Assembly: GCA_949751835.1 (NCBI GenBank)
Contig: CATKHK010000098.1
Coordinates: 88,870-152,869, forward strand
DNA: 64,000 nt
Reading direction: 5' to 3'
Origin: Blepharisma japonicum
Lineage: Eukaryota; Ciliophora; Heterotrichea; Heterotrichida; Blepharismidae
Notes under the pieces: model-generated
What the model saw: only the letters and a program-made list of their open reading frames with translations
Told to the model about the DNA's origin: nothing
The model's database searches: none
Shown here: one piece after another, positions 1 through 64,000 of the stretch
How positions within the stretch are numbered: the first letter of the stretch is position 1
Layout: each line of letters opens with the position of its first letter
Made by a program: the position numbers and the translations under genes

Positions 1-780
1 TGATTATGATGATCCTTGCCAATGAATTCAGCATTGAGGGTGCAGAAGTTACTGAATGCATAGGAACAGTTTCAATTGATAAAACCAGCAATGATAGGCT
101 AGCGAATTCTTTAGTATCTTTAGCTTTAACCATGTATATATATGAAAAAGTTGGTGAAACATATCTACTTCTGAGCTTGGCGATACTTTTTTTTGCTTGA
201 GAAAATATTATTGATCTTAAAAAGGAATCTTTTGGATTGTTATTGATGTAGTTTTTGGACCTAACTATTCTCTTATGAGTCATTTTGTGTTCAACTATTT
301 TGCTCAGACTTGATGCAAAACTCCGAGTAGTCTCACTTTTAGATTTTTGGGTTAGCTTGCAAACGATTTATGCCTATCAGGGCGATTTATACTTTATTTC
401 TTTTTTCGATGGGCTTAAATATTTTTTATTGTGCCAATCTATCACAGTTTCCTTGATCAAGATTGCTATTATTTTGCTGAAAAGATGATCATTTAATATA
501 TGTGATTTTTTCATTTATAACTCTCGTATGCTATGAACCATTTGCAGTATTTTGCAGACCTCTATGGGCAAGAATTACAGAATACATTACATATAGAGGC
601 ATCTCTTTATTTTTAATGGTAAAACAGTAGTCCAAATCACTTTATAGTTTTGAATAAAACAGTCAAGAGGGCTGCAAATTCAGTTCATGGAGAAATATTG
701 CGATTGCTTAAGATCAGTAAAAAGTGTATTTAAGTTCTTAGGCTTAAAATTTCTTCTAAAATATTTGTTTTATAGAGCTA
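1..780. other. unassigned AT-rich stretch
   Basis: No coding region is supported here. Short open frames exist on both strands (for example 6-200), but none shows family resemblance, a repeat pattern or a credible start. The stretch lies outside the inverted duplication that begins near 780. Confidence 0.4.
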
Positions 781-2630
781 TCTATAAACTGCTAATTATG
801 TCTCGATGATGAATAAGCATTATTTTACAAAAATAGTTTCAAGGCAGAAGCCTAAGAAATATATTGGATTAGGCTTTTAAATAATCTAGTCTGAACAGCT
901 TAAGAGCAGATTTACAATTTTGCTGCAAAATTAACTGAGAAGTTGGTAAATCTAGGTCTATTTTATCTAACCGTGCTTGAAATGGGTAGAGATGATTTAA
1001 GCTTCAGGCTAAATAATTGAATTCCAAAAACTCATCAAATTATTTTGAATTTTATAGTCTACGAAGGTTAAACCTCTCTTTTTATATGATTGAGCTTTTA
1101 CATAATAAAATTTTTGCTGTAATTTTTCAATGGCATAGCTGTATGTATGACTTAGCTTATTTCTGCACCATAAGAAATAGCAAAACTTAAATTGTCAACT
1201 ACGAATTCGATATGGATAAAAATGTGCTGACTGTAATAAGATGGGAATGTGGTTAGCTGCAAAATATTTTAATTTAATTACTTTTATTATTCTGCAAAAA
1301 GCAATAATTAGCAAAAATTGAGTGCTAGCCTGCTTAAAAACTTTTTTTAAAATTAACGAGTATAGATATAATTTGTAAAAGGTGATAATATCCAACAAGA
1401 TATTTTTTATTGTTTAACTTATTTAAAAATTAGATTACTAGCCAAAAAATCTAATAAGTCTCCTTAACCAATAAATTTGTTCAAACTGCTTTTTATAGTA
1501 AAATTAAATCAAGTAGAGGAAACTCAAAATAATGAAAATAGTTACACTGAAGTACAGCTCATTAAAAATTCTAATAATCAAGTGTTAAATCCTCAAAAGC
1601 TAAAAGTCAAAAGTTCTCTCCTTTTAGGGAGATCCAATACTCCAACAGAAGAAAAAGACTTTAGAAAAACCTGCCGTTTATATAGAAAACTTTGAAATCC
1701 CAGCATAAAACTCAAAAAAGCTTATCAGGAATATATCGAAAATTATAATCGATCCACCTCTCTTTATTTTCTTTATAAAATAGATGATGAAGCAGCTTTA
1801 ATTATTTATAATACTGAAAATGAAAGAGAAGATATACAAATGCTGGAGACTTATATATCAATAGACAAGTGCACATGTGTTGCTCAACTTCCTGATGGCG
1901 AGCTATTCTATTATTATGATAATTTTTTAATTTCTGGGATTAGGATAATAATTGACATCAATTATGAAATTCATACGCTGCCATCTGGAAAACCCCTCTA
2001 TATCTCGTCAGCTATTTATTTCAATAAAAATGTATATTGCTTTGGAGGGAATGCTAACCGTGTCTCAAAACTATCTAATAGATTTGATTTGGATAGAAAC
2101 CGATGGATAGAACTTACTCCTCTGCCAAAAGATGATGAATGCTGCCATAGTATAATATTTAATGGAAATATTTTGATTTCTGGATATATTAATAGAAATT
2201 TGTTGATATATTCTGTTAATATTGACTCGTTCTCGGTAATTAATTACAACTTTCAACATTATGTAAGAAAGATATTGATAAATGCAGAAGAAAGACTTTA
2301 TTTGATTGAAGGTGATAATGGATCTATTTATGAAAGTGAGCTTGGAAATGAGTATATTTGGGAATTAATAGGAAAATCACCAATTCCTGTTAATCCTACT
2401 TGTGTGTATTGGGTATATAATAAAGGAGCAATATATATTGGATGTATTGGATGTATTGAACGATACAGTAAATTAGAACGCAACTACTACAAATTTGATT
2501 TGAAGAAAAAAGCGCTAACTGAAATAAGAAAGGGCTGGATAAGTTGCATTATATTTTAATTTAGTTGCTTCTATATTTTCTTAATGGCAATAAGCAAAAT
2601 CATGCTATTCTTAGAGAAATCTTAAAGGTA
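780..2630. repeat. segmental duplication C, copy 1 (inverted partner 35395-37500)
   Basis: This segment (a kelch gene plus about 700 bases of 5' flank and a short 3' flank) reappears in reverse orientation at 35395-37500. Shared landmarks are the AGGCAGAAGCCTAAGAAATA block near 841, the TGATGAGTTTTGGAATT-type block near 1030, the kelch gene itself, and the TGGCAATAAG block just after the gene (2583) that recurs near 35440. The copies have diverged by many substitutions and small indels. Confidence 0.8.
1477..2559 (+). pseudogene. kelch-family gene, start codon lost
   Basis: With TGA read as Trp, one frame runs from 1477 to a TAA at 2557-2559 (about 360 codons). It contains the family helical block (AYQEYIENYN), the PDGELFYY segment, two clear kelch units (YCFGG near 2037; FDLDRNRWIEL near 2084) and the C-terminal YNKGAIYIGCIG unit. 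Its inverted paralogue at 36531-35590 begins with a normal ATG. Here the corresponding region is mutated, an in-frame TAA sits at 1465-1467 and no ATG precedes the conserved block. Either a TTG start is used, which would be odd in a ciliate, or the gene is freshly dead. Kelch propellers usually bind partner proteins; nothing shows the partner here. Confidence 0.7.
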
Positions 2631-2703
2631 TTAAAATATTTTTTAACTCAGATTAAAAGGACACTAATAAATTCTAGCGTATTTTAGAATTTCTTATTTT
2701 AAT

Positions 2704-3789
2704 ATGGAATCTAAGCCTCTAAAGCAGCTCAAATTACTTAATTCTTGTCCTCGCCTTACTGAAAAAGCTCTAAATACTGAACTAAAAGACTCCCAAAATC
2801 AGGTTAATTGAAATCATCAAAAATTAAATCTTCAACAAATAAGAGATAAAACAATTGCCCTTTGAGGCAGGGTTAATAATCCAAAAACAGAAAAAGATTT
2901 TAGACAAACTTGTTTATTTTTCAAGGAGAATTCTACGCCTGACCCAGAGCTTATTGAAGCTTACCAAGATTATGTCAAAACTTATCATCAAATCACATCT
3001 CTTTACCTTTTTAACGATACTTACGAAAGAACTGAATTAATAATTTACAACACTGAAAATGAAACAGAAAAGATAAAAGTTCTGGAAACCTCAGAACCAT
3101 TAGACTGGACAACATGTATTGCTCAACTTCCTAATGGTGAATTGTTTTGCTTTGGCAATCATAGATCTTGTGGGATTACGGTAATAATTAATAGTGATTA
3201 TAAAGTTCAGATTTTACCGTCTGGAGCATGTTGCTGTAATTCATCAGTTATTTATTTTAACAAAAACATCTATTGTTTTGGAGGATTGGAGGGTGATAAA
3301 TATTTAACTCTGTCTAGTAGATATGATTTAGATGAAAATCGGTGAGTTAAACTAGTTCCGATGCCAAAAGCGGATGCTTGATGCACTAGCGTAATATTTA
3401 ATGGAAATATTTTATTTTCTGGGTATTGAAATCAGAATCTTTTGATATATTCAATTGAAATTAATTCTTTCTCAACTGTTCCATATATCTTTCCAGATAA
3501 TAACAAGAGACTGATAAGTACAGAAAATAGACTCTATTTACTTGGATTTGGCAAAAAATTGATGGTATATGAAAGTGAAGATGGGTTTTCGTGGGAAAAA
3601 ATAGCAAGATCGGCAATTCCAAATTGGCCTATTGATAGATATTGGAAATATAATAAAGGAGGAATTTATATGGGATATATAGGCAAAATATTCAAAAAAA
3701 CAGATGCTCGCTACTGTAAGTTTAGGTTAGATAAAAAAAAGCTGGTCGAAATAAAAAAGGATAATCTTAAATGCTGTTATCTTTTTTAA
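2704..3789 (+). CDS. kelch-repeat family protein (361 aa)
   Basis: An ATG at 2704 in the usual AATATGGAA context opens a frame that closes with TAA at 3787-3789. Five in-frame TGA codons fall at tryptophan positions, including the kelch W after DLDENR (3343) and the tryptophan after SGY (3427). Order: Gln/Asn-rich N-terminus (residues 1-60), conserved helical block with AYQDYVKTYHQITSLYLF (about 85-105), NTENE linker, PNGELFCFGN strand, then kelch units with YCFGG and a final YNKGGIYMGYIG unit. There is no signal peptide or membrane segment, so it is probably cytosolic or cytoskeletal (inference). It lies 145 bases after the preceding family member, same strand. It is one of the cleanest intact copies. 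Confidence 0.85.
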
Positions 3790-3917
3790 ATTAGCAGCAT
3801 GTATCTTAACACACTGTAAGAGTTAATAGGATAGGCTGGATACTTCTAAATTAAAAATAAAATCATTATATCAAAAGTTTTTTCTGTTGCTTCAAATTAT
3901 AACATTCTCATCAAATA

Positions 3918-4440
3918 TTAGGCAGCATAAGAAAATTTTATGGATGACAATTTTACTAATGATTCTCTTCCATGAGATACAGAACACTCTCGATAACTTT
4001 CAAAGCAATAAATTCTTTTGTCAAAATAGAAATAATATTTTTTTTGACTTCTAGCATGAAATATAAATAATCGCTTATCATTTAATTCAATATAAGAAAT
4101 AATAGCTGATTTGTATTGATAAGACATTTTAGACTGCAACACTCAAATTCTATAGTTTTAATCAATTATGAATGCAAAGGAAGAATTAATTTGTTATTGC
4201 TCATGCAGAAAAGCTTACCATTAAGAAGCTGAACTATGCATACTCTGAGTCTATTCCTACAGAGTTTCTAAAGTTTTGCTTCCTCAATTTCGCTTTCTGT
4301 CATAAACGAATAGCGTTCTTCCATCATCCTTGTCCAATAAGGTAATGGGATGTGCCTTTATGATAGGCATTGATATATTCTTGATAAGCTTGGTTAAGTG
4401 ATTGATCAGAAGAATTTTTCTAAACTTCGAATTTTATTCT
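3918..4440 (-). pseudogene. decayed kelch-family gene
   Basis: On the minus strand, scattered pieces of the family survive in different frames: AYQEYINAYHKG near 4370-4400, QLLNGKLFC near 4200-4235, and FDKRIYCFES near 4010-4045. The propeller C-terminus is missing and frames are broken between pieces. This is a relic, not an expressed gene. Confidence 0.7.
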
Positions 4441-4854
4441 ATAATCTCACTCTCTTTGTTCATTATTAGGTTTGGCGAAAATTGTATATGCGCTATTTTT
4501 TAAGTCTCCCACTCTACAAAATGACCTAACTTTGCTATATAATTCTAAGCCTCCTGATAGAACTTCAGTTACAAAAATAGAACCAAAATCAAGAGCTTTA
4601 ATATGCAAGATTTCAGAAAATATTGGCATGATATCTGAGCGCAAACTCTTAGACTTATTTGATGCAGCAATAAATCATATTCTATAATTCAGGATTACTT
4701 AAGAAATAAATTAAATGCAATATGATAATCAACCGTATGCTTGTAATTAGATAAGAGATGATGGTAAGTGTTATAGCCAGAATATGTAAGAAGGAATTTC
4801 TGAGCCTGCTTACCTGGCTAAATTTGATATTTATAATTCAAAAAATATGTTTTT

Positions 4855-5387
4855 TATAAATGGCAGCACTTCGACTCCACCATTTAATAAATTAGCACTG
4901 TAATTCCAGATTATATATAACAAAATAGAATAGCTTGCCATTTGGAAGTAAGTTATCCAAGTGTAATGGCCTAATGGTTCTGGAGCCTACAAGCTTTCAG
5001 TGTTATAAATAATTAACTATTTTTTGTTGTTATCATTGCTAAGATTATAAAGAGATAACTTTTGATGTTAAATATTAAGATAATCTTGATAAGCTTGCAT
5101 TAATGGTGGATCATAAAGATTAGAATTGGCCTGATATTTTGAGCTAGTTACTCTGAAATCCATCTTAATTCTAGATTGTTTGATATATACAAAATCTCTT
5201 CTGAATTATTTCTTAAGCCGTCTATAAGATTTAAAGCGCATTTTGTTTCTTTTAGTTTATTGCTGAGATCATTAGTAATGGCATTTATTTGAGAATTAAG
5301 CCAGCTTTTCTTTTCTATTTTTAGTTTTAGTTTTATTGGATCTATACTATTTTCAAGCCTTTTTAACTCTTCTGTAAAAGTCATCAT
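4855..5387 (-). pseudogene. decayed copy of the B-box/kelch gene (middle part)
   Basis: Minus-strand remains resemble the neighbouring gene at 5859-7559. The VEALPSG-like block (tggcagcacttcgactcc at 4860) matches 6394, the HQANSNLYDPPLMQAYQD-like block (5085-5150) matches 6640-6700, and the coiled-coil block (5148-5387, starting EELKRLENSID) matches the linker near 6770-6960. Zinc finger and propeller C-terminus are absent. It abuts the start of duplication B at about 5386. Confidence 0.65.
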
Positions 5388-7588
5388 CCTTGCTAGAATA
5401 TCTATTGAAATTAGTCCTTAATAGTTTGCATAATTCAATCTTTGTGTTTTCGCAATGAAATTTAATAAATACTGAGCTCCCAAAGAGAAGTGCATTAACA
5501 TTCATGCTCAATAATGAGTGTATCAATATTTTCCAACTCTATCTAATTGCTTAATGGTTGAGCTAACAGAGCTTAATTAATCACTTATTAATAGTACAAT
5601 ATATTACATTGAGGAATGGCTATAAGTGTGAGAACATCAAAATTATTTTAAGGGATATTAATAATTTGCATAGCTTTCTATAAAATTTTTATACCTGCAT
5701 AATTATATTTGGATTTTTCAGTATTCATACTTTAAGCCTATGAATTTTAATATTCTCATAATATTTCTTTTACAAAATAAATCGTATTGATAAAGGCTTT
5801 TAGATTTTAAGATAGAGAGTGATATAATAAATTATTTTTAATAATTTTATATTTATAACTAAAGTTCAGTGATTATTTTTTTATTCAAATCGAACTTGTA
5901 GCATCTATGAAAATAAAATTTTTTTACATGTTGGATTAGACCAATGTATATTCCTCCTTTATTATATGAAAAATACACTTGAGAAGGAGTATAAAGAATT
6001 GTTGAGTCTGCTATTAGTCTCCAATTCATGTAACTTCCATTTTCGCTTTCATAAATTGATCCAATTGAGCATTCAATCAAATATAGTCTCTCTGCATTTA
6101 TCAGAATCTTTCTTTTTTGTGCTCCAAACTCAAAAGGAATTTCTGAGAAAGAGTCAATATAAATTGAGTATAACAAAATTTTTCTATTATATCCAGAAAT
6201 CAAAATATTCCCATTGAATATTATACTACTTCAAGTTTGAGCAGCTTTTGGCATTGAATTTAATTTAATTCATCTTTTTCCATCCAAATCAAATCTACTA
6301 GATAGAGTTTTATCAATGCCATAATTATCTCCAAAGCAATAGACGCTGTTGTTGAAATATATACATGATGAGCGAGTGCTGTGATGAATTCCAGATGGCA
6401 GCGCTTCGACTCCACCATTCAAATCAATTAGCACAGAGCATTTATAACTACCAAGACAGAATAACTTGCCGTTTGGAAGTTGAGTTATGCAAATCAAAGG
6501 GTCTATTATTTCTGCAGCCTGCAAGATTTTTTCTTCTTTTTTTTCAGTTTCAGTGTTAAAAATAATTAACTTATTTTTGTTGTTATCATTGGTAAGATTA
6601 AAAAGAGATGTCTTTTGCTGATAAGCACTAACATAATCTTGGTAAGCTTGCATTAGTGGCGGATCATAAAGATTAGAATTGGCCTGATGTATTGAGCAAG
6701 TTGCTCTGAAATCCATCTCTAATTCTGGATTATTTGATATATCCAAAATCTCAGCTGTTTTGTTTCTTAAGGTATCAATAGAGTTTAAATCGCTTTCTTT
6801 TCCTTTAAGATTTCTGTTGAAATTATTAGCAGCAGTGCTTCATCGAAAATTAATTAAGCTTATCTCATTATCTGTTTTTTGCTTATTTGGCGTTTTTACA
6901 TTTTCAAGCCTTTTTAAACTCTCACTGCCCTCATTTCTTATTAAAGAAATCAAATCCTTAACGTTTGCTAACTCTATATATGCGGGTTCACTAGTTTTGT
7001 GATGCATTTCATTATCATTTCACACATTCCTATTTTCTAAATGTGCTTCATATTTTTCTTCGACAAGGAATCTATTTAGGCTCTCTAAATTTTCAATTAT
7101 TATATCTCTGTTGGTAACGGTCATCAGTTTTATTTTCTCAACAGCTTCTCGAGGCTGTAAAACTAATAATCTTAATATTGGGTCTGGCTCTGGCTTTGAT
7201 AATTTTTTAGCTTGGGAAATTTTTGCAAAGAAATCATTTATTTCACCTAAGTAATCATCAAATTTTTTGGTGAAATCTCTTAAATTTTCCTTTAAAGTAA
7301 AAGGATGCTCGTTAAAGAAATCTATGAATTTTCTTTTCAGTTCGTTGTACTTTGAATCCTCATTTGCGAGGAATTCAAGGATTACATCTTTTGTCCCTCC
7401 AAAAGGCTGCATAAAGATAGATTTAATTTTATGAGCTTGATTAGGCAAGATTAAATGCTTACAGATATGCTCTTCACAAGATAAAATTTTAGGAGAAGAA
7501 CACTTGCATGCATGGATAACCTCATTCATACACCCTTGCTCGAAACATTTTTTCATCATATATAATTATGAGATAGCTGATCATTTAA
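5386..7588. repeat. segmental duplication B, copy 1 (partner 39277-41505)
   Basis: The same 2.2 kb block, in the same orientation, occurs at 39277-41505. It covers about 470 bases downstream of the gene, the whole B-box/kelch gene and about 25 bases upstream (tataattatgagatagctg). Similarity starts at GTCATCATCCTTG in both copies and stops after the shared upstream block, giving sharp edges. Confidence 0.85.
5859..7559 (-). CDS. B-box-like zinc finger / coiled-coil / kelch protein (566 aa)
   Basis: One continuous minus-strand frame with TGA=Trp runs from ATG at 7559 to TAA at 5859. Residues about 5-43 carry a B-box-like zinc pattern (C-x4-C-x7-C-x-C-x7-C-x2-H-x3-H-x7-H). Residues about 60-170 are predicted coiled coil, rich in Lys/Glu/Leu. 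A linker (about 180-270) leads to the family helical block (MQAYQDYVSAYQQKTSLFN) and a kelch half-propeller with YCFGDN, FDLDGKRWIKL and YNKGGIYIGLI. The layout resembles TRIM proteins without a RING and with kelch in place of NHL or SPRY, so a scaffold or adaptor role is likely (inference). In-frame TGA falls at tryptophan positions 7017-7019 and 6267. The paralogue at 39777-41477 is also open. Confidence 0.85.
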
Positions 7589-7867
7589 GAATTACAAATT
7601 ATAACTTAATTTTAAACAAAACTCCTATGATGTATGATATTTCTGCAATGGAACCTAAAATCTAAAAATGTATTTAAAAATAAAATTTATATTTAAAATT
7701 GAAAAAAACCGATAACTCAAGCATGATCTTTAAGGAAAGAAATTTTTGACAAACAGTATACATCACATTGATTTTTGAAGCAAGTCGGCAATGTAATTAT
7801 ATTTTTGCAATCGTTTTTGAAACAATTTAATGCAGAAAACTTGAAAGTTTAAGGCTCAAAGTCTATA

Positions 7868-8200
7868 ACCTAAGCTATGGATTTTTTGCTACCGCTTTTT
7901 AAAATGATCACAAACTTCATAAAACCTACTTGGCCACTTTTGTCAGAGCTGGCATACATTTTATAGACACTTCTGAGTTATATGACAACAGAAACTCTAA
8001 AACTGCCTCGATAAAACTCAAAGAAATAATAGACAAAAATATAAGCGAACTTATTATTTCTACAAAATTTTATCCTACAGTTTTAGGCTCAATCCAAGGA
8101 TTAGTAATAAAAATAAATTCCATTTGGACTTACAATAGCTTCAGCTTGAAATTTTTGATGCCTTTCCCTCCATAGATTTGACTATTTATTCCTTTAAATA
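7868..8200 (+). pseudogene. aldo-keto reductase relic
   Basis: The frame at 7930-8175 contains AGIHFIDTSELYDNRNS followed by ISTKFYP, the typical N-terminal strand-2 region of aldo/keto reductases (the Asp and Tyr of the D-x4-Y catalytic pair are present). Before it, a second frame carries GFFATAF. After it, only a trace such as MPFPP remains before a TAG. The remaining two thirds of a roughly 320-aa enzyme are absent and there is no clean start. It is a dead fragment, lying between the B-box/kelch gene and an empty stretch. Confidence 0.6.
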
Positions 8201-9121
8201 ACCAAATTGCAGATGTTAGCCAGCTTATTGGAGCTCAAAAAAATTAATTGGAGAGTTTTATGTTTATCCCTTAAATTCTATTTTAAAAAAATGTTAGTTT
8301 CACAAGAATCAATATGTCAAGACTAAGGCTAATTTTTAATTTAAAATTATCTTCCTTAAAATAATTAGCTAATTCACATTGAAAACTATTTAAATAATTA
8401 TATCATTGCATTTTTTTATTGACTGCCTGATAAATCAGTTAGCAAATCCTGAGACTTCACCAGTCTTTTCAAGTCGCTAAGCTATTGTATCTACTTGAAC
8501 CTGCCTGCTTTGCTAGTCCTAAAACTCAAAAATAAACTTTCATACCAATTAATAGCTCAATGTAAAGAATGTGACCTGGGGCACAAACCCAGTTTGCCCT
8601 TAGTATTTGCCAATAAGTCAAGTAGTGCTATCTGCCACATCCTACACCTAGTTTCAATCTCATGTCTCGTTCATCCCAAGAGGCACTTGAAATCTGACTT
8701 GACAAGATACCGCTACTTATCCAGAATTACCGTGCATTCTGGGTTAGTAAAAATTTAGCCAGTTTAATATGTGTCCGAGGCAAGCTGACCAGAAGGTCAT
8801 ATTTCAGGATCTCTGGATCTTTTATAAATTGATCTTTATCTCAAAATTTTTGTTTACTTCAATTCACATTAAAATAATTATATAGGAAATAACTTAAACT
8901 TATCTCCTGTAATTGGTTTACAATAGTTAGCTTTTTTATTTGGTAATTTATGTTTCTTTACTCTTTTATCCGTTTTAATTAATAAAATCTAAAATTCCTA
9001 TTTAAAATGGGCATTAATAATATTTATTTATATTATATTGAATAATTTCTCTTATCCAGCAGTTTTTGTTATTATATGACTTGTTGAATTTCCTCAATAG
9101 AGAGCTATCTATTTAATATAT
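8200..9121. other. unassigned intergenic stretch
   Basis: No recognisable gene. The block 8495-8758 is open on the plus strand and visibly less AT-rich than its surroundings (for example gtgacctggggcacaaaccc), but it matches no family I know and has no second copy in the window. The last 150 bases are the AT-rich 3' flank shared by kelch genes. Confidence 0.35.
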
Positions 9122-10258
9122 TTAATAATAATGCGGATTACTTAATTTAGTTAACACTTTTTCATCTAAATTAAACTTGTAGTAGTGTATTATTGGATCA
9201 GTCCCAAAATCCTCATCATCAATGCATCCAATATAGATTCCTTCTTTGTTATATACCCAATACATGCTGCCAGTTATATGATTAATTTCTGATTTTGAGA
9301 TTTTTTTCCAATTATACTCATCTCCAACTTCACTTTCATAAATTGACCCATGGCATTCAATTATATATAGTCTCTCTTCTGTATTTATCAATATCTTTCA
9401 TTTATATATTTCGAATTCATAAGGAATTGTTGAGAAAGAGTCAATATCAATTGAATATAAACAAAGAGTTGCCCTCCACAAACTAGAAATCAAAATATTT
9501 CTATTAAATGTCAAGCTTGAGCATAGTGTGTCACTTCCTGGTATTGAAGCCAATTTAATTCATTGATTTTTATCCAAGTCAAATTTGCTAGATAATTGAT
9601 AATCCGGAACATTTATCACGAACCCTCCAAAGCAATAGACGCTTCTGTTGAAATAAATAGCTATTGAGGCCAAATAAGGAATTCCAGATGGTAGCCTACG
9701 CATTTTATAATCATTGCCAATTATCATTGATATCCCAGAATCATTTAATCTATTACCATAGCAGAATAGTTCGCCATTAGGAAGTTGAGTTAAGCGTACT
9801 CGATAAATAAGTGTTTTTGGAATATTCAGTGCTTTCACTTGTTCTTTTTCTATTTCGGTGTTATAAATATACAAATTGATTGCATCACCTTCATCATCGC
9901 TTATTTCTGATTCAAAGATTTCTTCACTTGAAGCATTTTCATCACCATTTCAATCAATAAGATAAAGAGATGTGATTTTATGGTAGGATTTGATGTATTC
10001 TTGATAAGCTTCATTGAGTTCTGAGTTAAGATTAAAACTTTCCTGATTTAATAAGCAAGTTTTTCTGAAATCTCTTTCCCTTTCTGGATTATTGGCACTG
10101 CTCATAAGTGCTGATGTTTTTCTTCTTAGTCCTTCAGAATTTAATAATTGATATAAGCAACTTTGATTGGCCTCTCTTTGAAATTCGTTCGTTTCATGAT
10201 TTAGGGATTCTTCAGTAAGGCTTAACTGAGAATTGAACAAATTGATCTGACTTACCAT
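9122..10258 (-). CDS. kelch-repeat family protein (378 aa as it stands)
   Basis: An open minus-strand frame with TGA=Trp ends at TAA 9122-9124. It holds the family N-terminus (QINLFNSQLS), the RDFRKTCLLNQES block, AYQEYIKSYHKITSLYLIDW, an acidic linker, PNGELFCYGN, YCFGGF, FDLDKNQW (TGA) and YNKEGIYIGCIDD with the terminal YYKFNLDEKVL. The ATG at 10256-10258 (MVSQ) lies inside or at the edge of a 381-base insertion. The family's own start (ATGGAACTAAAGG) sits at 10651, beyond the insertion. Removing 10255-10635 would give a 382-aa protein starting MELKVISQINLF. The partner copy at 29094-29411 lacks the insertion. Confidence 0.8.
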
Positions 10259-10635
10259 AAAATTAAAATGGCAAGTGAATTGATCTCTTAATTCCTTTCC
10301 CGTATATTAATGGGGCGGAGATATTGATGAAAGAAGTGTGTCGTTGAGCTGTATTCATAATGGAGCACTGCATTTCTAATTTCCTTTTTTTATATTAGCT
10401 GACTAGAAAATTCGATTTCTTGTATTTTCTATTTAAGCAATCTCCGATGCGTGGTATGGTAATAAATTTTTATGGATTCCGAATAGTGAGTGCAAACATT
10501 CTTTAAAGCAATATTTGTGATATCTTGAAACGTGAACTGGCATACAAGCCCTGGAGAAATAGAAAAGAGAAAAAGGATTTTGTAGATCCACAGTGGACTT
10601 TTTTACAAGTTTAAATAAAAATAACGATTTGATTA
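10255..10635. mobile_element. TA-bounded 381-bp insertion (IES-like)
   Basis: Alignment with 29094-29411 shows continuous homology on both sides and nothing corresponding to this block. It is bounded by TA at 10253-10254 and TA at 10634-10635. Keeping one TA joins the family start ATG (10651) in frame to the rest of the kelch gene. No transposase or long terminal inverted repeats are visible. An alternative is recombination that pasted another paralogue's 5' flank: the left end (ccataaaattaaaatgg) resembles the flank at 36531. Confidence 0.6.
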
Positions 10636-10904
10636 TGACCTTTAGTTCCATTTAAAAATTTGTGCAAGGTTTAGGCACAATTTTTTTTCAATATTTCTCA
10701 TAAAATTTTCAGAACTATGAGCTTTGAGCATTGTTTACATTTCTTTATGTAATAAAAATATATCTAACTACATTAATTCCAGGAGATATCCTACCTGCAT
10801 ATGGATCAAAATGTAATAGTAAAACCTTTTATCCATATGACTTTTATCTACATAAAGCCTTGAAGCATGGTTTCTGCAGCATATAAAGAGCTCTTCTATT
10901 TAAT

Positions 10905-11190
10905 CATTAATAATTTGATATTTATAAACCGAAATGGTGGTATTCTGCAATGATTTTAAGAATATCTTATCTTGTCCATTTGAACATAATTAATTTTATA
11001 AATTCTTAATTTTCTCTGATAAGGCAAGCGGTCACTAAATGTGGAGAAATGTTTTTCGTATCAGAGATTTTAACAATACATGTGAAGAAATTGTATGATG
11101 TTTGAATCTTCACTATTGAAATATTTAACATATAATTTTGACGCAATGAAAAATATTGCATGAAGGTAAGGATATAAGGAGAACAAATGA
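10905..11190 (-). pseudogene. unknown gene fragment, broken copy
   Basis: The counterpart of the open frame at 29657-29941 (see there). Here the frame is interrupted by a TAA in the ENSEF-equivalent position and by small indels. Function unknown. Confidence 0.3.
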
Positions 11191-11364
11191 GGATTGAGAT
11201 ATTTCAAAGGATTCATTGATAATTATAATTAAGTAATTAAGATTAGCTGAATGAGCTCTATCCAAATAATAAATCAAATAGAAAACGTATTATAAATTAA
11301 GTAATCTAGAGAAAAGTTTATTTTTAGTCTTTTAAGAAAATAAGCGATCATGAATCTATAAAAA

Positions 11365-12663
11365 ATGTTTAACGGTAGGTGCTTCAAAGATGGCTGTACA
11401 AGCAAGCTGCATGGAATATGCAGATGTGAAGGACTCATCCTATTCTGCAGAGACCATGGTCTTGAGCATGTAGAAAAACCAACACCTAAAGGGCATCAAA
11501 TCTTAAGATGCTACTTTAAACCAGCAGAAGAAATCAAGCAGCCAATTATCGATAAGCTAATAGAACTAAAAAAAGATATCAAAAATTTTAAGATTGAAGC
11601 AATTACTAAGGCAAATGAAATTATCAAGAATTTTACAACTGAATTTGAGAAATATCTCAATCAAATAAATGAAGCAGAAACAAGATGCAACAAAATAATT
11701 GAAATCTTATATAATGGAGAAGAGGTTCTTGATATTGCTACTGAAGATGACATGGAAAATGTTTTAAAATTAAACGTTTCAGATATTAAATATAAGACAA
11801 TCTGGTGAAATATAAGCAAATGCAGCTACAATGCAATAAATGAAGCTATCAAAAATATTTATAAAAGCACTTTTGTGGTTTCTTTTGTACCAACTTTAGA
11901 AAATGAAATTGAATCAAACGAGCTTTCATTTTTTAGAGATAGCACTTCTAATTTTGCAACAATAAACTTAGATACTTTCCAGATTTCCTCTACAGTAACT
12001 CTTCCAACTGAAACAACAATTCATCCATATACTACAAGCTGTATACTCCCTGATAAAACGTATTTTTATTGCTGCAATAATAATTCTGGTTCAGGACTTA
12101 CATTTACGATTGACAAAAATAAAAATTATAAGCAGCTGCAAAATTCAAAAGTGTATCATTATGCTGGCCCTATTTTTTATAATAATTTTATCTATTTAAT
12201 AGGAGGAAATAGCAATCAGGCTCAAAGGTATGATTTTAAACAAAATGTTTGGGAAAGCATCGCTCCATTACCCCAAGGTTTAAATTTTAATTATAGCTAC
12301 AGTGCGCAATATAGAGATACAATTCTTATAGTGGGCTATTATATCCAAAAAGTAATAATTTATAGCATCCCTCAAAATAGCTACCAAGAAGCCCCGAATT
12401 TGATATTAAATGTTAATTGTTTTAAATTGATATTGAAAGGAAACAATAGGATTTATGTACTTGAGAAAGGAGGAAGGAATTTTGAAAGTAGCGAAAACAG
12501 TATTTCAAGTTGGACTCAAGTAGGAACTAATAGCATTACAGCTAATTGTGGTCTTTCTAGTATTGTTTATTATAAAGGTTTCATTTACTTTATTAAACAT
12601 CAATACCAACTCTGGAAGTTCGATCTCACTTCAAAGCAAGTATCTCAGGTTACAACTTTATAA
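11365..12663 (+). CDS. B-box-like zinc finger / kelch protein (432 aa)
   Basis: An ATG at 11365 opens a frame to TAA at 12661-12663, with one in-frame TGA (11806) read as Trp. Residues about 6-45 hold a B-box-like pattern (CFKDGC, CRCEG, FCRDHGLEH, KGHQI). Residues about 60-115 are a Lys/Glu-rich coiled coil. Residues about 170-430 form kelch-like units (FIYLIGGNSNQAQRYDFKQ with VWESIAPLP; IVYYKGFIYFIKHQYQLWKF). The propeller is only distantly related to the main family. A full upstream flank is shared with its near-identical copy at 30117. This copy is intact; the other has a one-base insertion. Likely an adaptor or scaffold (inference). Confidence 0.85.
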
Positions 12664-13534
12664 AATAAAGAATTTATAACTTAAATAAAGCCGAACCATG
12701 CATTAGCAAAATTGCATGATTCTTCGCTCGTCTTTTCTTCGTATGATTATGCTTAGTTATTTTTAATAAAAACCTAATAAAAGAAAAGAGCAATATTGCA
12801 ATTGGTATTTCAATCTGCCTTACTCTTATATTTTAAAAATCCTTAATTATGATGTTTCTTATAAAATAAGAGTAGAGCATAAAAAAGGAAATAGAAAGTA
12901 AATGAGAACCTCTAAAAGAAGAGCCATTAAAAGGAAAGCTAGAAGAGGCCATGAATTAATAACCAAAATGATAACGCCATTAAAGCAAGTGTCACAAGAT
13001 TTTCTAAAGGAAGATTAGCATTTCTCCTCTATTAATTTTGTCTTTCTTGATTCAAATTCAATATAAAATAAATGCTGATTATCCTCTCCTCACTAGATGG
13101 CTAAATCTCAGCTTGAGAATTTACTTTATTTCTCAATAAATGAAAAACTTGCATTTTCCTAACTTAATATCTTGAAAACAAATTTACTCCCTCATTTATG
13201 AGATTGCAATTCTTATACCAGCTTGCAATACAATTAAAATATATAAAAAGTTTAATTCATCAGTAGAATCATCAAAATATATGAATGTTCTTTTAATTTC
13301 CTAAATTCTTTATATATAAATAGAAATATTACAAATTTTTCTGCTATTAATAAAGGGAAAATGCGATTCTCATAGATTAAAATCTCTCTAGTTTATATAA
13401 GCACTTTTTGCATAGTTATTGAGAGACACTAGTATATCATTAAATTTTTGCATTTAGTTATATTTCTTAAAGAATTAAGTGATATCTTTTTAATAGGAGA
13501 GAAGACGGAAAGAAGTTATTTTATTTGATACTAT
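12664..13534. other. 3' flank within duplication A
   Basis: Non-coding, AT-rich. Most of it aligns with 31417-32259, with one replaced block of about 90-110 bases near 13205-13315. No gene, hairpin terminator or RNA gene is evident. Confidence 0.45.
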
Positions 13535-13648
13535 TTATTCTTCTTGTGATTCATCTAAACAGATTAGAACTTTTTCATTCAAATTAAATTTTTCGTATTT
13601 TTTATCTGCATACTCTTCATCATCAAAAGCGTCCATATGTCCAAATAA
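13535..13648 (-). pseudogene. kelch gene 3' end, truncated at a breakpoint
   Basis: These are the last about 38 codons of a kelch gene (equivalent to 32260-32369: GHMDTFDDEEYADKKYEKF and LNEKVLI), ending at the TAA complement 13535-13537. The rest of the gene is missing because the sequence changes at 13648 to the SecA-family pseudogene. This marks a recombination junction. Confidence 0.7.
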
Positions 13649-13649
13649 A

Positions 13650-16600
13650 AAAAGTGTGGAACTTCTGCAATCAATTATTACTGTATATCAGCAATACTTT
13701 GAAAAGACTAATAATGATGTGATATCATTTATTAATAATCAAGTGACAAATAATATAGCTGAAATTCAAACAAAATTTGATGAATTCAGCCCTGTTAATG
13801 GAGATACCTGATAGAGAGTATTTAATTTCTGCTTCTTATCAAGAAAGTTTAAATTCACTGATAAATAAGATCAGCTTTTTCAGAAAAGAAGCAAAAGAAT
13901 TTGTTAAATCATTTATAAATTCTCCTGATTCTGTAGATTTTAATCACTTGCGTAATTGTTTCTTTTGGCTTGAGTCGGGAAAATGAGTCGAAAAATTAAG
14001 AGAAGGAATTTACAGTAATGAAATCTCAGGAATAGAAAAAGAAATAAAAATTATATTGACAAACTTTTATTTAAAATTAAAAGAAATTAATTTAGGAATT
14101 CAAAAATTATATCCAATTCTTCAATTAAAAGAATTTATTCCTTCATTGGAAAATTATGAGAAAGATATTTGAATATTTTTAAGAAAAAGAGTTGAGGAAA
14201 CATTGAAGCTCATAAAAAGAGAGTTTAACCCAGAATTGCAAGATATTGAAAAGGAAAACAATGATTTAAAAAGATTAATGAGTCAAGAGCATAAATTAGA
14301 TTATGCACTCTATCATATAAAAGGCACAAATTTAAATAAAAATGAGCTAGAGGATAAATATAATGAGTATAATGAACATTTTGGTCAGCTTCACAGAATA
14401 TACTGAAGAATTACAAGTAATGAAGGGGTGAATAGTGCAATCTCTCAAATATTAAGCCAAAATGAAATAGAGTCCAAAAATCATGTCATAACCTCTTTAA
14501 ACCCAGATATTAATTTGATTAAAAACTTTATCCCTGAGCTTTTAGCTCATATAGCAATGCTATGGGTACTTTTGAATATTAAAAAATATAATCAAGATGT
14601 AAATGACGAAGATCAAGAAATTAATATGGTCACTCCACATACAATGCAGGTTCTATCAATATTTCGTATGATTGGCATTGGCTATGAAGAGAACACCAAA
14701 TCTAAGAATAGCTTAGTCCAAATCCTAACAGGTGAAGGAAAATCAATCACATTAGCATTTTTGTGCTCCATGCTCGCTCTGCTAGGATTTAGTGTGAACT
14801 GCGCCTGCTATAGTGAGCACCTAAGCAATAGAGATTTTCAAGATTTTCAACCATTATACACAGCCTTAAATGTTTATCATATGTAAATATGGGACTTTTA
14901 ACAAGCTCTGCGAAGATGAAATAAATTCTAAAGGCTATATCAGAACAATCGTTTTAGATTTCATAAAGTTTGGAAGATGTCCAGGGGTATATGATGAAAC
15001 TGAGGAAAGACCTAAAATTCTTTTGATAGATGAGGTAGATGTATTTTTCACAAAAACTTTCTATGGGAATATATATAGGCCTCTTGCTAAGCTAAAGCAT
15101 GATACAATAAAGAAATTAACGGATGATGTATGGAAAATAAGAAAAGCGCCTCAACTGATGGATATTTGAAATGCGCCTGAATATAACTCTGCAGTCTACA
15201 GTTTCCAGGATTCGAATTTCTCATTGAAGAGGCTGTTAAAGATATGATAAATCATGTCAGACAGTTTGAGTCACATGATTATATAGTGCAGCGCGATAAA
15301 ATTTGCTACAAAGAGAATGATGGGGTTTCATTTAATATATCTACGGATATAATACATTATTTGCATACTATTATGAGAATGAAAAGGGAAATATCTCTCA
15401 AAAAGCTTAGAAGAAAATATTTTTATTGGAATTAAATGCGGAATGTTTTCATTTGCAGAAATTCCCCACAAATTCAATTACATTATGGGAGTGACTGGAA
15501 CTTTAGAGACTTTGGATTATTATGAAAAAAATATTATAGAGAATGAATACAATATAAAACTAAACACTTATATGCCATCAGTATTTGGGGAAAGCAACCG
15601 TATTTTTAGAAAAAAATTGGATATTTATGTAGAAAATAAACATAATTATAATATGAAGATAATGTCCGAAATAAATAGTCAAATAGCAGGCAAAAAAGCA
15701 GACTGCAAAAGAGCAGCATTGGTATTTTTCGAAGAAGAAACAAAATTAATGGATTTTTATAATAATTCAAATCTAAAGAGCACTGATTATAAGATTCAGC
15801 TCATGACAGAAAGCTTGAGTGCAGAAGACAGGGTATGATGATTAAAAAAGCAACAGTTCCTAATACGGTATCATTATTAACAAGAGCTTTAGGTAGAGGA
15901 ATTGATTTTAAATGCGAAAATCATGAAATTGAGACAAATGGAGGAGTGCATGCAATCCAAGTATTTTTTTTCATAAATATATCAGAAAAACACAAATTAT
16001 GGGAAGATCTGCAAGGCGAGGCCAAGAAGGATCATTCAACATGGTCCTTTTAGATAGTGAACTAGAAAAATTTTGGCTTCAAAACATGATATTGAAAATA
16101 TGAAAGGTAATGGTATCATTTATAATGGTTTGGGTGAGGAGAGAGGTGAATATAATCAAATAAAGAATAGCAATGAATCTGGACATGTGAAACAATCTAA
16201 AGCTCTATGATAGCTCAGTTGAATTTCAGTGTTTTCTTCAGAATAATAATATATCAAGAGCTAAAGGGTTTCTGCATGAACTCAATAAAGGATCCAGAAT
16301 TAATATCTATGGTGCAAAAACAATTGTTTTAATGGATGCAACAGGGTCTATGTCACACTTGTTACAAAACGCCAAAAATACTGTAAAAGTCATGTTTTCA
16401 AGAGTTTGTGCAGTTTTATCAAAGAAGGGGGTAAGTTTTGGGTGTTTTCAGCTTCAATACTGCTTTTATAGAAACTATAACTCAAACGAAGATAAAATAC
16501 TCCAAATTTCACCATGAACAAACAAGCCTGATATTCTGAAAAGGTTTATGGAGAATGTGCAATCTGAAGGTGGCAATGGAAATGAAGCAATAGAAGTTTG

Positions 16601-17005
16601 ATTATGGCATATAAATAAGATTTCACAAAATGATAAAATTTCACAAGTAATTTTAATTGGCGACAAACCTCCAAATATTATCGAGGATATTTCTAAGAAG
16701 CGAGGTACACGATCAGATTATTGAAATAGCTCGAAATTTAGCAGTGTCGAATATTATGAGATAGAGTTAAAAAAAATGATAAGTAAACAAATCCAATAAA
16801 TGCCTTTTATGTCGCTAACTATGCTCGAGAGAAATTTGAAGAGATTGCAAGATTAACAAAAGGCCAAAGTGGGTTTTTAGATATTAATTCAAGCTCAGGG
16901 GCTGATAGACTTACTGATTTGGTATCAAAAGAGGTTTTAAGAAAGTCTGCTGGAGAAGATGCTGTAAATCTTTATCGAAAAATGTATCCTCGCTCATATA
17001 CTTAA
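13650..17005 (+). pseudogene. SecA-like/vWA giant gene, decayed and internally deleted copy
   Basis: This copy corresponds to 22250-22920 joined directly to 25780-28518 of the large gene; about 2.85 kb of the helical middle is absent. The junction lies near 14280, where KREFNPELQDIEKENND runs into KLDYALYHIKGTNLNKNEL. C2 and GTPase parts are missing at the 5' end. The SecA core survives in pieces: TGEGKSITLAF (14730), LLIDEVDVFF (15024), SLLTRALGRGIDFKC (15868), then a vWA piece MDATGSMSHLL (16332). Frameshifts occur near 13790, 14880, 15170, 15370, 15435, 15835 and 16040. It ends with the same SYT-TAA as the large gene. It is not functional. Confidence 0.85.
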
Positions 17006-17176
17006 TTATGAACCTACTTTATTCTATAAAATTATTATTCATTATAATCAATAAAATATTTTTATTTCAATCAATTTTCATTTTGAGAACTCTAAGCCTT
17101 ATATTCCTAAGAAATAAATATTGCTTGCTTTGTGTGATCTATCAATAAGCATTAGCTATCAAAAATATATTAAATA

Positions 17177-17244
17177 TTTTAATTTTAAATAAATTTACAG
17201 CTTTATTTAGTTTTAATTTTAAATAAATTTGCAGCTTTATTTAG
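17177..17244. repeat. 34-bp tandem repeat, two copies
   Basis: The unit TTTTAATTTTAAATAAATTT... is present at 17177-17210 and 17211-17244, differing at one base (acag/gcag), followed by the first bases of a third. Non-coding, downstream of the pseudogene. Confidence 0.8.
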
Positions 17245-17429
17245 TTTTATCTTCGCCTTTTATATGCTATATTAACAGTTTTTAAATTAGTAAAATTATT
17301 GAGCCTTTATCGCAATAAAAGATCATAAAATTTTCCTAGTATCATCTCAGAAACATTCCAACAATTAATATCCTTTCTAACATATTTAAAATAAAATAAT
17401 AATTCTTTACCAAATGGGCTATAAGCTCA

Positions 17430-17790
17430 GCAATAGAACTTAATAAAAATTTGAAGAGATTGCATTATTAACAAAGTATAACGTATATATCTTGTATAAT
17501 TGATGCTGATTCAGTATTTCTATGAATTTTGTAAGGAGAACACGCAATAGAAAATGCTTCTTCTTCATCTCAAGATTTTTTTAATTATACTTCATCATAT
17601 AAATATCATTTGTGAATTGAGCTTAATTTAATTGATTCTGAATCGGGATCCTAATTGCCACGGCTACTGCATGAGGTGAAAGGGAAATGAGATGTAGGCA
17701 GAACTTCTAAAGCAATAGAATGGGATAGCAAAGCAATCAAAATCAACCCCGATGAAGCAGTTAATGTATGTAGAGTAATAGACTTTTTTT
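17430..17790 (+). pseudogene. relics of a vWA tail and a TPR unit
   Basis: Near 17445-17480 the bases aaaatttgaagagattgca match the KFEEIARLTKG block near the end of the large gene. Near 17715-17775 a frame reads SKAIKINPDEAVN, a typical TPR helix pair. Both are isolated, out of frame with each other and without starts. Confidence 0.4.
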
Positions 17791-18119
17791 TCTCCTTCTT
17801 CTTCACTCGTCATATTAAAATGAAAAAAATTCGAATCATAAATATTCCATAATCATAATTATATTACTAGTAAACTTAAATGCAAAAAAATATGCCAAAT
17901 TTAGTAGGCATCTGATTCGCTATATGATTACTAAAAGTCCAAAACTTTGAATTAATTTAAATGAAGTTTCAAATACTCCCCAAAGTCAGTTTTACATTGT
18001 CAAACTCTCTAACCCTCAAGCGATCTTTCAGTCTTCTTTTTATAAGCATTTTCAAGTTTCCTCTTTTCCTCCTTTTCAGTTGTAATCAGATCTTTTTAGT
18101 TCTATCGTTTCCAAAAATT

Positions 18120-18540
18120 TGTAAAAGAAAATAAAAGACTCTGGCGATAACTATAATAAGATAACAACTGAAAATGGTCAGCAAAAGAGCTGTTATAGCA
18201 TTTTGAAAATGAAGAGAAATTTAGAAAATAGTATGATGAATGGAATTCGAAAAACTATGAGGCAATTCTCAGATGATAAGATAAAAACTTAGTGCTAGTG
18301 ATAGAGATATGGTGACCAAGAAAGAGACAGGTACAGATACTGTAATATTATTAACGAGAATTTTTGTAAAATATACTGATTTCAAATGTCTAAATAAAGA
18401 AGTAGAGAACAATTGGAACTCATACAATTCAAAAATTTCTATTAGAAATCAAGGTAGAAAAGACTCAAATTATAGGAAGAATAGCTAGGCAAGGACAAAA
18501 AGGATCATAAATGCAATTTATGCTTGCAAGGATTATAAAT
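18120..18540 (+). pseudogene. third, highly decayed SecA-family copy
   Basis: The fragment TVILLTRIFVKYTDFKCLN (18340-18400) matches SLLTRAYGRGIDFKCLN of the large gene. Further on, traces of QIMGRSARQGQAGS can be read (ggaagaatagctaggcaagg acaaaaaggatc, 18475-18510). It is more diverged than the 13.65-17.0 kb copy, suggesting an older duplication. Confidence 0.6.
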
Positions 18541-18559
18541 TGCTCTTTAAAGGGGAAAT

Positions 18560-19354
18560 GGTAACTATTTTTAAATATCATAAATGAGTATGATATTCAT
18601 TAAAGAATCATGAATTTTCTTATAGATAACCAAAAAAGTAGAGTTCCTAAATAATAAATATCTGAAAAATCTAGATTGAGGCTTAATATCTCCTTATCGA
18701 TACTTAAATTGCATAAATTTAGTTTTAGAGATATTTGACCTCAATTTTACTTTTGGACTTTTATAAATATTGAAAGCAAGGGTTTAACGTTTAAGTAATG
18801 AATATTGATAAGAGTAGTTTGATCAATAAGTTTATCGCCGAAACTAAAGTAAATTTCGAATTTGTTATAGCTGATCTCTTACTCCTTCTTTGAGTTTAAT
18901 TATCTATCTCCCTCTTTTTCGTTTTGACTTCAAAAAAATGCGAAGAGCAGCTGAACTATATGCATCACTTATTACACCAATCCTTTCAGAAATACTGTAG
19001 GGTAAAATGCTAAATGACATTAACCTTCTGCTTAAGAGATTGCTAGGCTAGCCATTCTCCAGCCAGATCAGCAACTTATTGATAAAAGAGCATATTACCT
19101 TATTCATGTTGTCAAGATTTAAATAGTTAAAATTTGACTTAATAAAAATTAATTTGACCTTTAGGTCATCAAAAACTATTCTAATTCTGATGATTCCTTG
19201 GGGCTTAGCTAATTATTTATATGTAAGCTCACAATCACTTACTATATAATTTAAATTCTCACATTCTTACCAGATTTTTGATTTTAAGTTGACGCTATTG
19301 GGTTCTATTTCCATATTTATACCCAGAAATTTGATAGAATTGTAGATTCCATAA
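18560..19354. other. 5' flank of the giant gene
   Basis: No coding region is supported. An in-frame TAA directly precedes the ATG at 19355, which fixes that start. No promoter motif is recognisable. Confidence 0.4.
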
Positions 19355-22300
19355 ATGATTAGTGAGCATAACCCTTTGCTTACATTTAAAGTCACTGAAC
19401 TTGAATTTAAGCCAAACTGAGATATAGATGCAGCTCTAGAACTAAGTTATACGTTAACGGACTCTCAAACCTCCCATGTAATCTCCCTGTCTTCTGTTTT
19501 TGAGCCTTCACATGTTTCTAGCCTTCCTCCTGTTCCCTTGCAGTCAGGACTCTATAACTCCTTAGTTATTAGCATTTATATGAAATTCTTTGATGATCAA
19601 AAGCTACTTGGATCAGCATTAATTGATCTCAACCAAAATCTCCCACTAAGGACATGACTAAAAATCCCAAGCAATGGCGATGAAGTTTTAAGCATAGAAA
19701 TAGAAATCATCAAAGAAGAAAAAATTGAAATCCTCCAAATAAATTCAGATGTAAGTGAAATTATAAATCAAAGTAAAAAATGTGAAAATCTACAAAATGT
19801 AAGAGAAGAACACAAAAATGAAGAGGAAATGAAAGAGTTATTAAGGGTCTATGAAATTGAAGATATAAATAGTGTTGGAGAGAAAATTGAAGAGACTAAA
19901 GGTTCCATTGCTCATTACCATAGTAGGAAAAAAATTGATAAAGAGGAAAAAGAAAAGACCAAGTTAATTGGCCTTCAAAGACTGTTGCAATTGAATGAAG
20001 AAATAAAGATATCAAAAGAGAATGAAGAAATAGAATTAATTAAAAAGAACAACAAGACTCATAATTCTCATGCAAGTAATTTGGATGAAGAAAATCCAGA
20101 AGAAGAGCTAAAGCAAGGACTGAGTAAATACCAAATTGATAATCCAAAAAAATTAGAAAAATTAATAAATGAATCAAAAAAAGTTATTTTATACTATCAA
20201 AAGATGAAAAATCTAGACGAAGTAGAAAAATTAGAAAAACTTGTTGCAGATTATGTAAAGCTAAAAGACATATTCAATAAAATTAATTTGAAATCTATGA
20301 TAATGTTAGATTTGAATGATATTAAAAACGAAAAACAACTAGACTTCATCGAAGGGCTTCTAAGCGATATTTCTTCTTACCCTGATTGCACTGAAAGATT
20401 TCTTACCAGCATTTTGTGCTATGCATATTATAAAAACTATAATTTTGAAACTGCACATGACATTCATGTAAGGATTAGGCAAATAGATCATTTAAAGGAG
20501 TTCAATAATTTCATTGAGTTTTTAAATCAAAATAAGCAAGAAAATTTGCCAAGAAAACTTATCAAAAGCTTTAAAGAAAGCTTTGAAAATCAAAATTGGA
20601 AAAATTTGATCAAAGACATAGAAAAAATTTTCAGAGATCATCTTCGTCCAATAAATATAAAAGAGATTTCTCGCTTAATTAGCAAATCAGTTCATTTCTC
20701 TGAAAATTTAGAAAATAAAGACATTATTTTGCTAATTGGAGTAACAGGCTCAGGAAAGTCAACAACAACTCATTTTTTATGTGAATCTAAATTAGAGAGA
20801 ATTTCCGAAAATGGTGTGATGCATATCAAAGCTATTGCTGTGAAAACTCCTCTCCTAAAAAATACTATAATCTCTTCCCAGACTCAATCAGAAACTAGAT
20901 ATATCACTATGGTACCAATAAATATAAAAGAAACTGGAAAAACGATTTATCTGTGTGATGCCCCTGGACTAATGGATACAAAGGGCGCAGAGATTGACAT
21001 AGCAAATACGATCAGCATTGTTGAGTATGCTAAGAGATGTAGAAGTGTAAGACCATTGATTTTATTAAGCTGCAAAACTGAGGGTGACAGATTTGAAGGA
21101 GTCAAGAAACTTGCTCATTCATTGGCTAGGCTTACTCCAAATTTCAATAAATACAGCAATTCGTTTACATATGCATTTACAAAATATAAAAAGAAAGACG
21201 CTGCAAATATGCATGCATTGATAAAAGACGCTTTAGAATTAACTGATAATCAAGATGGAGCATTTTTTCATATTTTAAATGATATGAAAAATAAAACTAA
21301 AAATGGAACAATAACTATAAATCCTTTAGAAGATAATCCTCAAGATCTTATTAGAATAATAATGGAAAGAGAGCCAATATTAGACCCAATGAATGCGTTT
21401 GAACATTTTATAACTGAAGATTCTCGATTTTATATTAATAATCAAATGTTGGTTTATTCAAAAGATATTGAAAAAGCATTGAATTCGATGAGTTATGAAA
21501 TGATTAAATATAAACTGGACGATCTTAAGTATATAATAACTCAATTTAATCAGTTTGAGCCATATTATAATAACTGTGTTGAATCTGTGATTACAAATAC
21601 TAATGATGCTTATAACAAAGCAGTTGCCCAATTTAACAGCTTTCTTGAAAGGCATGGATCTTTGGATGAAAATAGCATAAAATTGTATAAAGAAGTTTAT
21701 AATGCTCTGAAAATATCAGAAGAAATCAGGGAAAATCATTTAAAAGGTGAAACAGTCAAATCAGCAGCAATGATAACCAATATTGTCTCACAGCTGAGCC
21801 TTGCTCAGCTCAGCTTAAAATGTGAAACTACTGATTCTTACATTTTGAAAGCCCAATTAAATAATGCAAAAGTTTTAAGTCAAAATTTTGGAGAAGTAGC
21901 TCCTCACTATCAAAATATTATTACAGATTATAAAAATCTCATTAAAAATTTATTCAATTCTGCAGAGTCGCATTTAAATGATAACAATTTTGAGATTTTT
22001 GCAAGCACTTTATTGCAAGCAAAGAAATATTTAGGAATCGTGGTGGATCATTTTAATTTAGAAGCTTTAGAAGAAAAGCATAGCAATCTTATAAGTATTT
22101 TCAAATCGAACTTAAAGAGTTGAAAAGATAAATCAATTTCCTTACTAAATAAAGGATGCATTGAAAAATATGACATAGAGATTCTCCAAAGAAGCATATC
22201 TCTTATAAAATCAGCTATTGATGCTCACTCTTTAAATTCTTTAATACCACAAGAAGATATAAAAAATATTTTGCAAGAAACTCTTAAGTTCTATCAACAA

Positions 22301-25300
22301 TACTTTGAAAAGGCCAATAATAATGTCATAGAACTTATCAATAATGAGGCCACGCATAATATATCTGAAATTGAAACAAAATTTGATGAATTTAGCTTAT
22401 TGATGAAAATTCCTGATATTGAATATTTAATTGTTGCTACTTATCAAGAAACATTAAACTCTCTAATAAATAAGATAAGCCATTTCAAAAAAGAAGCAAG
22501 AGAAATTGTCAAAGCATTTCTCATTTCTCCAGACTCTACCAATATTAGCTTTTTGCGTAATTGCTTTTCTTGGCTTGAGTCAGGAAAATGAATTGAAAAA
22601 TTTAGAGAAGGGACTTATAGCAATGAGCTCTCAGGAATAGAAAAAGAAATAAAAAATTATATGGATAAATTGTTAGTTGAATTTGATGAAATTGATTTAG
22701 GATACAATTTTTCTGCCAATATATCCAAAGCTTACAAAATTATAAAAAAATTAGATCCAATTCAGCAATTAGAAGAATTTATTCCTTCTCTGAGGAGCTA
22801 TGACAATAATATATATGTAAAATTCAAAGAAAGAATTGAAAAAGTATTAAAAATAATGAAAAGAGAATTTAATCCAGAATTGGAAGATATTGCAGAGGAA
22901 TTAAATGATTTAGAGAGATTAAAAGGAATTAGGAATGAGTATTTGAAATATAAAGAAGAAAAGAAAACTAAAAATTGCGAAGAATTGCTTGAAATAAATC
23001 GCGTTGATAGCATCAGAGAAATAGACTCAAAAATAAGCAAAAGGGAGCATTTTATTGAAATTTTCAATAAAAAATTGATTAAGAACGTGTTTGATGTTGA
23101 TAGAATAGAAGATTTTTATAATTATATTGAGGAATGCAAAAAAATACCAGAATTATCTAAAATTATTGAGCCTTTCTATACAAATATTATACCTATGCTG
23201 TCTCAATTCTATAACAATCATATGAATTCTTCGAATGAATGCCTTAATGCTATTTCAATACATATTTCAAATAACATTATTTGAGACATAAATATTATAA
23301 AGCAGAATTCTTATCAATTTTCTTTAAGCTTCAAAGAAATAATACAATTAAATTCAAAATCTCAATCATTTTTCAATTTTTTAGAACTGCTGCCTCACTA
23401 TGACCATTGCAACAGCCAGCTTGATAGTTTATGCCAAAAATTTGATGGAAAGTTTAATTCTTGTGTTGAAAAAAATGAGATCAAACTTATCTCTCTGCTA
23501 TTAGCTGTTGCTAATGATTTTTCTAAATTTAATAATACATTTTTAGAAATTTTAAATAGCTATGAAAAAATTCAAACCTCCAAACTAGATCAAATTTCCC
23601 AAAACATAATTCAATTTATTCAGAGCCATGATTTTGATAAATTAAAACAATTGATAGAAAAGCTTGATGAAATAGTATTAAATCAGTTTATGGACACTAT
23701 TAAAAATAAATTTTATTCAGAAATTGATAATTTATTGGATCATCTTAAAGAGCGTGTCTTAAGTATAAGCAATTCTAAGCTTGAAAGTGCTCAATTAAAC
23801 AGTGTAATCACAAGTTTCCAAGATATAATCTCTGCTAAAAAATTAGACCTTTATGACTTATTATTAGATAACAAAACAAAACAAATATTTATAAATCAAG
23901 AGGAAGAAGTTAAAAAAATATTTCATAGTAAAATTGAATGAATTTTATATACAATAAAAGAAGCTGCTGATTTTGATAAATATTATGAGGCTGAGCTGAA
24001 AATGAAAATTATTCAAGAAATGAAAAGCAGCTTACTTTTGCTCTTTGAGCCAAAATTTGCAAAAACTCATATTAATAAAATTGAAAAGAAGCTTGGTGGA
24101 ATGCCGAAAAGAGTTATTGACACTATAAGATTATGCAATATTAAAGATTTGAAGCAATGCTCTCTACGAATAATTTTACAGGAATTTGAAGATGCTTCGA
24201 AAATATTCCCAAGATATAAAGGCGCTTCTGATAAAGTCAAAAGTATAATTTGTAAAAAATTTGAATATATAAAGGACACTATTAATAAAAAATATCCAGC
24301 TGAAAAAAAAGAGATTATTAAAGACATTTCATCAATATTAGATTGTTTGCCAGATGACATTAAAAAGTTGGGTTGTTGTTTAATAAATGAAATTAAGAAA
24401 AATTATAAAGCTGAAAAACAATTTACAAGGGAGAAGATCGATCTACTAGCAAAAGATCAAAATATAAAAGAACTTTGCACAATTTATCATAAATTAACAA
24501 AGAAGAAATCCGAATCAGACGCTCTTTATGCATCTAAGAAAATAAAAGAAGTGTTATTGCAAATAAAAGATGAAATAAGCTCTTGCCTGAGCAAAGGTGA
24601 ACTAGAGAAAGCCTTTAAAAATGCTGGCGTTTTGGAGTTCGAAGGTAAACTAAATGGCATAATTTCTAGCAGTGACATAACACTATTAGAAATTCAGAAA
24701 AGTCTAAAGAAATTTGTTGAAAATGCTTTGAGTGTTCTCCTAAATGTTGAACATAAAGATAAGAGTGATGAGCTAATAGAAGCTTTTAAAGTTCATATCG
24801 TTTTTATGGATTTTAAAGTTAATTTTGAAAAAGAAATGGCAATTTCAAATGTTTTTGAAGTTAATAACATCATTGAAAGCATGGTGGTAGGCATATTAAA
24901 TATTTACCAAAACCTCTATAAAAGTTATTTAGAGTTTAGGCCTCCAAAAAATGCTTTTAAATGCAATAATATATTAAATAAAATAAGAGAGTGGGATGAG
25001 TTTTTCAGAATTTATAAAGAATATATGTCAAACTATCAATATTACCATTGCAATATTGACTATTTAAAAATTCAAAAACTTCCACGTTACTCTGAGCTTG
25101 TTGAGGAATTAAGTAATAACTTGCATCAATTTAGTGGTTATTTTCTTAACATGAGAATCGATCTTAATCAAATAAGACACCAAAAACTCATTGAAGATTG
25201 TGCTAATGAAATTCAAGAAAGACTAAACCAAATGCAAAATTATGAGGATATAAAAAATCATCTAAATCCTCAAACTCTTTTTGAAAACATTAAAGAAGGA

Positions 25301-28300
25301 GTACTTGATTCGATATCCAAAGAATTGAATAGAATTGTGAATGATGCATCAATTTTGATAAATAAAGTAGAAATTACAGAAAAGGAATTTGATGATCTCA
25401 AAAATTATTATAGTTGCCTTGCTGTGTTTGAGAAAAATCTAAAAATAAATGGCATCGATTGGAGAAAGACTCTTAGTGAAATTGAAGACATGATGTATTG
25501 CAAAACTCTGAAACTAAAAGAAAAGGCTGAGATGGAAACTCAAGTCGATGAAATTGCTAAGCCTTTAATTAAAATGAAAAAGATTTCAAATGATTTCCCT
25601 CTGCTTAAAAAAGAGCTTGATAAAATTATGGATGATTTTTTCACAACATTTGGCAAGAAAAATAAAGAAATGGCTGTAGCAATGTTTGGAGAATTAAATA
25701 AGCATTCAAGCGAATTAGGACGCTATATAATCGCAGAGCATAGATTCTTTGAATGGCTAGTGAAAAAACTGTGAATTGATAAGACTCAAATGCACGGTAT
25801 AGACTATGCAATTAACCATATAGAAGGCACTAATTTAAATAAGGAAGAGCTACATAATAAATATTTAGAATGAGATGGAAAATTTAAAGAGTTACGCCAA
25901 ATATATTCAAGAATAGCAAGTAACGAAGGAATAGGCAATTCAATAGCTCAAATAATAAGCAAAATAGAGATAAAATCTAAAGATCATGCAATAACTCCTT
26001 CAAACAAAGATTTCAGCGTATTTAGAGGTTTTATTCCTAAGCTTTTAGCTTATATAGCAATGCTATGGGCTCTTCTGAATATCAAAATATACAAGCAAGA
26101 TATAAATGCTCGAGATAGAGAGATTACAATGATTATTCCACATCCAATACAAATCCTATCAATATATCGCATGATTGGCATTGGCTATGAAGAGAATGCG
26201 AGACCTAAAAATAATTGGTTCAAATATTAACAGGGGAAGGAAAATCAATCACGTTAGCATTTCTATGCTCAATACTTGCTCTATTAGGATTTTCAGTTGA
26301 CTGTGCCTGCTATAGTGAGCATCTAACTAAAAGAGATTTTCAAGATTTTCAACCTTTATACACAGCATTAAACGTCTCCTCTTATATAAAATATGGGACT
26401 TTCAACAAACTTTGTGAAGATGAAATCAATTCCAAAGGTGACATCAGAACAATAGTTTTAGATCTCATAAATCATGGAAGATACCAAATGGCGAATAGAG
26501 AAGTTGCTGAAAGACCAAAAATTCTTCTAATAGATGAAGTAGATGTATTTTTCACCAAATCTTTCTATGGGAATATATATCGACCTCTTGCAAAATTAAA
26601 GCATCCCAAAATTAAGGCATTAACTGATTACATATGGAATATAAGAAATTCACCTGAACTTGAGGAAATAGAAAATACACGCGAATATATGAGTTGCTGT
26701 AAGCAATTTCCTGGATTTGAATTCATCATTGAAGAAGCCGTTAAAGATATGGTAAATCAGGTACGCCAGTTTAAATCACATGACTATATAGTCCTAAATG
26801 ATAAAATTGGTTACAAAGAAAATGATGGAGTTTCATTCAACATTAATTATGGATATAATACATTATTTGCATATTATCATGAGAATGAAAAGTTAAAAAT
26901 ATCTCGAGAAAGCTTATGTGAAAATATTTTTATTGGAGTTAAATGCGGCATGTTTTCATATGCAGAAATTCCTCACAAATTTGAATGCATCATGGGAGTC
27001 ACTGGAACTCTAAAAACTTTAGGGGATTATGAAAAAAATATTATAGAAAATGAATATAATATTACACAAAGTACCTATATGCCATCAGTATATGGTGACA
27101 ATCTTCGTGTCTTCAGAAAAAATGGAGACGTCAACGTAGAAAATAAGGATAATTATCATATGAAGATAATGTCCGAAATAAATAGTCAAATAGTAGGCAA
27201 AAAAGCAGACTGCAAAAGAGCTGTATTGGTATTTTTCGAAGATGAAGCAAAATTAATGGATTTTTATAATGAGTCACTCATAAAATATTCTAATTATGAG
27301 ATTCAGCTGATGGATGAAACCTTGAGTGATGAAAACAGAAGCATAATGATTAAAAAGGCTACAATTCCAAATACCGTATCATTATTAACGAGAGCTTATG
27401 GTAGAGGGATTGACTTTAAATGCCTAAATAATGAAATTGAGGCAAATGGAGGAGTTCATGCAATCCAAGTATTTTTTTCAGAAAATATACCAGAGGAAGC
27501 TCAAATTATGGGAAGATCTGCAAGGCAAGGTCAAGCAGGATCATTCAGTATGGTTCTTTTAGATTCTGAGCTAGAAAAGTTTATAATCTCTGAACAGGAT
27601 ATTGAAAATATGAGACATAATGGGACAATTTATGATGGCTTAAATGAAAAAAGAAATGAATATAATAAAATTAAGAATGCCAATGAATCTAATCATGTGA
27701 AACAATATAAAGCAGAGCATAATAGTTCAGTTGAGTTTCAGAGATTCCTTCAGAATGGGGATTTGAAAAAAGCTAAAAGATTTCTGCATGAACTCAATGA
27801 AGGATCCAGAATTAATATCGAAAGCACAAAAACAATTATTTTAATGGATGCAACTGGGTCTATGTCTCATTTATTGCAAAATGCCAAAAATACTGTGAAG
27901 GAAATGTTTAAAAGAGTTTGTGCAGTTTTATCAAGGAAAGGGATAAATTCTGAATCCTTCCAGCTTAAGTATTGCGTTTATAGAAACTATAGCTCAAATG
28001 TAGATAAAATACTCCAAGTTTCCCCATGAACAAATAAACCTTATATTCTAGAAAGATTTTTGGAAAACATAAGACCTGAAGGTGGTCAAGGAAAAGAAGC
28101 AATAGAAGTTGGATTATGGCATATAAATAAGATCTCACAAAATGATAAAATTTCACAAGTAATTTTAATTGGTGACAAGCCTCCAAATACTATTGAGGAT
28201 ATTGCCTTAAAACGAGGTAGACGATCAGATTATTGAAATAACTCGAAATTTAGCAGTGTCGAATATTATGAGATAGAGTTAAAAAAAATGATAAGTAAGC

Positions 28301-28518
28301 AAATCCCAATAAATGCCTTTTATGTCGCTAACTATGCTCGAGAGAAATTTGAAGAGATTGCAAGATTAACAAAAGGCCGAAGTGGGTTTTTAAATATTAA
28401 TTCAAGCTCAGGGGCTGATAGACTTACTGATTTGGTATCAAAAGAGGTTTTAAGAAAGTCTGCTGGAGAAGATGCTGTAAATCTTTATAAAGAAATGTAT
28501 CCTCGCTCATATACTTAA
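19355..28518 (+). CDS. giant C2 / GTPase / SecA-like ATPase / vWA protein (about 3,054 aa, one frameshift)
   Basis: The ATG at 19355 (in-frame TAA just before) opens a frame to TAA 28516-28518, with TGA=Trp at several sites (19421, 22121, 22589, 23282, 23939, 25772, 28027 among others). Residues about 85-140 look like a C2 domain (DDQKLLGSALIDLNQ, then a conserved Trp). About 150-300 are coiled coil. A P-loop GTPase follows: GVTGSGKST at 462-470 and CDAPG at 534-538, in the AIG1/septin-like style. Residues about 700-2200 are helical and Lys/Glu-rich. A SecA-type core comes next: LTGEGKS about 2292, IDEVD about 2393, GRSARQGQAGS about 2720. A vWA domain ends it, with MIDAS DATGSMS about 2832. 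A one-base loss near 26205 breaks the frame relative to the decayed copy. Such nucleotide-driven plus adhesion-type domains suggest a large mechanoenzyme, but the role is unknown. Confidence 0.8.
26195..26216 (+). other. single-base frameshift in the giant gene
   Basis: Upstream frame: GYEENARPKNNWFKY then TAA. Downstream frame: VQILTGEGKS. The decayed copy (14690-14735) has one more base and reads through. No classic slippery heptamer is visible at the site. It is a real mutation, an assembly error or unusual recoding. Confidence 0.7.
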
Positions 28519-29093
28519 TTATAAACCTACTTTATTCTATAAAATTATTATTCATTATAATCAATAAAATATTTTATTCTACCAGTTTGTTTCAATCATT
28601 TTTAATTTTCAAGAGCTCTAGGTCACATATATCTAAGAAATATATGCCTAGTTTGATGCTATTCTATTCTATTAAATTATACAACGCCCAGCATCGTCCA
28701 ACCCCTTAATGGCTTCTTAATAATTACTCAATAATCACTTTTTGTTTGCACTGTGAAACTTCAGATCGCCTGCAGTCTAAGGATGAATCCTCCAAGATGC
28801 AATCTAAATATATTCATGTAAAACCGCTTCACTGCAGTGTCCACTTTGAGTACCACATCATGTAGGAGTTGCATCAAACATGCAAAATGTCCTCTACTTA
28901 TTTAAAGATTGTTGAAAAATATATAAAATATCCTGATCATTAACATTGAGCAGCATTGGATAGGATAATAGCAGTTGTGTTGATAGAAAACGTTATGTGG
29001 ATTTATCACCAGTAATAAATGAATCTGGGGTTACAGTGACAGAGGCTAATTCTGCTGGTTGAGCTGTAAAAGTGATTCCATTACTATTTTGAT
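28519..29093. other. 3' flank; possible relic of an extracellular-repeat protein
   Basis: The first 150 bases match the flank after the decayed copy (17006-17150). On the minus strand near 28995-29105 a short frame reads GITFTAQPAEL...VTPDSFITGD, which resembles repeats of surface or filamin-like proteins. It has no start and is too short to assign. Confidence 0.3.
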
Positions 29094-29411
29094 CTACAAG
29101 ATAGCTAAAAGTGTTATTTTATGGTAGGATTTGATGTATTCTTGATAAGCTTCATTGAGTTCTGAGTTAAGATAGGAACTTTCCTGAATTAATAAGCAAG
29201 TTTTTCTGAAATCTCTTTCCCTTTCTGGATTATTGGCACTGCTCATCAGTGCTGATGTTTTTCTTCTTAGTCCTTCAGAATTTAATAATTGATATAAGCA
29301 ACTTTGATTGACCTCTCTTTGAAATTCGTTCGTTTCATGATTTAGGGATTCTTCAGTTTGACTTAACTGAGAATTAAACAAATTGATCTGATTATGACCT
29401 TTAGGTTTCAT
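29094..29411 (-). pseudogene. kelch gene N-terminus only
   Basis: ATG at 29411 (MKPKGHNQINLF) through AYQEYIKSYHKI, then sequence diverges and stops (TAG 29094). The whole propeller is gone. The break falls right after TACCATAAAAT, the same site where the gene at 43668-44977 carries its 52-bp insertion. It is the partner of 9950-10651 in duplication A and lacks that copy's 381-bp insertion. Confidence 0.8.
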
Positions 29412-29656
29412 TTAAAAATTTGTGCAAGGCTTACGCACAATTTTTTTCAATATTTCTCATAAAATTTTCAGAACTATGAGCTGTGATCATTGATTATATT
29501 TCTTTACGTAATAAAAATATCTAACTACATTAATTCCAGGAGATATCCTACCTGCATATGGATCAAAATGTAATAGTAAAACCTTTTATCCATATGACTT
29601 TTATCTGCATAAAGCCTGTAAGCATGATTTCTGCAGCATATAAAGAGCTCTTCTAT

Positions 29657-29941
29657 TTAATCGTTAATAATTTGATATTTATAAACCACAATGGTGGTAT
29701 TCTGCAATGATTTTAAGAATTTCTTATCTTGCCCATTTGAATATATTAATTTTATAAATTCTGAATTTTCTCTGATAAGGCAAGCAGTTACTAAATGTGG
29801 AGAAATGTTTTTCGTATCAGAGATTTTAGCATCCATGTGAAGAAATTGTATGATGTTTGAATCTTCACTATTGAAATATTTAACATATAATTTTGACGCA
29901 ATGAAAAATATTGAATGAAGGTAAGGATATAAGGAGAGCAA
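29657..29941 (-). pseudogene. unknown open fragment (about 94 codons)
   Basis: A minus-strand frame with non-random composition (DSNIIQFLHMDAKISDTKN, then ISPHLVTACLIRENSEFIKL) ends at TAA 29657-29659. There is no ATG at its head. The counterpart at 10905-11190 is broken, so it is not under strong constraint in both copies. It may be the C-terminal piece of an unrelated gene. I do not recognise the family. Confidence 0.35.
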
Positions 29942-30116
29942 ATGAGGATTGAGATATTTCTAAGGATTCATTGATAATTATAATTAAGCTTAGCTAAATG
30001 AGCTCTATCCCAAATAATAAATCTAATAGAATAGAAAACTTATAATAAATTAAGTAATCTAGAGAAAGTTTATTTTTAGTCTTTTAAGCAAATAAGAGAT
30101 CATGAATCTATAAAAA

Positions 30117-31416
30117 ATGTTTAACGGGAGGTGCTTCAAAGATGGCTGTACAAGCAAGCTGCATGGAATATGCAGATGTGAAGGACTCATCCTATTCTGC
30201 AGAGACCATAGTCTTGAGCATTTTGAAAAACCAACACCTAAAGGGCATCAAATCATAAGATGCTACTTTAAACCAGCAGAAGAAATCAAGCAGCCAATTA
30301 TCGATAAGCTAATAGAACTAAAAAAAGATATCAAAAATTTTAAGATTGAAGCAATTACTAAGGCAAATGAAATTATTAAGAATTTTAATACTGAATTTAT
30401 GAAATATCTCAATCAAATAAATGAAGTAAAAACAAGATGCAATAAAATAATTGAAATCTTATATAATGGAGAAGAGGTTCTTGATATTGCTACTGAAGGT
30501 GACATAGAAAATGTTTTAAAATTAAACGTTTCAGATATTAAATATAAGACAATCTGGTGAAATATAAGCAAATGCAGCTACAATGCAATAAATGAAGCTA
30601 TCAAAAATATTTATAAAAGTCCTTTTGTGGTTTCTTTTGTACCAACTTTTGAAAATGAAATTGAATCAAACGAGCTTTCATTTTTTAGAGATAACACTTC
30701 TAATTTTGCAACGATAAACTTAGATACTTTCCAGATTTCCTCTACAGTAACTCTTCCAACTGAAACAACAATTAGTCCATATACTACAAGCTGTATACTC
30801 CCTGATAAAACGTATTTTTATTGCTGCAATACTAATTCTAGTTCAGGACTTACATTTACGATTGACAAAAATAAAAATTATAAGCAGCTGCAAAATTCAA
30901 AAGTGTATTATTATGCTGTCCCTATTTTTTATAATAATTTTATCTATTTAATAGGAGGAAATAGCAATCAGGCTCAAAGATATGATTTTAAACAAAATTT
31001 TTGGGAAAGCATAGCTCCATTACCCCATGGTTTAAATTTTAATTACAGCTGCAGTGTGCAATATAGAGATTCAATTCTTATAGCGGGCTATCATATCCAA
31101 AAAGTAATAATTTATAGCATCCCTCAAAATAGCTACCAAGAAGCCCCGAATTTTGATATTAAATGTTAATTATCATAAATTGATATTGAAAGGGAACAAT
31201 AGGATTTATGTATTTGAGAATGGAGGAAGGAATTTTGAAAGTGGCGAAAACAGTATTTCAAGTTGGACTCAAGTAGGAACTAATAGCATTGCAAATGATT
31301 TCAGACATTCTAGTATTGTTCATTATAAAGGTTTCATTTACTTTATTCAACATCAATACCAACTCTGGAAGTTCGATCTCACTTCAAAGCAAGCATCTCA
31401 GGTTACAACTTTATAA
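30117..31416 (+). pseudogene. B-box-like / kelch gene, copy 2 with one-base frameshift
   Basis: Near-identical to 11365-12663: same zinc pattern, coiled coil, TGA tryptophan at 30558 and kelch units. A run of four T at about 31150 (three in copy 1: gaatttgat versus gaattttgat) shifts the frame and gives an early TAA at 31167-31169. The remaining 87 codons continue in the next frame to 31416. All other differences are substitutions, so it is either a very young pseudogene or a homopolymer sequencing error. Confidence 0.8.
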
Positions 31417-32259
31417 AATAAAGAATTTATAACTTCAATAAAGCCGAACCATGCATTAGCAAAATTGAATGATTCTTCGCTCGTCTTTTCTTCGTGTGAT
31501 TATGCTTAGTTATTTTTAATAGAAACCTAATAAAAGAAAAGAGCAATATTGCAATTGGTATTTCAATCTGCCTTACTCTTATATTTTAAAATCCTTAATT
31601 ATGATGTTTCTTATAAAACAAGAGAAGAGCATAAAAAAGGAAATAGAAAGTAAATGAGAACCGCCAAAAGAAGGCCCATTAAAAGGAAAGCTAGAAGAGT
31701 CCATGAATTAATAACCAAAATGATAATGCCCATCAAAACAAGTGTCACAAGATTTTCCAAAGGAAGATTAACACTTCTTTTCCATTAATTTTGTCTTTCT
31801 TGATTCAAATTCAATATAAAATAAACGCTATTATAATTTAATTATCCCCTTTTCACTAGATGGCTAAATCTCGGCTTGAGAATTTACTTCTCTCTTAATC
31901 AATGAAAATTTTGCATCTTCCTAACTTAATATCTTGAAAACAAATTTACCCCTCATTTATGAGATTGCAATGCTTAGCAGATGATCAATTGGTCGAACCT
32001 TCGCCTTTAAGCACACTGAATTTATCAATAATACTATATAAATAAATAGAAATACTACAAATTTTTCTGCTATTAATAAATGGAAATTGCGATTCTCATA
32101 GATTAAAATCTCTCTAGTTTATATAAGCAATTTTTGCATAGTTATTGAGAGACACTAGTATACCATTAAATTTTTGCATTTAGTTATATTTCTTAAAGAA
32201 TTAAGTGATATCTTTTTAATAGGAGAGAAGACGGAAGAAGTTATTTTATTTGATACTAT
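31417..32259. other. 3' flank within duplication A, copy 2
   Basis: Non-coding counterpart of 12664-13534. No gene or RNA is seen. Confidence 0.45.
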
Positions 32260-33723
32260 TTATTTTTCTTGTGGTTCATCTAAACAGATTAGAACTTTTT
32301 CATTCAAATTAAATTTTTCATATTTTTTATCTGCATACTCTTCATCATCAAAAGTATCCATATGTCCAATATAGATTGATCCTTTATTATAAGCCCAATA
32401 TAAACTATCAGGAAAATAAAAAGGGTATCAACTTGATATATACTTCCAGGAATATTCATTTTTAATATCGCTTTCCCAGATATCATTTTCCCAGATAGGG
32501 CCACCTCTTAATAAGCATTGAATCAAATAAAGTCTTTGTTCTGCGCTTATGAGAACCTTGATAGCCTTTTTTTTAAAATCATAAGGAATCGTTGAGAAAG
32601 AGTCAATATCAATTGAATAAAAAAATAGATTTTTATTTTTTCATCCAGAAATCAAAATCTTCCTGTTAAATATTACACTATAACATCATTGATCAGACTT
32701 TGGCATTGGAGTTAATTTAATTCATCGATTCTCATCCAAACTAAACTTGTAGTAGCTTGTTTCCGGGTCTTTAGTGCAATCATTGTCATCTATACATCCA
32801 ATATAGATTCCTCTTTTATTATATAGCCAATACACACTATCAGGGACAATATACATTTCTGAGCTTGAGATCCATTTTCATGTATACTCATCCCTACTTT
32901 CATAGATTGATCCTTCAAATTCAACCAAATATAGCCTCTCTTCTGCATTTATCACAATCTTTCGCTTATGCTTCTCAAATATATAAGGAATTTTCGAAAA
33001 AGAGTCAATATCAACTGAATACAATAAAAGATTTTTATTTTTTCAGCCAGAAATCAAAATATTCCCATTAAATATTGCACTATGGCACCAGAGATCTGCT
33101 TTTGGCATTGATGCTAATTTAAATCATCGATTTTTATCCAAATCAAATCTATGAGATAGAGCTAATACATTGGCATTGCTATCATCCCCTCCAAAACAAT
33201 AAATATTTCTATTCAAATAAATAACTGATGAGCCTTCATAAAGTGTACCAGATGGAAGTCTATGAACTTTATAATCGTTATCAATTATCAAAGCTATCCC
33301 AGATACAGGATAAGATGTACCAAGACAAAATAACCCGCCATCTGAAAGTTGAGTAATGTATGTACGAGTGCTTAAAGCTTTTGGAGTCTTCAACTCTATT
33401 ATTATTTCTTTTTCACTCTCTGTGTCATAAATAACTAAATTACTCATTTTTTCAACTTCATTAATTTTATCTTCACTGTCTTCATCACTCTCATCATTTT
33501 CATAATCTCGATAAAAAAGGTAAAGAGATGTGATTTTATGGTATGATTTGACATATTCTTGATAAGCTTCATTAAATTCTGGGTTATTAATAGAATTTTC
33601 GCTATAAAATAAACAAGTTTGCCTGAAAGCTTGCTCTTTGATAGAATCATTGGGACTGCTCAAGAGTGCAGATTTTTTATTTCTTAGAATTATTGACTTA
33701 TCAGCACAAATTAATTTGCACAA
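32260..33723 (-). CDS. two-module kelch chimera (about 487 aa), N-terminus truncated
   Basis: A continuous minus-strand frame (TGA=Trp) runs from about 33723 to TAA 32260-32262. It holds the helical block AYQEYVKSYHKITSLYLF, an acidic linker, a complete propeller half ending YNKRGIYIGCIDDND and YYKF, and then, without a stop, a second propeller tail: SLDENRWIKLTPMPKSDQW through YNKGSIYIGHMDTFDD. The join lies at SLDEN (about 32735), where the terminal YYKFxLDE unit and the internal FDLDENRW unit resemble each other, so unequal recombination at that motif explains it. The usual MEPK... start is missing; the frame opens with TTG, so translation is doubtful. Confidence 0.65.
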
Positions 33724-33745
33724 TAATATATTTAATTTAATTTTA

Positions 33746-34110
33746 TTAATTTAAGTTCAGTTTAATCACATTTTTATCTAAACTAAACCTGTAATAATCT
33801 CTTTTATATTCCCAATCAAAAGGTGCATCATTTCTAATTATTCCGATATAAAATGATAATTTATTATATGAAAAATATACTTGAGTTGGTCTTACTAAAA
33901 TATTTTTATTTGAAACTTGTGTTCAAGCATACTCATTTTCATATTCGCTTTCGTAGATATATCCATCAAATTCAATCAAATACAATCTCTCTTCTGAATT
34001 CATAAAGAGCTTTCATCTCTGTTTTATAAGTTTTATAGGAATTACTGAGAAAGAATCAATATCAATTGAATACACTCAAATATTCTTGTTTGTATTGTGA
34101 GATCAGCTTA
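33746..34110 (-). pseudogene. kelch gene 3' fragment
   Basis: Only the propeller tail remains: SIDIDSFSVIPIKL, EERLYLIEFDGYIYESE, YNKLSFYIGII, RDYYRFSLDKNVIKLN and TAA 33746-33748. It starts abruptly near 34110. Its stop lies 23 bases before the truncated head of the next gene, so the two fragments may mark one deletion. Confidence 0.7.
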
Positions 34111-34406
34111 TCAAGTGTGAATGAATTTGCTTCTTTAATTAATTTATTTTTTCATTAAAAATATCTAGACTCTAGACTCTCTAAATAAAGATCAATTCAC
34201 TTAAAAGGTTTTAAAACTTTGTTGGGTAAATTTCAGATATACTTTAAATCATTTATACTATTAGATATAAAACACTTAAATGATTTCATTACTAAAATAA
34301 TGAATTTTATTTTAAAATTATGATGTTACAATAAAACATGCATGATTATTAGCATTTTGGATTATTTAATCACTAATTTGAAATAAATATACATAAAATA
34401 GTCAAT

Positions 34407-35144
34407 ATGCACGATCTCACTTCTTTGCATGTTGACGAAAAACGATTTGGTATCCAAAGTCTAATTTCTCACATATCAAAACATCAATACCTATCACTTC
34501 AGCAAATGGAGCTATCCCTTTTCAAAATACAACAATTTCTCTCCAAAAGAATTCTTAAGGACATCCCAAAATGAGTATCTGTAAGCTCTGTTGAAAAGTC
34601 TTATATGAATGCTATTTACTTAAAAGACTGCTATGATTCGTGCTTAATACTTAAAGAACAATTGAAGGAAAATGAAAAAAATATTCTTTACGAAATTGTA
34701 ATGATGTCAAAACAATCAGATAAAATTAATATTGCCTCATCAAATGCTATAACTCTTTTGAACCATATTGGATACCAGTTTATTAACAAGAATATGGCAA
34801 ACATTAAGATTCCTAATGCAGACTTATCAGGATCTTTCTTTTTCCACTCTGATCAGCAAAACTCAAATGTGCAAGGAGTAAATTTTTCACAATCCTCCTT
34901 ACTTTTTTCTAATTTTAAAGGATGCAATCTTAATTTTCGGCCAATTTCTTCTTTCATTAGTGATAATGCACAAATTCTATCATTTTCGTTTTCTCCGTGC
35001 TGCAAATGGCTTGCAACTTGCAATGCACATGGTAAAATCGCGATATGAGATGTGAAAAACTGAAATAAAGTAAAAGAATTTTCAACTATGAGTGTGCATG
35101 CTAAGATTTATTTAATATATTTAATCTTAAATCGGATTACTTAA
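34407..35144 (+). CDS. pentapeptide-repeat / WD40 protein, C-terminally truncated (245 aa)
   Basis: An ATG at 34407 opens a frame with TGA=Trp to TAA 35142-35144. Residues about 1-110 are helical and unknown. Residues about 128-175 are pentapeptide-repeat-like (IKIPNADLSGS, VQGVNFSQSSLLFSNFKGCN). Residues about 185-220 are one WD40 blade (ILSFSFSPCCKWLATCNAHG, then KIAIWDVKNWNKVKEF). Proteins of this sort normally continue with several WD40 blades. Here the sequence switches at about 35095 into the 3' flank of a kelch gene on the other strand, so the last about 15 codons are foreign. It is probably a truncated, non-functional relic. Confidence 0.65.
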
Positions 35145-35236
35145 CTTATTCGACGCTTTTTCCTCTAAATTAAACTTGTAGTAGTATATTTTTGGATCAG
35201 TCCCAAAATCTTCATCATCTATGCACCCAATATGAC
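35100..35236 (-). pseudogene. kelch gene last-exon-like tail fragment
   Basis: The complement encodes the terminal CIDDEDFGTDPKIYYYKFN-like unit and the AT-rich 3' flank shared by minus-strand family members (compare 9122-9230 and 43668-43770). It begins at the breakpoint with the WD40 gene and ends near 35236, where unrelated sequence starts. Confidence 0.7.
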
Positions 35237-35394
35237 GTTTTTGTTCCTTTAAAGCAAAATTCAAGCAATTTAAATTGTTGACCTATATCTATTTGCTGAA
35301 AACTCTTCACAAGCCCATTACTTTTCTTAAATTTTTTCATATTCTGTTTCTTTTTTATTTCTTATTGCCATCTTTCTGTCTAAGTCCTCATTTT

Positions 35395-37500
35395 GTCTTT
35401 TTCCATAAATTTCTAAGAATAGCGTGGTTTTACTTATTGCCATTTGGTAAATAATAGAAAAGATTAATTAAAATATAATGTAATTTATCAGCCAATTTCA
35501 ATTAGCGCTTTTTATTCAAATCAAATTGGTAATAGATGCCTTTTGATGTATTGTATCATTCAATACATCCAATATATATTGCTCCTTTATTATATAACAG
35601 AAATTGGTGATTTTCCTATTAATTCCCAAATATACTCATTTCCAAGCTCACTTTCATAAATAGATCCATTATTACATTCAATCAAATAAATTCTATCTTC
35701 TGCATTTGTCAGTATCTTTCTTACATGACGTTCAAAGTTGTAATTAATTACCGAGAAAGAGTCAATATTAACAGAATATATCAACAAATTTCTATTAATA
35801 CATCCAGAAATCAAAATATTTCCATTAAATATTATACTATGGCAGCGTTCATCAGCTTCTGGCAGAGGAGTAAGTTCTATCCATCGGGTTCTATCCAAAT
35901 CAAATCTTCTAGATAGCTTTAAGACACTGTTAGCATACCCTCCGAAGCAATATACATTTTTATTGAAATAAATAGCTGACGACAAAAAGGTGGGTTTCCC
36001 AGATGGCAGTGTATGAATTTTATAATTGCTGTCAATTATTATCGTAATCCCAGAAATTAAAAAACTACCATAACAAAATAGCTCGCCATTAGGAAGTTGA
36101 GCAACACATGTGTATTTGTCTATTGATTTATAAGTCTTCAACCTTTTTATAACTTCTCTTTCATTTTTAGTATTATAAATAATTAAAGCTGCTTCATCAT
36201 CTATTTCATAAGGAAGATAAAGAGATGTCAATCAATTGTAAGTTTTGATATATTCCTGATAAGCTTTTTTGAGTTTTACACTGGGATTTTTATGTTTTTT
36301 ATATAAACGGCAGATTTTTCTGAAGTCTTTTTCTTCTACTAGAGTATTATTGTACCTCCCTAAAAGGAGAGAACTTTTGAATTTTAGCTTTTGAGGATTT
36401 AACAACACTTGATTATTAGAATTTTCAATGAGCTGGTCTTCAGTGTAACTTGTTTCATTATTTTGAGTTTCCTCTATGGGATTTAACTGATAATTAAGAA
36501 GGTTCCGCCTATTTTGAGTTTCGGGTTCCATAAAATTATAAATGCCAGTATTGGTTTTATTTTATTGATTTTTATTATCATGCCTGATTTATTTTGACTA
36601 TAAATAACAGTTTGAGCAGCTTTATTGGTTTATGCGAGGCATATTAAATTTTAAGGCATTCACATTTCTAGCCATCTAGTTTTTAATTACTTTTTAATTA
36701 TATTCCTCTCTAACCCTTAAAAGATTGGGAAAATTTCTTAAATAACTAAAATATTTTGTTGAATACTATCACCTTTTACAAATTATATCTTAGTATTTAC
36801 TTCATGATTTGCAATTCCCTAGGTGCAGAAAAAAGATAAATAATACATACAGCCCATGCCATAGAAAATTACAGCAAAAAATTTATTAAGTTGAAGCTCA
36901 ATCGTAAAAAAAGAACGACAACTTTCATAGACTATAAAATTCAAAATAATTTGATGAGTTTTGGAATTTAATTATTTAGCCTGAAGCTTAAATCATCTCA
37001 ACTTATTTAATTATCAAATAACCCAAACTAAAATCCTAATGGCAAACCCAGAATTAGCATTGAGTGCTTAATTTCTACCTGAGCTATAGAAGTAATTAAG
37101 AAGTTTTAGGTAACAGTGGGCTTGATTGAGTCCCCATAAGACTTACAATGCCATATTTTAAGAATTATTTGAAGAAAAGAGCTTTATGTCTCTTTAGTAC
37201 TTGAAACCAGATTATGAGAAGTTAAATTGATCAAAGGCTAAATAGTCACGTTTTAACCTCTTTAGTATTAAATTATCTCTATCCATTTCAAGTTAAATAA
37301 AATAGACCTAGATTTATCAGCTTCTCCAGTTAATTTTTTCAGAAAAATTATAAATCAGCTCTTAAACTGTTCAGGCAGGATTATTTAAAAGCCTAATCCA
37401 ATATATTTCTCAGGCTTCAGGCCTTGAAATTATGTCTTGTAAAATAATGCTTATTCATCATAGAGCAGTTTATAGAAAGCTTTATAAACCAAATATTTTT
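35395..37500. repeat. segmental duplication C, copy 2 (inverted)
   Basis: Reverse-orientation copy of about 780-2630. The 5' flank of the kelch gene (36540-37500) holds the same blocks in the same order relative to the gene. No gene is recognised in 36532-37500 itself. Confidence 0.8.
35590..36531 (-). pseudogene. kelch-family gene, C-terminus cut by a 23-base deletion
   Basis: ATG at 36531 (MEPETQNRRNLLN) opens a frame with a TGA tryptophan at 36232-36234 and a full helical block (KKAYQEYIKTYNWLTSLYL), PNGELFCYGS, YCFGG, FDLDRTRWIEL and YESELGNEYIWELIG. Compared with its inverted partner (2380-2420), 23 bases are missing, shifting into TAA at 35590-35592 and losing the final YNKGAIYIG unit. 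The missing block is bounded by TA on both sides in the partner. The remaining 313 aa might still be made, but the last propeller strand is absent. Confidence 0.75.
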
Positions 37501-37576
37501 CGAAGAAATTTCATAAGCGTAAATAATTTAGCGATTATCAAATCTAAAATATTAGATCATTACTGAAATTGATAAA

Positions 37577-38683
37577 ATGGAAAATAAAACTCAAAATCAA
37601 CCTAATTTGCTTAATTTTCAGATAAACTTTATTGAAGCAGCCATAAATAATGAATCACAGAGTACTCAAAATCAGCTTAATCAAAGTGCTGATAATCAAT
37701 TATTAAACCCTCAACAGCTAAGAGCAAAAAGCACTATCCTTTTAAGCAGTGCTAATGATTCGGAAAAAGAAAGAGATTTTCGGAAAACTTGTGTATTGAA
37801 TCAAGAAAATTCTAATTCTAGCCCAGAACTCAATGAAGCTTATCAAGAATACATCAAATCTTACCATAAAATTACATCTATTTACCTTATTGATTGGATT
37901 GAAGAAACTCGAAGTAATGAAAGCTATAGAATTGATGACGAAGTCTTCTTGCTAATATATGACACCGAAACTGACACAAAAGAAAGGATAAGATTGGAAG
38001 CTTTAGAACCTCTTCACTATGATAGCACCAGTGTTGCCCAACTTCCAAATGGTGAATTATTCTGCTTTGGTAATCACTCTTTTACTGGAGTAGCATGCAT
38101 AATAGATAAGAATTATAAAGTTCGTAGGTTACCATCTGGAGTACATTGTAAAAATTCATCTGCTATATATTTCAATAGAAGTGTCTATTGTTTTGGAGGC
38201 TGAAATCAAAGTGGAAAACCCTTAGGTCTATCTGTTAGATTTGATTTGGATATGAATCGATGAATTAAATTAGCTCCTATGCCAGGAGCTGAAAGATGAT
38301 GCTATAGCGTAATATTTAATGGGAATATTTTGATTTCTGGATTTGGCGATAAAAATCTTTTATTGTATTCAATTGATATTGATTCCTTCTCAAAAATCTT
38401 TTACAAGTTTGATTTATATTGAAAAAAGATATTGGTAAATGCAGAAGAGAGACTGTATATATTTGCATACATAGACCGCTGTAAGATTTATGAAAGTAAA
38501 ATAAGAGATGAGTATGCTTGAGAATGCATTGGAGTCAAAAATATTCATGGGATCCCTGGCAGAGTGTATTGCACATATAATAAAGGGGCAGCCTATATTG
38601 GTTATTTTTCTGAAGGTCTAAAAGGTATAATGAGCAATTTCTACAAGTTTCGCTTAAAATCCAAAAAATTAAAATTAATGTAA
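37577..38683 (+). CDS. kelch-repeat family protein (368 aa)
   Basis: ATG at 37577 (MENKTQNQPNLLN) runs to TAA 38681-38683, with TGA tryptophans at 38201, 38260, 38297 and others. It shows the typical family order: Gln/Asn-rich head, ERDFRKTCVLNQENS, AYQEYIKSYHKITSIYLIDW, acidic linker, PNGELFCFGN, YCFGGW, FDLDMNRWIKL, NGNILISGF, and the terminal YNKGAAYIGYF and FYKFRL. Isolated on the plus strand just beyond the inverted duplication. Intact. Confidence 0.85.
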
Positions 38684-38899
38684 ATAAAAATGGTTTCATC
38701 TTACGACTGTTCAAGGCCAATTAAAATATCATACTTTACTAGTAGCTATCTAATTGAAAAAATTGAACTGCTACTACAATTTATATATTCTAGCAACATT
38801 AAATTACTAATGTTTATGCTTCAAATACAGCATTCAATCAAAACTCAATTATACCTGGATTTCCAACTTCTCCTGCTAATTTCTCAGTCTTTACATAAA

Positions 38900-39229
38900 A
38901 TGGCGGCTGATATCTCATCCGTCCTCTCAACTCTAAGCTTCCCCAGTTTCTTGGCATGGCATAGCCCTGCAGAATCAAAGAGCATCATTTCCGGCTCAGT
39001 TCTTTTGCCCATTGAATTACTCACCACCGACTCCAATGGCCAATTTCAGTTTTCTATGGAGCCCTTTAATTGGAGAGAAACATTGATTTCTTTCTCTTTT
39101 CCAGACCATTCGAAAAAGTACTGAATTGAACTGGCCTTCAATTGGGGTATATTTTTGATTGATAGTGATTTAAATGGATACCTAGTTGTAATATGGAACC
39201 TAATCCTCAAAACAGATAAACTTGCTTAA
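38900..39229 (+). CDS. unknown gene fragment (109 codons)
   Basis: A frame opening at ATG 38900 (MAADISSVLSTLSFPSFLA) has more balanced composition and codon use than its AT-rich surroundings, and reads through one TGA (39122) as Trp. The segment LTTDSNGQFQFSMEPFNW looks like genuine protein, but I recognise no domain. The frame is also open upstream to 38690. Its 3' end overlaps a kelch gene start (39193), so it is probably the truncated 5' part of a transferred or rearranged gene. Confidence 0.35.
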
Positions 39230-39276
39230 TTTCTGTCCAAGCCTTATTGAAAAACCTCTAAATACTGAGCTAATAA
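39193..39276 (+). pseudogene. kelch gene start fragment
   Basis: ATGGAACCTAATCCTCAAAA is a typical family start. It is followed by a one-base slip and traces of LISVQ/SLIEKPLNTEL, then the sequence switches at about 39277 to duplication B. Confidence 0.65.
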
Positions 39277-41505
39277 ACGTCATCATCCTTGTTAGAATAT
39301 CTATCGAAATTAGTCCTTACTAATTTGCATAATTCAATCTTTGCTTGCTTATTGTGTTTTCGCAATGAAATTTAATAAATACTGAGCTCCCAAAGAGAAA
39401 TGCATTAACATTAATGCTCAATAATGAGTGTATCCTTGGTTTAAACATTTTTCAACTCTATCTAATTGCTAAATGGTTGAGCTAACAGAGCTTAATTAAT
39501 TACTTTTTAATAGTGCAATATATTACATTGAGGAATGGCTATAAGTATGAGAAATCCAAAATTATTTGAAGGATATTAATAATTTGCATCACTTTATATA
39601 AAAATTTTTATACTTGCATAATTATATTTGGATTTTTCAGTGTTCATTCTTTAAGCCTATGAATTTTTATATCTCATAATATTTCTTTTACAAAATAAAT
39701 CGTATTGATGAAGGCTTTTAGATTTCAAGATAGAGAGTGATATAATAAATTATTTTTTATAATTTTATATTTATAACTAAAGTTCAGTGAGTATTTTTTT
39801 GTTCAAATCGAACTTGTAGCATCTATGAAAATAAAATTTACTTACATGTTGGATGAGACCAATGTATATTCCTCCTTTATTATATGAAAAATACACTTGA
39901 GTAGGAGTATAAAGGATTGTTGAGTCTGCTATTAGTCTCCAATTCATGCAACTTCCATTTTCGCTTTCATAAATTGATCCAATTGAGCATTCAATCAAAT
40001 ATAGTCTCTCTGCATTTATCAGAATCTTTCTTTTTTGTGCTCCAAACTCAAAAGGAATATCCGAGAAAGAGTCAATATAAATTGAGTATAACAAAATTTT
40101 TCTATTATATCCAGAAATCAAAATATTCCCATTGAATATTATACTACTTCAAATTTGAACAGCTTTTGGCATTGAATTTAATTTAATTCATCTTTTTCGG
40201 TCCAAATCAAATCTACTAGATAGAGTTATATCAATGCTATAATTATCTACAAAGCAATAGACGCTGTTGTTGAAATATATGCATGATGAGCGAGTGCTTG
40301 AATGAATTCCAGATGGCAACACTTCGACTCCACCATTCAAATCAATTAGCACAGAGTGTTCATAACTACCAAGACAGAATAACTTGCCGTTTGGAAGCTG
40401 AGTTATGCAAATCAAAGGGTTTATTATTTCTGTAGTCTGCAATTTTTTTTCTTCTTTTTTTTCGGTTTCAGTGTTAAAAATAATTAACTTATTTTTGTTG
40501 TCATCATTAGTAAGATTATAAAGAGATGTCTTTTGCTGATAAGCACTAACATAATCTTGGTAAGCTTGCATTAGTGGTGGATCATAAAGATTAGAATTGG
40601 CCTGATGTATTGAGCAAGTTGCTCTGAAATCCATCTCTAATTCTGGATTATTTGATATATCCAAAATCTCTGCTGTTTTATTTCTTAAGGTATCAATAGA
40701 GTTTAAATCGCTTTCTTTTTCTTTAAGATTTCTGTAATTATTAGTAACAGTGCTTCATCGAAAATTAATTAGGCTTATCTCATTATCTGTTTTTTGCTTA
40801 TTTGGCGTTTTTACATTTTCAAGCCTTTTTAGACTCTCACTGTCCTCATTTCTTATTAAAGAAATCAAATCCTTAATATTTGCTAACTCTATATATGCGG
40901 GTTCACTAGTTTTGTGATGCATTTCATTATCATTTCAAACATTCCTATTTTCTAAATGTGCTTCGTATTTTTCTTCGCCAAGGAATCTATTTAGGCTCTC
41001 TAAATTTTCAATGATTATATCTCTGTTGACAACGGTCATCAGTTTTATTTTCCGAACAGCTTCTTGAGGCTGTAAAACTAATAATCTTAATATTGGATCT
41101 GGCTCTAGCTTTGATAATTTCTTAGCTTGGGAAATTTTTGCAAAGAAATCATTTATTTCGTCTAAGTAATCATCAAATTTTTTGGTGAAATCTCTTAAAT
41201 TTTCCTTTAAAGTAAAAGGATGCTCGTTAAAGAAATCTATGAATTTTCTTTTCAGTTCATTGTACTTTAAATCCTCATTTGCGAGGAATTCAAGGATTGC
41301 ATCTTTTGTCCCTTCAAAATGCTGCATAAAGATAGATTCAATTTTATGAGCTCGATTAGGCAAGATTAAATGCTTACAGATATGTACTTCGCAAGATAAA
41401 ATTTTAGGAGAAGAACACTTACATGCATGGATAACCTCATTCATGCACCCTTGCTCGAAACATTTCTTCACCATCATATATAATTATGAGATAGCTGATC
41501 ATTAA
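39277..41505. repeat. segmental duplication B, copy 2
   Basis: Direct copy of 5386-7588, with roughly one substitution in every 20-40 bases and rare in-frame indels. The flanks differ on both sides. Confidence 0.85.
39777..41477 (-). CDS. B-box-like zinc finger / coiled-coil / kelch protein, second copy (566 aa)
   Basis: Same architecture as 5859-7559. ATG at 41477 (MMVKKCFEQGC) leads to the B-box-like Cys/His pattern, coiled coil, linker with TGA tryptophans, DPPLMQAYQDYVSAYQQ, the kelch half-propeller (YCFVDN, FDLDRKRWIKL, YNKGGIYIGLI) and TAA 39777-39779. It has one extra codon at the N-terminus and one fewer in the linker, keeping the frame. Both copies stay open despite many substitutions, which suggests both are under selection. 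Length and domain order are identical, so any division of labour is not visible. Confidence 0.85.
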
Positions 41506-41814
41506 AGCTATTTAATTCTAAATAATTAATTAATATGAATTTTTAATTTTCTGCATTTTTAAGGGTTATATGTGAATACAGTTATACACGTCCAAACTTA
41601 ACTCCCAAGTGGGCTTTTTCTTTTAAAAAAATCCAAAAGCGATCATTTTATTTGTAAAGACTCTTAATGCAATCATACTCTGCCCTACTGAAAGATATAT
41701 AGCTAAAAATATTATTTTAAATACTGAAAATTAATGAGTATAAGAGCTCTGAATAAATTTAACGGTCATTATTTTGTGTATTCAACTATCACTCTACTCA
41801 ATAAAATTTTAAAT
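41506..41814. other. unassigned intergenic stretch
   Basis: AT-rich sequence with no supported gene or repeat, between duplication B and a kelch relic. Confidence 0.4.
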
Positions 41815-42200
41815 TCTCATTATAAGGGTTATAGGGATATAGATTCTTCCTTTGCTATATACCAAATACATACTACCAGTTATAGAATTAATTTCTTCGG
41901 ATTTTGAGATTAGTTTCCAATTATACCCATCCCCAACTTCGCTTTCATAGATTAATCCTTTGCATTTAATTATATAGAGTCTCTCTTCTGTATTTTCCGG
42001 AATCTTTCATTTATATCTTCCAAATTCATAAGGAATTGTCGAGAAAGAGTCAATACAATTGAATATAGCCAAAGAGTTTTCTGTCTCAAACCTGAAATTA
42101 AAATATTTCTATTAAATACCAAACTTGAACATAATCTTTCCAATTTTAGCAATGAAGCCAATTTAATTCATCGATTTTTATTCTATTCAAATTTACTAGA
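41815..42200 (-). pseudogene. kelch gene 3' relic
   Basis: On the complement: KNRWIKLASLLKLERLCSS, NRNILISGLRQKTLWLYS, a one-base slip, DSFSTIPYEFGRYKWK, YESEVGDGYNW and a last YSKGRIYI unit that ends early. The N-terminal half is absent. Confidence 0.7.
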
Positions 42201-42238
42201 TTGATAAGATAAATGCTATTTATTTAATATATTTAATC

Positions 42239-43213
42239 TTAAATCAAATTACTTAACTTAAGCAACACTTTTTCATCTAAATTAAACTTGTAATAGGTTG
42301 TTTTTGGATCATTCCCAATATCTTCCTCATCTATACACCCAATATAAATTCCTCCTTTATTATATGCGCAAAACATGTTGCCAGGTACAATATCAATTTC
42401 TAATTTTGATATTCGTTGCCATTTATACTCATCTCCAATTCCACTTTCATAAATTGATCCCTGACATTCGATTATATACAGTCTATCTTTTGCATTTATA
42501 ACAATCTTTCATTTATATCTTTCAAATTGATAAGGAATTGTTGAGAAGGAGTCTATATCAATTGTATACAACCAAAGAGTTTTCCTTCACAAACTAGAAA
42601 TCAAAATATTCCCATTAAATTCCAAACAGAAGCATAATCTGTCAGTTTTTGGCAACGAAGCCAATTTAATTCATCGATTTTTATCCAAGTCAAATTTACT
42701 AGATAATTGATAGCGAAAATCATTTTTATTATATCCTCCAAAGCAATAGACGCTTCTGTTGAAGTAGATAGCCGATGAGCTCCTATAAGGAACTCCAGGT
42801 GGTATTTAATTAATTTAAAATTGGCTGAGTTTATAATTTTGCTATATAAGGAGCTCGCCAATTTCATTACTCTCATCATAATCGTCACTAACTCAATCAA
42901 TAAGATAAAGAGATGTAATTTTATGGTAGGATTTGACATATTCTTGATAAGCCTCATTTAATCCTGGGTTAAGATAAGAATTTTCCTGATTTAATAAACA
43001 AGTTCTTCTGAAATCTATCTCTCTTTCTGGATTATTGGCATGGCTCAAAAGGGCCATTGTTTTTAATCTTAGTTCTTCAGGATTTAATAATTGATTTAAA
43101 TAATTTTGATTGAGTTGGCTTTGAAATTCGTTTGTTTCATGATTTAGGGGTTCTTCAGTATGGCTTAGCTGATGGTTAAGCAAATTGATTTGATTTTGAC
43201 AATTAGGCTCCAT
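42239..43213 (-). pseudogene. kelch-family gene with the middle deleted
   Basis: ATG at 43213 (MEPNCQNQINLLN) reads through AYQEYVKSYHKITSLYLIDW into an acidic linker, then hits TAG near 42855. The linker-to-GELFC region is gone. The remaining part from PPGVPYRSSSAIYFNRS to the TAA at 42239-42241 is open and normal. At the join lies about 45 bases (42806-42850) that match the insertion found at 44233-44347 in the neighbour, so the deletion appears to run from the linker into such an insertion. Confidence 0.8.
42806..42850. mobile_element. partial copy of the LPSG-site insertion
   Basis: After ccaggtggt the sequence reads atttaattaatttaaaattgg then ctgagtttataattttgc, closely matching tttttaattatttttaattg and tttgagtttaatcttttgc at 44233-44270. 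The other end has been lost with part of the gene. Confidence 0.55.
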
Positions 43214-43667
43214 ATTATAATTCTTTTACTATGATATACGCATAATATTTTTTTCAATATTGCCCATAAAATTCTAGCGATTTTGGGTTATGGATACAAT
43301 TTACATTTTCTTTATTTGATAAACAATAAATTTGTTTAATAATTTTTACTTTTTTTAAACTTATAAATTTTTGTTTTCTTTAATTCATTGTATTAAGGAC
43401 ACAATAATAGAAAATACCAAAACCTATCTCCTGTAATTGGTTTATAATGGCTTTCCAAAAAATATAGCTTTATTATCTGGCAATATATGCTCTGTTCACC
43501 CTTTAATTCATTTTAAATAATAAAATATAAATTTTATATTTAAGAATTGGCACCAATCATTATTATCTATATTTATATCGAGCAATTTCTCCTTTCCAGC
43601 TATTTTTTATTATATGACTTGCTGAAATTCCTTAATGAAGAGTAAGATTTATTTAATATATTTGATC
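43214..43667. other. intergenic between two kelch copies
   Basis: AT-rich flank shared loosely with 8820-9120 (for example CCTGTAATTGGTTTA near 43430 and 8908). No gene is seen. Confidence 0.45.
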
Positions 43668-44977
43668 TTAAAGCGGATTTCTTAGATTGATTAATACTTT
43701 TTCATCTAATTTAAACTTGTAATAGCGTGTTGTTGGATAGGTCCCAAAATCTTCATCATCTATGCACCCAATATAGATTGCTCCTTTGTTATACACCCAA
43801 GACATGCTACCAGTTATAGTATTAATTTCTGATTTTGAGATTTGTTTCCAATTATACTCATCTCCAACTTCACTTTCGTAGATCAATCCTTCGCATTCAA
43901 TTATATAGAGTCTCACTTCTGTATTTACCAGGATCTTTCATTTACATCTTTCAAATTCATAAGGAATTGCCGAGAAAGAGTCAATATCAATTGAATATAT
44001 CAAAACAATTTCATTTCAAATAATAGAAATCAAAATATTTCCTTTAAATATCAAACTTGAGCATAATCTGTTAATTCCTGGTATTGAAACCAATTTAATT
44101 CATCGGTTTTTATCCAAATCGAATTTACAAGATAAATGATAATTAGGAGAATTTCTCACTAGCCCTCCAAAGCAATAGACGCTTCTGTTGTAATAAATAG
44201 CTATTGAGCTCAAATAAGGAATTCCAGGTGGTTTTTAATTATTTTTAATTGTTTGAGTTTAATCTTTTGCTTGCTAAATTATAATATTTTTTAATATCAA
44301 TTAAGATAAATTACCTTAAATATTCACTACTTCTACTTCCAGTTGGTAGCTTACGTACCTTATAATCATTACTAATTATCAATGATATCTCAGAATCGTT
44401 TAGTCTATTGCCATAACAGAATAATTCACCATTAGGAAGATGAGTTAAGCGTACTCCATAGATAAGTGTTTTTGGAATATTCAGTGCTTTCAATTCTTCC
44501 ATTCCTATTTCGGTGTTATAAATATTCAAATTAATCACATTATCTTTATCGGCGCTCATTTCTGATTCAGAGTTTTCATCACTTGAAGCATATCCGTCAG
44601 TATTTCAATCAATAAGATAAAGAGATGTGCTTTTTTGGTACAGTATTGCCAAAATTTTGTCATAGAACATCATACTCCATTATTTTATGGTAGGATTTGA
44701 TGTATTCTTGATAAGCTTCATTGAGTTCTGAGTTAAGATAAGAACTTTCCTGATTTAATAAGCAAGTTTTTCTGAAATCTCTTTCTATTTCTGGATTATT
44801 GGCGCCCTTCATAAGTGCTGAAGCTTTTCTTCTTAGTTCTTCAGGAGTTAATAATTGATTTAAGCAATTTTGATTAAGTTGGCTTTGAAATTCATTTGTT
44901 TCATGATTTAGAGGTTCTTCAGTAAAGTATAGCTGAGAACTAATCAAATTTATTTGATTATGACTTTCAGGCTCCAT
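43668..44977 (-). CDS. kelch-repeat family gene interrupted by two insertions
   Basis: ATG at 44977 (MEPESHNQINLIS) to TAA 43668-43670. As it stands the frame is broken twice: at 44641-44692 (52 bp) and at 44233-44347 (115 bp). Removing both at their direct repeats leaves 1143 bases, exactly 381 codons, with every family element present: RDFRKTCLLNQESS, AYQEYIKSYQKSTSLYLIDW, acidic linker, PNGELFCYGN, the LPTG turn, YCFGG, FDLDKNRWIKL, and YNKGAIYIGCIDDED. No other stop or frameshift exists. It is therefore either a gene read after DNA elimination or a pseudogene damaged only by two insertions. Confidence 0.75.
44233..44347. mobile_element. 115-bp insertion at the LPTG codon
   Basis: Flanked by 11-base direct repeats with one mismatch: TTCCAGGTGGT (44222-44232) and TTCCAGTTGGT (44337-44347). 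Strongly AT-rich, no reading frame, no GT...AG ends in gene orientation. Deleting one repeat unit restores CTACCAACTGGAATTCCT in frame. Homologous insertions sit at the same codon near 42806 and 55680. Confidence 0.7.
44641..44692. mobile_element. 52-bp TA-bounded insertion (IES-like)
   Basis: Flanked by the direct repeat TGGTA (44636-44640 and 44688-44692), i.e. TACCA in gene orientation, which includes TA. Removal gives AAATCCTACCAAAAAAGC, coding KSYQKSTSLYL in perfect frame with the family. The length is not a multiple of three and the ends are not GT/AG, so it is not a typical intron. Confidence 0.65.
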
Positions 44978-45693
44978 ATTATCAATTTTAAGTATACTTA
45001 TTCCTAATTTGCTAGACTACACATAATTTTTTTCATTATTTCTCATAAAATTCTCACAGTTTTGAGTTGGGAACACGGTTTATTTGTTTTTATGTGATAA
45101 ACAATAAAATGATACAATAATTTTTTATTTTGTTTATTCATAGCATAACCCAAGTGCTTTAAATAGGTAGGTAGCCAGAATTTGGTATCATTATTGCTAA
45201 ACTTTGTATTTTAATAAAATAAACTAATTGAATTTATAAGAAATGCTGATGCTTCAATAATCTTTCAGCAGTTTTGAAGAATATCAAAAATGGATTATAA
45301 TTTTTTTACTCTCCTCTGTGAAATCGGCTTCAACTTACACGCTTCATAAAAATGCTTAAAAAGAGGATGATCATATTTTCAATATTATATAAATTGGCTG
45401 TTTAAAACATATATTATTATATAAATGGAACTGGGTTGTGCTTTAGGTAATCAGACCTTTCAGTTACTCTTAATCTCCATGAACGAAATTATGTAATAGC
45501 TTTTATATAAAATGTCCCCTTCTAAAAGCATTCAACAAAATTGTGCAAGATTAGAATTTGGAGGAATTTACATCCAATATATAAGATTATGCATTTAATC
45601 CAAGATAAAAATCGCCCTGATTGAAAGCGTTCTGGAGTAGTTATAATAAAAGAAATTACTAAGTAGAAAACTATCCATTTAATATATATAATC
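44978..45693. other. intergenic between kelch copies
   Basis: No gene. A trace of kelch coding may remain near 45540-45660, but it is too weak to call. Confidence 0.4.
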
Positions 45694-46782
45694 TTAAATT
45701 GGATTACTTAACTTAATCAGCACTTTTTCATCTAAACTAAACTTGTAGTAGTTAGATATTGGTTGACTCCCAAAATCTCCATCATCATCTATGCACCCAA
45801 TATAGATTCCTCCTTTATTATATGCCCAAAACATATTGATAGGTGAAATATAAATTTCTGATTTTGAGATTAATTTCCAATTATACTCATCTCCAACTTC
45901 GCTTTCATAAATTAATCCTTGGCATTCAATTATATAGAGTCTATCTTCTGCATTTACAGCGATCTTTCATTTATATCTTTCAAATTCATAATGAATTATC
46001 GAGAAAGAGTCAATATCAATTGAATATAACCAAAGAGTTTTCATTCATAAACTAGAAATCAAAATATTTCTATTAAATACCAAACTTGAACATAATTTGT
46101 CAATTTCTGGCAAAGAAGCCAATTTAATTCATCGATTTTTATCCAAATCAAATCTACTAGATAATGTCAATTCAATACTATTAAACCCTCCAAAGCAATA
46201 GATGCTTCGGCTGAAGTAGATAGCTGATGAGTTCCAATAAGAGACTCCAGTTGGTAGCTTACGTACTCTATAATCATTGCCAATTATATATGAAAACCCA
46301 GGATCGTTTGCTTTTTTACCATAGCAGAATAATTCACCATTAGGAAGCTGAACTAAGCGCGTACCATAGGCTAATATTCTGGGAATATTCTGTACTTTTA
46401 CTTGCTCTTTTTCTATTTCGGTGTTATAAATATAAAACTTAATCATAGTATAGACATCTTCACTTTTTTCCGATTCAAAGCCTTGTTTACTCTTATTATA
46501 AACATGACCAATTCAGTCGATAAGATAAAGAAATGTGTTTTCTTTGTTAAATTTGGCGTATTCTCGATAGGCTTCATTGAGTTTTGGGTTAAGATAGGTA
46601 TTTTCTTGATTTAGTAAACAAGTTCTCCTGATATCTATTTCTTTTTCTTGATTATTGGAATAATTTAAATAATTTTGATTGAGTTGACTGTGAAGTTCGT
46701 TTATTTCATGGTTTAGGGGTTCTTCTATATGACTTAGCTGAGAATTAAGCAAATTGATTTGATTTTGATCTTTTGGCTCCAT
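45694..46782 (-). CDS. kelch-repeat family protein (362 aa)
   Basis: ATG at 46782 (MEPKDQNQINLLN) to TAA 45694-45696, continuous with TGA=Trp. Relative to the family the head is shortened by about 15 codons before NNQEKEIDIRRTC. Otherwise it is complete: LNEAYREYAKFNKENTFLYLIDW, acidic linker, PNGELFCYGK, LPTGVSYWNSSAIYF, YCFGG, FDLDKNRWIKL, NRNILISSLW, ERYKWKIAVNAEDRLYIIE, YNKGGIYIGCIDDDGD, YYKFSLDEKVLIKL. The start has the conserved TATAATATGG context. Confidence 0.85.
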
Positions 46783-47035
46783 ATTATAAATTTTGAAATA
46801 ATTTTTTGATTTTATTACTTGCTCATTAATATTTTCATGAATTTTAGCGATTTTTTTATAACTCAGTTTATGTTTTCTTTATGTGATAAATCATAAATTA
46901 ACGCAATATTCATATTTTTTAAGCTTAACATTATTTAGGTGCTTTATGTTTATAGTCATAATAACTTTATTAAATTAAATTTTGTCCTGTCGAATTGTGT
47001 AGAGAAAATTTATTGTGATAATTTTAATTAAATCT

Positions 47036-48121
47036 TTAAACAGCATCGCCTCCAACCTCTTTAAGCTCAATCATCACCTTTTCTTTTAAATTAAATTTAA
47101 AGTAAAATTTCTCAGGATTACCAGATTCTAAACAGCCAATATAGATACTTTCTTTATTATATAAGCAATATATCTGATCATATTCAGATCTGACTAAAGA
47201 TTCTCCTACTCGCTTTCAAACATATATATCTCCAATTTCACTTTCATAAATAAAACCATTGCTATCTATGTCTCTGTCTTCAATTAAATATAATCTTTCA
47301 GAATTTATCAAGATTTTGCGTTTAAATTCTCTAAAATCATAAGGAATTATAGAGAAAGAATCAATTTCAGTTGAGTATATTAAAATATTTGTACTTCTAT
47401 ATCCAGAAATCAAAATATTCTCATTATATATAATGCTATGGCACCATGCATCAGCTATTAGCATTGGGGATAATATATTCCACCGATTTTTATCTAAGCA
47501 AAATCTGCTAGAAAAAGTTAAAATTTTCTCATTATCATATCCTCCAAAGCAATAGACATTTCCATTGAAAAATATAGCTGATGAATAATACCGAAATACT
47601 CCAGATGGTAGGGTTCGAGTTTTAAAATCCCTGCCAATTATCAAAGTACTACTAGGAGCTAAATAATGATTACCCAAGCAGAATAACTCACCATTCGGAA
47701 GCTGAGTGAGGCATACGTTTGTAGTTAATTGACTTGGAGAATCCAGGACTATGGTTTTTTCTGTTTCAGTTTCAGTGTCGAAAATGATCATATCAGTATT
47801 AATATCATCGCCCCTTTGAATGAGATAAAGGCATGTAATTTTACGATAAGACTTAATAAACTCTTGATAAGCTTGGCTTTGTGATAGATTATAAGCAGAA
47901 CTCTGATTCTCAAATAGTGCACAATTTCTCCTAAAGTCATGCTCTATTTCTGCATTGTTGACACTGTTTAAGATAGTTGAAATTTTAGCATATAACTCTT
48001 GAGGATTTAATTGTTTAAAAGTATTTTGGTTGAGCTGGGGTTTATAAATTTCTGTTTCGTTTTTAAGGTTTTGCTTAGCTGAACTAAGTAAGACGGCTTC
48101 ATTTCAATTTTTGAGCTTCAT
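47036..48121 (-). CDS. kelch-repeat family protein, divergent member (361 aa)
   Basis: ATG at 48121 (MKLKNWNEAVLLSS, with TGA as the first Trp) to TAA 47036-47038. The N-terminus differs from the MEPK consensus, but the helical block is kept (EHDFRRNCALFENQS, QAYQEFIKSYRKITCLYL). Then come TETEKTIVLDSPS, PNGELFCLGN, LPSGVFRYYSSAIFF, YCFGGYDN, FCLDKNRWNIL, YRSTNILIYS, and the terminal YNKESIYIGCLE and KFNLKEKVMIEL. Note that the kelch Trp here is TGG (47478 region), not TGA. Intact, flanked by intergenic DNA on both sides. Confidence 0.85.
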
Positions 48122-48389
48122 AATATTAATTGCAAATACTTTGGTAAATTTCTACCTGCAATCAATTAGAATTGATCTGAATTAACTATTGGCTTTATGG
48201 CTTAATTTTTAATAATGGATAAGGCGATTCATGTGCTTTAATTCGTTAGAGATTTAGAAGTATAAATTAATAGAATTATAAATCATAAAAATATGTACAC
48301 CGTAAATGCTATGTGCTATCTTGTGAATTGAAGTTGAACTTTCATGCAATTGCACTTCTCCTGAGATTTATTCTTGTGAAAAGCACTTA

Positions 48390-49518
48390 ATGGGGCGTTC
48401 CATATCTAGCAGTGAGCCTCGTAATTTCAACTCTATTTTTAGAGAGCCTGCTGAAGAAGATTCAAAAGAAGCGATCCTTAGGCTTTTTAGATAAGAAAAG
48501 TCAGGAAAAATAAAATAAAAGCAAATATCATCACTTCCTTTACTCAAGCCCTTTGAGTTATCAATCTTCTTCGATTAATTTTAACAGACATCGACAGTGA
48601 TTCTACTAAAATTAGCAGAGATATCTAAAAGATCTATCAAGCACAAAAACTATTGAAATTTAATCAGGATCCTGCTTTAAAATTGTTAGCTTTCCAAATG
48701 AAGTTGTTGAAAAAGCTAACGAATGCTTACAGCAAGAGCAAATAAGAATGCCGAGTTATTCTTTGAAATGGGAAGCCAAATTAACACGATTATCAATAGA
48801 TTTAATGAAGAGAAGCCAACAATTATTTCAGGTAAAAAACAGTGTGAATTGAATAGCGATCTTATGAACATATGAACTTTGAGAATGAAAGTAAAATCAT
48901 ACAGCTATCATTATACAAACACAAAAAAGATATCATTAGCAATCCAAATGATGCATTGGCTTACTATTATATAGGAGTTATCTGCAATGAAGGAAAGAGA
49001 TATAATGAATTACTAAAATGTATAAAAAATGCAATTAGAATTTGTCCAGAATATGCAGGTTTTCATGTAACCAGAGGAAATATTCTTAAAGGGTTAGACA
49101 AAAAGAAGAAGCAGCTCTGGAATGCTATAAAGAAGTTATCAGAATTAGTCCAAATTATGCAGATGCATACAATTGTATAGGAGCTATCTTCAGTAATGAA
49201 AAGAGAGATGAAGAAGCTCTAAAATATTTTAACGATGCAATTAGATTCAATCCAAACAATACATATTATTTTATAAATAAAGGGGGTACTCTTAGAGTGT
49301 TAAATAAATAGAAGAAGTTATAGAGTGTTATAAAGAAGCTATCAGATTAGATCAAAATGTTGCTGCTTCATACTATTTATTAGGAGATATTATGCATGAA
49401 AAAAGAGGTATGCTGAAGTAATAAAATATTACTGTGATTCAGTTCGAATCAATCCAAACTCTCAACTTTATTCGTCAAATTTATTTATTCCTATAGCTTA
49501 TCAGATATTAAAAATTTA
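48390..49518 (+). pseudogene. TPR-repeat gene, decayed
   Basis: An ATG at 48390 starts GRSISSSEPRNFNS before frames break up. From 48872 a frame gives NPNDALAYYYIGVICNEGK and CPEYAGFHVTRGNILKGL, then slips (near 49105) to NYADAYNCIGAIFSNEKRDE, NPNNTYYFINKGGTLRVLNK and DQNVAASYYLLGDIMHEKR. These are consecutive 34-residue TPR units (roughly five). At least three frameshifts and several stops mean it is dead. TPRs mediate protein-protein contacts. It lies alone between two kelch genes of opposite strand. Confidence 0.7.
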
Positions 49519-49640
49519 GAATTAAAAGTAAAATGGATTAATTATTATTTATCTTTATTTATAATTCAGTAATTTCTCTCATCCAGCTATTTTTTTATTA
49601 TATGACTATTAAATTATCAAAATAGAGAGTATATTTAATC

Positions 49641-50759
49641 TTAAAGAGAATTGCTTAACTTAACCAACACTTTTTCATCTAAATTAAACTTGTAGTAGAT
49701 TGTTCTTGGATAACTCCTGGTTTCGTCATTATATATATATCCAATATAGATTCCTCCTTTATTATATGCCCAGCACATCATTTCAGATAAAAAATTAATT
49801 TCTGATTTTGAGATTCGTTTTCAATTATACTCATCTCCAACTTCGCTTTCATAGATTCATCCTCAGAATTCAATTATGTACAGTCTATCTTCTGCATTTA
49901 CTGCGATCTTTCTTTTAAGAGCTTCAAATTCATAAGGAACTGTTGAGTAGGAGTCAATATCAATTGCATATAACCAAAGAGTTTTACCATAATAGCTAGG
50001 AATCAAAATATTTTCATGAAATATCAAACAGCAGTGTAATCAGTCATTTTTTGGAAATGGAGCCAATTTTATTCATTGATTTTTATCCAAGTCAAATTTA
50101 GTAGATAATTGATGACCTGAAAAATCTTTATTATATCCTCCAAAGCAATAGACGTATCTGTTGTAGTAGATAGCTAATGTGCTTCTATAAGGAAGTCCAG
50201 GTGGTAGCATACGCACTCTATAATCATTGCCAATTACAAATGCTGTCCCAGAATAATCGTTTTTCTCACCATAGAAGAATAATTCACCATTAGGAAGTTG
50301 AATTAAGCCTGCTCTTTTGCAATATTTTGCTGAAATATCTAACGCTTTCACTTCTTCTTTTTCTATTTCGGTGTTGTAAGTATACAAATTATACACACCA
50401 TTTATATCATTGCTGTTTGCAGATTCAGAGTTCTCATCATTATCATCATAATTGCCACCAATTAAATCAATGAGATAAAGAGATGTGATTTTATGGTAGG
50501 ATTTGATATATTCTTGATAAGCTTCATTGAGCTCTGGGCTAAGATAAGAATTTTTTTGATTTAGCAAGCAAGTTTTTCTGAAGTCTCTCTCTCGTTCTGG
50601 ACTATTTTTGGCAAGGCTCAAAAGGTCCAATGCTTTTAACCTTAGTTCTTCAGGATTGATCTGGCTTTGAGATTCACTTGTTTCATGATTTAGGGATTCT
50701 TGAGTACCACATAGCTGAGGATTAAGCAAATTTATCTGATTTTGATCATTAGGCTTCAT
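49641..50759 (-). CDS. kelch-repeat family protein (372 aa)
   Basis: ATG at 50759 (MKPNDQNQINLLN) to TAA 49641-49643, continuous with TGA=Trp at about eight sites. Family order is complete: RDFRKTCLLNQKNSYLSPEL, AYQEYIKSYHKITSLYLIDL, an acidic Asp/Asn/Glu-rich linker (about 105-130), PNGELFFYGE, LPPGLPYRSTLAIYY, YCFGG, FDLDKNQWIKL, PSYYGKTLWLYAIDIDS, and YNKGGIYIGYIYND. The head is shorter by one NQ-rich block. Intact. Confidence 0.85.
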
Positions 50760-51237
50760 ATTAAATATTTTTTATTTTACATCTTACATAATTAACTTTT
50801 CTCAACATTTCTCTAAATTAACGATTTCTCCTCTTATATTTTCTTTATGTTATAAAGTATTTAAGGAAGACTTTAGCAAAAGAAATTAAAAATTAAAATC
50901 GATAATTCTAAAAAATTCTTTTAAATATTTTTGCATCATTGAAAAATAGTTATTTGCTATTTGAGCTAAAATATTTTATTTATGCCTTAATGTCGATAAG
51001 AAAACTATAATTTTAAAAATTATTTTAATACCTAAGAATTAAGAAGTCTAATAAAGAAAATTTCAACTTCATGAGAAACTTTACCAATACCACAAAATAA
51101 TATTTCAAGAAGGTATCATTCAACTATATAAATAAGGAGTTTATACAATTAAATAGCTTTTCAGCAGGTTTTGTATATTATAGTTTATATGATATTCCCT
51201 TAATATATAATAAAAGAACAAAGTGTAAATTATCCTA
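50760..51237. other. intergenic between kelch copies
   Basis: Very AT-rich, no gene or repeat recognised. Confidence 0.45.
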
Positions 51238-52296
51238 TTAAAAAGATGCTTTTAACTTAATTAGAGCTTTTTCATCTAAATTAAACTTGTAGTAGTTTAT
51301 TTTTGCACTAGATCAGTCAATATTATCATCAATGCATCCAATATAGATAGCTCTTTTATTATATGTCCAATACACACTATCAGCTGAATAGCTAACACCT
51401 GATTTTGCTATCCATTTTCAAGCATACTCATCTCAAACCTCACTTTCATAGATTGATCCATTTGCGCACTCGATCAAATATAGTCTTTCTTCATTATTTA
51501 TCAGAATCTTTCTTTTCCAGACTCCAAAGTCATAAGGAATTATCGAGAAAGAGTTGATATCAGTTGAATATACCAATATATTTCTATGCACATATCTAGA
51601 AATCAAAATATTCCCATTAAATATTATGCTACTACATTTAAAATCAGACTGTGGCATCGGCATTAAATCAACTCATTTGTATTTGTCAAAATCAAACTTC
51701 TTAGATAGAGTTAAAGTGCCATTGCCATCTAATCCTCCAAAGCAATATACACATTTATTCAAATAGATAGCCGATGATCATCCACAAGTCCTTCCAGATG
51801 GCAAAAATCGAAGTCTATAATCATTACCAATAACCAAGGTAATCCCAGAAGCTGGATTAGTTTTTCCAAAACAGAATATTTCACCATTTGGTAGCAGAGT
51901 CATGCATGTTGCGTAGTTTAATGTTTCTGGAGTGCTCAAGATTTTCAGTTCTTTTTCACTTTCTGTGTCAAAAATATGCAAATTATCTCGATTTTTAAGA
52001 TAAAGAGAAGTGAGTTTTTGGTAGGTTTCGACATATCCTTCATAAGCTTCATTGAGTTCTTGGTTAGAATTAGAAAACAAGGAGCAAGTTTTCCTGAAAT
52101 CTTGCTCTTTTCAAGGATTATTGGCACCGTTTAAAATGATTGACCTTTTCGTGATTAATTGCTCTGGATTTAGTAGTTGATTTTCAGAGTTTTGATTGGG
52201 TTGATTTTGAGTTTCCTTTGTTTCATTGTTTAGAATTTCTTCTCCAGGATGGTGTTGATTAAGCAAGATGAGCTGATTCAGAGTTCTTTGTTCCAT
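51238..52296 (-). CDS. kelch-repeat family protein (352 aa)
   Basis: ATG at 52296 (MEQRTLNQLILLNQHH) to TAA 51238-51240, one frame with TGA tryptophans at 52108-52110, 51778-51780 and 51430-51432 among others. It has the EQDFRKTCSLFSNSN block, LNEAYEGYVETYQKLTSLYL, a short linker without the acidic run, PNGEIFCFGK, LPSGRTCGWSSAIYL, YCFGGLDGN, FDFDKYKWVDLMPMPQSD, and YNKRAIYIGCIDDN. Its helical block reads YQKLTS, which supports the YQKSTS junction predicted for the insertion at 44641. Intact. Confidence 0.85.
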
Positions 52297-52395
52297 ATTA
52301 TAAATTCTAATTTATTAATTTTTGGTAATTAAGATGAATTTTCTTCTGCTGATTTATCTAAATTTACTTCATAATTTGTAATATTATTATACAAA

Positions 52396-53319
52396 TTAAT
52401 TCTGCTTGTTGGGCTCAATAAAGACTTTCTCAATTAAACTAAGCTTGAAGTACTGCCCATTTGAACCATTTAAACTATCAACTCTAATATAGAAAACTCC
52501 TTTATTATAGGTCCAATGGACATACAGAGGCACTCAATAAATTGTTGAATTAGCTATTGGTTCCCAACCATGCTCATCTCCAGCTCTACTTTCATAGACT
52601 AAATCATTTTTTCCGCATACAATCAAATATAATCTCTTTCTCTCTTCTTCGCTCATTAAGATCTTCCTTTCACTATATTCAAACTCATATGAAATTTTAG
52701 AGAAAGAGTCAATTTGAATTGATTATAACAAAATATTTATATTTCAATACCCAGCAATCAAAATATTCCCATTAATAATTACATATTACAGCAGAAGTTA
52801 GGCTGTAGCAATAGGGCAAATTTAGTTCATCAGTTTTGATCCAAATCAAATCTAAGAGATACCAGAAAGGAAGTCCAAATATGATTAATCCGCCAAAGCA
52901 ATATACACTTTTGTTGAAATATATAGAGTATTTCGTCTGAATATTAAAATTTATAATAGGAAATGGTGAGTCACTCTAATTCACTTATGGAATTTCAGCA
53001 GTGAATGTATAGTCTATTGACTTTAAAATTTCCAACTCCTTTAATTTATAGGAAGTTTTAAAATATTCTTAATAAGATTCATTGAGTTCTGGGTTAAAAT
53101 TAGAAAATAACAGATACACTTTCCTGAAATCCTTTCTAATTATTAGATTATTGATACTACTCAAAAGGGCAGAGCTTTTAGTTCTTAGCTCTTCCGATAT
53201 TAATAATTGGCTATTAGGATTTTGATTGAGCTGATATTGAGTTTCGTGTTCAGAGATTTTTCAGAGTTGCTAATCTTAAAATCAAGTAATTTGAGATGAT
53301 CCTCAGCTTTAGATTTCAT
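52396..53319 (-). pseudogene. kelch-family pseudogene
   Basis: ATG at 53319 (MKSKAEDHLKLLD), then an early frameshift. Family pieces persist in several frames: EELRTKSSALLSS, NPELNES, the YFNKSVYCFGGL unit, FDLDQN, NGNILIAGY, EERKRLYLIVCGKND, YNKGVFYIRVD and YFKLSL, ending TAA 52396-52398. The PNGELFC region is deleted. At least four frame breaks. Confidence 0.8.
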
Positions 53320-53679
53320 ATTATTATTAATAGCAAGAAATTGGGAACTTTTAATTTGAAAATTTATGAATGCGTTCAAGTTATTAGTCTAGATATAACT
53401 TTTTTAGCCAAATCAAACACTATACTTCATGAAATATAGAATGAGCTCATAGTCAACTCTTAATTGGGCAATTCTCCAATAGCACGTAGTAATTGCGTGT
53501 AGTAAAAGGATTTCACTTTCACATTACTTAGTGAATAAAATAGAGTGATTGGCGAACCCAAAAAGCTTATGATCGGCCTGTATGGTAATCAAGTACATAT
53601 TTAAAAGCTATGTAACCTTTTAATGCTCTTTAATACGCTTTAATAGAGATTTTAATATGAAACATATTTTTTAAATATT

Positions 53680-54738
53680 TTAATCTTCATAATACTTGCT
53701 TAACTTAATCAGAACTTTTTCATCTAAACTAAACTTGTAATAGTGGTGGTTAGTTTTACTTGAAAAGGTACAATTTTCTTTACACAAAATATAAATTTGT
53801 CCTTTATTATATACCCAATCTTTTATAAAATATGAACTAGGAATTATTGAATTTGCTATAATCTTCCAAGTATATTCATCACTGGCTTCATTTTCTCACA
53901 TATATCCATTTTTGCATTCGATTAAATATAGCCTTTCTTCTGCATTAATTAACATCTTTATTCTTTCACTTGTAAATGATAAAGGAATAATCGAGAAGGA
54001 GTCAACATCAATTGAATAAAGCCAAATGCCTCTACTTACATATCCGGAAATCAAAATATTTCCTTTAAATATTACCATAGTGCAGAAAAAATCGTGCTGT
54101 GGCATTGGTGCTAATTGAATTAATCGATTTTTATCCAAGTCGTATCTAAGAGATAGACCGTAAGAAATATAATGATTACTTCCAAAGCAATAAACACTTC
54201 TCTTGAAATAGATAGGTGATGAGTTATAGTAAGAACCAAAAGATGGTAACTTATGAACACTATAATCACTACCAATTACCAATATAAGTCCAGAGTCTGA
54301 TCCATAACCATAGCAGAATAGCTCGTCATTTGGAAGTGGAGTAATGCTTGCGTTATCGTATAATCTTTCTGCAGTCTCTAAAACTATCTTTTCTTGTCTT
54401 TCATTTTCAGTGTCATAAATAATCAAAATTGCTTTATTAACAATTTCAATAAGATAAAGAGATGAGATTTTATTGTAAGCTCTGACATATTCTTGATAGG
54501 CCTCATTGAGCTCTGAGCTAAAATTGGAGCTTTCTTTATATAATAAGCAAATTCTCCTGAAATCTCTTTCTATTTCTGGATCATTGCGTTTACTTAATGT
54601 GACAGATCTTTTTATTCTTAACTCTTCAAGAGTTAGTAATTGATTCTCAGCATTTTTGCTAAATTGGTCTTGAGCATCTTTTAAGGCCTTGCCAGTCAGG
54701 CTTAGCTGAGAATTAAGCAATTTGATCTGATTTTCCAT
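53680..54738 (-). CDS. kelch-repeat family protein (352 aa)
   Basis: ATG at 54738 (MENQIKLLNSQLSLTG) to TAA 53680-53682, with a single TGA=Trp needed at 53893-53895. It has ERDFRRICLLYKESS, AYQEYVRAYNKISSLYLIE, NDELFCYGYGSDSG, LPSFGSYYNSSPIYF, YCFGSN, YDLDKNRLIQLAPMPQHD (the kelch Trp is Leu here), YVSRGIWLYSIDVDSFS, ENEASDEYTWK and YNKGQIYILCKEN. The altered Trp and an SFGS turn make it a more divergent member. Intact. Confidence 0.85.
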
Positions 54739-55399
54739 ATTATCAATTCATCAAGTATTTAATATTTATTCATATCATTTTTTTGGCCGATTTTTTGTAT
54801 TTCCTCAAAACTGCCATTGATTCAGGCACATCAAATTATATATTTTTGATATATGATGCTTGCAAGATCAGCTTGGCATGATATTTATGCAATTGAGCAC
54901 TTGAATATTACTTTCAGCATATAAAACTTAAAGCTAGAATTCCTCACCATTATTGAATTATTTTTCTTAATTAAGGACAATGGATTGAATTTATATAAAA
55001 GAAACATTACAAATCATTTTCAGTATCATGGCAATAATATTGAATAATTAATACACTACAAATCATGTTGATTGCAATAGAAAATGATCATTAATCTTTT
55101 TCTATAAGACATATATCATCAAAGCAAAAAAAAATATTAATCTTAACAATATTATGTAAAAAATTGCTTTAAGATTGTCTCTGTTACAAACCCACTTATT
55201 TTATATTTAGATTTATATGGTTTTAACGCTCCACATGAAGCATTACTCTCTTCATTTAAAATTAAGCATATTTCAGTAAAAATTTTACAATACATATAAA
55301 TCCATCATTTTGAATTTGAGCTATCACAAGGTAATACCTAATGGTTTTGATGCTTTTATTTCTTTTTTTTACTTTCAGTGACATAAAATTAAATAAGCT
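54739..55399. other. intergenic
   Basis: AT-rich with no supported gene. Runs of A and T and short open frames only. Confidence 0.4.
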
Positions 55400-55569
55400 C
55401 TATTTTAATATAAAAAGATATGCACTATTACAGCTATCATCAACGTGTGGCATTGTAAATAATTTTTTTCATATATTTCTTTCTAAATCAAATCTAGTAG
55501 AGATATCTAAGCTTCATGAGCCAGGATTTTTTTCTCCTCCAAAGCAAGATACTTTTATTGAAATATATA

Positions 55570-55649
55570 TAGAGATTTTGGTTAATATATATCTGCACTT
55601 TTTCTTAAATATGAACTTGCACTTTATTATTCCAATTCAACAGAAGATA
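55570..55649. mobile_element. 80-bp TA-bounded insertion
   Basis: Bounded by TA at 55568-55569 and at 55648-55649. Removal in gene orientation joins TCATCAGTTA to TATATTTCAATAAA, restoring the family motif SSVIYFNK in frame. Several alternative TAs exist at the left edge because of a TATATATA run. Confidence 0.5.
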
Positions 55650-55679
55650 ACTGATGAGTTGTAGCATATAACTCCAGAT

Positions 55680-55817
55680 TAATTTTAATTTGTTGGAATA
55701 AGGTAGTTTTAATCCTTTACTCATGAAAATATTTTTTATATGAAACTATGCTTTTAATATCAGTATTAATTATCAGGAGTTACAAATAAAAAAATTAAAC
55801 TATTTTCAGCTCCAGAT
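55680..55817. mobile_element. 138-bp insertion at the LPSG codon
   Basis: Flanked by CTCCAGAT at 55672-55679 and 55810-55817. Same codon position as 44233-44347, and the left end is related (taattttaatttg versus tttttaattatttttaattg). Removal restores PSGVICYNSSV in frame. Confidence 0.6.
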
Positions 55818-56139
55818 GGTTGCTATCAAACTCTATAATGATTATCAATTATAAAGGTAATCACAAAGTCAAATCAAAATAAATTGCCATTTGGAAGCTG
55901 ATCAATGCATAAGCTATTGTATATGCAGGCTGTCCTGAAGATTTCTTCTATTTCTGGATTGTTTGATCTACTCAAAAGAATTGATATTTTAGCTCTTGAT
56001 TCTTCTGAAACAAATAGTCGATTTTTTGCATTATTATTGAATTGGTCTTGATTGTCCTTGATTTTATTATTATGGCAGATTCTATAGGACTTAACTGAGA
56101 ATTAAGCAAACCGAGCTGATTTTTTATTTTGGGTTCCAT

Positions 56140-56735
56140 ATTATAAAATCATCTGATTCTGCATTTTTAATTTTATTTGCGTTCTTTATTTAGCTGATTA
56201 AGCTTTTATAATAGTATTAACTCCTTTATATAAATTTTAGAATTATAGAAGGCTCATATCAATACTGTGATTTATATCTTTCTAGTATTTAATATTTTTA
56301 ATAAAGATCATTTTGGTATTATTTCTTTGATTCTTTTAACAGAAGTACTTACCTATTTAATAATTTGTTTTTTAGCTTGGAACTCCTAAAATTGATGGTT
56401 TAACTTAATCTTTTATTCTAATTAAACCCTATTTAAATTACAAAAACTTATCAGACTATTTGCAAAATATAAATAAATTTGAATGAGCAACATTTAGCAG
56501 TATGAGTAGCAAATCAATGAAATTTCAAACACTAGATTGATTGAAAAGAGCTATTAATGGCTTCAGCGATGCTCACGCTCGCATAATCAATAGATAACTA
56601 GATATAATGAAAATATAAATAATTTGAGATGCATAATTTTTACTTTATTTTTGTTTAAATTAGATAAGCTGTTTATTTGATAGCAGGAGATAAGAATATT
56701 CATGTTAAATTAAATCTAATATATCTAAACTGTTT
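56140..56735. other. intergenic between kelch copies
   Basis: No gene, repeat or RNA recognised in this AT-rich stretch. Confidence 0.45.
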
Positions 56736-57791
56736 CTATTTTAACTTGGTTATTATTTTTTTAGCCAAATTAAATTTATAATAGTGGCTTTCTGTATTGG
56801 GCCGGCTATTATATTGAATTCATCCTATATAAATTTCGCCTTTATTATAGATTGAATACACCCTTGAAGTGATTAAACTAATTGTTGATCTTTCTATCAT
56901 TTTCCAAGTATACTCATCTTCCACTTCACTTTCATAAATTCCTCCATTCATACATTCAATCAAATACAACCTTTCTTCTACATTTATCAATATTTTAATC
57001 ATCATATCTCCAAAATCATAATTAATTTCTGAAAAAGAGTCAATATCAATTGAATATACCCAAATATTTCTACTATAAAAGCCAGAAATCAAAATATTCC
57101 CTTTAAAAACTACACTATTGCAGATATCATCAGATATTCACATAGGAGCTAAAGTAATTCATCGATTTTCATCTAAATCAAATCTACTAGAAGGAGAGAA
57201 ACAAGTACAATTATCCCACCCTCCAAGGCAATAGACAGATTTATTGAAATAGATAGCTGATGAGTATTCACAAGGAGTTCCATATGGTAACTGACGAATT
57301 CTATAGTTCCTATCAATTATCAATGTTATCCCAGAAACTGGATAGGTATAAGTACTTGAAAAGCAGAATAAATCACCATTTGGAAGTTGAACAATGCATG
57401 TGCTATTGTCAAGCATTTCAAGAGTCTCTAATGGTATCGCTTCTTCTCTTTCGCTTTCAGTGTCATAAATAATCAAATTCGATCTTTTGTCAACCAGGTC
57501 GAGAAAATAAAGAGATGCTACTTTTTTGTAAGCTTTGATATATTCTTGATAAGCTTCATTTAATACTGGGCTAGATGTCGAATTCTTCTGATATAATAAG
57601 CAAGTTCCCCTAAAATCTTTCTCTTTTTCTGGATTATTGGGACTGCTCAAAAGGATTGAGGTTTTTGCTCTTAATTCTTCAGGATTTAATAATTGATTTT
57701 CAACATTTTCAGTGGATTGGCCTTGAGTATCATTTGTTTTAGTATTTAGGGCTATTTTAGTTATGCTTAGATCTCTATCTTTTGGTTCCAT
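56736..57791 (-). CDS. kelch-repeat family protein (351 aa)
   Basis: ATG at 57791 (MEPKDRDLSITKIAL) to TAG 56736-56738, with TGA=Trp at 57156-57158 and 56817-56819 among others. Complete: KDFRGTCLLYQKNSTSSPVL, AYQEYIKAYKKVASLYFLDL, TESEREEAIPLETLE, PNGDLFCFSS, LPYGTPCEYSSAIYF, YCLGGWDNC, FDLDENRWITLAPM, GFYSRNIWVYSIDIDSFS, YNKGEIYIGW and YYKFNLAKKIITKL. It uses TAG rather than TAA, so both remain stops. Intact. Confidence 0.85.
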
Positions 57792-58209
57792 ATTATTAAA
57801 TAATGATCATTATCTTGAGCTATGTGAGTGTTTAGTTATTATGCAACGCAAATTTACAATATTTCTCTCTGTTAAATTAAATATCTTGCTGAGCTTTTTT
57901 ATTTTCGGTTTTATTAAACTTTGAAGTAATGGTTTTCTACTTACTTATTTAACTACTCATTGAGAAATTTCAGAGGCTCATAGGGCCATAAAATTAATTA
58001 TTTTCCTATAAAATCTCATCTAATACGAAATTGATCTTTTCAGGCATTCTATTAATTTAGATAGCTTACAAATAAAATTATTAAAATCAAAAACAAATAA
58101 TAATATCAAAAGTAACTACTTTCTCAAAAACTAGAACTTTTCTCCTTGCACATGATAACTATTTCATAATCGCTTAGAAGAAGGTCAAATGAAAGATATT
58201 ATTTAATCT

Positions 58210-59134
58210 TTATGTTTTTATCTTACTTAACACTTTCTTACTCAAACTAAACTTGTAATAATTTTTTTTCTGAGTTTCTTGACTTCATCCAATATAAATT
58301 TCACCTTTATTATATGTCAAATAAACTCTGGAATATGGCCAATTAATTCCTGGACTTGCTATCAATTTCCAAGTATGCTCATTCCCTACTTCGCTTTCAT
58401 ATATTGACCATTAAATATCACAGTATGGCAGCCAAAGTCAATCTGTGGTAGAGGAGTTAATTTAATTCATCGATTTGTATCAAGATCAAATTTAATAGAT
58501 AGATCTAATTGGCAAATATCGTACCCTCCAAAGCAATAGACTATTTTATTGAAATATATAGCTGATGAATGCCCGCAAGGTGCTCCAAATGGTAACCTAC
58601 GAACTCTATAGTTACTGTCTATTATCAAGGTAAGCCCAGGGTTTGAATCAGCGCCAAAACAAAATAGTTCACCATTTGGAAGCCGAGCAATTGATGTGCT
58701 TCAATTTAAAAATACTGAAGTCTCCAATACTTTTATTTCTTCTCTTTCAGTTTCAGTATCATAAATTATCAAGACAGATTTGTTATGAATTAATTAAAAA
58801 GATAGAGAGATGTGATTTTATGGTAAGATTTGGTATATTCTTGATAAGCTTCATAAAGCTCTAGGTTAAAATTAGAATTCTTTTTATATGGTAAGCATGT
58901 TTTTCTGTCATCCTGTTCTAGGTTAAAATTAGAATTGTTTTTATATAGTAAGCAAGTTTTTCTGAAATCTCGCTCTGTTTCTGGATTATTGGAACTGCTT
59001 AAAAGGATAGATTTTTTAATTCTTAGCTCTTCAGAATTTAATACATAATTATCAGCTTTAGCATCAAGCTGGCTTTTAGTGCTCTTTTTATCCATGTTAC
59101 TAGCCACTTTACGTAAATTAAGCTGATTTCCCAT
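58210..59134 (-). pseudogene. kelch-family pseudogene with a 57-bp internal duplication
   Basis: ATG at 59134 (MGNQLNLRKVASN). The RKTCLLYKNNSNFNLE block is tandemly duplicated (57-bp period at 58861 and 58918, 19 codons, in frame). A one-base loss near 58797 shifts the frame after TSLYLFN. A deletion of about 190 bases joins VIFNG to YESEVGNEHTW near 58405. It ends TAA 58210-58212. Close relative of 60332-61360, from which it differs by these lesions. Confidence 0.8.
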
Positions 59135-59809
59135 TTTATAAATAGTGACAGCTTATCTAATCTATTTACGATTTACAGATATTATGATTTAACTAGGTAT
59201 AACAACTTAGGGTTTAGAATAACTATTTTGAAATTATGGAAATCAGAATGGACAAAGAAAAAAAATTTTTAGATAAAAATACGATGTACAAGGATTCAAT
59301 CAATAAAATAGTTAAATTTTGATGATTTAGATCTTTTATTAGTGAATGGGCTATATAGGATTTTAGCTTATGTAGATTTAATCCTTTAGGTCTGAAACGC
59401 ATTATTTTAGGTTTTGTGAATTTACCTCTAAAGGCCATTTTCCAAGTCGCAACACTAACACAAGTATTCTACAAGGCAACAAAAAGCGACTGGAGAGAAT
59501 CAGCCATTTGGTTGAAATGAAGCAGGTAATGTGCTAATCTCAAATCTATATAATCTAGCAGCACGTTTGCCCACATGCTACAGCAACAAATCAAGAAAAC
59601 TGCATTTTAAGAATAATTCCTACAACAAGTCTTGCAGCATCTGAGCCATTTTAATGACGGTTTCAACTTGTTCGATAATTTCAATCAGTTTACCAACTAG
59701 AACTTTATCGTAATTTAAATATAAAAGATTAGAAAGTGCATCACTATAGAACTATTTTCAGTATTAATTAATAAAATTATAAAAAATTGTAAAAATCATA
59801 TGAGCTTTA
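59135..59809. other. 5' flank in duplication D
   Basis: Non-coding. A minus-strand open frame at 59223-59438 has no counterpart at 61520-61740 and is not supported. Confidence 0.4.
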
Positions 59810-60130
59810 GGCGGATAATCTTGACTTTATAATTACTATCAATTATCAATATCTCTTTTCTAAATTAAACCAGTTATTACTAAAACATAACAATATACAT
59901 CTTCTCTCTTTAAATGCCATTAATAGGCAAATGGATTGCATTATTAATTTCACCAATTAGATAAATAAATATGGATTGGGAGTATAGCCCATGAACTGGG
60001 ATTGATTTTAATTGGCTGATGATATAATTTTGACATATTATTAATAAGCCTAATGGAATCTCGGTTAGAAGTAATATTCTTCATAATAAGAAAATTTTTC
60101 TAAAAACTTCATGTTCTTGTATAAATGAGT
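59810..60130 (-). pseudogene. kelch gene remnant
   Basis: Short traces on the complement: the DNDYKVKI-like segment (59826-59850) and an F-R-K-I-F segment near 60095. Too decayed to delimit. Matching remnant at 62040-62130. Confidence 0.35.
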
Positions 60131-60331
60131 CTTCTAGGAATTCCAGATATTTTGCTCATTATCACCATCTTTTGTTTCCTAAGCCTAAGTTAATTTTTAT
60201 TAGTTAAATTATAGAAATAGTATCAAGGATTACAATTTTCTCAGAATTTTCTCTTCGTACATGATAATTATTTTCATCGTTGATTAATAGAAGTGTAAAA
60301 TGAAAAATATTATTTAATCTTAATGCTCAAA

Positions 60332-61360
60332 CTAGCATCCTAGCTTACTTAGCGTCTTCTCATTCAAACTAAACTTATAATAATATTTTTCCTGAATTCC
60401 TTGACTGCATCCAATATAGACTCCACCTTTATTATATGCCAAAAAGACTCTGAAATATGTCCGATCAACTCTTGAGCTTGATATCATTGTTCAAGCGTAC
60501 TCATCCCCTATTTCGCTTTCGTATATTAATCCATAGTCTCAAAATGAAAATAATAACAGTCTTTCTTCCAAATTAATCAAAAATTTCGTTTTATTTTCTC
60601 CAAAGTCATAAGTAATTGTTGAGAAAGAGTCTATTTCAACTGAATATAGGAAAATATTTCTATTACCAAACCCAGAAATCAAAATATTCCCTTTAAATAC
60701 CACACTATGATAACCAATATCATTTTGTGGTAGAGGAGTTAATTTAATTCATCGATTTGTATCAAAATTAAATCTAATAGATAGATTTAAGATGCCATAA
60801 TTGTATCCTCCAAAGCAATAGACGTTTTTATTGAAATATATAGCTGATGAATGTCCACAAGGGGCTCCAGATGGCAATTTACGAACTCTATAATTGCTGC
60901 TAATTATTAAGGCAAGCCCAGGATTTGAATAATTGCCAAAACAAAATAGTTCACCATTTGGTATTTGAGCAATGAATGTGCTTCAATCTAATAATTCTGA
61001 AGTATCCAATGCTTTTATTTCTTTTCTTTCACTTTCAGTATCATAGATAATCAAATTAGTATTTCTACCAACTTCTTCAAAAAGATAAAGAGACGTAATT
61101 TTATGATAAGATTTGGTATATTCTTCATAAGCTTCATTGAGATCTGAGCTAAGTTTAGAATTCTGATTATACAATAAGCAGGTTCTTCTGAAATCTTGTT
61201 CTGTTGCTGGATTATTGGAGTTGCTCAAAAGGATAGATTTTTTAATTCTTAGCTCTTCAGAAGTTAACACATAAGTATCAGCATTTGAATCAAGCTGGGT
61301 TTTAGTGCTCTTTGTATTAGTGTTAAAGACTGATTTACTTGAATTGAACAGATTTCCCAT
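60332..61360 (-). CDS. kelch-repeat family protein (342 aa)
   Basis: ATG at 61360 (MGNLFNSSKSVFNTN) to TAG 60332-60334, continuous with TGA=Trp. Complete: EQDFRRTCLLYNQNSKLSSD, AYEEYTKSYHKITSLYLFEE, TESERKEIKALDTSE, PNGELFCFGN, LPSGAPCGHSSAIYF, YCFGGYNYG, FNFDTNRWIKLTPLPQND, GFGNRNIFLYSVEIDSFS, YNKGGVYIGCSQG, YYYKFSLNEKTLSKL. The start codon lies in a 41-bp tandem repeat, so three ATGGGAAATCTG starts occur in a row; only the innermost opens the full protein. Confidence 0.85.
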
Positions 61361-61455
61361 ATTATAAATAGTGATTTACTTAAATTGAACAGATTTCCCA
61401 TATTATAAATAGTGGTTTACTTAAATTGAACAGATTTCCCATATTATAAATAGTG
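61332..61455. repeat. 41-bp tandem repeat, three copies, containing the start codon
   Basis: The block gatttcccatattataaat recurs at 61351, 61392 and 61433 (period 41). Each unit includes CAT of an ATGGGAAATCTGTTCAA start (minus strand). The two outer ATGs give peptides that stop within about 20 codons. Confidence 0.85.
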
Positions 61456-62270
61456 ACAGCTTATCTAATCTATTTGCAATTTACAGATATTTATAATTAT
61501 ACTGGGCATAGGATGTTAGAACTAACTATTTTAAATATAAAAATCTGAAATGAGCATAGAAAAAAATATTTTCAGATAAAATAAGAAGCATCCATTAGAA
61601 TAGTCGCATTTCAATAAATCGATTTATATTGGTGCGTGAGCTATATAAGATTTAGCTGAATATTGGCATTTATTAATAAGAATCTATGCTCCATTAGATT
61701 TAAGCATTTTGCTTCTAAACGCATCATTATAGGTCTTGTGGACTTTTGCCTCTAAAAAGCACTTTCACTATTGCGACACTGGCATAGGCACTCTACATGT
61801 GCAGTAAAAGTGATTGAAGCAGAATCAGCCATTTGATTGACATGAAACAGGTAGTGTGCTAGTCTCAAATCTATATAATCTAGCATCACGTTCTTCAACA
61901 TTCTACAGAGGTAACTTGGAGAACTCCGGGTTTTTACAACAACTCTTGCAGTAGCTGACTATCTTAATGACGGCCTCAACTGAACTCAATAATACCAATC
62001 AGATTACCAACTAGAGCTTTATCATAATTTAAATAAAAAAATATAGAAAGCGCTTAAGGCGTATAATCTTGACTCTATAATTACTATCAATTATCAATAT
62101 AAATTTCCTAATTAAATCAGTTATTGGTAAAACACAGCAATTCACAATTTGGAAAACCTCTTCTCTTACTTTCTAAGTGTCATTAATAGACAAATGGGTT
62201 GCATTGCTATGAGAAATAATATGCAGAAGCTTAAGTTAAAGATATAGAAATAAATAAATAAATATTTTAG
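61456..62270. other. 5' flank in duplication D, and gap to the last gene
   Basis: Non-coding except for a kelch trace near 62040-62130 (tataattactatcaattatc is the complement of a DNYRV-type codon run). No other feature. Confidence 0.4.
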
Positions 62271-63353
62271 ATGATTGTCGAAAATTATGATATAGAACCA
62301 AAGCCTAAAAATAAACTCAAGTTGCTTAATTGTCAACCAAGTCTTATTGAAGAAGCCCTAAATGTTGAAGCAAATAGCACTCAAAGTCAACTCAATCAAA
62401 ATTTTCACAATGAATTATTAAATCCTGAAGAGCTGAGAGTTAAAACATCTGTCCTCTTAAGCAAAGCGAATAGTCCAGAAATTGAGAACGATTTCAGAAG
62501 AACTTGCACACAATATCAGAAAAATCCTGATCCTAGCCCAGCATTAAATGAAGCTTATCAAGAATACACCAAAACTTACTATAAAATCACATCCCTTTAT
62601 CTTTCTAATTGAGTTAAAAGTAGAATTGATTTGATTGCATATGACACTGAAAATGAAAGAGAAGAAGTGAGAAATGTGGTAGCAAACAAATTAGACTTTT
62701 CCACATGCATAACTCAACTTCCAAATGGTGATTTATTCTGCTTTAGTAATAAATATGCCACTGGTGCTGCATTAATAATTGATAAAAATTATCAAGTTCA
62801 GGAGAAACCATCTGGAGAGCTTTGTATTTTTCCAACATCTATTTATTTCAAAAATAGCGTCTATTGTTTTGGAGGATGAGATCAAAATGACAATCTTTCG
62901 GATTTTTCTAATAGATTTTCCCTGGATAGAAATCAATGAATTAAATTAGCTTCAATGCCGCAGGCTGATATACATTGCCATTGTGTGGAATTTAAAGGAA
63001 ATATTTTGGTTTCTGGATGTTGTAATAGCAATATTTTGCTATATTCAATTGATATTGAATCTTTCTCGACAGTTTCTTATAATTTTTCAATAGGGAAAAT
63101 AAAGATTTTTATGAGTTCTGAAGAGAGACTTTATTTAATTGAAAGTAGGAATGGATCGATTTATGAAAGTGAGGTTGGAGATGTGCATACTTGAAAAGTG
63201 ATAGGAAATTCAATAATTGATTTTAATCCTAATCAGATCTATTGCAAGTATAATAAAGGAGGAATCTATATATTAGCTGCTTCTTATCACGAGAAATTGA
63301 AGCTCTTTTGAAATTGACATGCTCTTAAGCATTTTGGAGGTCTTTTTCGATAA
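62271..63353 (+). CDS. kelch-repeat family protein with altered C-terminus (360 aa as it stands)
   Basis: ATG at 62271 (MIVENYDIEPKPKNKLKLLN; a nine-codon extension before the usual EPK) reads with TGA=Trp through NDFRRTCTQYQKNPDPSPAL, AYQEYTKTYYKITSLYLSNW, PNGDLFCFSN, YCFGGWDQND, NQWIKLASMPQAD, ERLYLIESRNGSIYESE and YNKGGIYI. It then runs into unrelated residues and stops at TAA 63351-63353. The expected IG...YYKFNFDKKVVIEL tail is present at 63721-63833 in the same sense. Removing the TA-bounded block 63271-63720 fuses the two in frame to give a 370-aa standard family member. Confidence 0.8.
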
Positions 63354-63720
63354 TGCAAAATTATTTTAAAGATCCCTAAATTTTTCATTTAAATCTTTAT
63401 CTTTTCAGGTCCTGTGAAATCACAATGCCTAATTTTATTATTTAGCAAGCCAAATATAGCTGATCTTCCTTGCGATAGTGTGAAATTATATTTTCATATG
63501 AAGTGATAGCTATTCTTTTTTTAAATAATTAATTAAAAATAATTTGAACCGAGATGGGGAAAGAAAGAAACTAATGCCTATTCAATCAAAAATAGTTTCG
63601 TTTAAGTATTATTAAGGAAGATCAGTATTCGGACTTTTTAAGATTTCCAGCTGAATCAATAATATAAGATTCAGCTTTAATTTAAATTAAATATCACTTC
63701 ATAAGAGTAAATATGCCATA
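63271..63720. mobile_element. 450-bp TA-bounded insertion with internal inverted repeats
   Basis: Bounded by TA at 63269-63270 and 63719-63720. It contains two inverted-repeat pairs, CTGATCTTCCTT (about 63461) with AAGGAAGATCAG (about 63615), and ATGAAGTGATA (about 63500) with TATCACTTCAT (about 63693), plus a hairpin AGCTGAATC/GATTCAGCT near 63650-63680. No transposase frame is visible. Confidence 0.6.
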
Positions 63721-63833
63721 TTGGCTTACTTGGATATGGCAAGAGAAATAGACTCGAAAGCAAATATTATAAGTTCAATTTCGATAAAAAGGTGGTAATT
63801 GAGCTACAAAATTCTAAACATTTTATTAATTAA
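63721..63833 (+). CDS. separated C-terminal coding segment of the kelch gene
   Basis: Reads IGLLGYGKRNRLESKYYKF then NFDKKVVIELQNSKHFIN and TAA 63831-63833. This is the family tail, in frame with 62271-63270 if the 450-bp block is absent. Confidence 0.7.
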
Positions 63834-64000
63834 TTTAACCCTAATTATCGGGCATTAAAACTTCTCCCATATTCTAAGTGACATGAAGGAATTTTAGAAA
63901 TCAGATGTAGAATTGGAATTGGACATCATTGGGGAGCATGTGATATTTTTCGTAATAGTTTCCTTAAGCACGTTTCCATTTTTGCTTTTTCTCCTGTTAA
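63834..64000. other. 3' edge, nothing recognised
   Basis: Short AT-rich remainder with no supported feature. Confidence 0.4.

What the first reader, a model, noticed from the sequence alone, without database searches (positions are those of the whole stretch)
19355..28518. Giant fusion of C2, P-loop GTPase, SecA-type ATPase core and vWA domain
A single gene of about 3,054 codons joins a membrane-type C2 domain, a GTPase (GVTGSGKST, DAPG), some 1,500 residues of helical sequence, a SecA-like two-lobe helicase core (TGEGKS, IDEVD, GRSARQGQAGS) and a vWA domain with MIDAS DATGSMS. SecA is a bacterial or plastid translocation motor. Here it has no visible preprotein-binding or C-terminal SecB-binding parts and sits in a nuclear gene of a plastid-less lineage. 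At least three copies of different age lie in tandem. It could be a remodelling motor or an intracellular defence-type machine; the function is inference.
Basis: partly seen in the sequence, partly recalled or inferred. Interest (0 to 1): 0.85.

Follow-up and report, generated by a model that had tools for sequence, protein, structure and literature searches.

The report
Giant ciliate protein with SecA-like motor
A ciliate gene cluster holds a very large protein that joins a membrane-type module, a GTPase switch, a long helical arm, a bacterial-type protein-pulling motor and a docking module; its motor and switch resemble pieces of large proteins from bacteria that live inside other cells, which hints at exchange or conflict between host and symbiont, but the copy seen here has a one-base break and its function is untested.

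Summary
Under a UGA=W code (Blepharisma-like), window 19355-28518 encodes a C2 fold, a P-loop GTPase, about 1,590 residues of amphipathic helix, a SecA-type ATPase core with its motifs intact, and a likely vWA domain. It is not one open frame: frames of 2,291 and 767 codons meet at about 26212. The upstream copy reads through there and no short GT-AG intron fits, so this copy lacks one base (lesion or assembly error). A stretch of preprotein-domain size lies between motifs II and III, so "no preprotein-binding part" is not established. The "three tandem copies" are this one, a truncated copy with frameshifts but no in-frame stop (dN/dS about 0.26), and a 0.2-kb remnant, in a Kelch gene array. 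The nearest motor relatives found are mostly very long Rickettsiales proteins, some ending in nuclease domains; the GTPase weakly matches symbiont plasmid proteins. A 2016 phage WO paper already reported SecA domains closest to invertebrate proteins. I read it as a membrane-recruited, GTP-switched, SecA-type polypeptide motor, perhaps shaped by host-symbiont exchange. The anatomy is largely shown; the function is inferred.

The parts
19355..26230 (+). first frame of the main copy (2,291 codons, UGA=W): C2, charged linker, GTPase, helical arm, stretch before the SecA core
19367..19720 (+). C2-fold beta-sandwich, residues about 5-122
   Evidence: AlphaFold single-sequence pLDDT 64; all 15 Foldseek hits with E <= 1e-3 are C2; no Pfam or PDB sequence hit
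20702..21274 (+). P-loop GTPase, residues about 450-640 (G1 GVTGSGKST 20738-20764, G3 DAPG 20957-20968)
   Evidence: Pfam MMR_HSR1 5.7e-5; tblastn to symbiont plasmid GTPases 4e-5 to 2e-3
21275..26044 (+). long amphipathic helical arm, residues about 641-2230, no known domain
   Evidence: two stretches (963-1189) have dN/dS 0.33 and 0.51 against the upstream copy
26205..26218 (+). one-base frame break relative to the upstream copy, just before the motor's Walker A
26215..28518 (+). second frame of the main copy (767 codons): SecA-like core and vWA
26215..27600 (+). SecA-type ATPase core (motif I 26230-26247, II 26530-26544, III 26995-27009, V 27397-27414, VI 27511-27543)
26545..26994 (+). stretch between motifs II and III, where canonical SecA carries its preprotein-binding domain; size fits, no sequence match
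27730..28515 (+). likely vWA domain with MIDAS DATGSMS (27847-27867)
   Evidence: Pfam VWA_2 3.6e-4, below cut-off
13635..17002 (+). truncated sister copy: parts matching 963-1189, then 2144-2286, then SecA core and vWA; ten frame-breaking one- or two-base deletions in 14297-17005 by MAFFT, no in-frame stop in the aligned codons
18270..18507 (+). remnant of a third copy (residues 364-443 of the second frame)

Best explanation
A eukaryotic, cytosolic, membrane-recruited polypeptide motor. Shown: a C2 fold, a P-loop GTPase, about 1,590 residues of amphipathic helix, a SecA-type ATPase core with motor motifs I, II, III, V and VI and a preprotein-domain-sized insert, a likely vWA in place of most of SecA's C-terminal parts, and that the alignable parts of two copies diverged mostly under purifying selection. 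Inferred: the C2 puts the protein on a membrane (for example a food or symbiont vacuole), the GTPase acts as a loading or assembly switch as in GIMAP and septin proteins, the vWA MIDAS docks a partner or substrate, and the SecA core uses ATP to pull or unfold bound polypeptide at the end of a long helical arm. The copy in this window is either intact in the cell (if the missing base is an assembly error) or freshly broken, in an array where copies arise and decay.
For: Motor identity; NCBIfam SecA2 profile 7.9e-13 though far under its full-length cut-off. A profile of the core plus eight bacterial relatives finds SecA at 1.3e-65 in the PDB set, which is carried mainly by the relatives. Motif spacing close to SecA (I-II 101 against 105; II-III 156 against 170-182). 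C2. GTPase; BLASTP to the plasmid GTPases 3e-10 to 1e-8, in a database of five sequences. vWA. Selection: dN/dS 0.257 over 892 codons, 0.192 in the SecA core, no in-frame stop in the sister copy, where random substitution at the observed density gives about 22.
Against: No expression, binding or localisation data. The frame break falls directly before the motor and the second frame has no ATG before its Walker A, so as assembled the motor would not be made. The insert does not match SecA's preprotein-binding domain by sequence. The SecA model is poor and superposes poorly. The vWA, and in the whole frame the GTPase, stay below Pfam cut-offs. PDB matches of the GTPase profile to GIMAP4 (3.3e-5) and Septin-9 (4e-4) cover only the P-loop stretch, and Midasin scores higher (3.2e-7), so they do not settle the GTPase's kind.
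Confidence: 0.4

Rival explanations
1. A conflict protein shared with intracellular bacteria: the SecA-like core and the GTPase were exchanged between protist hosts and Rickettsiales-like symbionts, and the ciliate protein now works against symbionts or prey bacteria (or is a captured symbiont weapon).
For: 27 of 262 genomes of the order of G001 (Rickettsiales) match the SecA-like profile at E <= 1e-60, 24 of them in frames of 1,026-4,441 codons; four of the 27 (G001, G004, G005, G006) supplied rows of the profile and G200 probably holds the Megaera genes that supplied two more. Three of seven relatives scanned end in WHH or colicin-type nuclease domains. GTPase relatives in 4 of 72,556 plasmid records, E 4e-5 to 2e-3: three of Ca. 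Megaera/Megaira, one of Neochlamydia (that Neochlamydia lives in amoebae is recalled). Ca. Megaera polyxenophila, from a culture with the ciliate Euplotes, carries both kinds of module on different plasmids. PMC3482391 (passages) lists GIMAP-type GTPases and SecA-like domains among Amoebophilus effectors.
Against: No prokaryotic protein with GTPase, SecA core and vWA together was found in what was searched; the helical arm and the vWA match no plasmid. The main copy sits on a very long branch of unsure place, not nested in one bacterial group. Direction of transfer unknown.
Confidence: 0.25
2. A decaying gene: this copy is already a pseudogene, one more casualty of a birth-and-death array, and says nothing about a working protein here.
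For: One-base break; the sister copy has ten one- or two-base deletions and a third copy is a remnant; the window is full of duplicated and truncated Kelch genes.
Against: 3,058 codons otherwise open; low dN/dS and no in-frame stop in the aligned codons, so inactivation would be recent. An assembly error is not excluded.
Confidence: 0.25
3. The SecA-like core is a nucleic-acid helicase or a non-motor scaffold rather than a polypeptide motor.
For: Helicase_C and ordinary DEAD-box structures also match, more weakly.
Against: SecA outranks helicases in sequence and fold searches; spacing is close to SecA's, including the interval that holds its inserted domain.
Confidence: 0.07
4. Two separate genes that happen to be adjacent.
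For: Two frames as assembled.
Against: The sister copy continues from one part to the other in a single frame; the second frame has no ATG before its Walker A.
Confidence: 0.03

Closest known systems
SecA / SecA2 preprotein translocase ATPase
   Same: two-lobe motor, motor motifs, similar motif spacing, insert at the place of the preprotein-binding domain
   Different: 19-21% identity to 7 canonical SecA and 23% to one SecA2 over the core; most of the C-terminal parts replaced by a vWA; large N-terminal additions; ciliate gene
Very long SecA-like proteins of Rickettsiales symbionts (Ca. Megaera, Rickettsia endosymbionts, Ca. Cyrtobacter, Ca. Arcanobacter)
   Same: SecA-like core inside a long protein; SecA's TERHESRRIDNQ stretch replaced and, in most, GRxARQG or GRTSRQG instead of GRSGRQG; 21-27% identity to the 25 rows compared (columns came from a profile that holds the main copy and such proteins, which favours them)
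   Different: no GTPase or vWA at E <= 0.01 in the seven scanned; three of the seven have C-terminal nuclease domains
SecA-domain proteins of Wolbachia phage WO, reported to be closer to invertebrate than to bacterial proteins (PMC5062602, passages)
   Same: SecA-like domain shared between symbiont elements and eukaryotes
   Different: architecture and sequence not compared here; hosts are animals
GTPases on Ca. Megaera/Megaira and Neochlamydia plasmids; GIMAP/AIG1 and septin GTPases
   Same: P-loop and DxPG motifs; 26-29% identity over about 130-160 residues to the plasmid proteins
   Different: AIG1 itself only E 0.051; G4 reads TKYKKK; part of a 3,000-residue protein
Copines (tandem C2 plus vWA; abstract start in a search listing)
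   Same: C2 and vWA in one eukaryotic protein
   Different: two C2 domains; GTPase and SecA core not part of the described architecture

Membership tests
SecA translocase | DEAD motor with SecA motifs in SecA spacing | tested here: met
SecA translocase | preprotein-binding (cross-linking) domain between motifs II and III | tested here: inconclusive
   right position, 156 against 170-182 residues; no Pfam match to that domain at E <= 1
SecA translocase | full set of helical scaffold, two-helix finger, wing and C-terminal tail after the motor | tested here: not met
   about 100 residues between motif VI and MIDAS, no Pfam match there; a SecA2 profile does run on to residue 510, so the start of the scaffold may remain
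SecA translocase | works with SecYEG | not testable with these tools
   no partner data
Long Rickettsiales SecA-like proteins | core of the kind that lacks TERHESRRIDNQ, inside a very long protein | tested here: met
   grouping with canonical SecA rejected only marginally, p-AU 0.046
Long Rickettsiales SecA-like proteins | C-terminal nuclease domain (seen in 3 of 7 scanned, so not a strict criterion) | tested here: not met
   vWA instead
C2 domain | eight-stranded C2 beta-sandwich | tested here: met
   predicted fold only
C2 domain | calcium or lipid binding | not tested
   none
GIMAP/AIG1 GTPase | AIG1 family profile above cut-off | tested here: not met
   E 0.051, 13.3 against 27 bits
P-loop GTPase (Pfam MMR_HSR1) | family profile above cut-off | tested here: met
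   23.6 against 21.9 bits for the excised domain; 18.3 in the full frame
vWA domain | family profile above cut-off with MIDAS | tested here: inconclusive
   MIDAS motif present; 21.6 against 27 bits; no meaningful PDB hit

The most novel reading that the evidence does not exclude
Ciliates (and perhaps other eukaryotes) run a plastid-independent SecA-type protein translocase or unfoldase that is carried to membranes by a C2 domain and gated by a GIMAP/septin-like GTPase, and that shares its motor and switch with proteins of their own intracellular bacteria: a host-symbiont arms-race machine that pulls proteins through or off symbiont-containing membranes.
Probability: 0.12. Interest if true: 0.9.

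Novelty: new variant of a known kind. Interest (0 to 1): 0.6.

Why it matters
SecA is regarded as a bacterial and plastid motor (established knowledge). A ciliate protein that keeps the SecA motor but swaps its channel-contacting parts for a C2, a GTPase and a vWA would show that the motor can work outside the Sec channel. Modules shared with symbionts of protists and insects make a direct question testable: does the host protein act on symbiont or prey-vacuole membranes, and which way did the genes move?

Tried and rejected
Intron at the frame break: a 16-nt GT..AG stretch (26218-26233) looks like a Blepharisma intron, but removing it destroys Walker A and gives stops; no GT-AG stretch of 13-59 nt starting at 26120-26259 gives an open frame. 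Rejected.

Widespread assembly indels as the cause of all frame breaks: other genes of the window are intact at equal length (two 568-codon frames, 92.6% identical protein), and most gaps of the sister copy are not in homopolymer runs (one is CCC to CC). Not the likely general cause; for the single break in the main copy it stays open. Gap counts depend on the aligner: ten events by MAFFT, 38 gap positions by BLASTN.

Phage and viral origin: no match of the SecA-vWA part (E <= 1e-3) or GTPase part (E <= 0.1) in 50,697 phage records. A bacterial relative's core (L004) matched 23 of those records; the 15 listed are either annotated as ordinary SecA or carry no annotation, and no Wolbachia phage is among the organism names counted. 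In viral contigs the single-sequence scans found no relative, the SecA-like alignment scan 3 loci of 66 stretches, the GTPase alignment scan none of 333. The same L004 core matched 97 of 72,556 plasmid records at E <= 1e-15; of the 25 listed most are annotated secA or SecA2 or have no annotation under the match, with Ca. Megaera, Ca. Bandiella woodruffii and Legionella geestiana entries of other annotation near the top. PADLOC: only weak P-loop or helicase matches, 3.9e-4 and 0.045.

Tree: a first tree (34 rows, 500 columns) put the main copy on a branch of 6.4; three long-branched rows (L006, L029, L054) were then dropped and the tree rebuilt on 406 core columns (31 rows). The main copy's branch is still 5.7, so its place is unsure; the AU test is marginal (p 0.046) and its grouping was not named blind.

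398 Pseudomonadota genomes gave 6 with a match at E <= 1e-60; four of these are frames of 910-959 codons, the size of ordinary SecA, one is the seed genome G001, and one (G605, 1,793 codons with a TAA inside) may be a further long protein. So the threshold separates long from ordinary SecA in the Rickettsiales sample (ordinary ones reach 3e-56) but not in the phylum. Of the 27 genomes counted, three best matches are in shorter frames (467, 633 and 980 codons).

The scan of genome contigs used two short peptide patterns and confirmed 8 of 71 stretches, so it is not exhaustive; L007 and L008 are two contigs of one genome with the same match.

An earlier count gave 17 of 20 frames with Kelch; the calls show 15 of 20 at E <= 0.01, one more with a weak WD40 match.

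Paper searches: nine on the architecture or its relatives and one on Blepharisma showed no description of this architecture in the held open-access library, as far as listings and passages tell; passages of PMC9111745 and PMC8163844 speak only of ordinary SecA. Subscription journals and eukaryotic protein databases were not searchable.

Full report
What is there. The window is AT-rich (about 29% GC) and its long frames are open only when TGA is read as an amino acid. That, and the reported UGA=Trp code and 15-16 nt introns of Blepharisma stoltei (PMC9942806, passages), fit a heterotrich ciliate; the species was not determined and the whole genome is not held. At 19355-28518 two long frames lie head to tail: 2,291 and 767 codons.

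The frame break. The two frames do not join. The upstream sister copy runs through the same place in one frame (KNSLVQILTGEGKS), with silent changes in the codons for VQILTG. The main copy has one base fewer there. Removing any GT-AG stretch of 13-59 nt that starts at 26120-26259 leaves no open frame. So it is a one-base lesion or an assembly error, not a short intron, and two separate genes are unlikely.

Domains. C2: no sequence hit, but a model from the single sequence (mean pLDDT 64) is an eight-stranded sandwich whose 15 Foldseek hits with E <= 1e-3 are all C2 domains or C2-bearing proteins, TM-scores 0.42-0.59 by query length. GTPase: MMR_HSR1 above cut-off for the excised domain. Arm: residues 641-2230 show strong helical periodicity (0.98 against 0.69 +- 0.03 in 30 shuffles) and no repeats by self-BLAST; Pfam finds nothing above cut-off. 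SecA core: Pfam and PDB searches; Foldseek ranks 1-31 all SecA or SecA2, first other protein at rank 32, although the model is weak outside residues 301-460 and superposes poorly. vWA: MIDAS present, profile match below cut-off.

Compared with SecA. Distances between motifs I-II, II-III and III-V are 101, 156 and 133, against 105, 170-182 and 117 in the two canonical SecA proteins measured. The motif VI position of those proteins was misplaced by my pattern, so I draw nothing from it. An insert of about preprotein-domain size is therefore present, though its sequence does not match that domain. About 100 residues lie between motif VI and the MIDAS, so most of SecA's C-terminal parts are gone; a SecA2 profile match runs on to residue 510, so the start of the helical scaffold may remain.

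Copies. The sister copy (13635-17002) lacks most of the N-terminal part and has an internal deletion. Against the main copy, third codon positions differ most (0.266 against 0.167 and 0.114); dN/dS is 0.257 over 892 codons, 0.192 in the SecA core, 0.326 in the vWA, and 0.33-0.51 in the helical and pre-motor pieces. There is no in-frame stop in the 892 aligned codons (codons touching gaps were left out), where substitutions placed at random at the observed density gave 22 on average, and 5 at one fifth of it. So both copies were under selection for most of their history and the ten one- or two-base deletions in the sister copy came late. The vWA end has a lower dS (0.28 against 0.71 in the core), which suggests gene conversion.

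Relatives. In 72,556 plasmid records the SecA-vWA part matches 3: a Lactococcus SecA2, Ca. Megaera polyxenophila at two places (its SecA-like genes of 5,225 and 1,589 codons), and a Rhizobium gene. An alignment scan of GTDB contigs confirmed 8 loci: Rickettsia or Rickettsiaceae or Rickettsiales by title (L004, L005, L009, L011), Ca. Arcanobacter (L007, L008, one genome), Ca. Cyrtobacter (L010) and an unnamed bacterium (L006). In 262 genomes of that order 27 match at E <= 1e-60, 24 of them in frames of 1,026-4,441 codons; four of the 27 supplied rows of the profile. Of seven relatives scanned, three carry C-terminal WHH or colicin-type nuclease domains and none a GTPase or vWA at E <= 0.01. The GTPase alone matches 4 of 72,556 plasmid records at E 4e-5 to 2e-3: three of Ca. 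Megaera or Megaira and one of Neochlamydia. A profile built from these finds 25 of 262 genomes at E <= 1e-5, 12 of them at E <= 1e-16 and the weakest over short stretches only. The helical arm and vWA match no plasmid. In the tree 7 canonical SecA and one SecA2 form one clade (100/100) and the main copy falls among the long proteins, but on a very long branch; grouping it with canonical SecA is rejected only marginally (p-AU 0.046).

Known before. PMC5062602 (passages) reports SecA domains in Wolbachia phage WO that are closer to eukaryotic invertebrate proteins than to bacterial ones. PMC8195603 (passages) describes SecA-like ATPase domains in giant actinobacterial toxins, predicted to aid their secretion, and PMC3482391 (passages) lists SecA-like domains and GIMAP-type GTPases in Amoebophilus effectors. 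So SecA-like cores in giant conflict proteins, and SecA domains akin to eukaryotic ones, are on record; the combination found here was not met in the papers I could search.

Reading. Most likely a membrane-recruited, GTP-switched, SecA-type polypeptide motor. Domain order and motor motifs are shown; membrane recruitment, switching, docking and pulling are inferred from what such domains do elsewhere. Host-symbiont conflict is a reasonable setting, not a result.

Noticed in passing
1-64000: The window is an array of Kelch/beta-propeller genes on both strands: 15 of 20 frames scanned match Kelch at E <= 0.01, with many truncated copies.
   Followed up: partly
10613-13644 and 29372-32369: A 3-kb Kelch-bearing segment is duplicated at 92.4% identity on either side of the SecA-like copies.
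   Followed up: partly
5375-7589 and 39274-41507: Two 94%-identical segments with intact 568-codon frames that match no Pfam family at E <= 0.01, though their second halves resemble the Kelch genes.
   Followed up: no
L031:5875-10936; L032:5278-7458; L033:5203-10437: Symbiont plasmids of Ca. Megaera/Megaira carry a distinct GTPase family (DCPGFxDxxG), annotated with TPR in one gene and joined to Ulp1-like and RickCE-like domains in another.
   Followed up: partly
L012:5045-15709, L013:5048-15718: Two IMG/VR contigs encode 3,555- and 3,557-codon SecA-like frames; L012 was scanned and ends in a WHH nuclease domain.
   Followed up: no
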